Below, piece after piece: positions 1 through 64,000 of a stretch of DNA of 64,000 nt. How positions within the stretch are numbered: position 1 is the first letter of the stretch; each line of letters opens with the position of its first letter. The DNA is from Ceratodon purpureus (Eukaryota; Streptophyta; Bryopsida; Pseudoditrichales; Ditrichaceae), in assembly GCA_014871385.1 (NCBI GenBank), contig CM026421.1:22248865-22312864 (forward strand), read 5' to 3'. Position numbers and translations under genes: made by a program. The notes below the pieces were generated by a model. That model was given only the letters and a program-made list of their open reading frames with translations, did not search any database and was not told where the DNA came from.

Positions 1-584
1 TTTTGGGGGCCAAAAAAATATTATTTCCAAGTAGATATGAATGGAGGCTCTTCAAAGTATTGTTCCTACGTGAATTAGGTGTATGCCTTCAAAATTTCAC
101 CTTCATTGGGCATGTAAAACCTTGAAAAAAACACAATTTTTTACATGGGAGTATGCTGAAATGCATACACGAAGCCCAATTTTTGACAGTAAAAAAGGCA
201 TGTAAAAAATTATTGTATTGAAAATCAAGACAATGAAATTCTACCTTGGTACCTATTTTATGTGTAGGAAAAAATAGAGTTGAAAAAAAGTCAAAATCTC
301 AAATTTTGGTGAATTTTTGAAGATTTTGTGGTAGATTTTGAGGATAAACGAGCATATACCACAAGTTTGGGTTGATTTCATGATGCCCTAATAGTATTTT
401 CAAACTTTGAAAGTGAATATCTCCTAAAGTATGAGGAATTTTGAAACATAAATGGTCTTGTTAGAAAGATATGACAATTGTCTATATTGTGCCAAAATTA
501 TAGCTTCATTGTGTAAAAATTGGTTTACTAGGAGCCTGATTCTAAATCAACCCATTTTTGTTGCATTGATGCTTTAGGAATTAA
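1..584. mobile_element. Diverged right-hand part of a TTAA/CCCCTAAAG-family element, cut by the window edge
   Basis: The order of short blocks matches the interior of the full copy at 894-1754: a 'ccaaaaaaat' block, a 'gtatgctgaaat' block, 'tttttgacagtaaaaa', then 'tcaaaatctcaaattttgg'. It ends in 'ctttaggaattaa', which corresponds to the 'ctttaggggttaa' right end of the other copies. Similarity is patchy, so this is an old copy. Its left end lies outside the window. Confidence 0.45.
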
Positions 585-889
585 CGAGTATAAAAAGTTA
601 TCGCTAAGAACTACATTAATCAATGTTTTGTTGGTTGATTTAACTTCCATATTTCCAACCTTTAGATTTTTCACCAATGGTGCTAAACAATTTTTTTTCA
701 TAGAGCCGTGCGAACGGGTGCATCCAATTGTGGACCAAGACTAATTTGATGAGACATGCACATTTCAACCAACATATCCAAGCTCATGGTATGCTCGATA
801 GAACCTCTACAAAATATATCCTTCCAATAGGGTCGCATATGCGATTCCCCGTATGATTTCCCGAGGAGTCACTCTTTTCCCAACAAGTC

Positions 890-1758
890 TTAACCCCTAA
901 AGTTCTGAGGGTATTTTTCATCAAAACTGCCTCAAAACAGCCCCTCTTCAAATCAAGGTGGATTTTGCTAAGTTGGGGTCTTAATTAGTACATCTAACCG
1001 TAAGATCATGTAGCTAACTTCTATGTCTACATGTCCACCAAATCTTAGACACTCATTCCTCACCAATTGCAAGATCATAACGTTCAAAGTTGAAAATCAA
1101 GTTTTTTTTCCCTGCGCAAAAAGGGAACAGCAGAGTTTTGAAGGCCCAAAAAACCATTTTTTTGCATTATGGATTTTGGCGGTTTTGATGCACATCAAAG
1201 AAGACTAAGTTAGCTAATTGTATTAAAAAAATCATATTCAAAAAAGTTGTGGAAGGTTGCCAAAAAAATCATTTTCCGCTAGGGGGTATACTGAAATTCA
1301 CAAACAAAGGCTGTTTTTTGACAATAAAAATAGCATATGATAATATTTTGGATTAAAAATCCGAACGGTGGGAACATGCTCTACTGCCTTCTCTATACAT
1401 GGAAATTTTGATTTTTGAAAAATATCAAAATCTCAATTTTTGGTGGAATTTCAAAGTTTTGTCTTTGAGCAGATTTTGGTAATTTTGGGCAGTTTTGGGC
1501 AGTTTTGGGCAGAATTTGCTGCATTCACTGTCTTTCTCATTGGCTAACTGACTGCCCTTGGAGGAGCTTTTGCGGTTCAGAGGTGAATAACTTTTCACTC
1601 CGACATCGGAATTGAGAATAAAAAATACCGACACGAAGCTCTCACCAAGACCTACTTTCATTAAAATTTTCATAAATTTTGAATTCAAATTGCATCCGCA
1701 GGTACATGCCCAAACTCCAAAATAGCCCCATTTTGCCACATTGTCCTTTAGGGGTTAA
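890..1758. mobile_element. TTAA-flanked non-autonomous DNA transposon, copy A (861 bp)
   Basis: The element starts TTAA-CCCCTAAAG and ends CTTTAGGGG-TTAA, so a short inverted terminus (about 9 bp) is bounded by TTAA on both sides. The body is 894-1754. Nothing in it looks like a transposase. A second copy at 59069-59929 has exactly the same length and differs only by scattered substitutions. TTAA target sites and CCC-rich short termini are hallmarks of the piggyBac superfamily; that assignment is inference because no transposase is present. Near 1487-1512 there is a small internal direct repeat of 'gggcagtttt'. Confidence 0.75.
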
Positions 1759-1943
1759 AGCTGCATATTCACAGTTTATTGTTGACTCAGGTGCTTGTAA
1801 AAGGAAAGTTTAACATTTGTCAATTCTTGTGGCTCGGTGGGAAAAGTGACACTCATATGGAAACGCACACCTGGAATCGCATATGAGACCGTGGTGTTCC
1901 TCTATACTTCATTTATCTCAATTATCTCAAATTTTTGTATGTG

Positions 1944-2366
1944 TCAGAGCATCCACACTGGTGGTCCTCACCATGAACTCTGGATAAGTGGGTTGACATG
2001 GTCTGAAAGCGCGTCGTCCTAGGCGACCTCGCGAATCCCGCACCGCTGCTTACCTACAACGATGCGCTATCGTGAAAATGGGTTGCATGAGCTTCAAACC
2101 TGCATGAAATTAGAAAAGATGACGTAGGGGAAGATGCACGGCAATAGGGATGCAGCGCCCGGACATGGCCCACGAATCTCGGAAACCCGAATTTGGCGCT
2201 CGAGGGCCTGCGTCTGACTCTCTATCCTTTACAGCCCGAGCCAAAATCTCGAGAGCCTGCAACCCTCATCTCACGCTCTAGAGCGCCGATGTGAGACTCA
2301 AATGCCTCTCGCCTCTGGATACTCTCTTGTTTCCAAGCTTGAGGACCACCGATGTGGATGCTCTCA
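1944..2366. mobile_element. MITE with about 24-bp terminal inverted repeats and possible 3-bp duplication TCA
   Basis: The left end reads GAGCATCCACACTGGTGG followed by TCCTCA. The right end, read on the minus strand, is GAGCATCCACATCGGTGG followed by TCCTCA, so 22 of 24 bases agree. TCA precedes the left end (1944-1946) and follows the right end (2364-2366). The 417-bp interior is GC-richer than its surroundings and has no credible open frame. A 3-bp duplication fits PIF/Harbinger-like MITEs, but the exact terminus is ambiguous by one base. Confidence 0.7.
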
Positions 2367-4286
2367 TATTACATAGCACTCACATCCTTACAATAATCTT
2401 GTCCTATTGGTCTTTGTCCCCGAGACATAGATACACAGTTACTTGACGAAGGATCTGTCTATTTTCCCCCATCAAGCGGTGGCTCGGAGGCCAGGCTCGG
2501 GAGGTGGGAGGGGAGGGGTAAATCTCTGCCCCTATTATTTGCCTTGAGTGGGGGTCCTAATGATCTCAAGAGGACATCCTCGGGGTAATTTGAGACCTAC
2601 GACCCCAAATTTATTTTAAAAAACCAAAAAAAGACCCCAGGACCCCACAACGGGGAGAGTCAGCAAAATGGGATCCACCGAGCCTAGGCACCGAACCAGC
2701 GGTTGCACCTCTCAATGGGGGAAAATAAAGAGACCCCTTGACAAACATACAATTAATTCACTCCAATCCTTATGCAAACAGCCCAGACTTCTTCTCCAGA
2801 ACATCTTCAAAACATATGCCCATGCTCATCGCCAATCCACAAACAACATTAAACTCCACAGGTTTATGCATCTCGAACTCTGGAAGATCTTTAGCATGTA
2901 AGTTATGGATTAGATCCTTCAAAATGACAGCTCCTCAGAACTGAAACATGACCTCATTCATGAGGTGGCTCTTGCAATGAATCACCCATTGGCGCACACA
3001 GAATCCCTGAATCCTTAAAATTTAAAGATCTGGATGGAAATTTGATCACAGTGCCAAACAGACACCAGATGGGGCCATCCAGCTCAGCAGATAAGAATTC
3101 TTTTATTGAGGCTGCATGGGCTGCCCAGCAACGGCCCAGATATGTCCCTGGAGATGGGATCTGGGGATCCAGTTTGGAGTGTCTCCGACTGCATTGAAGG
3201 AGAGCATGTGAAGGCTCCTCGCAAGGAACCCCATCGACGGAGACGATCGAGCATGTGATCCATCTTACGGTGGTGCTGTTCACGAGGCTGAGTGTTGGTC
3301 TATAATTAAGCTGGTTTGGGATCGACTCTTCACACTCTATTTAGGCCAGAGAGTCTATATTCAGTACTAAAGCAAATTGGAAGTCATTGAATCGATCAAC
3401 ATTTGATCGATACATTCTGATTATGAAATGTCCATCGATTACACATTATGGTAGTGTAACTTGTCAAGGTGTGGTTTGGTAGTTTCATTCCAAATGATAT
3501 GGCAACTTGTTGTGTTGTGTTGATTGTTACCATGTAAAAGAGCTCTAATGATATGTAGTGTTTTGGACAGTGGGCACAGTGTGAATGAAGATAATACATT
3601 GATAGGAAACCTGCATCTATAATATTTTACTTGAAACATTTCGTTTGATGGAAAAATGAGATTCCATGATTTTTTCAATCACCTTGATTTCGTGGTGGCC
3701 CACAGAAGAGACCGTTACACCAGGCAAGCTACCAGTGGTAAGGCCCCCAGTGTTTGTTTGTATTTTCTTTGCGATTAGTGATAATTACATTTGTAAGTTC
3801 GTTTGTTTTTATAGACTGCTGTTCTATCCCCTTGTATTTTGATGCAGCCAAGAACAACTCAACCTTTATGTAAGTTACGAAGTTAGTGTACAGATTGAGA
3901 CATACCGAGGTGCTTGCTGTACCGTACTTGCTGAAATTCAAATATTTTACCAGTAACTAGCTGGACAGGTTTCAAATTTTGAACAGAAAAGTTTGCCTGA
4001 CAAACCTGCAGGTACAGGCTTCCAGCAGTAGTGAGCAGTTTACTCTTGGTGGTTTAGCAAAGAGGAGAAAGACCTCTGGCGCTAACCACATAGCCACTTA
4101 CACTAAAGTAGAAGCACCCTGAACCACCAACATACCTAATACCACTAACTTCTACCACCTCCTTCAATTTTGGTACAAAATCTAGGTTGTAGGTAAATGA
4201 TTGAAAAACTAACTACTCTAAAGTTAATACATGTACCAATAAACTACATTTCTCCTTGTAAATGAAGGAGAAGTGCAGAAATTGGT
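2367..4286. other. Intergenic stretch without a recognisable gene
   Basis: Short open frames on both strands (for example about 110 codons on the minus strand near 2954-3283) show no recognisable domain and no plausible splice partners. No tRNA- or rRNA-like block was seen. It ends at the 9-bp duplication that marks the left border of the large MULE. Confidence 0.5.
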
Positions 4287-4295
4287 GATACTAGA

Positions 4296-4567
4296 GGGTC
4301 GCACTAACTACCCCCCACAAACTCTACATTTTGCACATTTCGGGCAGGAGGGGGCTGCCCGGTACAGGCTGTCTCTCCCATGACCATCCCGGGTCGCAGT
4401 GGGACCCGGCCTTCTGACAGCGAACCCGTGACGACTATGCCAGCTGTCTTTGCCAGCCCTGCGTGGCCTATGGATGAGCATTAACGACTTTTGGTTCGGC
4501 TCTGTTACCCCAGGCAGGGCTTGTCCTGCAGTGGGGTTTTATGAATGGCGGGTCCCATAAGTTTTTG
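4296..4567 (+). repeat. Left terminal inverted repeat of the giant MULE
   Basis: Blocks shared with the right terminus, in order from the end: CTACCCCCC then ACAAAC (about 4308-4323), CATCCCGGG (about 4384), TATGCCAGCT (about 4437), CAGTGG plus GGTTTTAT (about 4531-4543) and TGTGCTGCC (about 4557). The arms are clearly diverged from each other, with small gaps between blocks. Confidence 0.7.
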
Positions 4568-4710
4568 TGCTGCCAACTAATCCGGATCTGAGAATTTAAA
4601 CTATACTTTAGATAACGGATAATTCCGACATTCTTCTAAGAATGGGGGTATCTAAAGGTTTAGGCAAATCATGAAGTGCAGATTATTTGTTGTTCTACTA
4701 GGATCCAAAA

Positions 4711-4919
4711 ATTAGGGTTCCTTTTGGTATTAGGGTTAGAGTGGATGCGGCTTAGGGTTTATGCTGCACCAAACACATGTTCTGCTTAAAAGATGTATTT
4801 CGTCCTGCAACAAACGTGTGCAATGAAGAGGAATTAGAGAGGAACTGATGTGGTTTAGGTTTCTTTGTTTTGTGTGAGTGAATTGTTTGTCTTCCCTTTG
4901 ATTATGTGGTTTAGGGTTG
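4711..4919. promoter_or_regulatory. Cluster of telo-box-like motifs upstream of the MULE transposase
   Basis: AAACCCTA-type motifs (here read as TTAGGGTT or TAGGGTTT) occur near 4712, 4730, 4752 and 4911, all within 240 bp of the transposase ATG at 4942. In plants this motif is typical of promoters and leaders of translation-machinery genes active in dividing cells. A regulatory role here is inference. Confidence 0.4.
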
Positions 4920-4941
4920 GCTTACTACGTAGTTCTAAAAA

Positions 4942-7900
4942 ATGGCCCCAGGTGTTGATCTGTTCAGTGATGACTCGGACTGTTGCATTGTCCCTAGGCG
5001 TTTACATGAAGCAGTGAAGCTCAGTAAGAAGGTGATAGGAAGTCCTTATGAACTAGGTGCAGCATTTGTTGACCTGACAATTGAGAAACATCTTGATGAA
5101 ACTAGAGAAGCAGGGAATGGAAAGTCTAGGGAGGATCCAATTCAGATTGGTGGGCCGTTGAAGAAAGGGGAAGTTGGTCCATCATTTGTTGATTTATGTT
5201 CTGAGTATAGTAGTGATTCCACGTTCAATTTGAATGATGCTGGATTTAGGTATTCCAAGAGCTCAGTAGTGGACCTTTGGGAGGGTTCATCTCAGCCTTC
5301 TTTCTATGAGCGTCCTGTGCACATTGATGTCACAAGTGATAACACGTTGTCTAGGGACTTTTCAACTTACCAGAATTCCCAAAACTCTGCTGGTATAGGT
5401 GGTCCAGTGAGGAGGGAAGTTGTTAGTGATGAGTCTTCTATGCTATCCTCTGGAACTGATGATGTTATTGAGAGACTCCGTTCTTTAAGTACTGGAATGA
5501 AAGAGATGTATGTAGACTCTGAAGTATACTTGTCAGAACATTCTTCTGCTTCTGAGAACTATACTGATGTAGATCTGGGTAAGGGGAACGGTACGGGAGA
5601 ATGTGGAAACGCAGCTGATGTCAAGTGTGATCAGCTGCCCACATCCACGGTTGCAGATTTTAAGAGTACGAAGGTCAATCTGACTGAGATTCAAGGCCCT
5701 TCAAAACAGGCAACTCCAGGGTGTGGGACGAAGTCACAGAACGTGGGAGAAGGTCTTTCTACCGATGGTGCTTTGAAGAAAGCTGTAGGGGCTCATGGTG
5801 CTCCAAAGGCAGAGGCCGTTCCTGCAGCATCACCAAAACGGCGATCTGCAAGGCCTACAGTCCGGAAGAGGAACTTCTGTACACGCTCAGGAAAGGCACC
5901 ACCGATTGTACTTGTTGATGACTGGGATACCGAAGAGTTCCCTTACCAGGGACCAGAGCGCGAGAAGGAGCTTCTGAAGAAACTGAGGGAATTCAAGCAA
6001 ACTCCACCACCAGGACCTTTTTGCAAAGATGACATCGCCTGGGAGCCAATTCGAACTCAAAGTGCAGGACAATACTTTTTACACGAGGTTGCCGTAATTC
6101 CATGGAGCAGATTGGATGACTTCAGAACTGGAGAAGGTATGGATAAAAATTTCCCGTGCAGGTTCACTAAGGAGACTCAAAGGAAGAGGGCACCAGGCTC
6201 TCTGAATATCCCTCGAGCAAATAGCGCGTCCAAGGTTATTAGGTAATGAATCCCTGATGCCTGAATCAAATGGTTTCGAGCAGATTCTGAAGTTAAAAAT
6301 GAATCTGAACCTTCAAATTCTAAACGTTGTTCTGCAATACATTGCTCAGGTTCAGTTGTAACTACGGTCCTGCTGATGACTCCGCTATCTATATCAAGGA
6401 CCTGAAGGGTCTTCTACAAGCAGAGCAATTGAAGAGGAAGAAGACAATAGCCACTGTATTACAGAAGAAGAAGCGAGGGAAAAAGCCCGCACGTGGCAGA
6501 TTATGATGTCATGTCCTCTGACAGAAAAACAGGCCATCAGAAGACTCGCATCGGTCAGAAGGACGCTGGAACCTCGATGAAGAGAGGGTGCTTGCGGCAC
6601 TTCATTGCAAAGCAGAACTACATGGATAACAGCTTGTGTCAGCTTGTATACAAGATAAGCGAGCATGTGAATAGCCATGGGGACCAGTGTCACGGTGTGG
6701 CAGTGGCTGGTTTCAAACATTCTATGGGCACATGTCTCTCTGATAAGAAGAAGAGTGAGCTCACTGAACTCCTGGATTGTGGCTTAACACCAACTCAGGT
6801 GATGGTACAGCACAAGGCGCACATGATGGAGCTCGCCTTACAGAATGTCCCAGTGCATAGGGACATGATCGTCTTGCCTCATGACGTCAGGAACTTGGCC
6901 AACAAGCGTGCAGGGGATTTGTGGATGAAGCACAAGAACGAGGTTGTGAGCTTGAGAATGTGGAAGGACGAGAACATTAAACGTGTTTTTTTTTACCAGG
7001 AGCACAGCTTGCTCGACATGAATATCACTGAGCAGCAGAACAACCCCTTTGCACTCGGATTTCAAACTGAATGGCAATTTGAAATGTTGCTGAAGTTTGG
7101 AAATAAAGGGGCCCTTGCAATCGATGCTACCTTCGGCACAAGCCACTCAAGGGTAAGACAATCTCAGTTGCTGTTTTGTGTTTTGTTTTGAATGCTGCTG
7201 TTGAGGAGGTTCTGTGACCTCATAGTAAACAATCGAAGTGTAGAGTGTTTACACATTCGTGGACTACGCCTAAGCATATCTCCGTTGTCTGGATTGCACT
7301 ACAAGCCATCCCCTGTTACTAACTGCTCTTGTAAATATGTTCTCCAGTATCCTCTATACACCGTGATGGTGTTTGACGAATGGAGAAGCGGGATACCTGT
7401 AGCGTACTTCTTCTCTTCTTCAGCAAAAGAAGAACATCTACAGCCTATACTACAGGCCTTGAAGGACAAAGTCACCAAGAAACTACCTTCCTGGGAGCCT
7501 TCTTCTATCATTGTTGACAATGCCCAAGCGGAAATTAACGTCTTGCAGTAAGTTATTAGAAGAGTTTAGGGTCTAAATGAATAGCATGTTTCATACATCA
7601 ACACTGGTTTGCTTTGTCTTGTCTTGCTTTGTCCAGTGATCCTGACTTATTCATTGTCTTGCTGGACTGTAGAAAGCTCTGGCCGCAGTCGAAGATCCTT
7701 CTTTGCTTCTGGCACGTGAAGAAGGCATGGGCCGAGAATGCTAGAACAAAGATAAGTCGCATTGAGGATAGGGCTAAAACATTGAAGGAAGTTGGAGACA
7801 TCATGTATGGGAAGGGATTCGTCCACGGGAATGATCCTGTGGAGTGGGCCAACAACGAACTTGATAAGATTCGATTGCGTCGCCCATCTGCAGAGAGATT

Positions 7901-8897
7901 CATGAAATACATTGATAAACATTGGAGGAAGAAGATAGGGATGTGGTGCATCTCAAATCGGAATATTCCTCATGCAGGACAGAACACGAACGCTGCTATA
8001 GAGTCGTACCACGCTAATCTAAAGCGCATACTGTACCTGGAGAAGCAACGATTTATGGGGCGGCGAATGGATTGGACGGCTGATGATCTGCAGCGAGTAG
8101 TGACTGGGCACTACTGGTACTTCAGGGTGTTAAAGGAGTACGGATTCATTCGGAACAGGAAGCAAGAGATTATCATTTGTAGTGCCATATTGGCCGCCCA
8201 AGAAATCCCAGATGACTACGTTAGCTTGAATCCAGGGGGCGAGGATATTGCACTTGTTGTCTCAGTGAACAATTATCCCCAGGTACATACCGTTTATGGA
8301 CCTGATACTGAATGGGCTCAGTGTGATTGTTTTATGGCAGAACAGGGCACAATGTGCAAGCATGTGATGAAGTGTTTTGTCATGAAGCACCCTGACATTG
8401 AGGAGGGCCTTATCCTTCGGGAGGCAGGATCAAAGTGTGGAGTACAGAGGACAATCCCACTAGCTCAGTGTTTTGAATCTATGCCCCGAGAAGAGGTTGA
8501 GGATGTGGGCGGTGCAGAATCAGACAACAGTTCTAGTGCATCATGTGTAATAGGGCCAAGTATTGGTAGTGCAAAGAACCCTATCGTTCTGAACAGTACG
8601 GAGATGCAGTACAACAATGCACCAACAGCACAACGACCACTCACACAGGACAGCCAAGAGGTTGTTTTCAAGGACCTTCTATGTACTGCTGCACAACACA
8701 CTGCACTGCAGCTTCATCTGGTGTCAGACTTAAAAATCATAAGAGGGAAGTACAAAAGGATGATAGCTCGTGGAATAGTTCGTCCTGACAGTAAGGATAC
8801 CCCTGCGGCATTTCCACTTAGAGGTGGGGACTGGTCCTTAAAGAGAAAACCAGGTCGCCTTGAAACACCAAAATCTGGTAAACGATCTAGGGTGTAG
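4942..8897 (+). CDS. MULE-type transposase with SWIM zinc finger (four exons, reading frame uncertain in exon 2)
   Basis: Predicted exons are 4942-6242, 6350-7152, 7348-7547 and 7637-8897. The core shows the MULE DDE residues: LAIDATFGT, then IIVDNAQAE, then the TNAAIESYH block. CFWHVKKAW is also typical of the family. A SWIM finger follows (CDCFMAEQGTMCKH, about 8310-8370). The roughly 434-residue N-terminal exon is acidic and Ser-rich and contains repeated FVDL/VVDL motifs that resemble SUMO-interacting motifs. It ends in a conserved-looking segment (VIPWSRLDDFRTGEG). In exon 2 the reading frame changes: FSCNYGPADDS is in one frame, the stretch with KARTWQIMMSCPL (about 6440-6574) in a second, and GCLRHFIAKQ onward in a third. 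Either tiny unrecognised introns or two frameshifts lie between 6350 and 6590. It would bind the element termini and cut DNA in the nucleus. It is the only transposase gene in the element. Confidence 0.85.
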
Positions 8898-9989
8898 CAT
8901 TCAGTCGGGCCTGATACTTCTCTTTTTCTCAAGCTATGTGCTGTTTAGAGTTAATGATCATTACATGTGTGATGAAGGTAATGTGGAGCCTTTATTATGT
9001 AGTGCTCCTTATAGGCTATATCTTTTTGTCTGCTTTAGTATTTCTCGTTTGCCCGTTAGGCATATTGTGTACCAGGGTTTGTATCTACCATTTCATATAT
9101 AAACATCAGAGTATTCTACACTAAGTCTACCACGTTGTTGCATTGTTATTGCATCGGACATGAAGGAGTTCCCTTTGTAATAAACAACAACAGTACCCAT
9201 ACATGCAGTACATACATTTTACCATATATATTTCTTATAAAATGTGCACAACAATCTCATGTGTTGTGGATACATGACACCACAGAGGTGCATCCACAAT
9301 GCTTCAACCCTCCAGACTCCACTCTACTCTTCCATCTAGAAAATCCTCCCAAGAGTTGAACATACGTACTGCTGGGCTTAACACATTTAAACTGATCTCG
9401 TGTTGGAAAAGGCACGACTTGCAACGGTGCACCCCTGTGACTTGCACCACGTACTACTGAAAGCCCTCTATGTCTGTGTTGCCGCGATGGTACCTTTCGG
9501 CGATTAGAAAGGGACAGTGGCATCCGTCTCCCTGCTCCAGATCGGTCTACTTGAGGCTGCTCTTCTTGCTTGTCACGGGCGGGAGGACATTGAAGGTCCG
9601 CCATTGCCACCAGGATTTCCTTCACCTCTAACTCTAGCTTCTCCATAACCTAGTGGGTAAACGAAATAGAAGAACAGAAGAATGTAAGGGAGTACACGTC
9701 TTACTCAAACGATCTCAAGCAATGGCTGTGAAAGAGAGGACGAATACCATACGGGTGAGATCTTATGTAGTCATCTCAGTCACCCCCTGCGTGGGCCCCC
9801 CTAAACCCTAATTTTTGTACAACTGTGCAGCCCACTTGGGCAGCACAAAAAACACCTATTTTAGGGCACCACCCTCACTGAGAACAATGCAGTTTAAATT
9901 AGGAAGAAATCATGTCCATACATTCAGAGTACTCAAACAAAGTGTGATACCGAAAGAACTATAGTATCAAATTGGTCCATATCTTGTGC
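8898..9989. other. Interval between the convergent transposase and first ULP1-like gene
   Basis: It contains the 3' flanks of both convergent genes. A minus-strand open frame of 129 codons at 9257-9646 begins MEKLELEVKEILVAMADL and sits behind a possible acceptor (CTAG). Its first residues loosely resemble the last exon of the ULP1-like gene, so it may be an alternative terminal exon or a decayed duplicate. The junction phases do not fit a simple splice, and I do not call it a gene. Confidence 0.4.
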
Positions 9990-12900
9990 CTACCCCCATG
10001 TCGCCCCAGTTTTCTCTTTAATGCGCCCCGATCGCCGAGGTGGGGACGCGTCTCCTGTCTTTACCTTAGTTCTGTCTTGTACTTTGCTTGTGATTACGTC
10101 ATGGAAGCCCACGCTTACCTTACATTCCGAATCATCCACAAGCCCGGTAACTATGGCGCGCAAGATTGCGATCTTCAATTCGGCTTTGATCTCCAGAACC
10201 TCCTTCTCTCCAAATATGTGAGACATCTAGATCAATAAAGGAGACTAGTGAGATTTGAAGGTTCTGTTTGTAAAAAAAAAACTTAATTCAAAGGTTAGCA
10301 ATGTTGCAGGACAACACACCTCCTGCCTCCAGTCCACAAACTGCTTGTTCGACCAGTATGTCACGTACATGATAATGTAGCACATCACGTAATATCCGCA
10401 AGACCAGTCATCACCTTGCTGTGGACATTTCACACGGATCCAGGAGTTTAGGTCTGTGGCATTCACCCATGTGGCAGATCCTTCCTCGTGTCCCACAGCC
10501 ATGCACCACAACTTCCCTAGGGACTGATGTAGTTTCGTAGAGCCATGCAATGTTTCTCCGGAATTTGAATCGAACTTCAAGAAATGTTCACCGGAGAGAA
10601 TCGCCAGGCTCCAATGCTCACTGTTAACAATAGGGACTATGATAGTGTTGCCCTTCACGTGCCTGAACCCAGAGCTCATATGAAAGCACCGACGCAGTGC
10701 TTCGATGTCCGTTGTCTTCCGGATGACTTCGTACAGGGCTGTTGCTGGCAGTGAATTACAAAGGAGAATTGGCTCCGGCACGCAGTCTTGAAACCAAGCA
10801 CAAAAGAAGTCCATCAAGGGGGAACTGAGTCTACCTTCTGGCGAGTCTACTAACTGCATGTCCAGGTCGGGGTACAAGGTTGTGCTGCCTTTCCGGAAGA
10901 CAAAGGACAGGAATGCCGCCTCCTCTGGGCCGTGATCTTCAGATATACGTTCCCTTGATATTCTGTACGCGCTGCATGAAGGACATGAGAGTTCAAATAT
11001 AAGTACAAAGTATGTTCCAAGGCTGTAGCACAAAGAAGAACATGCAATATGTTGCAAGGCTATAGTACAAAAAAGAACACACAGTAGAGGGATGGCAAAG
11101 TTTGAAAGGACGATGAAGAGGATTTTGTTCTAGCAACTGTATGAAAATTTACATGGGATAAGCTACGGTCTATACTACCTACTCGGCTGGGCCCATACTG
11201 TGGAGGTTCGAGGTGCCGGATCTGTAAGAGGTCGTGGTATCCCCAATGGCAAGGACTGTGCTGATTTGTAATCTTTTGTTGGTGAATTAGTCGACTCATT
11301 GAGGTTAAAGGCTGCTGGTGCGGAAGCCGGATCTTCTGGTGTACGTAGCAATCCAATCAATGGTCTTGCTTGCAGCAAATGGGCTACGATCCGCGACGGT
11401 GGTGTTACGGGAGATGGAGTTGCATCCATGTGTTGACCCCGATCTGGGGCAATAGTCGCTAGAGGGAGCACGTCTGGTATACTGCTGGATGTAGGAAGAC
11501 CATCACCCACATAGTCTGTATGCAGGACATGTGATCTGTTCACCGGCGGCTGGATGCTTGTGGGGGGGTCTTGTCCTGCTATGTCTTCTATAGGATAGGA
11601 ACCAAGGTCACTGCCGAGATCCAGAGGTCGCATGGGGGAAATAGCGGCAGATATACGGGACGGCCCCAGCTTTAAAGCCAGATGTGCTGGAGTTCGGCGG
11701 TACCACCTCTGGTTCGGTAGAAGCACCGATGGACTGGGATTCTTCATATGCTCATACAATATCCTCCTCTCTCTCTCACCCCCGTGAGCCTCTGGAGACA
11801 CCTCTATATTCCCCCAATCTATCTGAAATGTTTGGGAGCTAATCAATTGAGAGCAGAAAGGGATATCCAAATGTGCGAGATCGATGGACGGCTGCGCTCC
11901 TTTATATCCAAGCCTCTGGAAAGTCAATTCCAATTCCTTCTCGCGGAGGTCCATTAGCGCCTGTACTGCCTTATCAACATACTTCTTCAAAGATGGAGGG
12001 GGGTACGGTACATTATCCAGTCCAAGCATTCCCCAACCAGCATCGACGTCCTCACGTACATATAGTATCTTAGAAGTAACCTGACATATACACAGATGGC
12101 AGATGTTATAAGTCCTGTAACCATTCTGCAGTACATCAAAACCAAATGCAGCAAATAACATAGACATTGTATTTCAAGCACATTACAACCAAATTGTGTG
12201 TTTAATACCTCGTCACAATGTTTTCGAAGCAAAGTTGGATTGCTTGGGCCCTGTGCCCACCACATGGCAGCAAGCACATCTCCGTATGCATCAGTACGAT
12301 GCATGTCTAGCACAGCACGTCTAGCAACACGACAGAGAAAACTCTCAATTTTCTCCAGTACGGGTTCCTGGTTCCAGCCCTGAAACGCCATAAGACCAAC
12401 CATATCCCTCGAACATGTACTGAGAGGATAACAGAACCCTACCTTTATGCAAGGAAACAATGACCACCCAATGTCTATTATGTCTTGCGCACAAGAGGAT
12501 AGTCTCTGCGACTCTATCCTGTCCCTAGCAATGGCCAACACTTTTTCCCTCGTCATCCCATTCACGGGATGGGCGAGAGCACAAGTGCGCCCCAGCGACA
12601 CTCTGGTATACAACTTCAAAGCCCTTACGATATGTGGGCACTCTAGCTCTAAGGTCATTGGTTCAGCTGTAGCTTCCTTTTGCAGCACAGCCAAAATACT
12701 CTCCAGTTCCTCTGAAGTGTGGTTCCAGGGTTAATCTGGTAGCCCCTGAACAGTCTGCCGTGTTAATATCCTGAAAAGAGGAGACCATGCCCATGTACTG
12801 TCTTCAACTTTCATTCTCTCTTTGTCCTCAAATCGCCGCAGCTGAGTTCGAATGTGAGCCTCTCGCTTCTCCTGTAGTGCTATCTCAGCATTGAGCTTAA

Positions 12901-15244
12901 GGGACACGTACTCTGCCTTTTCCCCTAGATACTTCAAGTACAATCTCAGCTTCTTTAGTTCTGCTTTCCTACCCTCCAGGTTTGCTGGTTTTATGTATGG
13001 ATTCCAAGGCTTAACGGACATCATGACAAACTCGACCACTTCTGCGTGATGTTCTCCGTCTTTACCAGCACCCTGCAGTACAAAATAACAAGTTGATACC
13101 ACAAATTTTGTTTAGTGTATCCCACTGAATGCAATACCAAAGTCTCATGGACTGCCCCATATGCCATGTTTCAAAGCACCGCAAAGACAACCTACTTCTT
13201 GCAGTACTGCACACTGAATTAGGATCCGCAGTACAAAGTGTTCAGTACCTGAGCTTCTCTCCACGCCACCCAAGGCCCGATAGATGCTAAGATCTTTGCG
13301 CCTAGTTGGTCATGTATCTCTAGTTCTTCTAACGCCATCATGCACGATTCAGGGTCGTGGAGCAATGATCGCTCTACTATTATAGCCTTAGGGGATTCCT
13401 GAAGGAGGTAGTACAATCCTGCAATGCTCTGGGGAACAGGGGGGGGGCCCAGCTTGTATTCACCGTCGAGAGTAAGCGATGCTGCGTATTGTTGAGCCCT
13501 CTGCATTACATCTTCTCTACTCATGTTGTCGCCAATGTAGTGCAGATCATCATTGTCTACAGATGAGCTTCCAACTGGTAAATTCGGTCCAGGCACTGAA
13601 ATTTTGGGAGCCTCCAATCCTGCACCTAAGTCACCTATCCTTCCACTCTCATCCCCGCCATCCAAATGCTCTGCGCCGTAGAACTGGGAGACATAAAGAA
13701 TGTCTTCCATGACGTCTGAATCCGATCTCACATTGTCTAACCCCTGTAGGACATCAGGTCCTTCTGGCACCTTAAACCTCTTGCGTTTCCTATCATCCCA
13801 GGTCTCTGACTCCTTGTTCGGAGGAAAAGAATGTTCCGTGCTCACTCGACATATGGTGTCTTGTAGCTCTTCCACCTGTTTTCTACCTACGCGCCCCTGA
13901 CCTGTCCTGACTTTTCTAACCTGTGCTGCAGTTGGTTTTGCCACCTCTGTTTTCCCCTTATCGCTCTCTACCTTCTGTTGACCCCTTTCTGGCTTTTTGC
14001 TGCCCTTTGTGTCTTGTGAATCAGACTCTCTATGCGCATGGGAAACTCGAAGATCTGTCTCCTGCACTACACCTGTCACTGTTGTAGTCCGCGGATTCCA
14101 GGGACGACTGCCCTCTTCTCTAGGAAACGACAAGTGAAACTCTGCAAGAATGTCCTTCACCGCCCCTCGTTCACTCTGCAGAAACGTTGGGTACATTTTA
14201 AGCACACCTGTACCGTCCTTCTTCCACGCATCGCATTGATCCTTGTAACGGTGATAAGATAGTGCATTTTTATCCAAAAAATCTTGATGACAGTACCTGC
14301 ACCAATAGTAATACCGTTTCTCCAGCGGCGGGTCTTGCCAGTAGTGGTATCGGCATAGATAATGAGCCTCAACGACTAGCTCCTTGAACTCCCGCTCAGT
14401 GTATAAACAGGCACAAGGTACTCTCCCTTGTTTTAGCTCAGACCGATACACAGGCTCCCCTCCGACCGTGACCCCCTACATTTCAATACATCTTCAATTA
14501 CCGAGCACAAAGCCGATACACTAAAACCGTCCCAGAAATCAAATCCAGTAAGACATTAGAATGTAACGCACCTGTAATTTCCCCACAGCTCCTCGCAGAA
14601 TCAGCTCTTTCCAACGCTCGTATCCTAGCCCTTCAATTAGACGTGTGTCTTTATTCACTATCAGCTTCTCGTCCTCGGGGAAAGACACTCGACCAGCCGT
14701 GAATCCGATGTTCAGGTGAGTGGACGACTCTTTGATACCATTTGCCCCTCCTGGTTCCATCACAGTCCATCTACAAGGGATGGGTTTCTTCTTAATTTCT
14801 GCAAAGTCCGAGTCTGAACTAGTTGCAGAATCAGCTTCAGGACCTCCCTCTCTCTCTCCAAGAACTCCTTCTCGTAAACCCAATAGCGGCTCAACTGCAG
14901 CGTCAATTCCCTCAGCAAGCAGAGAGTTGCGTTGCGATCTTGCCCTTGTGCTTCTACCTACTGCATAATAGAACTTAGAATTTTCAGAAAACAATTTCAA
15001 GAAAGGAGCAAAACACCAGAACCATACCCTAACCAGGCCATGGCGACAAGGGTACGATACCCAACCATTTCGTTCGACTCTACAGAGCCACAAACAAAAT
15101 TCTATCGAGGATTAATAGAATCAAATACATTAGCAGAACCCAACATTTAATCTCTCAAATCCAACTCCATAATACAAATTCCTGCAAACCCTATATTCCA
15201 CACCCACCTGAGTTCTCTTTGCAGACGGACTTCAGTCGACCCAT
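9990..15244 (-). pseudogene. ULP1/C48 protease-domain gene, copy 1, interrupted by one in-frame TAA
   Basis: Seven exons with consistent phases, listed 5' to 3': 15244-15208 (starts MGRLKSVCKENS), 14960-14572, 14475-13249, 13072-12209, 12080-11179, 10971-10320 and 10226-9990, about 1435 codons. Exon 3 has a C2HC finger-like block (WCRYCHQDF, then HRYKDQC). Exon 6 is a ULP1-type cysteine protease domain with His (NSEHWSLAIL), Asp (FLKFDSNSG), Gln (KCPQQGDD) and Cys (SCGYYVM) all present. The family removes SUMO or related modifiers. Exon 4 contains TAA at 12733-12731; the frame is open on both sides, and the paralogue at 17792-22116 reads straight through the aligned position (LDLPKTAPPRPWKHTEEEL). 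This copy is therefore either disabled, read through, or the base is wrong. It also keeps an intron (14571-14476) that copy 2 lacks. Confidence 0.8.
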
Positions 15245-17791
15245 GTCCCCGAACCTTTGCTTACAATTGTTCACCGCTCCTCTCGGCTCTTCCAAAACAC
15301 TCTCTTTCCTCCCTGATAATGAAATCAACAAGTACCCCTCCCCCCCGCGCCGTCGTCATTGCGAGTCCTATAATCTCCACGTGAAAGTTAGAGCCCTGAT
15401 GAAACTAACCCGCAAAATCTGTCAATGCTCGTGAATATGCTAGTGTGCGGCAGCACAAGTGCAACTCAAACAGCGAAAAAGCGAAACTGCAGAACAACGA
15501 CTAAAAAGGACAGTCAACCAACACTCAGACCCCCTCTCATATTCCGTACCCATCACACTCAGAGTACATGGTACAAATTACAATATACGAAAACGTTTAT
15601 GCGATGGTCCTGCATCGCGGCATGGAAATGCTTTTGTCCTCACAGACATTTATCACCCTTTGAAATAAGATTATTGTTATTCGATTCCACTAATATGATT
15701 GTGGTCAATATGATAAGTACATATTTTGTACGTTGAGCTATGAATGTTTGAAATTTATACTTATTTGTTTTCACAGTATTTTGTCATTGTAGTTGTATGT
15801 TTTACTATGTAATCATCTTAAAGAACATTCCCTCCAACTCTAAGTGATTCGGAGATTAAAAAACTTTCCTAAACGTCATACTTGTAATTTAACTTAATAA
15901 TACAATTGATCTAATTAAGCCTTCACACCTTAGTTGTCGTCACTACTATAGTGCTATATATGCATTTTTTAAAACAACTTTAACTCCCGTTGTTGTATTA
16001 ACTGTTCAGTATCTTCAAATATTTACTTTATAAATTTCTAACTCAAACAACTGTCTTTCTCGTCTATCATTATTAAAATTGTACATTCTTTTATTTTTTT
16101 TAAATTTATTTCATTTTCCTATTATATTTCTCTCGTTTTTTTTTTTTTTTTTTTTTTTTCAAGTGTTGCTTCCACCCTTGGTTTAATATTATCATTTCTA
16201 CTGAGACAATCTCTCCAGTACCTTTATGAGAATTTGCATTACCTTATTTTTTAATTATATTTATTATGTTGTATTATATAATTTTGATTCATTTGCTTTT
16301 ATTATTAATCAATTTTATTGTAATTGTTATCTTGTTTTTAATATTTGATCTCTAATTCTTTTATTTATTTTTTCTTTACAATCATTCTTTCTTCTTTTTT
16401 GATTTATTTACCTTCTTTTTTTTTTTTGATAGATTCCCTTAACATCTAAATTTCATTTGAAATATCATAGGTCTAAACTATTTTTCGTTTGTTTCCTTTT
16501 TTTTCCTCTTATTTTATTTTTATTGTTTTGTCATCACTACTAATTTTCGTATTATTCCACGCTTTCTATATTTTTCATATTGATAATTTCTCTTAACAAC
16601 TTAACTTTGCTTTTTATTGGCGTTGCCTTTTTTGTATATAGTTTTCTTCATAACTTTTTATGGATTAACATTTTTTTCTTTTCGACATTATCTATTTTCT
16701 CTACTTTAACTTGCTTTTTTGTTAAAGCCCTTAATTCCTCAAAACGTCTTTGATTTAAATTTTTTAACTCGTTGTCTTTTTACTAATTCATTTGATTTAT
16801 TTTTTATTTTTTATTTTTTTGTTTCTTAACATTTTTTATTTTTTTTTCATCACTGCGTATTTTCTACTTTCTTAGCGTCACCTTGCTCCTTTCTTTTAAA
16901 AAAATCCCTTAAGAAATTCATTTCTCTTTTTTATTTTCTTTATTCTGATGTTTTATTTCTTTACACCTTCATTTCTATTTTTTAACTATAATTAACCTCT
17001 TTATTGACCTTTTTATTGTCCAAAGATCCTTTTCTCTATTCCTTTATTATATTCTTTTTTTTCGACATTGCCCTTGACATAGTTCCCCACTTATTTTTGC
17101 TCTTCATCGTTTACTTTTACTTTTACCATTCATTTCTCATTTTATTGTTTAGGTCCAAAACCCAATTTGTTGAATTATGTTTTATTCTATCTTTTTTTTT
17201 CTTTATTTTTTTTCATTTTATCTACTTATTCATATAATATTAATTTGATTCTGAAGTTTAGAATTTTTTTCAATTTTATCTGGTTCTCTCCATTAACGTT
17301 CTTATGTTTTTGTTTACAACATATATTTTTACTTCCTTCTTTTATTATTTCTTTCTCTCTTTTTATTTACTTCATTGTCGTTCTGAACCCAGACAGGCTT
17401 GTACAATTTGACATTACAGCATTTTATGTTTTGTCTTATTCCTTATCCTCATCCTGTTTATGTACTGCATACTATTATTATTATTGGCTGAAGGTATACC
17501 TAGCTTTTATACTCTGCCAAGCAGCAACACACATTGTAGACGGAAACCACTGTAGATTACCTTAAGTACAAATTTATCGACTAAGCATCCAATGTTCTTA
17601 ATGTGGACAATGCCACTGCAATACCACAGCAGCAATAGAATATTCTGATGGCACAACAAAACTACAGAGACAATACTACAGAATTGCAACGTTTATACAC
17701 TTGTTAAACACCAGTTCTTTCTAGTCCATCTGATACCATCCAAGGTAGTGTCTCTAATTAAGTACTCATTTCCATAGGTGGGCTTCAAAAT
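15245..17791. other. Promoter side of copy 1 and a strongly T-rich tract
   Basis: From about 15250 to 15700 the sequence is ordinary upstream DNA. It has a telo-box (AAACCCTA, 15186-15193) just inside the first intron and a GGCAGCACAA motif near 15449 that echoes the element termini. From about 15760 to 17390 the plus strand is dominated by T with some C, including a run of more than 20 T near 16140-16160, and has very few G. Open frames there (rich in Phe, Leu, Ile and Tyr) are composition artefacts. No gene is seen. Confidence 0.7.
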
Positions 17792-20700
17792 TTAATGTAA
17801 ATCCAAAATTAGCACGTCGCTACGACAGCAGTACAAGGTCGAGTCTTTGGCCAGTAATATGCTGAGTAGAGCTTTCTTGAGGTCGGATCTGACCTCTAAA
17901 ACGGCATCATGTCCAAAGAGGTCGGTCATCTGCCACAAAAACAACTGAACCCTGTCAAACACATGTGGCAGTGGCTACATAAATGTAGACAAAAGTATCT
18001 TGCAGTACAAAGGAGAGGATGTTAGGAGAGGTATTCAGCACTTACATCGCTGAACAGACCTGGTAATTCCATGTGCTTCACGTGGTTAGTGTACATCATC
18101 ATGTAAGACATAACATAATAACCACAAGAGAAAGTATCACTTTGTTGTGGACACTTCATGTGCACCCAAGATTTAATGTCGCATGCCTTTCTCCATGAAG
18201 TAGAGCCCTGCATGTGACCCATTCCTATGCACCAGACCTTTGCTAGGGCCTCATGAAACTTCTGAGGGCCATGGAAATTAGGATTTCGGAGAAAACCAGA
18301 ATCAAACTTAAGGAATCCCTTGTCACTCAACACAGCTAAGCTCCAGTGCTCGAAGTCACAGACTGGGACTATGAGCGTAGTCCAATTCCTAGGACAAAGA
18401 CCAAAATACTCCTTAGAGAATTCTTGTAGTGCATGTATTTTTGTAGTCTTGTTCGTGAGATCCCGGAGTTCGATGGCAAAAACTGATGGGCATACCAACA
18501 TTTCTGGAGATAACGACATCTGAAACCAGAGGGAAAAAAAGTCCATCAACGGAGCACTGACTTTCCCCTGGTCGTCATCCAGTGCTAGCATATCGAGATC
18601 AGGCCACAAAACCGTGCTCCCCGTGTTGAAGGTGAACTCTATACACCCGTGCTGTACGTGACCGCGTTCTTCGTTAATCCTCGCTGACATTACCTCGTAC
18701 AAACTAACAATTCAACTCTTAGTGAAGTGAAGCCCCGGAAAAGAACCACATGGACGATGTTAGTATAACAGTAAGCACTTGCAGTACACGGCTCACTGTT
18801 GAGGGGGTGGCAGTTGATCAAACCTTGGTAGAGAAGCTTGGTCAGTAGTGGATTTTGATATTCCGTCGTTGTGGCCCCCGAAGTCTGCTGGCTCTGACTG
18901 TTCTGCCTGCATAGGTACTGTAGCGCTCGAAATAAAATCTGCACTGTTACTTTGCAATGGGGTAACGCCTGAGCTGACCTTGCTGTCATCTGAATCAGTG
19001 AATGAAACATGATGTTCTGGAGTGTAGTTGTCTACTACAAGGCTGTGCAATACATCGGAGGGAAGCTTGGACTTATTGTAACCCAACAAATCGTAAGCAG
19101 CCTCCAATCCCTTATCTCGTAGGTCCACGAATGCTTGAGTTGCATTGCAGAGGGTACTGTGGATGTCTTTCGAGGGGTTGGTTGTTTGTCCTACACCCAA
19201 CAACGCCCACCCAGTGTCCACATCTTCCCTGACTGCCAGCACTGTTGAGAAGACCTGCAATGGCCCAAAGGTAATCGCACATTAATTATCTTCTTCTTTC
19301 TTGACTGTCTTTTCATGGAAATCATACTATTTTGTATGGTAAAGAAGCTAACAAATTCCTCTGCACTAAGTAATTTTCAGCATCTACACAACACTACCTA
19401 TGCACTACATTCATCTACGGTTACTGATAGTACTGACAACCTATCCCGTACTTAAGAGAACTTACTTGATTCAGTTCGTCCTTCCCTGAGATGTCACTCT
19501 CGGAGTGATCCAATGTCCACATCGCTAACAGATGTTTGTAGGTGTTGCTTGTCTGGCGCATATCAAGGAGGGCCCGTTGTGCCATACGAGAAAAGAACAA
19601 CTGAATCTTCAGGAAGACGGCCTCTTGCTTTGTCCTGTCTACGCCAATCAATGAGTTCACGTCCTCAGCGCAGTTAGACAAGGGCTCCACATTGTCAGAA
19701 CAAATACAAGGGAATAGCGTCCATCCAAACTCGGACAGTTGCTGAGCGCAGAACAGTAATCTTTGGGACTCCACGTCGTCACTGGCCATCTCTAACAATT
19801 TCAACCGTGTACAACCCAAGGTAGGATGCGACATTGGAGAAAACCGCGTCTTCGCTAGGCGTCCGTGTAGTTTCAATACACGGACTACATGGGGACAGTC
19901 GTACTCCAACGTGGTCTTTTCTCCCTGATACTGTCCTTCTATTGCACGGAGTATGGCTATTAACTCCTCTTCTGTGTGCTTCCAAGGCCTAGGCGGTGCT
20001 GTCTTTGGTAAGTCCAACAGTAGGACTTGGAACATTGAAGACCACGCCCAATCCCGGTTCTCAGCCTCAATAGTCTGTCTGGATTCGTAATCACTTAGAG
20101 CCCTCTCAATGAACTTCTCCTTAGCTAACCTTAGCAAATTCGTAGCCCTCACCTCATATGCACATTGCTCTTCAAGGTATTCGAGGTACGAAGACAACTT
20201 CGAAAGCTCATGTTGTCTTCCATCGAAATCTGGGTTGCTGACATAGGGATTCCATGCCATAGTCGTGAGGTGCACAAATTCTTCCTTGTTGTCCTTCTCC
20301 AAGGCCGTCTGCAAAATAAAGGTCATTTGTATTATTTCCATGAGGAACACCTCAATATAAAAAACAGATCATAGGAATATCAATGACAGACCTTACTTAT
20401 GATATTATGAAGAACTAGAAAATCCAGGGACTCACCAACTGCGCTCTTTTCCAGTGGATCCAAGGCCCTACTGCAGCCATGATCTTTTCGCTTAGAACAC
20501 CGTTTACCTCTAACTGGTTCAGAGCTGTCATACAGTCTGCAGGTATCTTCAGAAGAGCCCTGTCAACGATCTGTACAGGAGACTCGGACAAAAGATAAAA
20601 CAAACCCGGTACCTTCAGAATGAGAGGGGGGGGGCCAATCTCAGGTAAGTCTGCAAGACAAATGCATTCAGCTTGCTTTTGTGCTGCAGCGTACACTACA

Positions 20701-22116
20701 TCACGAGTATCCCTACTTCCACCATTGTGACCGTCGTTGGAAAATTCTGTACTTCCAAGAGTATTGATTTCTTCGTCGTGAACTGGAGATCCATGCTCTT
20801 CCGTTTCAGGGTCCTCAGAATTCTTTGATTGTTGCAAATTTGAGGCACTACAAACTGCAGCACAAGACAATCTTCCATGCTGGTCTGCATGTACGGGCTG
20901 TAGTGACGACAAGGTCCGTCCTTGCTGTCTAAACCGAAGGTAATATCGTGGGGGAGCATCCTCCTCGTACAAAATCTTCCGCTTGGGATCCACAGATGAT
21001 TCTGATTCAACTTGCTTCTTAAGGCGCTTGAAAGATGTATTACCACTTCGTAGCCTAGGCTGAGTTGAAGTGTCTTCTGGCTGTACATTTTGAGCACCTA
21101 TGTCGGTATGAGCTTCATCTGTACCTCTATCCGAAGCCTCCATTAGGAAGGAAGATCCTTCCACCACCGTATCAACTGTAACGCTAAGTTTGGGCTCCGA
21201 GTTTGCAGAACTTGAACTTGATCCCTGTAAGTACACTCTCTTTCTTTTCTTATACTTCGTTGTGCAATGGTCCTCTGAAACTATCTCCTGTCGAGGTGCC
21301 CACGGTCTATGTTCTGGACGGGCGGGAAACTTAAGTCCTGCCTCCTTCAGAATAGTCTTAACTATCTTCTTGTCACTCGGAGAAAAGGTCGGGTACATCT
21401 TTAGAAGTGCTCCCGATTTTCCCTCGCATTCCTTCCAAGCAGAACACTGGTCCTTCTGCCGGTGGTATGATAGACCATTCTTATCTTTAAACTCCTGCTG
21501 GCAGTACAAACACCAAGACCAACGACGTCTATCATTGTAGAAATGATACCTGCAAGTGTAGTGTGATTCGATGACGAGTTGCTTGAATTCTTTCTCCGTA
21601 TATAGGCACACACAGTGCTGCCTACCCTGCTTCAAAGAGTACCGATGTAGAGCCTCTCCTCCCACTGTGACACCCTCAATAATGCCCACAGGTCCGTTTC
21701 GTACCAAATCCAGCCACTTTTCAAACCCTAACACCTTTATGATCCGATGAACTACATTGACATTTATTTTTTTTGTCAAAAACTTACGTTCAACCGGCCC
21801 TCCAGTAGTACCCTCACCGATTTTAGACTGTGCGACAATACCAAACAAAACAGCTGGAGAAGTACTTGGGGCATACATTCTGTTGGCACCAGATATGTCT
21901 TCACGTAAATATGTCGATGAAGCGCCTAGAGTTACCCTCATGTTCAATCTATCATTCTCCATCAAATCCTGCAACCCCACCCCAATAGAACCAACCACCT
22001 TCGGACTCCTTTCCTTGTCTTGCTGACAGGATGTACTACCGTGCATACTTCCTTGGGCATTTCCTTCCATACTAACCAAACCTTGATGCTCACCTTGTAG
22101 CTTTCTCCTAGATACC
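17792..22116 (-). CDS. ULP1/C48 protease-domain gene with C2HC finger, copy 2 (open in all recognised exons)
   Basis: Exons, 5' to 3': 22116-20436, 20308-19466, 19254-18797, 18703-18046 and 17929-17792. All junctions are GT-AG and the phases add up to about 1259 codons. Exon 22116 begins mid-codon after an acceptor, so a further 5' exon (about 22400-22340) may exist; otherwise the first usable Met is in MEGNAQGSMHG. Order of parts: Ser/Thr-rich N terminus, conserved GVTVGGEALHRYSLKQGR, C2HC finger (WCLYCQQEF, then HRQKDQC), charged linker, helical region with WNPYVSNPDFDGR, and a ULP1 domain with His (FEHWSLAVL), Asp (FLKFDSGF), Gln (CPQQSD) and Cys (FSCGYYVMSY). The catalytic residues are intact, so a de-SUMOylating-type protease is plausible. 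It lies inside the giant MULE with its 5' side towards the right terminus. It matches copy 1 exon for exon, apart from one intron that copy 2 lacks. Confidence 0.85.
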
Positions 22117-22566
22117 CTAAACCATAGAAACAATTGATTAGAGAAACCCTAACTGCCATTGTTACACAGCCCAAACCGACCTTTAAGAACCAAATATTTC
22201 CAATCCAAAAATATCTCCTTTGCCGTCCCTAAACAACCTAAACCAAAAATTACACACAACATATTCGAAAAGCATAACAACGTCATCAGCCAAACAAATT
22301 AAAATAACTTGACCTATATCACAACTTAAATGCCATACCTCGCAGCTGGAGCCTTCAACTCTACAAACCGACGTTGAACTTCGCATCTCCACCTACGTCA
22401 CAATACCAATACTGCCGCACACCATACCGGAAGCACTCCACGCCATCCCGACACCGTCGCTGCAGGTCTACCTAAACCCTAATGTACTCATCCTACTAAG
22501 TTTTACAGGAAAGACAACTAAAAAAAGTTCCAATACAACTTTCTCATTGCGATAACGCAGCACAAT

Positions 22567-22852
22567 AGTGGGTGGCAGCACAGCCACATCAACGTAGAAC
22601 AAGACTCGGCCCAGAATAAAACCCGACTACCACTGTAGACGATGAAGTCTAATGAAGGAGCGAAGGGAACTTGGACGAAAAGGTTTGCAAGCTGGCATAC
22701 CGCGTGGGCCCGGGACCTGGGCCATCACGGGCCGCCCGGGATCTGGAGGGAGCCGGGCCCGCCATAGACCCAGCCGCCATTTCGACGGGCAGGGTAAGGC
22801 AGCCCGCAACATTGGCGGAATGGGGTTTGTGGGGGGGTAGCTAACGTCCGGC
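22567..22852 (-). repeat. Right terminal inverted repeat of the giant MULE
   Basis: Read on the minus strand from 22852 it matches the left terminus block by block: TTAGCTACCCCCC, ACAAAC, CGGGC, ATCCCGGG (about 22740), TATGCCAGCT (about 22700), CAGTGG with GGGTTTTAT (about 22633-22615) and TGTGCTGCC (about 22578-22570). A GC-rich island at 22700-22800 belongs to this arm. GATACTAGA follows immediately. Confidence 0.7.
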
Positions 22853-23002
22853 GATACTAGATATGTAACATAGTTAACTCTTTCCCCTTTGGGAATATAC
22901 CCATGACACAAGCATTATCTTATTCACAGTAAATAATGCTTGCGTCAAAATAAATGAATTTGTGTATCCTAACTAGTTTAGGATCAGATGCCAATTTCTC
23001 TA

Positions 23003-23940
23003 TTAACCCCTAAGGTTCCTTGACTAAGTTTCACCAGAAAATGCTTCAAAACTGCCATTTTTAATGTGAAAAGCATGAATGACTAAAAAAATATTATTTT
23101 CTAATTCTAACCGTAAGATACTCAAAAAGATTGTTGTTGTTGTAGTAGATAGCTCAAAAATTTCATTATAATTGATCGTAGATATCAGAAGATTATAGCA
23201 ATTGAATTTTGAAAACATTATTTTTTGACACAGTCTTTAACTGGGTCAACACACTCTAACTTTTTTTTCTTTGATTTTTTGCATTATTGAATTTGGGGGT
23301 TTTGGTGCATAACAAAGAAGACTACGTTAGCTAATTGTATAAAAAAAAAATCAAACACGAAAGACAAGTGTAGCATGTTGAAAACAATATTATTATTAAG
23401 TTAAATACAAAAACGTACTAATAAATATTTCTTTCCTAGAAATTCCATTATGTTATAAAGTTCCAATCCAAACGGTCAAAGTAAAGATTGATGTCCATAC
23501 TTTAAGCAAAAAAAAAAGAAAAAACCTAAAAAAACAACTTTTTGTAACTTTTATGAAGGAAAGAAGAATATTTTTTAGTACACTAGCCCGAAACGGTGAG
23601 AAAACTTTGATATTTTGTGGAGTGAACATTTTGTACTGAATTTTTTTTTTTGGGAAATATCAAAGATGGCAATATTAAGTATTTATAGAAAAAATCTCAG
23701 AGGTAATAGATATATGTAGTGTGGCTGCCCGAACTGCCTGCTGAGCAGCTATTTCCACTCTAGGTACCATAACTATTTTTTGAAATGTCTAATTGAAAAA
23801 AAAATAGATTCCCTCAGAGTCCTTGTTACGGCCCACATTCACTAAAAGTTTCAAAAAATCACGACTTAAATTGAAGTCACATGTACATGACCGAATTCTA
23901 AAAAAAGCCCAAATGTGGATGATTGTCCTTTAGAGGTTAA
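23003..23940. mobile_element. TTAA-flanked element, copy B (930 bp, diverged)
   Basis: It begins TTAA-CCCCTAAGG (23003) and ends CCTTTAGAGG-TTAA (23940). Internal blocks parallel copy A: 'aaaactgccattttt', 'acaaagaagactacgttagctaattgta', 'actgcctgctgagcag', and the 'ctcagagtccttgttacg' segment near the end. It is clearly older than copies A and C. No coding capacity is recognised. Confidence 0.7.
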
Positions 23941-26063
23941 AAAATAGGCAAGTGCAACATCTATAGAAACACATCTCTCAAAGGGGTGCTCCCATACCAA
24001 AACATGTGTAAAGAAGAGCGAAAATTGTTATCACAAAAATACTGACCATGACCTCTCTGCAATGAATTTTGCTTCAAGAAAAAAAATAAAAAAAATACTG
24101 ACCATGGTCCCATGATTTTCAGTCAGCTTTTTCCCAGTTAAAATATGTGATCAGTGCACTAACCCATTCCCTCCCACCGAGGCACCTGCCTCATATCCGC
24201 AGTGATTCAATATTCTGCGAGCAGTCCAAGTGCATGCTGTGAGAAAGTGGTGAATCCTTGTGAGAGTTTTGAGCTTACTCCGAGTCTCCGGCTACCTGGG
24301 TCGATGCATGTGTATCTTCGCTCCTCAAATTGTGTTAGGTTGCATGGAAGTTGATCAATTTCACACTGATCTCCTCTACAGACTGTTGTCGTCAGCAGTC
24401 TTGTGAATTCTTACACCTGCAATAAAATTCTGTTTTTTTTACACGATGCCAGGGAAAAAAAAATAAAAATTGCAGGCCACTGTTACGGATTCCAATCGAC
24501 ATCATAACACTGTGAAGATGAAATACGTGACTTGCATTGTTGCTAGTATTCGATTACGGTATATAATGCTTACTATTCCGTACTCATATTTTTCGCAATT
24601 TCTCCGCAGAACCGTTATTCTTTTTTAAGCGGATGGAAGTAAATCAGGTGATTTCGCGGTCAATAGAATTATTAATAGTTTCTCAATATTATTTAAATTA
24701 ATTGTTTCATATACCTCTGGTGTATGCACTGCATGCAATAAAATAATACTAAGGTTGTAAGTCTGAAAGACGCCGAGCTTATTCGGGAGAATACCCGCAA
24801 TAAATTCCAACTCCTATGTTTGGGAAGAATCAAAGACGCTGGTAACTCAGAATGCAAACTAAGTCAAAATGAGCCAAATCAGTGAATATTTGTACAAATG
24901 GGATATCCGAGTATATTCCATAATTTCACGTTCAGACACACGAGGCCTCGGAGCCATGAGAGTTCGAAATGAATCCATGAATACTGTAGCTACTATTATA
25001 TTCAATAACGACGTAAATATTGTAGTTTACAGAAACATAAATAAGGTTGACCGTTGATTTTTCCCGAAATTCACAAATACACATTTGTCCTAACACAGAG
25101 CAAGTCTAGATGCGATACTGGAATCTCTGCCGTCCAGTGGTAAGCTAGCAAGTATTGTAAGAACGATTATAGCCAACCTAGAAAGAGCAACTTCAAGATG
25201 TGTCTGACAACTAAAGTATTCTCAATTTTCTCAGTCTGTATTACTAGAGAAAACATCAATCGATCCTAAAGCCACTTATAAGATGCTTAAAACTAACAAC
25301 ATTTTTATCAAGAAATTTTTTAACTCGCGACGAAAGTTGTAGGAGCCACCGATACTTGCTGCACAAGGCACAAGCTCTCATTCAGTAGCCAAAGGAAGTA
25401 TGTTGTGGTCCGCGTAGGAAATAGTCCACAGAACATCATCCTGTCTGCGAGACAGTCGAACCTGAGTCAGCACTGGTAATGTCTCAATGGAATTTGAATG
25501 TCTCGACACTAGAGGTCCATAAAACTCCATAGTGCTTGCGCCCAAGTGGCATTATCAATTGGAAGTTGACAAACCAAGTTCAGAACAAAACTTTGAAAAC
25601 ACTGGCAGAGACGCCGCGTCGCATGTTAACGAATCAAAGCATTCACAGATATCAATTGCTTTCACACGTCAAAGACGCATCGTAATATAACCTTGAAGTC
25701 CAAGCCTCACTATTTAAAAACATACTGTAAATTACACCTAGAATCCACACAAGTATGACTCTATTACCAGATAGTCCTTCGTATCGAGTAAGCAACCAGG
25801 AAATTGGCTAGATAGGCTCAGAGAAATTGCAAAATGTTTGTTGTTCATCTGAGCTCATAGTGGAGATCCAGAAAGAGTTTTACCGAGACTAGACAAATAT
25901 GCAATTGAAGAAACGTACAATGTGTACGAAGCATTAGATGAAACAGGAGTCCCAGCAACAGAGATCAAAATTGAATAAAATGAGCTTGAATTCTTGAAAA
26001 GAACAGCACACAGTCGAACTTTACATTCAATTTCGGTGCAAAGGACGTTCTCAACGAACTGCT
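23941..26063. other. Intergenic stretch downstream of RPS3
   Basis: AT-rich DNA with only short open frames (up to about 62 codons) and no recognised domain, tRNA or repeat. The part next to 26064 should include the RPS3 3' untranslated region. Confidence 0.5.
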
Positions 26064-27753
<1,690 letters not shown>

Positions 27754-27759
27754 GCTGGG

Positions 27760-29615
27760 CGCAGGGTTAACACTCTGCCCCCCCTCTCCTCCCGCACTGC
27801 CCTAATTCTCTGTTGAGGACCGGCGCGGTTGATCCCACTCGATGGATACCCTGTTTTCTGGGAAGTTAGACTCGCTGCTCCGGGCGTCGTAGATTCGTAG
27901 GGATAGCACGTTCGTTCATAAATAATTCTAATATGAGAAATGAAAATACGATAATTGTTTTAAGAGATATTTGTGTATTTTAAGTTATAAAGGATATTTT
28001 TAGCATTTTTTTTCCAAAAATTAAAAATTTAATATTTCTTTTTACTTTTTTTTTCAAAGAAAAAAATAAATGTTTTGAAGGAGGAATATGTACTATTTGG
28101 TGAAGGCCCGAGACAAACTATCTATTTATCAAAAACACTTTTTGGTTTTAGAGCATTGTTGATTTTCTGAATTTCACAATTAATAACATGTATTTAGTAA
28201 CAATAATATATAATTTTATATTAGATTTATTGACAAAATGATTTTCTATTCAATAAATAACAATTTGAGAATCATGCAACCAAGTTCAAATTTTGAAAAT
28301 GTATTAGAATGTTTTGATTAACAAATTGAAGGATGATAATATCAAAGGCAAAAATAATAAATACTTATCAAGACACCTCTATTATATTCTATAAACTCTC
28401 TTACCAAATAAATAGTATAATGCCAATACATGAGATTCCATTACATTCTTCAAATAACCCTATGATAGTATGAAATCTTCTTCAAAAGAGGTAACAACAT
28501 TTTAAAAGTATCCATAAAGAAGTTTCAATTGAATTCAATGATAGAAGCCACCCCATCAATCTCCTTCATTACTTCCAACAACACAATTCTAGTACAATTA
28601 ATATAACAATTTCTTCGTTTTCTCTATTCCAATAAAAAGAATGTCATGTCAACAAATGACTTCACATTCTGTCCGGTATTGCTTGAGCTTACTGGCTCTC
28701 TACTCCATAACTGAGGTCGATGAATATAAACTCAGTCATCTATAATGCTAACACAAATAGAAAACAAATCATCGCAGTTACATGTTACAACCACAAATGA
28801 GCACCAGCAAGTAAAACCAACCTTTCGGAATATCTCCTTATTCCAACCTCACACAAGTAAAGATTGACATCATCCGGACAATTTCATGCCAACAAGTTGT
28901 GCCCTCCGAAAACTTGCTGGCAAAGAGTTGCACATAACATCGAAATTATGGTAGATGGTGGTTTACATTTCAGAAAAATATCTAATGACTCCAAAAAAGA
29001 GAATAGAAGGTGCATCTGCAGAGCTCTACCTTGTACTGTGTTCCGTCTCTTTGGAGTCAAGGCTACAATAGTAGATTCTCTCCTCTTTGAGAGGAAACTC
29101 AGCCGACGTAATGAATGCCTGACTAAAGATTGGCTCCCCTAAAACCTCACTTACATGAAAGGATTAAGGCAGCTGGAAACTAATGTGCAGCGGAGTTGAA
29201 GGTCATTTTAGCGATTTCGCATCCAAATTCCTCCTGTTCTATGGCCTCCCTTAGGACCAAAGGATTGGTAGATGCAGAGACAGGTGGGTGCCAGAAGCCA
29301 TTGAAAAAGAATACACAGATTCTTAGTTTGTTGTGTGGGAGGGAGCTTGCACGGCACCTGATATACCCCTGCTTTTTACTCTGGTCTCTTCAGTCTGTCG
29401 ATGGTGTTGGTGTGCCGAATGGCCTGGACTCACAGCAAATTGTGTTACTAGGAAAGTAAAGAATTTTGTAAGTGTGATAAAAATAAAAATAGAATATTGA
29501 GTAGACGCCAGTGAAGGAAACCAGAAATCAACAACTGCTGAATATTATCAATTTCTACTCGAGAACTACCGGCACTTCGCTCCACATACAGATGAGATTA
29601 AAGAAAGGGTTGTCG
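27760..29615. other. Intergenic, RPS3 promoter side and 3' flank of the TrpD-like gene
   Basis: The first 120 bases are GC-rich and C-tract-rich, as expected of an RPS3 promoter or leader. From about 27910 to 28860 it is AT-rich without features I recognise. Short open frames between 28864 and 29735 have no recognisable domain. No gene is called. Confidence 0.5.
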
Positions 29616-32600
29616 TTACCATTTGCTTCTGTCAATGTAATTCAACATTGCATTCAACGCCCGCCCACTGTCGATGGCTTCTTTTGCTCTTTCAACAGCA
29701 ATAAGAGGACTCTCTGCACCCTCACATCCAAGTAGATGGTCTGCTACAGCTGCATTTAGAACAATACGATCATATGCGGGTCCCTTTTCTCCTCTAAGTG
29801 CTGCCATCCCCATCTCCGCGTTTTTAACAACCTGCATTTTCAGGTCTAGTTTGTCAAACATCCTTTTGTATCACCAACAGAGACCAAAACATACCAAAGT
29901 AGAAGTGTCCGAACAGGGTCTGTGCAGTTCAGAAGCTTGATTTCTACCAAAACTTGAAGGAGAGCCAATCAGTTTATTCAAGAAGCTGCCAGGAGAACGC
30001 CAGAAAACACCTACCGATCTATCGATTCGTGGTGTATAAGATGGAGCGATACCGTACTCTCTGGCATCCAACTCAAGGGTAAAGTTTTCGCTTGAAACTC
30101 CTGCAGAAACAAGATCAAAATCAGAAACGATGCTTGGCTTCAAAAGAGTTGGCCCTTATGACTGATATTCTCAATCTTGAAGTAGAACACTAAATAATGT
30201 GAACAGACCTTTTGATTTGTCAATGCCAGTAGGAGTCTGCTGAGGTCTGAATCCAGCCACATAATTCAATGGTCTCCCTTTCACCAGAGCATCGGGTGAT
30301 CTCTCTTTCGTTGTGAGAGACAAGGCCCCTTCCTCTCCCTGCGATTTACATTCATCTTCACGGCATGGGTAAATACAGTAAGGCAAAAAAAAGAGGTATA
30401 CGATCAGGAACTAGAGCCTCTCGTAGGCCAAATCATCAAACCCTGCAGGTCCTAAGCATGAAGAAAACATACTACCCACCTTGATGACCAATCCAGCCTG
30501 CACCCCCCTTCTGCGTACGAGCTCTAGGAGGGGACCCTCATAGCCCTCGTGATAGAAGCTAGCTAGCATTGCTTCGCGACCGGTGCCCTGTACAGAAAAC
30601 CCACATTATATGACTGCTGGTCATCCAGAGAATTCGTTCAAAGTAGACAAAGCTCTATGGGTGGAAAAGATGAAAGATATTTTTTAAAATAAATTCAATC
30701 AGGCCACATTCCTTATCTTAGGTGGTGCTTCCAGTGTGTTCGACCGAGATAACTAAATCGACATCTCAAATATAGTACTATGAATCATCTCAGTAGCGTA
30801 TTCATTGATACTTGTGTAATAGCAAGTTGGATATGGTTTTGGAGCAACACATTGGCCACAGCGCCTAAGACTAAGAAATACCTTTATGTAACGCTGGACT
30901 TTCTCAGTGGTTGCAATTGGTGGTCTTTTCTTAATGTGCTCCCTCAAATCTACCAGAGAGTACCTGCATGAACGAGTCAATGAGTTGTTATAAAAAATGC
31001 ATTACCCTATTATACAGACATGGCACTCGAAGATCATTTCATTTGGAACACGTGATCATGAACACAATCATTCTCCAGCTTGGACTTGTCTATAGTTGAT
31101 GTTTAAAATATTGAATTAACATTCAGACACGAGTCTAATGCCAGTAAGTGCTTATATATTTTCACATTCCTATTGTAAACACCGCAGAGGACCTAAGCTA
31201 GCTCATACATTCAAGCCTAGACAGTTAGATAACTCCCGTTTATAGGTACGAGGTTAGAGGCAGAATCCTTTCGCTCTATTCAAGAACTTTCCAGCAACCA
31301 AAACAAACGATGAGTGCCATCATATAACACAACACTCACAATGATGGTCGGGCTTCTCGTTGGCTGATGTATGCAAACCCCACGCCTTTATCCTGCGCCA
31401 CAGCCTATCATTCAGATGGCCTGGGAAGAAAATGAACTCTCCAGCATATACTAGTCTTCAATCATTCAAAAAATCAATACGATGAACCCTTATAAATCTC
31501 AACTAAGCACTGAAAAGATATAAAGGGACCAGAACTCAGAAATCCTAGTAAAAAATATTAAGAGAAACAACTAGCACATGGAATTCGATATATTTATAGA
31601 CATAAAAATACATACCTCGAGAAGTCTTACTGCTTCCTTGGGTATCAGGTTGGTGTTAGCACCCAAGTGCTTGAGCATCAGCTCTTCTGTGACGCCACCC
31701 TGCATATTGAATAAATCCATCAGGCCTCGAAAGAATGGCATTTGATAGTAACATGACTCCAACACTTTACCCTGGTAGTTCTCTTCTAACTCAACACACT
31801 GCCAACATGTCACCATTGTTGTTGAATTTATGAAAAACATGACCTACCTTCGGAGGCATCCAATCAACTCCATGAAGAAGGCAGGTCTCCCCATAGCTGG
31901 CACGCACAGCGGCTACAAAGAGAGAGCTCCGAAAGAACCTCGTGTTCCCATCATACGGCTCACCATAATGTGTCAATGACTTCACTTTTGCAACTGGCAC
32001 TGAACCTGCGCTTGAAGAAGAAAAGCCTCAGATTTTCTGAACATAAAAGCTAACGAGGTTTATCCAGACTTTAATGCCCTGTATTCATACCCTAAAACCG
32101 AAATCCTCAAGAGTTTAGAAAAATGCTCAAGAGAGAAGAACGAAGATAAGAATCAAGGACCTAATTCTTCGTCGAATGTCATGCAGTAAGCATCCAGCTC
32201 CCTGTCCGTCTCCCCAAGCATGCGTGAACATATCATAAACGCCGCAAGCAAGGCATCACTGACGTCGCCGTTAGGCCCTTGAAGTGGAAGAATTCGCTCC
32301 AGTAACGTGGTCAGCTCCTCTTTCTCCAAGTGACTACCCGTCATCACTTTTCTTAGACCACTCACCAACAGAGCATCGGAGGGAGTGCTTCCTGAAAATT
32401 TCGGTCCTACATTTGAAGAACCTCCCATGATGGTTCCTTCCGGATCTGCCAAAAAGAGGACCTCCGCGGGCAGGCATTCACAGAGCGCGGGCCAGAGCTC
32501 AGACATAGCCTTTTGCTCGCCTACGCTCCACTGAGTTTTATTTGCGAAGCAGTTCTTACGCAGTGTCATTGCACCGAAGAAAGCACCCATCTGTGCCTTT

Positions 32601-33373
32601 GAAGCTTTTTCGGAGGCAGGGAGCTCGCCTTTGGCTGCAGCCACACTAACATCATAAGGACATACCTTCCATCCATATCACGAAGTGTAATCATCCACAC
32701 AATACTACTTAATTCTCCAACCAACTGCAAATACAACTAAAAATCGGCCTGAAAAACTTTGACCTAATTGAATAAAAGCAACCCTGCACATGAGCTGCCA
32801 ATTCTCCTAATCATCAACAACGAAAGCAATGTGACAATTCTAACTGAACCCATTTCAAACTGGAAAGAAAAAAACAGAGAGGACTATGGTATGCACGAAC
32901 AAAGTACCTGATTGTAGAATAGTATTGAGAACTTTGAAAGCTTGATCTTCATCTAAGGGTCGTGTTTGTGTAGGTCCAGTGCACACACGAGCCTGGGCGT
33001 CGAGGAGAATCTTACTAGGCCCAACAGCATCTTGCAACATCTTCACTCTCGGTTGAACATACGTCTCCTCATCATCATCGGATGCCGTCGATGGCGACGC
33101 TCTCCCGGCAACCGCATAATTCCCACTAGAGCATCTCCTGCCACCAACCTGACGGTGTCCAAACCCAGAAGAACCTACACTACCACTGCAATCCGCAACA
33201 TTCCTGCTCCTGGATTCCACCTTCAGAACCGGAAACCTGAACCCACATGCACCAGACCCAGATCCTCCTCCCCAAACCTGCTTCTGCTCACAATCCCTCC
33301 CACTCAGCCCAGACGCGAAAGAATCCCTCCATGCCACCGACGCCGCAACACCAGTTGCGTGAAGAGCTTCCAT
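29616..33373 (-). CDS. Anthranilate phosphoribosyltransferase-like protein, probably plastid targeted
   Basis: Ten exons, 5' to 3': 33373-32908, 32634-32161, 32005-31848, 31699-31616, 31392-31340, 30963-30882, 30587-30480, 30338-30209, 30100-30015 and 29831-29616. Phases are consistent; 618 residues. The first about 110 residues are Ser/Gly/Ala-rich and transit-peptide-like. The TrpD N-terminal helical domain starts at KGELPASEKASKAQMGAFF. The C terminus (ALRGEKGPAYDRIVLNAA, then ERAKEAIDSGRAL) is typical of the glycosyltransferase family 3 fold. The segment with REHIKKRPPIATTEKVQRY matches the plant-specific group represented by Arabidopsis At1g70570, not the tryptophan-pathway PAT1 enzyme. 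The Gly-rich PRPP-binding GTGGD motif of true TrpD is not visible (the region reads FLADPEGTIMGGSSN), so the substrate is uncertain. Confidence 0.88.
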
Positions 33374-36300
33374 GGCACCACTCAACACTGTCCACAACAC
33401 AAAACACCCCAACCTCAGCTACCAATTCTCCTCCAAAACTCAAGCACAATCCTCACAACCACTCTACAAAAAAGAACCCACTTCCTCCCAGATCAAAACT
33501 CAAACAAACTCATGACCCCCATCCCAAACTGTAACCTTTACCTGAACTAGAATTAAACTCCCATCCAACCAAACAGGAAACTCAATTCTACAACGAATTC
33601 AGCTTAGAAATCTCTCAGGTACTACTCATTCCACACTTTCCACTAACTGCTAACCATACCATTAGAAAAGTAGAAAATTCAAGCTTCAGGATGCAAAAGG
33701 CTAGATGTCGATACTAGATTGCTAAGAATCTGGTTGTAAGTTGTGGGAGAGTACTTGTAACTTACCGTGTTGGGAGATGGAGGTTTCATAGAACGGAGAG
33801 CAGGAGTGTGGTATGTGTGTATGTGACTGTGTCTGTGTGTGTGCAGTTACTGTAGGATGGTGGCTCTGCGGAGGAGCAAGAGGCAGCAGTCGGCGTTCTA
33901 ATAAACTTGATAATAAGGAAGTTAGGTGATTCTAAGATGGTGCTTTGGTCGCCGCATAACTTGGCAAGCTGGACCTTTTATTTGTCTAAGTACATTGCAG
34001 TTTCCTTTCCGGATTCGAGATTTCTTCCGGGTTTTGAGGAGTGTTGGTGTGGTTATTGGCTTTGGATTTGCCACTAGCGGCACGGATGATGTTGTTGTGT
34101 TGCTGCTGCATTGCTGCGTTTGTTGTAACTCCACAGAAACAGGAGGGTCGTTTGCACTAGATGAAGTTGGAGCGGAGGCAGTTTCCAGTGCTTCTCACTC
34201 CTGCAAGAGTTCCAGTTTGAATTGGAAATTAGGCCCCAAAACAATTTGGAACAGCAACTCAAATTTTCAAGCAAATTGTTGAGGTGGGCTCCATGCAAAA
34301 AACCAATGATATGTGTCTAATCTCTTTCACACAATGTGTTCGTTTGTGAAGAAATTTAGTTTTGGGTGATGTTTTATAATAGGGGTTTGAGAGTGCTTTA
34401 AAAATCTCTTACTCCTATAATGTAGCAAAAAAATTATTATTTGAGGATTAATCAAGTTTAGGAGGAGAGTTATAAGGGTTGTTAGTATGTCAACTCCTCT
34501 GATTTGGACAAAAGTTTTTCACCATGTCAATAATGTAGTTGCATACTCCAACCCTGACACCCTCTAGCTTTAGCCCTGACATCCTAATGCATTATTCTTG
34601 CCATATTATTTGACGTCTTTTGGAGTGCTTTAGAACGTGGCGATTGGCTATCAGATGGTGATATATTGAAAGGAGTTGGCGAATGGGCCTATATTGATTT
34701 CAAAGATTAAAAAAACAAAATTGAACCTTATGGTGAAGCATGTTGTGTAGCCACTTTGCAACTACTCATTTGTTTGTCATGGATACAAATTCAATTGTTA
34801 AGATTAGACTTACTCTTATGTGAGCAAAGCATAATTGTAATTCAAACCCATTAACTTCAAAGGAGCCAATATATTTAAATCCAAAAAAATCACGTGCCAC
34901 TCTAGCTCATGGATTCATTTGTGTATGATGATGGTGGCACTTAGTCCAAAATTCAAACAACATAATTTGTCATTAATTCTTGGATCTATTGCAAGGTGGT
35001 TTAGATGGATGCCCTTGTTAGACTGGTACTAGTTGTAGTATTCTTGGATACAAATGTTTCTTATATTGTCTTAATAAATCTAATAATTATGAGATAATAT
35101 GAACAATCATGTTTCATATCAAGACGTGTCTATCCATAGTGAAAAGGAAGTGTTATATTTTTTGTAAGGCCTTCTAGAATCCACTTAGAAGTGATTGAAA
35201 GGTAAGATCCAAATGGTTTTGACCGTAATAAAGTAGCAATGGTAAAAATCCACAAAATCATAGTCTATTTGCTCTTGAAATGGCATAGGAGGTATAACAA
35301 AAATACACAAAGTTTAGGCAAATATAGAGAATATGAACAAAAAAAGAACATTATCCTTAAACCAAAGGTCTTTTAAATAATTTGAGGCAACTTTTTTTGG
35401 TTTCTTTCTCCATATTCTTTGGCATGTTTGTAGAACTTGTTTGCATCCTATATCAACAAAATGAAACCTTCTACAATTAATTGAACATTAAATGTTTTAC
35501 TAAAAAAAACAAGCAACAAGTTTATTTATTAATATTAATTTCAATGGTGAGAATGTTGTTAGAATCAATTACAAATTCTTTTTATTCTGTCATTTTTAAA
35601 ATGATTTGGAAAATTGTCAAAATTCAGTTCAATATGAAACTTCAAAGTTTAATTTGGTTGGAAGTTTTGCAAGTGCCCACTAAACATGGTCTTCTGTATT
35701 ATTTGCTTGACTTATATGAACGGAATGAATCAAAGTTTCATATATTTATTAAAATGTTTGATATACATTCAATGAATTTTTTTATTTGAAATGTTTCAGA
35801 AACATCACCTTCAAAAATATTTATAGAAAAAGACAAAAATTATTAATGTGATAGAAACTTACCATAATTTTGCAAAGGGCCATTTTGGTTATATTTGTCA
35901 TTTAGGAGTTAATTTTTTTGTTTGGTAATTAGGGTATGTCTTCAGGTGTTAAAATGAACTTGACTACAAATTCATTCAATCTTTCTATTTAATATAGTGT
36001 TTCATTTGTAACCAAGAAAAAATTTAACTTAAATAGATGAAGACCATAAATGCTTCTAATGAAATTTCATAGGTGATTTTTGAGCTGTTAGCCCCCAAGA
36101 CTAAAGTGGCGCCGCATCGGTGAAGGGGGGCTAATCAGTGGCACTTTAGCCCCGGTTAACCTTCTATTTTGTTATCGACCAGCCTTAGAGGGCTAATCTC
36201 AGGCTTTTTATCCTTGGCTAAAATCGTTCATCTGTCTAGAACAACACGACTATCAGTCTAGGAACACATTCGGGAAAACATACCACATTGGAGAACAAAA

Positions 36301-36923
36301 GAGGGACGTGGAGGGCTAATCTGCATTAAACCAATAGTTCCAAAAACTTATCCGCACTCAATGCCGAGGTTACCTCGAAGTTAGTAAATTTTGAGTTTAA
36401 AGAACTTGACATCTCATGTAATTTGAAGAGAGCTACGAGAGAAGTGGAGAGACCTAACAAGATTACGGTTCCAAATGGTAAAGAATGTGTCCTCGCTTTA
36501 TATATCCATTCTCTCAATTTAACCCCTACACATCGTAGCGTCTACGAACTAAATCACAAATAGATTAAAATGCTTATTAATTTTCATACAATCTCATATG
36601 ACTTTCATCAAAGTTATCTTTGCAAGCCTATCATGTTTTTCACCAATTGACCCCTAAACGCATCAAGGTGTCCTTGGAATTGACGATTTGAGAAAAAATA
36701 TCATATACTACTAATTAGAAAAATATTTAGTATTTGATATACAAATGAGAGTTTTTGATTTTTGATTTTAGATTCTATCCGTACGGTTCAATTCACTAAC
36801 TCAATCACCAAAATTTAATTATCGAACGTGAAAGTTAAAATTAAAAACACCTTCAAAATATGACTACAAACTAAATTTCAATATTTATTGAGTAAAAGTT
36901 TTTGGAATGAGTTTGAAATGAGA
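33374..36923. other. Intergenic, AT-rich, minor repeats
   Basis: A TG-rich microsatellite lies at about 33811-33846, upstream of the TrpD-like gene. From about 34300 the DNA is AT-rich with scattered short frames. A 'ttaggagttaa' motif at about 35903 resembles the right end of the TTAA family, and 'ttaacccctaca' near 36519 resembles a left end, but they do not pair into an element. Around 36088-36135 a short hairpin pairs TTAGCCCCC with GGGGGCTAA. No gene is seen. Confidence 0.5.
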
Positions 36924-37802
36924 TACCGTAGCTTACTAGCAGCTTAGGCACTTGTTTGCCTAATAATTATTTAAAGTGCAAAAAATGGTTAGGCACTTCT
37001 AAAAATGATATCCAAAAAGTTTGGCACTTTTGAATTTGAATTAAATATGAAAAGGGCACTCATCCAACTTAAAAGGCATAGAATGCTCAGTGAGTTATAC
37101 ACGAGGAGTGGAGTTGTATTCAACAATGCATGTGGGATATGTGAACTTTGGAGTTGAAACAACTAGTTAGTCTTCGTTTTAATAACAAGCATAGCTTTTG
37201 CAAAAAGTCTCTAAATGACACAAAATTTTTTGGAGGTGAAAGATAACATGATTTTAAAGCTTTTTTTGAGACCAAAATATTTCCGAAAAAGGTGATTTGC
37301 TATGCACAAATGAGCTTTAAAAAACTGTTTGGAAAACATTTTGATACATGGACCTTTACGTGTTGTTTTGTCCATATCTTTTGCATAAAACCTTTTTTTG
37401 ACATAAAACTTGTTGGAGATGGAAGAAGGCTTGGTTACTCAACTTTTCATAGTTTATCATATTTTCATAAAACATCACCTTTTATGCTCAATCACACTCT
37501 AAAAATCTGTGTACAACACATTTCTTAAACCCCACCTAGAGTCTAGGCTACTTCTTAACCTATATTCTTTGTGGAGTAGTGTAAGTGGGCTTGATTACAA
37601 AAGGAGCACCTTCTCCCCCTTCATAATCATTCAAAGCTTCAAAGTAAGATTTGATCTATGGAAGAGTAGATTTTTCTCAGTTTTAGGCAATGATGAATTT
37701 TAAATTTCATAATATTAGGCAAAAGTTGCCCATAATTTCCAAAAAATTTAGGCATTTATTTTTAAAATTAATTTCTGCCTAAGATGCTAGTAAGCTACGG
37801 TA
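36924..37802. mobile_element. Terminal-inverted-repeat element with TA flanks (875 bp)
   Basis: The left end is CCGTAGCTTACTAGCAGCTT and the right end, on the minus strand, is CCGTAGCTTACTAGCATCTT; both continue AGGCA, so 24 of 25 bases agree. Each end is flanked by TA (36924-36925 and 37801-37802), as in Tc1/mariner insertions. The flanking bases are also partly palindromic (ATACCG/CGGTAT), so the exact border is open. No transposase is recognised inside. The near-identical termini suggest a young copy. Confidence 0.75.
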
Positions 37803-38580
37803 TTCTTAAATGTGGTGATACTTTGAAATTGTTGTATTTTTGAAATTTTTGTATTTCCTAAGTTTATAACATCATTGTTTGCAATAGAGAGATGAAGTGT
37901 AGGTGTTTTACATTTGTTGTGAATAGTAGATCATGTGGATTTAGAATTGTGGATTAACAGATTCAACATTGGCATCATAGAAGAGACATTCAAGAAGGGA
38001 AGGATGCTCAAGCAAGGCTACAATTGGATGATCAACCTTTATTTCCGAAACAAGATTAGACACCTTCACAAGATGACGCCTCTAAATCCGAGCTTGAGGC
38101 CGGCTCTATGCCTGTTGCTGAGATTGAGGATTGTAGAGAGATATATTAAAAAATTGAATAATTTGGTAATAAGAATCCAAGCGGAGTGGGACATCAAAGG
38201 CATTCCATTAAATGTCAAGATTGGACTCTTCGTCACATTTTTGGAGGCTTATTGAGCACAAGAGATGATCATCGAGGAGTTTCTATTGAAGATAGTCTCC
38301 CCATTAATTAAAGCAATGCCTGAGGATTGAGACGGTAGTTTGAAAGAGGTAATTTCTGTCATTTCTTCTTTCCAAACACTGCTTCGATTACATAAGACAT
38401 GGGGCCTCGTGCATCCCAAGAGATGGAGTATGTGCCTCGATATGAGAAAATACTCTCATGAACCTTTCATTTGGCCACTAGCTAAAGAAGATGGTTACGA
38501 TGGTTGCTAGTGTGTACCATGTATCTGCAAGCCACCTAATGACATGCGAACATGTCTTGTGTGTATAAAAACATGTCCAC
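37803..38580. other. Sequence leading into a decayed transposase
   Basis: A plus-strand frame of 106 codons (37935-38255) has no recognised domain. It and the following broken frames (for example WSMCLDMRKYSHEPFIWPLA near 38430) may be the degraded N-terminal part of the Tnp2-like gene that becomes recognisable from about 38590. Confidence 0.35.
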
Positions 38581-40870
38581 ACTACAAGTTTCTGTTATGA
38601 AATGCAGACCATGTGGAAGGCAAACCCGGAGTGGTTGAATGTGCATGAAGCTCCTTCAACTATCCTAGATGTTTGGCATGGCGAAAGAATTAGAGAATGC
38701 CAAGACTTTTGAAATTTGGAGGTTGAGTGAGAACTTTCTATTATTTGTCAAAACACAAAGTGTTATAGGGCATATTGTGCTTTTCCAATGAAATGCAAAA
38801 CCCTATGCAATCCAAGTCATTGAGATGCACAATAAGGGTGTTGCAAATTCATGTTTAAACAATGTCAAAGGCATCATGTGGTACCAAAAAAGGTGATTAT
38901 CGGCGACCATCAAAACTTGGCTCTTGTAGGCCATTGGGACGGGTTTCAAGTGTCAGGAAAAAAACAACGGAATAGTTGGGTCATAGAGATCAACATTCTC
39001 GACGCTGGCACATCCTCGAGTTTAACGCTACTGCCAGTGTTGTTTATCCCCTTAAGTATTCCTACTATTCCTACTTTACGGAGCGTATGAAAATAAAAAT
39101 AAAAATATGGCTTCCATAAGGCCTTTCATTGAAGAGTTGGAGACATTGTTCATGGACAGAATACATGCATGATTAACAACTTTTTGCTTTGTTGCAAAAC
39201 CCCAAAATCCAAGGGCAATATTCATGCTCATGACTATGGATCATCCAACTGAGTACAAGATCTCAAATTTCAAATCCTATGGAAAATTGGCATGTCAAAG
39301 ATGTGAGATGCGTTTGGAGTTGGTTGATGGTTAATATGTTTATGGTGAGAATGAAAGTCAATTACACACCCCTAGAGAGGCGCACTAGTAAGGAATTAAG
39401 TCATAGTGTTGATACTTTAACAAGGCTCAAAAATGACAAGACGGCTAGAAACGAATACAACATAGAATCTAGTGTATCTGGAAATTCACATTTATGGCAA
39501 TTATATTACCTATATACAAATTTGATATGTCTTGTGACTTAGTCTATGATGTTATGCATGTAGCTATTCTTAACATATTTAAGAACTTCATCTACATAGG
39601 ATAAATTTCTTCAAATATATCTACCAACATCCGTAAGCATAGATCTTATTAGAACTTGTGGATGCAACTTATGCTTTTGTTATCAAAGCGCGGACTTATA
39701 AGCTAAAGCAAGATCAGTGCCCTTGTGATCTCATTAATGATCACAAAAACTACTCTACGGAAAAATATCAATATTTTGTGATGTGGATGTTACCTATTAT
39801 CCTGCACTAACTGGCACCTAATAGATAGCAATTTTCAAACAAGCGTTGCATGATTAGGCGTTTGCTTGTCGATATTGCTCATTTCTTTTTGAATTGGACT
39901 ATGAATAAAGGCTGGAGTGCTGAAGACTTGGATGTTGTTTGTCAACTATTATAGAAGGGGTGGTTCTTTGAAAATGAATGACGGACCAAAGAAAAGACCT
40001 TTGGAGCATGTGGTAGGTGCTGCCCACATTTTAGAAGACATAGTACGATTCGGCCATCTTGACGCTTATTGGTATTTCTTGTGTAAGAGGGAGGTTAAGA
40101 GATACAACAACGTCAAGACCAATTAAAAAAATGTAGAAGAAACATTTGCTAAGTATATTACACATATGTTATTTCATGAAGTTCACCTATACATTACAAA
40201 TGATGCCAACGGCATGAGGGAACGAGCTCTCAGCAAAGCTTATAATGCTCTTATGTATCCACAAGGTGTAGGGCATACTCACATCTTGCAGTGTCCATAG
40301 TGACATTTGAATTGTTTTTTAAAAACGTCATTTATTAAAAAAACAACATATTTGTTGAAGTTGTTGAAGCAAGCATTTGATTCCTTTTGGAGTGCTATGG
40401 TAAGCCGCAAAATCTAAGGGCATAGTCTTTAGTCCAATCAACAACAAATATGAACAAGCTTCAGATACGGATTGGTCTTATTTAAGGCGCTGTTTGGAGG
40501 GAATGGATACTATACACTCACCTTACATACTTATACACAAGAGTTGTGTAGCTAAAAAATATTACAATGTAGAAGGTGATGACGTGGTAGTAAAAAACGA
40601 CGACGTCGCAAGTACTCGTACAAAGCTAGGATCAGAGAAATTTTTAGCCATGACCATAATATGCTCATGCAAACTTACTTTTTGACGGATTATCACCAAC
40701 ATGTATATTTCCATCAGATAGACGTGGTGGATTTAATTAAATATATGAATGTAATAATAAAAATATCTTTGTTCCAATTGATGACACTTGCATTCAGCCA
40801 ATTAAATGCATTGAACACAAATTTTTGTGTAGCAAAAACTCAATACAAGAAAACAGTAAATTTTTAGCAT
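38581..40870 (+). pseudogene. Decayed Tnp2/CACTA-like transposase
   Basis: Conserved blocks appear in order but in shifting frames with stops: TMWKANPEWLNVHEAPST followed by DVWHGERIREC (about 38607-38700); NLALVGHWDGFQVSG with VIEINILDAG (about 38900-39010); LRPFIEELETLFMDRIHA (about 39120-39170); TMDHPTEYK (about 39230) and CQRCEMRLELVDG (about 39295-39335); HTPLERRTSKEL with NSHLWQLYYLY (about 39370-39520); DLVYDVMHVAILNIF (about 39535-39580, one frame shifted); and KRPLEHVVGAAHILEDIVRF (about 39983-40055). The VMH block and overall order resemble distant relatives of the Tnp2 family known from plant genomes. Many breaks mean no product. The family name is from memory of similar proteins, not a search. 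Confidence 0.6.
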
Positions 40871-40913
40871 ATGAGATAGAGGACAATACAATGTATAATC
40901 AATTGATTATATA

Positions 40914-41250
40914 GCATCGTCTTCGTCAACCGAAACTGCAGCGGCTTCCTCGGGGTTTCCCAATGCGCGGTTCCCCTCCTTCGCTTGCGCAGCAGCAGCG
41001 TCCTCGTTTGTCACAACTCAAGCCCTCTGTTTCGGGCGCACACGCCCCATGTCGATACTCACAAAGCCCTTCCAATTCACTACAAAGCAACCCACAATAC
41101 GTAAACCCAGAACCCGAACCTACAGCAGCACCTCAAGGAAAAGTTTGGAAAGGTTCTGTGGCGCGAAAGAGAGCGAGGCAGCCTTCCCCAACGAGAGAGA
41201 CGATGGTGACCGGGAATCACCAGTCAACAACTCTGAGACTACAAGGGTAA
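40914..41250 (+). pseudogene. Isolated exon-like GC-rich fragment with transit-peptide-like composition
   Basis: After a long AT-rich stretch, composition jumps to GC-rich. One plus frame is open from about 40900 to 41250 and reads Ser/Ala/Thr/Arg-rich residues (ASSSSTETAAASSGF, then FACAAAASSFVTT, then MSILTKPFQF), like the start of a plastid- or mitochondrion-targeted protein. It ends at a good donor (CAAGG-GTAACC). No downstream exon is found and no Met lies at its start; it abuts decayed transposon sequence. A captured or left-over first exon of a host gene is the likeliest explanation. Confidence 0.4.
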
Positions 41251-41390
41251 CCGGTGGACAGCGGTCACCTTAACCTCGTGAACTGGTCATCTAAGTTGAT
41301 GTGACACATAGGCTCCAATTCCTCAATTAAACTTTCACATTCTGAAATGATGATTTCTGCAAAAGATCAAGTCCATTTTCTAAGAAGTTT

Positions 41391-42912
41391 TTAACGATGA
41401 CCCAATTTAATCAAAAAATGAAGATCATGAATCAAAAAATAGAGATCACAAATATAAAAATGAAGATTAAAAATCAAAAAATGAAGATCAAAAAATAGAA
41501 AATGAAGATCAAAAAATAGAAAATGAAGATAAAAAAAAACAAAAGGAAGATCGAAAAGAAAAAAATAAAAATAAAAAAATAGAAAATGAACATCAAAAAT
41601 AAGAAAATGAATATAAGAAATACAAATAAGAAAACAAAAAATAACAAAAGACAATCAAAACTTAAAAAATGAAGATCAAAAACACAAAAATGAAGATCAA
41701 GAATACAAAAATGAAAATAAAAATTACAAAAATGAATCTCAAGAATTAAAAAAACCAAGGTCAGAAATCAAAAAACGAAAATCAAAAAATAGAAAATGAA
41801 GATCAAAATAAAAAAAGAAAATTAAAAAAATGGAAAATGAAGATCAACAACACAAAAATGAAGATTAAATATCAAAAAATGAAGATCATAAATCAAAAAA
41901 TGAAGATCAGAAATCAAAAAATGAAGATAAGAAATACAAATATGAAGACAAAAAATGAAAAAAGGAAAATCAAAAATTAAAAGCTGAAGATCAAGAATAC
42001 AAAAATGAAGATCAAAAATCAAAAAATGACTACCTCTAAATCAACAAATGAAGACCAAAAATCAAAAAGGAAGATCAAAAATCAAAAAATGAAGATCAAA
42101 AAATCAAAAAATGAAGATGAACAATAAACAATGAAGAACGAATATCAAAAAATGAAGATAAAAAAACAAAAAATTTAATATAATACACCTAAACTTCTAA
42201 CAAATAATTGTAAACTTGAGAGCTTACATTGATTTATATACCTTACATATGAGAGTTTGAAGTTTATCAAATTCCACAATTAGTGAAACTAAGTCCTATA
42301 ATTAGTGAAAGTGAAGTGAATTCAAAATATAAATGAATTCTATGAAAGGGCCTGGTAATAAATATACTCTTAAATTTAAAATTCATTAAAATTTAGAATT
42401 CACTTAGTTTCACTAAAATTGTACAAGTTTCAGAACTTCAAATTCTCATTTGTAAAGTATATAAATGAATGCAAGCTCTTAGGTTAAATATTATTTGTTA
42501 GAAGTATAGGAGTTTTATATTTAATTTCTTGATTTTTGATCTTGATTTTTTGATATTTGTTTTTTTTTTTTTTTTTTTTGTTCATTTTCATTCTTTTATT
42601 TTTGATCTTCCTTTTTTTGATCTGTGCTCCTCTCTTTTGGATTTTTGACAAAGCAATAAGACCAATCCTCAATCTTTGATTTTTAAATAATCTTCAATAT
42701 ATGATACTCAGTCTTCAATCTATGATCTTTAATTTTTAATCTATGATTTTTGATCTTCAATCTCGATTTTTAATCTTCAATTTATGATTTTTAATCTTCA
42801 ATTTATGATTTTTATTCTTCAATCTATGATATTTATTCTTTTTATTAACATGTATTTCATATATAGGTTATATATGAAATTCTTTAAATTTCATTTTATT
42901 TTTAATCTTCAT
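41391..42912. repeat. Fold-back structure: long imperfect palindrome with minisatellite arms
   Basis: The left outer arm (about 41400-42175) is an array of AT-rich units, commonly GAAGATCAAAAATC followed by AAAAAAT, about 14-21 bp. The right outer arm (about 42520-42910) carries the same units in reverse orientation (TTTTTGATCTTCAAT). Inside are single-copy arms that pair with each other: 42178-42296 and 42390-42515 share AACTTCTAACAAATAAT, TTATATACNTTACANATGAG and TAGTGAAACTAAGT in opposite orientation. A poly-T run sits at about 42559-42580. This is the layout of fold-back transposons; no transposase is present. The long aromatic-rich minus frames across it are repeat artefacts. Confidence 0.75.
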
Positions 42913-42915
42913 TAT

Positions 42916-43530
42916 TTGGATCTGACAGACTAGGGCGTTTGGGAGGAGATCTCACGGTGGAGGTGCTAGGGGAAGTAGAGGATATTTCGACATTGTGAGG
43001 TGTAATCACCATTGAAATCCAAGGCCACGAAGTTTAATTCTCATCTGACGGACCCTAAACGTGGAGAGGAGATCCAACGGTGGAAGTGCTTGGGGAAGTA
43101 CAAAACACATCATAATTGTAAAGTTCGTTGAACAGTCCCCAGAAGAAAGTGGACACTGCTTTATTCGCATTGTAGGGGATTCTTACATACCCATGCTCAT
43201 GATTCAATTTCAGCCCTAGATCGATCCAATTGTTTGTCAGTGACCAAGTACCGCAATTAATTAACTCATTTCTCTCAAATATGTCGCTCCATGGCTGTTG
43301 CACAAGGTGGATCAAAATTAATCAACCTACCAGAACTTCACACCCATATACCAAAACTTTATTACGATCTTCTAACGTCCATGCTTTCGATTCAATTTCA
43401 GCCCTCGATCAATCCAGCTGTTTGGCAGTGACAAAGTTGAGCGCTTAACTAACTCATCTCCTTCAGATATGTCTAAACCTGGGGCATGGGACGCTGGATC
43501 AAACTTAATCAGTCTGCCAAAACTTCAATC
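42916..43530 (+). repeat. Two diverged tandem duplications
   Basis: First pair: 42919-42980 and 43044-43105 share 'tctgac.gac', 'gaggagatc', 'acggtgga.gtgct' and 'ggggaagta'. Second pair: 43190-43325 and 43377-43510 share 'gattcaatttcagccct', 'gatc.atcca', 'taactcat' and 'atatgtc'. Each is a local tandem copy that has diverged. No coding sequence is recognised. Confidence 0.55.
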
Positions 43531-44453
43531 CCATTTGCTTAGGTTCAGGGATCTCATTGGCACATTATTTTAGAGCTACTAACTCAGTGACAATTCAATA
43601 TCAACGGCCGAGATCAATTCTGTAGAAGTACCAAAATTACTATTTTGTACACTGGGTTCTAAACTGTACAAAGGGATTTTGCCAAAATTGCTTGAGTCTA
43701 GCATACTTACACCTAGTGATGTTTTCTTAGAAGACTAGGGAAATGACAATGATGTCTTTCAGAATAGTTGTTAAATGACAAGGGGATGTTCTCTGGATTG
43801 ATTGTGTGATGAGGTTGATGTCCTTTTAACGCGTCAAACATGATGTAGTGGTGTTCTCTCGAATGACTAGGTGATTTTTGATAATGTCCTTTATAACAAT
43901 TGTTAAGTGACAAGGCAATATTATGTGGATTCGATGTCACAATTTTTGGTGATTTTGTGCCATGTGGCACTGCCCGTCATTCTACTGCTTAGGTGTCGTT
44001 GATGTAGCACCTAGTTAGCACCATTTTTGGCTTCTCAAAATCACCAAAAATTGTCCATGTTACAAGCATGCCTACCTGTTTTATAATGTCCCTATGCATT
44101 TTTGCATGTCACTCATGTTAATGCATCCAAAGAATGTAAATTTGAATGTCCACATGTCGGTCGAGACATCACTAAAGACATCACCAAAAATGTTGGTTTC
44201 TTATAGTGATTTGTTTGTGATGTTAAAAAGTGGGAGTTGGAAGCATTGTTGAAGGTAGTCCATTACAAACCATTGATGAAATTGTTCGTGACAAGCACAT
44301 TACAGATAAAAGTGGACATGTATATGAGTTATATGTGGCAAAAATAAAAGATTGTTTGGACAAAATCATAAGGTGGTCTATAGCTAATAAAAGGAATTGA
44401 TGTTTATTCCCTCTTCTAATTAGGAACACAAACCACCTGACATATATACTTCA
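43531..44453. other. Non-coding stretch with an inverted repeat
   Basis: Arms ACAATTTTTGGTGATTTTG (43939-43957) and CAAAATCACCAAAAATTGT (44036-44054) are almost perfect complements with an intervening loop of about 78 bases. Further 'atcacc' and 'gtgatgt' motifs occur around 43715-43735 and 44168-44190. This may be the core of a small inverted-repeat element; termini were not resolved. Confidence 0.5.
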
Positions 44454-46435
44454 ATGCCACATGGAAGCTTAGTAATTGGTAGCAATAACAATACAAGTTG
44501 TTATAATTTTGTACATTCATTGGACCATTTGCCAACATTTCTGACAAGAAATTCATATACATACAAAATTTTCAAACAAAGAGATCTTAAAGATCTTCAA
44601 ATAATTGGAGTTGGAAAAAAAAGAAAAATTCACATTAGTTGCAGTAACATCTACAATAGAACAAATTATATGCTCCAAATGATGTTTAGATACAATCAAT
44701 ACATTTGATATCTTACCTTTGCGTTATTAAGCTTGAAAAAGTAAAGATTACACCCTAAGAGCAACTTAATTGTTACTACTTTGACGGCAATCAAGGTAAG
44801 TTGTGAAGATTGGCTGACAAAATGCAGATTTGAGACAAGGATTTGTGCAAGGCCAATTTGCAATGCTTATTTTGCGCTAGCCATAGGATGTTCTCAGAGA
44901 AGATTCAACAACATTATATTAGATATTTGTGACACAAATTTGTATGAGTCTATCTATGGTTACAGGGGCAAACATTGAGAAGCATCGCATATTTATACAA
45001 CAAAAGCAAAATTCGAATCATACATCAATATTTTTTATGAAACTCAACTACATCGAGAAGTACGCCAAAAGGTGATGGAGCGCTTCTACCAGTAATTTGT
45101 TTTCTTTGAGTGTATGTTGCTGCAAAGTATCGACATTTATTAATTCAACTCTTTTCCAGATGGAAGAAATTAATTTACTAATGTACACGTACCGGCTGAG
45201 TCAAGATTTTCAAAGTGCCAACATTGTTGGGAATACAAAGAAACTGGAAAATAACTACACTATGAAGCTATGAAGAAAGTTGTAGACACAACCTATCGTC
45301 TACATCTAGATCTTGCCATAGAGGAGTGAAAGGATTATAGTCGAGCAAGATTGACTGTAATTGAGAGTCTCAACAATAGTATGAGTATGCTTATTAATGG
45401 AATGGACCAAAATACATCATATGTGTCCAAGATCAAACAGAATGTAGAAGGAGTTGAGTTTGCACATGTTAAGACTCATCTTTGTGGAATATTGGTATAT
45501 GAGATAGGACTATATTGCCATGTCTAGATAGATGTTCATTACAAACATGATAGCAATCTAGTAGTAACATCCATTACAAAGGTGCTTCAAGATGTGAAAC
45601 AATGTTGAGGAAAATTGCCCCCAGTTCTTTGCATTCAAGCAGATAATTGCGGAAGGGAAAACAATAATGCAATAAATATATGCTTGCAATGTGTGCAACA
45701 TTAGTTGCATTGGGATTTTTCAAGGAGATCTATTTTTCTTTTTTAATAGTTGGTCATACTCATGAAAATATTGATCAACATTTGAGTTCCATATCTTCAA
45801 CATTGAAGCGAGAAGAAAGCTATAGTTTTGGAGAATTGTTACAAATCATTGAAAGGCCTATACATACGGAGCCATTCCTACATGTAAAGCACATGGAACA
45901 TATACGAGATTGGAAGAAGTTCATTACTTTAAGCCTCATATCGAATACAAGAATTATGCGCAATTCCCTTTTTTGAAGCCAAAAAATGGACATAATTGTC
46001 TTCTTGGAGTTTTTTAATTGAAGCAAAGATAATGTTGTCACAAGTTGAACATGCCAACTATAAGAAATTGCGTGCTCTTCAAGATTTCATCCTCTTGAAA
46101 GAACAACATATTGCTCGACATTTGCATGTCAAAAGGAGTCTCCAAGCAATTAAAGAAACTTTAAAACTTGTTTTTTAATTGAACAAGTTTCTACTAAAGG
46201 ATAGAAGTGAAGAGTGTTCAGCAATATTTGGCCAATTAACTTACATAATCATGTTGTTGTTGAAGTTTCTACCGAAGACGTCGATGCACAACCAAATTTT
46301 ATAGTCTTGAATGTTTTACAACCCCTTCGTCCAATATTGGTGACAAATTACTTTGGACCATGCTCATGAATGCCAAGAGGTCATCGTGTACGCGGAAAAA
46401 GTATTGTGCGTGGTCGAGGCGGACAATAAGTTCAA
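44454..46435 (+). pseudogene. Decayed transposase-like gene with DUF7869-type domain
   Basis: Conserved blocks in order, in several frames with stops: CRFETRICARPICNAYFALA with YGYRGKH (about 44825-44975); HVPAESRFSKCQHCWEYKE (about 45185-45245); LHLDLAIEE followed by SRARLTVIES (about 45300-45370); MLINGMDQNTS (about 45390-45420); HVKTHLCGILVYEIGLYCHV (about 45467-45525); PPVLCIQADNCGRENNN (about 45619-45670); and EIYFSFLIVGHTHENIDQHL (about 45727-45785). A basic tail RGHRVRGKSIVRGRGG lies at about 46378-46428. The DNCxREN plus VGHTHExID pair is the signature of a widespread eukaryotic transposon-associated protein now named DUF7869. Multiple stops mean it is dead. Confidence 0.65.
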
Positions 46436-47276
46436 AGTTGATTTAACACATTTCAAAAATTGTCCACAACATATTACTAAATGACATTAAATTTTTATAA
46501 GACATCAAACAATATTTCTAATTTTGGATGAAAATAATTCTAAACACGGACTAAAAGCATTTATCAATTGAAAATACAAACTACTTTTGTTTATACCAAG
46601 TTTTTTCAATCATAGTACAAAGTCATATTTTCAGCATTCATTTGTATTGCCATTGGAGCTACATTGAAATATATTTACTTAAAGGTACAACTTTTATGCA
46701 ATATAGAAAAGACAAAAAAATTATAGTTATTTTTTATTTCTAATGAAGCGTTGCTCTTAAACATATTTACAGCCCAACTCATAGATATAAAATAAAACCC
46801 TTGAACATTTACATTATAGATGATTTATCACATGTTAAATTTTGTTTAGTGATTCTACGCCATCTTTTATTTTGCCTTTACAATGGTGGTTTTAATCTTT
46901 ATCATTTTAAAAAATAAATAAAAAATTTGATTGTAGCCTATTAATTTGCGAAGAAAGTTGTACTCAAAAAAATCTAAAATAATTTAGCACCTTAGAGACC
47001 AAATGATTCAAAAGCATGTGTATAAAAGAAATAACAAAGATTTTAGCTAATGTTAGAGCTTACAAACTAAACATCTATAAATTCTTCCACACTGTCAAAC
47101 GACTTGATTTATGTATCAACAAAAGAATATGAAGTGATATTTATTCCTTTAAACCTGGAAAATATAGAAAATCCAAACCCTTAGTGAGAATTAGAAAATG
47201 AAGCATAAATTAAAGATTCACAATTTGAATATAAAAAATATAAAAAATTAGAGACATTAATTCAAAATGATAAGTC
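46436..47276. other. AT-rich intergenic stretch
   Basis: No open frame of note, no repeat pairing and no RNA gene recognised. It may include the 3' part of the decayed DUF7869 element. Confidence 0.5.
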
Positions 47277-47755
47277 TAAGGCCCTTTTTACACTAGAACT
47301 AAGAAGTCGTGGAGAAAATCAGCCAAGGGCCACAGCTCATTATTAAGAAGACTAACTCTAAATTTGACTTCATTTGGACATAGTGTAAAGTGAGAAGGGG
47401 CCTATAAACAATGCGCTGAAATTTTTAATACATTTTCTGATGTAGGATTGCGAAAAAATATTAAAAAAATGAAAATGATTGGCTGTGAGAATTTTGGCCT
47501 AATGGCCCCTCGGATTTTTAGTGAAGCCCACCTCAAGAGGTGGGCCTAATTAAAAATTCGGGAGTTTTAAAAAATGTGCGTTTTGTTGCCACCAATGACA
47601 AATTTTTTGTCTATGTCATTTTCTCCTTGTTTCGTCCCTTGGACTGAATGTTTGGGTGTAAAGTGACATTTCTTGGTCCTCTCAATTTCTAGGCATGTCA
47701 TTGGCTAAAAATTCTTTTTTCACGGCTTTTCACCTCTAGTGTAAAGGAGGCCTAA
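47277..47755. mobile_element. Tourist/Harbinger-like MITE with TAA target duplications (473 bp)
   Basis: The left end is GGCCCTTTTTACACTAGA and the right end, on the minus strand, is GGCCTCCTTTACACTAGA. Similarity continues over about 38 bp (AAG.CGTG..GAAAA). TAA occurs at 47277-47279 and 47753-47755 as a direct duplication. GG(G)CC-type termini with a TAA/TTA duplication are typical of PIF/Harbinger MITEs. No coding sequence is inside. Its autonomous partner could be related to the Harbinger-type fragment at the right end of the window, but the sequences cannot prove this. Confidence 0.8.
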
Positions 47756-48964
47756 GGTTGATCCTAAACATTTCGAGCCAAATATTGGAGCAAGACTCAT
47801 CAATGTTTTTGAAGTAAAGCCATCTTTACATTTAAAATATAAGATGAATCAAACTTCAAGGTACCTTATCTTCCTATAATCTCCATTTTAATTTTACCCT
47901 TTATTTGTACAAGAGAAGAAGAGAAATTCCAACCCATCCATTAAATAATGCTATTACTGTATCAACACTTATGCTTAATACCACTACGACCCCACTTTAC
48001 TAAAGCAGAAACTCCGATAGAAATGCGTACTCATCCAAGATCCTCACACATCCCATCCATTCTGACCATTCCTCATACATTCCCATAGATTCGTTTGGCC
48101 AAAGCTGACACACCCAACAAATCCCAAAAAGGCTATCAAAAAGTAAAAGCCCCCTCCAAAACAGGCAGGCCCAAATGGGCCACTAATTCCCAACCCAACC
48201 AAACCACGTCAGCAACCCTTCCGCCACGTCGGACAGGCCTAGAAAAGGCCCCAAAAGAGCATGAACTTGGACACTGTTTGTTAAAGATATAGTAAAGTGA
48301 ACTTATCACCATGAATGCGTCCCATGCAACCCAAGCGAAGCGAAGCGATGGGGTTGATCGAGTGAGGCCCAGATTCACCAGCAATTGCAACGCAACACAG
48401 TCCTCATCACCCTCATCCCTGAAAGCAATTGCAAACTCTCATTATTCTCCCTTTCTAGTCATGTGCAAAAGTGTGCTGCACCTCATTCAAGCCTCTTCAC
48501 CATCATCACCTTATCATCATCACAAGTGTTCAACTTTGGCCTCAAAAAACATCATCACCTTCAGTTTGTTGTGTGTAGTGTTGACGTTGTGTAGTTCTAG
48601 ATAGGACTCATCTTATCATCATCACATCAAGAGTTCAGCTTTGGGAGCAGAGTGTTTGTGTTTCACGAACCTGGTAGTTAATCTTTTGGGTGGAGTGTGG
48701 GGTGGTGATGAGTTAGAGTGGTCCCATCTTATCGTCTCCTGTATTTTTGCATCTTCTGATCTGAGATGAGATGAGATGAGATGCTAGGACTTGTTGGTCT
48801 AGAGGATTTTGGTTTTGTTGCACAGCTAGTTGCAGTAGTGATGATGCATTGCTGAGGAGACGGGGAGTTCGTGTGATGTGGTGACGGCAAAGGTGGGAGT
48901 TTGGCGGGTGTGTTGGATGAGCTCTTGGTGCCCGTGCCATGGTTTGAGTGTTGCCACAGTTGCC
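47756..48964. other. Upstream region and leader of the MRL1-type gene
   Basis: The last about 700 bases become GC-richer and CT-rich, consistent with a promoter and 5' untranslated leader. A short GAGAT microsatellite lies at 48763-48782. An in-frame upstream ATG at 48878 would add 29 residues; the ATG at 48965 is preferred because MANSCPAMLQLQS begins a transit-peptide-like segment. Confidence 0.5.
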
Positions 48965-51900
48965 ATGGCGAATTCATGCCCTGCGATGCTGCAGTTGCAA
49001 TCGCATTACCATAGCCAGCGACTGGGGTCCGTCGGACCATCGTTGGGGCTCTCCGGGGCTCGGAGTGCGGCTAGGTGCTCGTTTTGGTACAGGATCGGTC
49101 GTGGCTCCCCGTTGTTCGCCACTTTGCGGGATCATGAGGCGGGTGGGTTGGAGAGCAGCTCAGCGAGTAGGGCAGTGGGTGTGAGGGCGTCGTCGTCGAT
49201 TGAGTGCGTGGACAGAGTGCCGCAAGGGGGAAGTGGGAGCGAGATTGAGGCGCTGGACGAGTCCCTTGCCAATGGGAATGGCAGCTGCAGTGGCAACGCC
49301 ATGTTGCAGGAGCTTCCGGAGTTGGACTGGGTGGCGTTGGATGAGACCCGACAATTGGATACGGAGGAATTTTTGTTTACACAGGATTACTTGGATTCTT
49401 TAGATTACGACTCCTTCATCACTGAGCCACAAGAGCGTAGCTTTGCAGAAGAACAGGTTGTTTTGAAGTTAGGTTCTGCTACCATTGCCGAGAAAACGTC
49501 GAGACCGAAGTCGGTGCGCATCAATGTGGTGAGAACTGCGAGGAAGGGCGCCAGAGCTCTTCCTGCCTCAATTGCTGAGGTGCTCCCTGTGAAGCCTGAG
49601 ACGAGCATAAAATTTTACATCGGCTTGTATGGAGCGTTGCTCAGGGCTGGAAGGTACTTGTTTGGTGAAAAACCATTTTCTGAAATCTAGTGCACTAAGG
49701 CGTTCTGGTATCTGAGAAGTTGCGAATCATGTCAGTCGGGCATTTGGCTGTAACTTGATTAGATCAATGCTGGTTATTGACGACTGCCTTTGAAGCTAAA
49801 CCTTAAACCTCAGGATTCCTTGCCCTTAGTTTTGTTACACAGAATTAACTCTGGTTAACAGCCACAGGAGAGAAATGGATTTTCTGATGCTAGCTGCTGC
49901 TTAGATCGAGGATTGAGTTGGTGAATTGATCGTGGCAGGATTAAAGACAGTCTTGTACTTTTAGGAGAGATGGACAAAGCCGGTAAACTTAATCAGATGA
50001 AGGTAGTGTCTTCTCCCTCATTCATAATTATCTCATCAGAAAAGCACGATGTATGATGGTGTTGTGGTGTGCTTGGCATTTTTGGTTACGAGGTATTTTT
50101 AGGGAATTGGCATTTCAGTAAGCAAGTGAGACGCTTAATTATCCTTACATTGCGTCTCTTGCAGGTGAATCACTCCAAGTTTTATGAAGCTTGTAAAGCG
50201 AGAGGAACGGTCGAAGATGGTTTCACTTTTATGAAGATTATGATAAACAATGCCAAGTTACAGCATTACACGATGCTTCTTTCGCTTTGTTGTCATGCAC
50301 GAGATATTGATGGTGGGCACTGTGATCATCGACTTTTGTACTTTGGATTGACCTGAGTAGGAGGGACAGTTGAGGGAAGATTGTAGTCTGAGCTGATGAC
50401 ATGTCCTACTGTAGTAATTGTTGGCAAAGTTGCAATGGATTATAACCTGCAATCGTTGTACAACAGGAGCATTGCGAGTGCTTGCTTTACTAGAGAGCAG
50501 GGGGTTGAAAGCGGATTGCATGTTCTACACCACACTTATTTCCGCCTGCTCCAAAGCTGGAAAAGTGGACCTTCTCTTTCAGGTATGAATGGGATGAACC
50601 TTCTCACGAGAGCTCTGTCGTTCTACTGCATCCAAAAGTATTGAAACGCCTTCGTGAATTCTATCCGCAAACGGAGGCTTTTGGATTCCGTGAAAGAGGA
50701 TATGGTAGGAACCTTAGTGTGGATTATTCCTCAAATCCCATTTTGCTATGCCAGATATTCCATGAAATGGAGTTGCACGACGTCGAACCCAGTGTTCACA
50801 CTTTCGGAGCCATGATTGACGGATGCGCCCGTGCTGGGCAACTGCCTAAAGCTTTCGGAGCTTACGGTATTATGATATCAAAGGTAATTTTGCAGCTGGG
50901 AAATCATTAAGCTGGTTTGACGTTTAAAATTAGTGCTTCGATCTGAGATCAATTATGATCAAGCGGCTAGATCCAATTGTTGGCTCAGCAATGATCTTCG
51001 TGGATGGAAACTAACTTGAACAATTATTTTTATTATTCTTCCCAGAATGTCAAGCCCGACCGTGTTATATTCAACACACTCATAAACGCATGTAGTAGAG
51101 CTGGAGCTGTCCAACGAGCTTTTGATGTTTTGACGGACATGAAATCAGAAGCAACACCTGTGAAGCCAGATCACGTAACGTATGGTGCTCTTATTGCTGC
51201 TTGTGCTCGAGGAGGAGAGGTAACACTCGAAAACGTTGCTAGTCAGTGCCCAGCACCTAAATAATCGCATCATCTAGCTGGGCTTATTAGGGTTAATTAT
51301 AATATACTCACTATTTTGAACAAATGAAGGACCAACGGTTTCTCTTATTGTGCCATCTGTGTGTGTACCTCAGAGGACATACAAACAGTTGAATTTGTTG
51401 GACCCAGATGGATTGGTATAATGTAGTATTTTTCTGCTACAGGTGGAGAAAGCCCTCGAAGTTTATGAGAGCATGCGCGAGAGCAATGTGAAGGGATCTC
51501 CTGAATGCTATACGGCTATTGTACATGCATGCAGTCAAAAAGGAGAGTTGGAGTATGCTCTTACAGTGTACGACCATCTTAAGCAGGACGGAGTGAAACC
51601 AGATGAGGTATTCACGAAACCTCACTTCATAAAATGATGTTGGCTACGAGCTGGTGTTTGAATGTGTCTAACTTTTGGTTCAATGGTTTACTCAAACCAT
51701 TTGAATGTCGACTCTGGTCTGGCATGGTCACTCGAAGATGTCCGTGATACAACTGGGAAAATAATGCTGTTTTAATCTCTACAAAATGTGTTCTATTTTG
51801 AACAGGTATTCTTCAGTGCAATGATAGATGTTGCTGGTCATTCCAAGGATATTAAGAAGGCCTTCAGCATGCTCGACAGCATGAAGAAAGATGGCTTGAA

Positions 51901-54900
51901 GCCTGGACCTGTTGTCTATAGTTCTCTTATGGGAGTCTGCAGCAATGTAATTTCCGAAACCACCTTGCACTGGACTATACATCATAGTGTTGTTTTGAAA
52001 GGGGCCATGATACTTCTTAGGACATATGTTCCTAGGAGTTGTTCTTTGATTTGAAACGAAGTGCCTAGGCTTGTGAATCTCGACAGTCCTAGTTACATGA
52101 ATTTGATCGATAAACTTGAACATGGAAAGATGCATATATGTTTTCTGGCCTCATGTGTGTTTTCTTCTTTGGTTTCTTCGATATTTCCTGCAGCTAGGGG
52201 AGTGGGAGAAAGCTCTAGAACTATATGAAGACATTCGTGTTGCTGGATTACGGCCCACCGTTTCAACCTACAACGCTCTCATGACAGCTCTTTGTAAGCA
52301 TCAGCCTGGTGCATTTTCCACTAGGCTTAAAGTCTCCTCTTTGACAGAGATGTCTCTTCCTTCAATTATAGAAACCCTGACCTCCTATGTTTATGTAAGC
52401 TTAAGACCAATGTTTATCTCTGATCTTGGTTAATCCGAAATCATGACAGAATTACTGATATTTGACCTATGCTCTCAGGTGAAGCAGAGCAATTCGACCA
52501 GGCACTTTCCGTTCTTAAAGACTTGAAAGACGCAAAGATGAGGCCCAACCAAATTTCTTACAGTATTTTAATGAAGGCTTGTGAAAAGTAAGGATCTCTG
52601 CAACATTTGTTCCCGATCTCAATTCGCATGATCAAATAGTGTTGAAGGAATGACTGTTGCAAGACATGGAGTTGTAGAAGAAGAAAATGTGACTGCGTCT
52701 ATTTTTTAGTGTAATATTCTAGTGTATTACACAGATACTGAGATCAAGAGTAATTGTGCAGGGAGGGCAAGGCTGACATGGCCCTTGAACTTTACATGAA
52801 TGCACGGGCAGAGGGTATCAAGTCAAATCAAGTCATCTGTGAAAGCATCACCGGTATGTTTCATGAACGTTGACATTGTATCAAATTATCCAGATTAGCA
52901 AGTAGATCGAACCTCTCTAGGACATGATAACGAACTTCCTAAGAGTTGAACTGTCACAAGTCATCTTTTGAAGTAGAGCTCAGCTTATACTTCTACTACT
53001 AAGTGCGAATGATGTGTGCTCTTTGGATTTTGACTGCAGGTCTATGCTTACATCAAATTCAAAGCTCTGCCTTGGCTCCTCAGATATGTAGCTCCATGCT
53101 TCCTGTCCCTACAGATTCCAGCAACGTTTCCCCTCAAGATAAATGGTACACCCTGTTTGTGAACTTTATGATACAGTATTACGAGTTTAATCATTGGTCT
53201 GTGATTCCTTGACGATGATTAATGAAGTCCTGATATCTGGCAATTGTGCTAGAGGCTGATAATTACTTACATAAAACTTGAAATGTATTTATTTTTCAGG
53301 GCAACATGGGCTCTTGCTATTTATCGCCAAACCATAGAAGCAGGGGCACTTCCAACTGTAGAAACTCTTTCTCAGTTGCTGGGCTGCTTACGCAAACCGG
53401 AAGAACCAACAAAGGCTGTGACAAGCTTTGATGACAGGACTATGATGGCATTTCTTGGACAACCTCAGCAAGCTATTACCTCAACTGGGTATGATGGCTT
53501 CAGCATCTATGATCCTCGGGCTCTTTCTCTCTTTGAGGTACTGTCTCGCTCTACTTTTTTACAGGAAGGTATGATACAGCTATTGGTAATTTCTAACGAA
53601 GAATTCGCATTGAATCTAGAGAAGGCACTTAAAGAATAATTTCCAGAAATCACTAATGCAGGTTCATACGTGCGTCGTGAACAGCAGTAGTTTGTTGCTT
53701 GTCGAAGATTTAGGAAGGCTTTGTGTTGTTCACATTCAGTCAGATACTTACCTTTCACCTCATCGGTAACGCAGGAGGCATCGGCGCTTAAGATTGTGCC
53801 GACATTTAACTACACCACCATTCAGCCAATTGTCATCAGTGCGGAGACAATGCCGGTGTATGCAGCTGAGGTGTATTATCCTTCCTCTTCCTAGGGTGTA
53901 GTTCAGTATCGCGGCTTATTTTTGCAGAGAGATTGGGATCTGACAGTCCTTCCGGATTCCTCAAGGGGGCTGTAGTCTGTGTTCTTAGGACTTTTTTTCT
54001 CGCTCTCGTTCTGGCATCTGAGGTATTTGTAGGACAGAAAGGCTTATCAAAGTTGTAAATGGCTTGGTTTTGTTAGATTCCTCATTCATGTTCCTGTTTT
54101 CTACAGGTCTGCCTGCTAACCGTACTGAAGGGTCTCAAACAGCGGCACGCTGCAGGTAACAATACATTACACTAGAGATGTGTTCATATGTCTTATCTTA
54201 ATGTGAGGAACCAGCTCTTCCGTGTATCATAACACACTAGTATCTCTCATTCCTTTCTGAAACATTGACATCTCTATCAGTCGAGCATTGAAAGGATCTG
54301 CAAATATACGTTTTCATTGCGATATATTCTAAACGACATTGGATGTTTGTGTACAGGCGCGCGTGTATCAGGAGTTACAATCAAGTTACAAGTAGAGAAG
54401 AAGGAGTCTTTCAGACCAAAAGGAGGCTTAGTTTCTATGAAAACGGCTAACAAGTACGTGTATCTCTCACTCATGCTAGCGTTGATATTTTGCACGAGCA
54501 TTTTCAACTGCATAGCATTTCCAATTGCCATTTTCAGAAAGAATTCGCTCAACCAAGTACCGGTAGATCCAAGACCACGTCATCTAGAAAGAGCTTGAAG
54601 TCACCTAATAAGAATACTGACCACATGAATACATTTATTGAATGCCTATCAAACATAACCTGTCCGATGACATGTCTCACTTATGTATACTCCTCTTCCC
54701 CCGGTAACTTCTTTACACTAATAACACCCACTTCTCTTGATTACAGAACTGGTCAAGCAGTAGCAGCACTCTTGAGAAGACTGGGACTAAAAGCCCAAGG
54801 CCACGAAAGCTCAGGTGAGCTACGTCTCACATTGCTCGAAGTCCAGAAGTGGCTGCAGCCGAAGCCGACCCCAACAACGACGATGAAGACTCCGTTCGCA

Positions 54901-55134
54901 GCTCTTGAAAAAACCAGCTCTCCCTACTCCCTGCTAGCAAGAACAATAGCAGACCAGCAGCGAGCCATTCGACTAGGCACTGTTACTCCACATCTCCAAG
55001 CACTGGATCTGATGACGGACTTGGACATGTCGGAGGGGCTGTTCCATGCGGACGATTTTGCCAAGATGGAACGCTCCAAAGGTGCTGCTACCCGTGCTCC
55101 GAAGAAATCCCTCCAACGCTCCCGCAGCTTCTAA
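48965..55134 (+). CDS. MRL1: MRL1-type chloroplast pentatricopeptide repeat protein (rbcL mRNA stability factor)
   Basis: Seventeen exons: 48965-49653, 49939-50002, 50165-50312, 50467-50582, 50755-50883, 51046-51219, 51443-51607, 51806-51946, 52194-52293, 52479-52587, 52762-52853, 53040-53145, 53300-53537, 53775-53870, 54107-54155, 54357-54453 and 54747-55134. Phases close exactly to 966 residues. The N terminus is Ser/Arg-rich (plastid transit peptide), followed by an acidic linker (ELPELDWVALDETRQLDTEE). The PPR tract runs from about residue 280 (DCMFYTTLISACSKAGKVD, HTFGAMIDGCARAGQLPKAF, VIFNTLINACSRAGAVQRAF and more). The C-terminal domain (LLTVLKGLKQRHAAG, then GQAVAALLRRLG, WLQPKP, DQQRAIRLG) is specific to MRL1. 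Known MRL1 binds the rbcL 5' end in the stroma and stabilises the Rubisco large-subunit transcript. Most PPR exons start or end within a helix-turn-helix unit. Confidence 0.93.
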
Positions 55135-55932
55135 TTTACAAGGACGTCCTCCAAGAGTGCTTTAGGTAGAGTTCTTAAGGTAGCACCCACATTTGATCAG
55201 GATCATTGTTACAAATGCAAGACAGTAGTACTTTTCTGTAGCAGAAACAATTCTGTTCCAGATCGGAGTACATCTACATATCCTTTTTCACTTACAAGGT
55301 CCAAATTGGACCTGTAATTTGGTTCGGAGAAACGCAACTGAGTTCAATTCGTCCACAAGGTAGAATTCAATTTGACATGAATGAGGACCTATGGGATTTA
55401 CTGTGAGGAAACCAAATTTCCAATGTGCAGACGAATTCAATACATGCAGATCAATCCATCAGTTATTCTCAGTACTGACATGCAATGTATTCTATTCTAT
55501 CTTCACATTTGAAACTGAAGCATTCATCGTTGGATTTTACCCATACTGTTGGAGACTTCTCATTGTAAAACTCTCACGTGACATCTAACTCCATAGCATG
55601 CAAGATCGAGGCACCTAAAATCCTTTCCTTCGAAGAGAAATCAGAAGTTTGAGAAATGCAATTTCATTTTTATTTTTATTTTTATTTTTTACTCTGCTGA
55701 GCAAATGACTATGAATTCTGAAAGAGGAAATGTTACCAAAATGCATGATGAAAATGGAAGTTTAACGATAATGGAGATACTAAATTTTGTCCACTAATTT
55801 TTTCAAAACAATCAACAAATACTACTACTTTATTACTGTATCTTCTTATAAGCATCACCATTAAGCTAAAAGTCTACCTTCTACATCTCTATATTTGCGA
55901 AGAGGAAGTATTTGCATCCATTACCAACCAAC
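55135..55932. other. MRL1 3' flank and intergenic DNA
   Basis: The first part should hold the MRL1 3' untranslated region. A short run of ATTTTT repeats lies at about 55667-55689. No other gene or RNA feature is recognised. Confidence 0.5.
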
Positions 55933-56333
55933 TTAACCCCTAAAAGGATATGCATACGTAGTTGCTGCAGTGGTTTACACATGTATTTATGCATTGAAGA
56001 CTGGAAAATGATGTTGTGATGTTGAATTTTTTTGTGGAAGACAATGTTAGTATTATAAATGGTATATATTTTTTTCAATATTTTTGGAGTAATTTAGAGC
56101 AACTCTACCACCGCCTGTATAAGCTCCAAATACATATAAATGGGCACAAAAGACTCCATAGAATATACATAGTGATTCCAATTTTATTTTTGAAGGTTTC
56201 ACAATTTTCTTCATCTTTGGGCCCATCTTTTGCTTTTTGGTTGTTTCAAGTAATATGCATTGCAAGGTGCTTCAATTCATATTACAATCTCAGCCCAGGC
56301 CATATTCCAGCCTCAGGGCCCTTTAGGGGTTAA
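55933..56333. mobile_element. TTAA-flanked element, short copy D (393 bp)
   Basis: It begins TTAA-CCCCTAAAAGG and ends CCCTTTAGGGG-TTAA. The termini match the 861-bp family, but the body is much shorter and does not align simply, so this is either an internal deletion derivative or a second non-autonomous subfamily using the same ends. Confidence 0.7.
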
Positions 56334-56536
56334 TGACTATGTGATGCAAAATGCTTAAGAAAAAACTCTCTAAACAAGTTGTATTTCAATGATCATCAGA
56401 AATGCCTCTGGTCCTCTCTTTCCTTATCTTGATCACTAAAAGGTTGTCATACTTTGTTAAAGATGGATTGAACTTGGAATATGGTAGGCAATGATTGAAT
56501 TGGTAGTATATAATGATGAAAGAGTAGTGCTGTTAA

Positions 56537-56616
56537 AGAGTGGTGTTAGTGAAGAGTGGTGTTCGTGAAGAGTGGTGTTAGTGAAGAGTGGTGTTAGTGA
56601 AAAGTGGTGCTAGTTA
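56537..56616 (+). repeat. 16-bp minisatellite, five copies
   Basis: The unit AGAGTGGTGTTAGTGA is repeated five times in tandem with one to three substitutions in individual copies; the last copy is the most diverged. No coding context. Confidence 0.8.
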
Positions 56617-56635
56617 ACAATGCAACATAGATGAT

Positions 56636-56990
56636 TTATAAGTGACAAATCCAAGCCCATGTATCTGCCAATTGAATTGCTTGCTCCTCCTTTTGGTATT
56701 GAGGATATTTCCTCTCACTACCTTGAACACTCCTCTTTAAGTTGCCTACACTATTCGGGCTTCTTTCATCGCGGAGGCTTCTTAGAGTTTGTCCAACTTC
56801 TATGTGTACTTTTGCAACCTTTGCAACCGATGACTCCTTCACCCTTTGCTCTTCCTTGCACACAGTTTCTTTTTGCTTCTCCTTCTTTTCTTTTCCTAGC
56901 CTTGCAATTTCATTTTGCCTTGCTTCTTCTACTTTTGATTCTTTCAGCTATGAGGCTTCAAACATGTCTTGTTCCGAGTAAGCATTATTG
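56636..56990 (-). pseudogene. Lys/Glu-rich coiled-coil protein fragment
   Basis: The minus frame reads a charged helical stretch (KESKVEEARQNEIARLGKEK, then KQKETVCKEEQRVKES) with one in-frame TAG near its start, continuing to a stop at 56636. The composition resembles C-terminal coiled coils of Myb/SANT-like proteins that accompany Harbinger transposons, but no diagnostic motif is visible. The rest of a gene is not recognisable in the neighbourhood, so this is called a fragment with low confidence. Confidence 0.3.
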
Positions 56991-56999
56991 ACATGTTGG

Positions 57000-59064
57000 A
57001 GTCCACGATGGAGTCCTAGTTCTTGCGTTGGTGCAGATTGAAATTGATGGCAAGGTCAAAAATTGTGTCATTGATCCCGCACCATCACCATTAATCTCCT
57101 ATCTGATTACTTGTCTCTAGCCTTGAGTTGTATTTTTTAGTATTGAAAAAGAATCGTTCTACATTGTTGTGAGGAACCTCGGCACATAGCAATATGTTAT
57201 CCTCGTGTCTACCTAGCGCATGTCTTTAACTTACTTGTTTCTGCCTTTTGCATGTGGCTCATTTGCATTTGCTTTCTCCTGCACCATTCGTCGCCTCCGT
57301 GCTTAGATTGTGGCTCTCCATCTAGGCATATAAAAAATTCTTGCTGAAGTAACTCGAAATCTACGGCGTTGGAACCGAGACAAAAAATTCGTGTAGTATT
57401 GAATTCCTCTAGATATTGCTAAAAGATAAGGCTTTTTGCAAAGCAAGCGAGAGCCATTGTGCCAATATATCTTTGGATTCACCTCATTCATGATATATTG
57501 GATTCACCTCATTCATTTAGGTTTTTATTACTTCAAAAGTCACAATAGTCTCCAAACATTCTCCTTGAACAATTTAAAAATTGACACCTCTAATGGCTTA
57601 AGAACGTGTGAGATACATTGAAGAAGAGTAGAGAAGTTTAAACTTGCACGCTTGCTTTGTGTACTACACCCAATGTGACGTGATTGCTAAATTTGTCAAG
57701 GATTAACAAGTGTGGAGATAACACCTACTCTCCTCAAATTTGTGATGAAAACCAATATCCAATTTAAGAAGAGGTACAATGTCATCTTTGCTCTTTACTG
57801 CATAGTCATTGTTGCTTAGACTCATATTTCTCAATGTAGCTTTTAGATACACTTGACAAAAAAAACATAGAAGGCTGGGATAAAGGTAACTAATACTGTG
57901 ATGCATACTAGAACAAACAACCTTTCTTGTTGATTTGGCACAATGCTATGAACATGACGTACCTCCTTTATGGCAATCACTATGGCCCTGCTATTCTTGC
58001 CTCCTTGTGCCCTTGATTTGTTACAATTCTAAATTCTATCAAGCACAAACAATGTAATCGTTGTAAGCTCGCATAGAAACTTATTACATTTCGTTTAAAA
58101 AGTCTTTTTGTCCATGCTGATTCAAATGCTTATAATACTCAAAGTCACTCATTTGTCAAATCAACCTATTCAAAAAACTTCCGCTTTATCAAATTGACAA
58201 AGGATTCAAAATCAAATTAAAAATTAAGGGTCTATCAATAGTTTGGTGACATCTTCAAATTCAAAGAAAATTTATATGATACCTAAATTGCATAAGTCAA
58301 AATGACATGACAATGACATCAAAATGGCACATGTATTTGTATATTCTACAATATCCTATCACAATTTAGTATAACAATAAAGGCGTATAGCGAAAAACTT
58401 TGGCAAAATATGCCCACAATACTAGGAATATATCACATAAGAATTTTAAAATCAAAATTGGATTTCCTCTTTCAACACCATCAAAGCACAAATGAAAGGT
58501 AAAAGCCATTGACACACAACTACTAGGGATGGACTCAAGTCCATACATTTGTAACGTAAAGGAAAACACCAAACATGTTTCTTCAAAAGTCTAATAAAAA
58601 ACAAATAGTGGGACAAATGACCTCGGTGTTGAATTCACAAATCTATTTAATGCAATTGAGGAATTTGATGATTTAACACTTCCATAAGCAAAAGCCATGT
58701 AACAATTATTTGAAACAACAAAAACTCATATTAAAGGCACAAATTTTAATTACGTCTACTATAAAATACTTGTACAAACTTGCTCAAAATTTTAGATATT
58801 AATTTGATTCTATTGTTCATTATTTTGAAATGACACAAAAGAATGTCAAATACATAAGAGTCCAAATACTTCATTTTCAGTTGTACAAGTCAAACTCACA
58901 ATTAGAATTGCAAAATATTTCACATTGCAAAATTTCTAAAACAATGAGTTTTAATTTCAAAGACTTCTAAAAACTTGCAAATAGATGTGATTATTTTAAC
59001 ATCCACCACACCATTTTTGAATACCTACGGCTTTTCATACCCGAAAATGTTAATAATTGTGCCT
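57000..59064. other. AT-rich intergenic stretch
   Basis: Only short frames (up to about 68 codons) without domains. No inverted termini or tandem repeats were resolved. It ends at the TTAA of copy C. Confidence 0.5.
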
Positions 59065-59933
59065 TTAACCCCTAAAGTTCTGAAGGTATTTTTCATCAAA
59101 ACTGCTTGAAAACAGCCCCTCTTCAAATCAAGATGGATTTTGCTAAGTTGAAGTCTTAATTAGTACATCTAACCGTAAGATCTTGTAGCTAACTTCTATG
59201 TCTATATGTCCACCAAATCTTAGACACTCATTCCTCACCAATTGCAAGATCATAACGTTCAAAGTTGAAAATCAAGTTTTTTTTCCCTGCGAAAAAAGGG
59301 AACATCAGAGTTTTGAAGGCCCAAAAAACCATTTTTTTGCATTATGGATTTTGGCAGTTTTGATGCACATCAAAGAAGACTAAGTTAGCTAATTGTAGTA
59401 AAAAAATCATATTCAAAAAAGTTGTAGAAGGTTGCCAAAAAAATCATTTTCCGCTAGGGGGTATACTGAAATTCACAAACAAAGGCTGTTTTTTGACAAT
59501 AAAAATAGCATACGAGAAAATTTTGGATTAAAAATCCGAACGGTGGGAACATGCCTTACTGCCTTCTCTATACATAAAAATTTTTATTTTTGAAAAATAT
59601 CAAAATCTCAATTTTTGGTGGAATTTCAAAGTTTTGTCTTTGGGCAGATTTTGGTAATTTTGGGCAGTTTTGGGCAGTTTTGGGCAGAATTTGCTGCATT
59701 CACTGTCATTCTCATTGGCTAACTGACTGCCCTTGGAGGAGCTTTTGCGGTTCAGAGGTGAAGAACTTTTCACTCCGACATCGGAATTGAGAATAAAAAA
59801 TACTGACACGAAGCTCTCACCAAGGCCTACTTTCAATAAAATTTTCATAGATTTTGAATTCAAATTGCATCCGCATGTACATGCCCAAACTCCAAAATAG
59901 CCCCATTTTGCCACATTGTCCTTTAGGGGTTAA
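59065..59933. mobile_element. TTAA-flanked non-autonomous DNA transposon, copy C (861 bp)
   Basis: It has the same length and nearly the same sequence as copy A, beginning TTAA-CCCCTAAAG and ending CTTTAGGGG-TTAA. Differences are mostly single substitutions (for example 'ctgaaggt' against 'ctgagggt' near the left end). Flanking DNA outside the TTAA is unrelated to that of copy A, so this is an independent insertion, not a segmental duplication. Confidence 0.8.
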
Positions 59934-60800
59934 TTTGCATGCCACATGTCCTTGCTATCTCATATATACATACAACTCTAAAATAAATAAAGAATCATAA
60001 AGATTGATACCATGCCAAATCAACATGAAAGTAGCACTAAAACAACATAAGCATTCATGACATCAAATTGACATATTTAACATTATAATCGCATCTTATA
60101 CTCAATTATAAAATCTTTGCGTTAGCAAAACTGATGAATATATGATGTTCTTTTGGTATCTTAACCACACAATTAACAAGGAATATTTAAATATCACTTT
60201 TCAAAATACTGACATGTATTACCTCCATGTCAAGATCACATCAAAAACACAACTTATTCTTCAATGTTGAGCCACCGTGGCCTCACCATCATTGTTGCCA
60301 CTCAACAATCACAACACTTTTCAACACATAGTATAATACAACACTAAGCTCCATCTAGACTAAAATCAAAATCGCCGATCCCCAATTCCTAAACAAAGGC
60401 TTCCTTTGGGAACATGTTCCCAGCATAACATTGCAACTTCAAATGTAAAAGAAAGACCCATTCAAAAAAACGAGATACAGTCAAGGCGTAGAAGCATAAA
60501 GCAGTAACATACAGTAGCCCAAATTTGAATTTGAAACCAAGCGAGGTAAAGTATGGGCACCGCCCTAAATCAAGCTACATTCGCCCTAACGACAAGAATG
60601 TGATACTAATCAAGATACTAATACTTCCCAACGACATCTTCGATGAAGCTTGCAAATGCGGAGGCCGATCTTAAGCGTGAGGTAACCGGTGGTGGCCGGG
60701 GCCAACGGGCGGGGCGATGCCGGGAGGGCGACCGGGCGACCGGGGCCGCGACCTGGAAGGCACCGGCGCAGGCGGGGCGGCCAATGGGGGTGCGGGGGGA
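59934..60800. other. Upstream region of the alpha-tubulin gene
   Basis: AT-rich to about 60640, then abruptly GC-rich towards the gene. No recognisable second gene. GC-rich open frames on both strands at 60610-61190 are composition artefacts over the tubulin promoter and leader. Confidence 0.5.
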
Positions 60801-60810
60801 GTGGCAGGGG

Positions 60811-60845
60811 CGGGGGGGAGGGGGAGGGGGAGGGGGAGGGGGAGA
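60811..60845 (+). promoter_or_regulatory. G-tract repeat upstream of alpha-tubulin (possible G-quadruplex)
   Basis: Runs of five or more G separated by single A (GGGGGA units) form at least five consecutive G-tracts on the plus strand, about 255-290 bases before the ATG. Such spacing meets the usual pattern for a stable G-quadruplex. A CT-rich leader with CTCTCTCTCGCTCGC follows at about 60896. The transcription start is not identifiable. Confidence 0.45.
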
Positions 60846-61098
60846 GGAGCAGCATAAGGGAGGCGGGGCAGCGCAGGAGCAGGCCATAGCCACAGCTCTC
60901 TCTCGCTCGCACTTCTTGGTGGCGTCTTCGTACACGCCTACCTCGAAGCTCTCCCCCGCCCTCGCCTCCCTCCTCTCCCTCTCTGCATTCTGATTCCAGT
61001 GCTGCTCTCGGTTCTGTTTTTGGTGCGGTATCGCGTCCGATCTCGCGGTTCTTTGAGGTAGCCCTTGGGGCGGTGTTGGTTGCGCAAGGCTAGCGACA

Positions 61099-62583
<1,485 letters not shown>

Positions 62584-63411
62584 ATGCGTTGATGTGCGTA
62601 GGCCCTGGTATCCATCTGTAATGGATGACAGTCAGCTTGCTGGACTGGTTTTTGTATATGACACGACCGTAATATAACGACCTTTGGCCGGACTACATTC
62701 CTTTGTGCACATGTTTGTGTTTGCATTGCTGTTTTCAAGAAGTGGCCGAGAGTATTGTTAAATTTATTGACTTGGATACGTCGCTGTGATCCGTTGCGCG
62801 ATGCTGTTCTGGTTGATTCTTGTGCGAGCTGTTGGGAGTACGTCGACTGTGGGAGTACGTCGTTGGAGAAATGGCTTGTTCAGATTTGTAGTTGCGTATG
62901 TCTGTATTGCGCGTCCGGGGTAGTTCAGAGCTTCTGTGTAAATTCTGGGGAGTTGTTGGGGACGGGAGGTTATCGTTTGAGTGGCAATTTTCGGCTCACA
63001 TGTGCATTTATGCTCCTCGTCATGGTTAGTCTTCTGTACTTGTGCGTCAGACGTGCCGGGGTTGAGTTTCGACTACGTTATTCGCTGTGTGGTTTTTTCA
63101 GTGCGATGGGATATGGTTTCGGCTGTGCATGCGGCTTTCATGTCAATTTAGATAGACTTCTGGTTACAATCTATTGCTACCAGCTCTGCTGGATTAGAGT
63201 AGAGTGTCGATACAGTGTGGCATGGCAAATGCGTGGATTCACCAGTGCACCTGTTGTTGAATGCCTATTCAAATGGGAACATCACCACATGTTACAATTT
63301 CATTCCGTTTCCACACACATGTGCTGCACACACATCTTTGTCTTAAATTTTTTAAAGGTGTTGATGTATGTAGTGCTTCCGGGCGACACACTTGAGGTTG
63401 TCTGCTAAATG
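62584..63411. other. Alpha-tubulin 3' flank
   Basis: The first part is the tubulin 3' untranslated region. A 217-codon plus frame (62755-63408) is Cys-, Val- and Leu-rich, has no recognisable domain and begins only about 170 bases after the tubulin stop. I regard it as chance. Confidence 0.5.
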
Positions 63412-63615
63412 GTGATCAATGAGTGCAGAGGTGATCAATGAGCGCAGAGTTTGGATTGTATGAGCGCAGAGTTTGGATTGTATGAGCGCAGAGTTTGGAT
63501 TGTATGAGCGCAGAGTTTGGATTGTATGAGCGCAGAGTTTGGATTGTATGAGCGCAGAGTTTGGATTGTATGAGCGCAGAGTTTGGATTGTATGAGCGCA
63601 GAGTTTGGATTGTAT
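63412..63615 (+). repeat. Tandem arrays: two 19-bp units, then eight exact 22-bp units
   Basis: Two copies of a 19-bp unit starting GTGATCAATGAG (63412-63449, second copy overlapping the next array) are followed by a 22-bp unit (starts GAGCGCAGAG, ends GGATTGTAT) repeated exactly eight times at 63440-63615. The 22-bp unit reads S-L-D-C-M in one frame, which equals the first catalytic-Asp motif of the transposase fragment that follows directly. The period is not a multiple of three, so the frame changes from unit to unit. Confidence 0.9.
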
Positions 63616-64000
63616 GCATGGGACTTGGAAGGACTTGGAGGAATTGCTCTGTAGTTTGGCAAGGGCAGTATCAAGAAGAGAACAAGAGCATTATTTTGGA
63701 GATTGTAGCAAATCAAAGTTTATGGATTTGGCATGGATATTTTGGATTGCTAGGTGGCAATAATGACATCAATGTGTTAGAAAGATCTCTGTTGATATCC
63801 GAGTTGTTGCAGAGGCCCAACCAATACATTACATTTGAGGTGAATGGGAATATCTACCCGCAGTATTACTTACTGACTGAGAACATCTATCCGCGGTGGT
63901 CTTGTTTTGTTCAATCCATTCATGAGCCACTAGGTGAGATGAAGGACCACTTTGCCAAGTGTCAAGTCGGTGCATGGAAGGATGTGAAGAAGGCATTTGG
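63602..64000 (+). pseudogene. PIF/Harbinger-type transposase (DDE nuclease) fragment, frameshifted, runs off the window
   Basis: One frame reads SLDCMHGTWKDLEELLCS to about 63655. After a one-base shift the next frame reads WQGQYQEENKSIILEIVANQ, then WIWHGYFGLLGGNNDINVLE, VNGNIYPQYYLLTENIYPRW and WKDVKKAFG. This is the plant Harbinger (PF04827-like) nuclease order. The first Asp (LDC) and second Asp (NNDINV) are present. The third catalytic acid, normally Glu in the DVERAFG block, is Lys here. The frameshift, the lost Glu and the repeat array at its start all indicate a dead copy. The part upstream of the first Asp is replaced by the tandem array. Confidence 0.85.

Follow-up and report, generated by a model that had tools for sequence, protein, structure and literature searches.

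The locus raised the question of whether an 18.6-kb stretch in the genome of the moss Ceratodon purpureus is a single transposable element and what the two protease genes in it do. Analysis of the window (the whole 64-kb stretch of DNA) and of the host assembly showed that the stretch is a real Mutator-like element (MULE) with its own transposase and two SUMO-protease-like genes (Table 1). The best explanation, which very probably holds, is a single insertion from a Mutator-like lineage that moves by cut and paste, with a DDE/SWIM-type transposase (TN) and two anciently duplicated zinc-finger ULP1-type cysteine proteases (U1 and U2) transcribed toward it, with the protease roles inferred. The borders, target-site duplications (TSDs), copy family, recurrent order of the three genes, orthology of both U1 and U2 across two families, purifying selection on all three genes and exchange of the U2 cassette were treated as established.

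Table 1. Features of the element, in positions of the window.
Feature	Position	Strand	Evidence
Left TSD copy, GATACTAGA, 9 bp	4287..4295	.	exact match with right copy
Left terminus; outer ~45 bp form an inverted repeat with the right terminus	4296..4640	+	genome matches, end alignment
MULE transposase gene TN, predicted	4942..8897	+	frames, splice signals, family 2 comparison, Pfam
TN, four exons (predicted)	4942-6242, 6350-7152, 7348-7547, 7673-8897	+	hand reading
ULP1 gene U1, predicted; 5' end provisional	9994..15079	-	Peptidase_C48, frames
U1 exons, about	14475-13249, 13072-12443, 12379-12209, 12080-11179, 10971-10320, 10226-9994	-	
U1 catalytic exon, C48 domain; H, D, Q, C residues common to U2	10320..10971	-	
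U1 C2HC finger, C-x2-C-x12-H-x5-C	14233..14301	-	
Exchanged cassette (spacer and U2), differing between subfamilies	14967..22250	.	
Pyrimidine-rich U1-U2 intergenic spacer; + strand T 0.43, G 0.11	15100..17900	.	
ULP1 gene U2, predicted	18022..22116	-	Peptidase_C48, frames
U2 exons, about; one open frame each	22116-21788, 21727-20436, 20308-19466, 19254-18979, 18703-18022	-	
U2 catalytic exon, C48 domain; H, D, Q, C residues common to U1	18022..18703	-	
U2 C2HC finger	21444..21512	-	
Right terminus	22513..22852	-	genome matches, end alignment
Right TSD copy, 9 bp	22853..22861	.	exact match with left copy

The perfect 9-bp duplication proposed in the first-pass annotation was confirmed, as GATACTAGA was found exactly on both sides of 4296-22852, with one further copy in the window at 33710. 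Its length falls within the 8-11 bp given for MULE TSDs in the relevant part of PMC6446971. In the host assembly, 11 of the 17 elements with both ends found had their own perfect 9-bp TSD in place and 6 did not, and mismatched end combinations, used as a control, reached at least 8/9 identity in 0 of 270 cases. Genome search with positions 4287-4600 showed that, apart from the hit to the window itself, 23 of 25 matches started at query positions 9-12, approximately the first base past the TSD, while the remaining two started at 6 and 110. Search with 22550-22861 showed that 19 of 22 other matches stopped at query positions 301-309, approximately the last base before the TSD; one of the other three entered an N gap and two were inner pieces. 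These shared starts and ends indicated that the borders are not at 9.8 or 15.5 kb and lie where the annotation had put them, and both searches recovered other insertions that end at the same points but lie within 9-bp TSDs of a different sequence. Subfamilies do show a mosaic junction near 14.9 kb, which could point to two nested or adjacent elements mistaken for one, but the outer ends are common to the copies, different 9-bp TSDs surround the whole unit and other families have the same gene order; border mapping ruled this reading out and its probability is practically nil. A joined-flank search for an empty site in one assembly returned nothing beyond the two flanks themselves and, on C3, a 72% match to one of them. 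Most copies appear to lie on the putative sex chromosome of C. purpureus.

Local alignment of the two ends of approximately 340 bp produced a score of 40, while dinucleotide shuffles, run as two sets of 1000, reached at most 32 and 34.5. The score of the outer 45 bp was reached by 0 of 1000 shuffles, that of positions 45-130 by 459 of 1000, which is chance level, and that of positions 130-340 by 11 of 1000, a weak likeness. Diverged inverted termini with six shared blocks over about 280 bp had been described; the outer ~45 bp do pair, but given this distribution of the signal the longer extent was overstated. For the family-2 copy, inverted termini were not found in the fetched stretch and its ends may fall outside it.

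Pfam search with the spliced TN model, with an X at the broken codon, produced hits to PF10551 MULE (9.1e-17) and PF21056 (1e-12), and the TN exons scanned separately had no match. The PF10551 hit on the spliced model identifies TN as a MULE-type DDE transposase, in agreement with the single SWIM-type MULE transposase first proposed. Motifs which we take to be DDE, CxWH and SWIM-like CxC..CxH were read in the TN sequence; Pfam had no match for a SWIM domain in TN and the SWIM assignment is by motif only. The automatic gene model differed at several TN joints and split TN and U1 wrongly at the broken places, and the exon coordinates of the predicted genes were adjusted by hand using the frames and family 2.

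Peptidase_C48 (PF02902) was found above the Pfam gathering score in both U1 and U2, with TN on the + strand and both ULP1 genes on the - strand, so that the two ULP1/C48 paralogues convergent to the transposase were present as annotated. U1 and U2 are co-linear with 33-44% amino-acid identity, and both have the His/Asp/Gln/Cys catalytic residues. The C2HC finger that had been claimed for each gene is present in both. A ULP1/C48 gene within a MULE in reverse orientation to the transposase is the KAONASHI-type arrangement. A PDB sequence search with the U2 domain had yeast Ulp1 as its sole match (E 0.84).

The two-protease design was not restricted to this copy. Exactly two convergent ULP1 loci were located downstream of 46 of the 65 listed transposase matches with at least 60% identity and fewer than two at 17 of the 65; similar spacing was found in 31 of the 46, with the first locus at 1.5-3.5 kb and the second at 9-13.5 kb. 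For transposase matches with 42-59% identity, 84 of 85 were without a convergent ULP1 among the matches listed and 1 of 85 had one, while ULP1 matches on either strand within 30 kb were near 3 of the 85. A family search for Peptidase_C48, in which all 127 of 127 candidates were scored, added 35 matches and left the tally unchanged. The tally covers all 150 rows of protein searches in which 150 of 779 and 150 of 250 candidates were scored, and ULP1 genes of greater divergence beside the transposases at 42-59% may therefore have escaped detection. Its unit is the match and not the element (C6:26553844 and 26558200, for example, are pieces of one element), and some matches stand in the wrong identity band, such as C6:13658980, which is family 1. 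A tree of 14 catalytic domains had a branch with 100/100 support that parts U1-type from U2-type rows, with families 1 and 2 on each side, which places the split of the predicted U1 and U2 before that of the two element families. Overall, the possession of two proteases is a trait of one transposase lineage, and the recurrence of this design across one branch suggests that the proteases serve the element and are not stray cargo. The architecture has two diverged ULP1 genes, as annotated, but is no single-copy oddity.

Comparison of TN between the window and family 2 showed a dN of 0.12 with saturated dS, U1 between families had a dN of 0.23 and a dS of approximately 2.4, and U2 between subfamily types had an omega of 0.18-0.30. 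These values indicate purifying selection on the predicted TN, U1 and U2 between families or subfamilies. Within subfamilies or among young copies omega was 0.18-0.50 for U2, 0.21-0.83 for U1 and 0.21-0.47 for TN, values which are less telling, in part due to few changes. Pairs with an early frame-shifting gap and few codons kept (U1: L092 16, L094 56, L097 57; TN: L101 110, L104 90; and pairs among these) had an omega of 0.20-1.36 and were set aside. The window copy itself looks decayed, with a frame-shifting 4-bp length difference in TN near 6488-6491 that was absent from the 10 comparable copies and an in-frame TAA in U1 at 12731-12733. In-frame stops are frequent in the clade as well, as just 33 of 65 transposase pieces at or above 60% identity were stop-free.

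Both ULP1 genes might be captured host fragments carried passively (transduplication), with no role for the transposon. Gene-fragment capture is frequent in MULEs and ULP1 sequences of plant MULEs are called transduplications in the relevant parts of PMC13317346 and PMC2528002, and many ULP1 copies have stops. However, the same two genes occur in the same order with transposases down to 60-80% identity, many copies retain the catalytic residues and long open frames, and the omega values from comparisons between families and between subfamilies lie well under 1, which makes passive capture improbable.

The spacer and U2 are swapped together as a cassette between subfamilies, with the left edge at approximately 14.84-14.99 kb and the right edge at approximately 22.2-22.55 kb. 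Such a joint exchange of a protein gene and its adjacent non-coding DNA is expected under protein-target co-evolution and could mean that U1 and U2 counteract silencing in the manner of VANC/KIU in the VANDAL elements of Arabidopsis, with fingers that would bind the non-coding DNA of the element and clear silent marks from related copies only. Arabidopsis VANDALs are described, in the sections on their genes, as having a transposase and further genes, with VANC a sequence-specific anti-silencing protein that in some elements has an Ulp1 domain. In addition, C>T or G>A changes at CpG among young copies were about twice as frequent per site as elsewhere (28/1124 CpG compared to 90/7073 other C or G, with positions counted over the whole element and changes in the fetched parts only), which is compatible with host methylation. 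Against this, short repeated motifs showed no enrichment relative to shuffles in the two spacers tested, and DUF1985 was not matched in the scanned pieces, which covered some but not all exons of U1 and U2. By this analogy an anti-silencing function is possible but rather unlikely. A still more tentative proposal, also by analogy to VANC of Arabidopsis, is that a bryophyte MULE lineage has had a matched zinc-finger ULP1 pair since before the family split and may employ the two proteases together as a system for transposition or against silencing, in which U2 and the spacer would be an exchangeable specificity cassette under protein-target co-evolution.

Alternatively, the proteases may work in transposition itself, with the transposase or repair factors as their targets for processing or for SUMO removal. 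DNA transposons of unrelated groups (Ginger1, Mutator, CACTA) are reported to have ULP1/OTU protease domains, and a function of this kind is proposed in the relevant parts of PMC2836005 and PMC2528002. The two proteases stay with their own transposase clade, and among the matches listed a convergent ULP1 accompanies just 1 of the 85 more diverged MULE transposases. However, 73 of these 85 transposase pieces at 42-59% identity are stop-free, although 84 of the 85 lack a convergent ULP1 among the matches listed, so such a protease is apparently unnecessary for MULE movement in general. This role is a tentative one, slightly ahead of anti-silencing. Under the best explanation, a single insertion with two proteases of its own, the transposase would cut at the short inverted ends, U1 and U2 would enter the nucleus, and their fingers may direct them to DNA or chromatin. 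There they might act on the transposase or on host proteins of silencing or repair by stripping off SUMO or a similar modifier, and thereby aid element movement or continued expression. The window copy would be a recent insertion that has probably since lost its intact transposase frame and full-length U1 frame.

MuDR of maize has a 9-bp TSD, two convergent transcription units and near-perfect inverted repeat ends of approximately 200 bp, and its second gene, mudrB, is not known to encode a ULP1 protease. The moss element is like it in the TSD and the convergent units and differs in having ULP1 proteases and inverted ends that are alike mainly in the outer ~45 bp. KAONASHI (KI-MULE/KIU) of Arabidopsis and the ULP1-bearing MULEs of melon, rice and grapevine likewise combine a MULE transposase with a ULP1-like gene, and KI-MULEs also have it in reverse orientation to mudrA, according to the parts of PMC2528002 and PMC13317346 on these elements. 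The moss element differs in its two ULP1 paralogues with a C2HC finger each, its size of ~18.6 kb, its short recognisable inverted ends and its moss host. VANDAL elements (VANA/VANB/VANC), likened here by gene content as described in their source, also have a transposase and two further genes, but in the moss element both further genes are ULP1 paralogues. Ginger1 with Ulp1 or OTU domains, as outlined in PMC2836005, also links a protease of this kind to a DNA transposon, but it belongs to another transposase superfamily and has the protease domain inside the transposase.

ULP1-type proteases occur in DNA transposons of both plants and animals that are unrelated to one another. The clade that keeps two selected proteases, set against distant MULEs almost without nearby ones among the matches listed, offers a natural comparison for the role of a SUMO-type protease, and mosses allow easy gene targeting. 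Finally, one review, in its account of non-TIR MULEs, dates Ulp1 capture to the separation of monocots and eudicots. The moss element places ULP1-bearing plant MULEs outside flowering plants, contrary to that published origin, and the moss lineage would thus be older than, or independent of, the published capture.

The 9-bp sequence GATACTAGA was found at 4287-4295 and 22853-22861, at both ends of the Mutator-like element (MULE) as the first-pass annotation had claimed, and a third time in the window only at 33710. A search of the window's genome assembly (G000) with the left end produced 26 matches at 25 places (two pieces at C6:47.55 Mb were merged), and 23/25 of the left-end matches, the window's own excluded, started at query position 9-12, directly inside the target-site duplication (TSD). 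The right end produced 23 matches, and 19 of the 22 non-window ones stopped at position 301-309, at the TSD. Pairing of left and right ends by position defined 17 elements. The half-copies at C6:13.16 and 13.64 Mb, both with the 9-mer TATGCTTAG, were entered as one element; the first ends in an N gap and the two are probably one element divided by the assembly. Five of the remaining paired elements measured approximately 28-53 kb end to end, therefore further insertions must sit inside them. The left and right 9-mers were identical in place in 11 of the 17 elements, and the six others included one matching across an assembly break. The flanking 9-mers agreed at 8 of 9 positions at C6:65.73 Mb and only at a one-base offset at C6:20.29 Mb, and did not match at C6:56.35 Mb. 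Because the borders are common, 11/17 elements have in-place TSDs and none of 270 mismatched left/right combinations reached 8 of 9, the element family is established.

The element ends (approximately 340 bp each) paired as an inverted repeat with an alignment score of 40, above anything in two 1000-member sets of dinucleotide shuffles (maxima 32 and 34.5). The signal sits in the outer 45 bp (reached by 0/1000 shuffles), while positions 45-130 were at chance (459/1000) and positions 130-340 showed a weak likeness (11/1000). The inverted termini are therefore genuine yet short, and the longer diverged termini first proposed hold mainly for the outer 45 bp.

The automatic model of the transposase gene (TN) departs from the hand-read exons at several joints. 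The spliced TN model, in which X replaced one broken codon, matched PF10551 MULE (9.1e-17) and, at 1e-12, a ZSWIM RNase-H-like family, while a Pfam scan of the separate exons produced no match. The transposase had been called a SWIM-type MULE; the MULE part was borne out by PF10551, and the SWIM finger was read from the motif, with the SWIM family not matched in the Pfam scan of the spliced model. The two ULP1-type protease genes, U1 and U2, are co-linear paralogues on the minus strand with 33-44% identity. Their earlier description as diverged ULP1 genes each with a C2HC finger was supported, as Peptidase_C48 exceeded the gathering score in both and both contain C-x2-C-x12-H-x5-C, which appeared in Pfam below cut-off only. 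U1 and U2 both contain the Peptidase_C48 family's His, Asp, Gln and Cys. A PDB sequence search with the U2 domain produced yeast Ulp1 as the sole match (E 0.84).

Features of the window and spacer sequences compared
Feature	Position	Strand	Remarks
TN transposase	4942-8897	+	four exons, hand-read from frames, splice signals and the second family
U1-U2 spacer, window	15100-17900		compared for base make-up
U1-U2 spacer, fetched stretch L106	4000-6630		compared for base make-up
U1-U2 spacer, family-2 copy	between its two ULP1 genes (L079/L080)		compared for base make-up
Direct repeat, 300 bp	890-1189 and 59065-59364		96% identical, 58 kb apart; probably another dispersed repeat
Related 74-bp piece of the repeat	23275-23348		near the element's right flank
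Tandem arrays	41325-42200 and 63394-63657		units of 21 bp and 22 bp
ORF	61258-62583	+	recognised by eye; taken by us to be plant alpha-tubulin

A protein search with part of TN produced 152 matches, the counts below drawing on the 150 listed (best 150 of 779 candidates scored), and a search with the U2 domain produced 150 (best 150 of 250 candidates scored). Counted as hits, some being pieces of one element, 46 of the 65 TN matches with at least 60% identity had exactly two downstream opposite-strand ULP1 loci within 40 kb among the matches listed, while two had three, eight had one and nine had none. At 42-59% identity, 84/85 had no ULP1 locus among the matches listed, the single exception having one weak match 20 kb off, and on either strand within 30 kb a ULP1 hit lay near 3/85. 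Diverged ULP1 genes adjoining these distant transposases may have been missed among the matches listed. The addition of a Peptidase_C48 family search (35 hits) left the counts unchanged. In 31/46, the two ULP1 loci lay at similar distances from the transposase match, 1.5-3.5 kb for the first and 9-13.5 kb for the second. The two-ULP1 arrangement is a trait of the clade. Stops were commoner in this clade, with 33/65 stop-free transposase pieces compared to 73/85 in the 42-59% set. Among these 85 distant transposases, almost none with a ULP1 locus nearby, some may represent active families, or else genes that have been domesticated. A separate cluster of Peptidase_C48 hits, some of them in open frames as long as 744 codons, was seen at C4:7.45-7.74 Mb, apart from the described elements.

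From the second family (family 2), two stretches of one copy (C2:8.750-8.771 Mb) were read. In the catalytic part, its first ULP1 gene was closer to U1 (61% identity, against 43% with U2) and its second closer to U2 (56%, against 41% with U1). The other parts leaned the same way at varying strength: 43-62% to U1 against 40-47% to U2 for the first gene, with a 36-residue piece at 83% against 67%, and 39-64% to U2 against 29-43% to U1 for the second. A midpoint-rooted tree of 14 catalytic domains, two of them long rows, separated 6 U1-type from 8 U2-type rows by a 100/100 branch with both families on each side. The U1/U2 duplication predates the split of family 2 from the window's family (family 1). 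Nei-Gojobori estimates between the window and family 2 showed dN 0.12 with saturated dS for TN, and dN 0.23 with dS 2.4 for U1, while omega among the three U2 subfamily types was 0.18-0.30. Comparisons inside subfamilies and between young copies gave omega values of 0.18-0.50 for U2, 0.21-0.83 for U1 and 0.21-0.47 for TN, which rest partly on few changes and include copies with stops. Selection has kept TN and U1 between families and U2 between subfamilies.

The copies at C1:25.98 and C2:20.91 Mb matched the window at 99% identity in the left end, transposase and last 300 bp and at 98-99% in the U1 catalytic exon, while their U2 protein was only 71% identical. In the C1:25.98 Mb copy, identity of 95-99% fell across 14.84-14.99 kb to what chance gives, and was regained in the right-end piece between 22.2 and 22.55 kb. 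The exchanged piece is the spacer together with the U2 gene. Three spacers had nearly equal make-up on the plus strand (T 0.41-0.43, C 0.20, G 0.11, A 0.26-0.27), yet the two family-1 types were unalignable over most of their length. The ULP1 proteases may assist transposition, a role compatible with the sequences. Counteracting of silencing, by analogy with the VANC anti-silencing proteins of Arabidopsis VANDAL elements (PMC5735166, PMC10398659, PMC13317346), is also compatible and would predict the joint exchange of U2 and spacer seen here; however, motif enrichment was not found in the two spacers tested.

Two inverted neighbour copies at C6:92447070-92527374 carried different U2 types, and their TSDs matched crosswise, one pair at 9 of 9 positions and the other at 8. 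Such crossing is expected from copy-copy recombination inverting an approximately 14-kb segment between left ends, and it records such an event between copies that differ in U2 type. Separately, a 12.8-kb copy at C6:18132958-18145805 with the perfect TSD CTTCATTGT kept transposase and U2 with no U1 match; it is an internally deleted copy, either moved as such or deleted later.

Of 11 copies fetched, one was off target; in all 10 comparable ones, and likewise in family 2, TN was four bases shorter near 6.49 kb and in one frame, although one compared copy had a stop there. Window U1 contains TAA at 12731-12733, a sense codon in the C1:25.98 Mb copy, which has its own stop in the U1 catalytic exon, while window U2 showed a single open frame in each modelled exon. 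The recent insertion suggested by the first-pass annotation is favoured by the perfect TSD and by the existence of near-identical relatives, and the window copy has since probably lost autonomy. A joined-flank search of G000 for an empty site with a single 9-mer found none.

The assembly has 362,488,568 bases in 151 contigs, with the window on C1 (29.0 Mb). For Ceratodon purpureus, a review gives U and V sex chromosomes that each exceed 100 Mb, about 30% of a genome of 360 Mb (PMC8000587), and since contig C6 (110.5 Mb, 30.5% of G000) fits this description, we infer that it is the sex chromosome. C6 contained 20 of the 25 left-end places, more than its share of the assembly would give (binomial 5e-7), while C1 (two copies, one of them the window's own), C2 and C4 carried four of the most similar copies. 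It looks as if old copies persist mainly in low-recombination regions.

Because of the transposase class and the TSDs, movement would be by cut and paste at short inverted ends, the target being cut with a 9-bp stagger. Neither two ULP1 genes per MULE nor ULP1-bearing MULEs in bryophytes were found described in the open-licence texts searched, and a paper on Physcomitrium transposons had no mention of Mutator, MULE, MuDR or protease. Angiosperms are known to contain ULP1-bearing MULEs, and one paper also places such elements in hydra and lancelet. The present element shares a ULP1 gene within a MULE with those of angiosperms, but differs in having two such genes and a bryophyte host.
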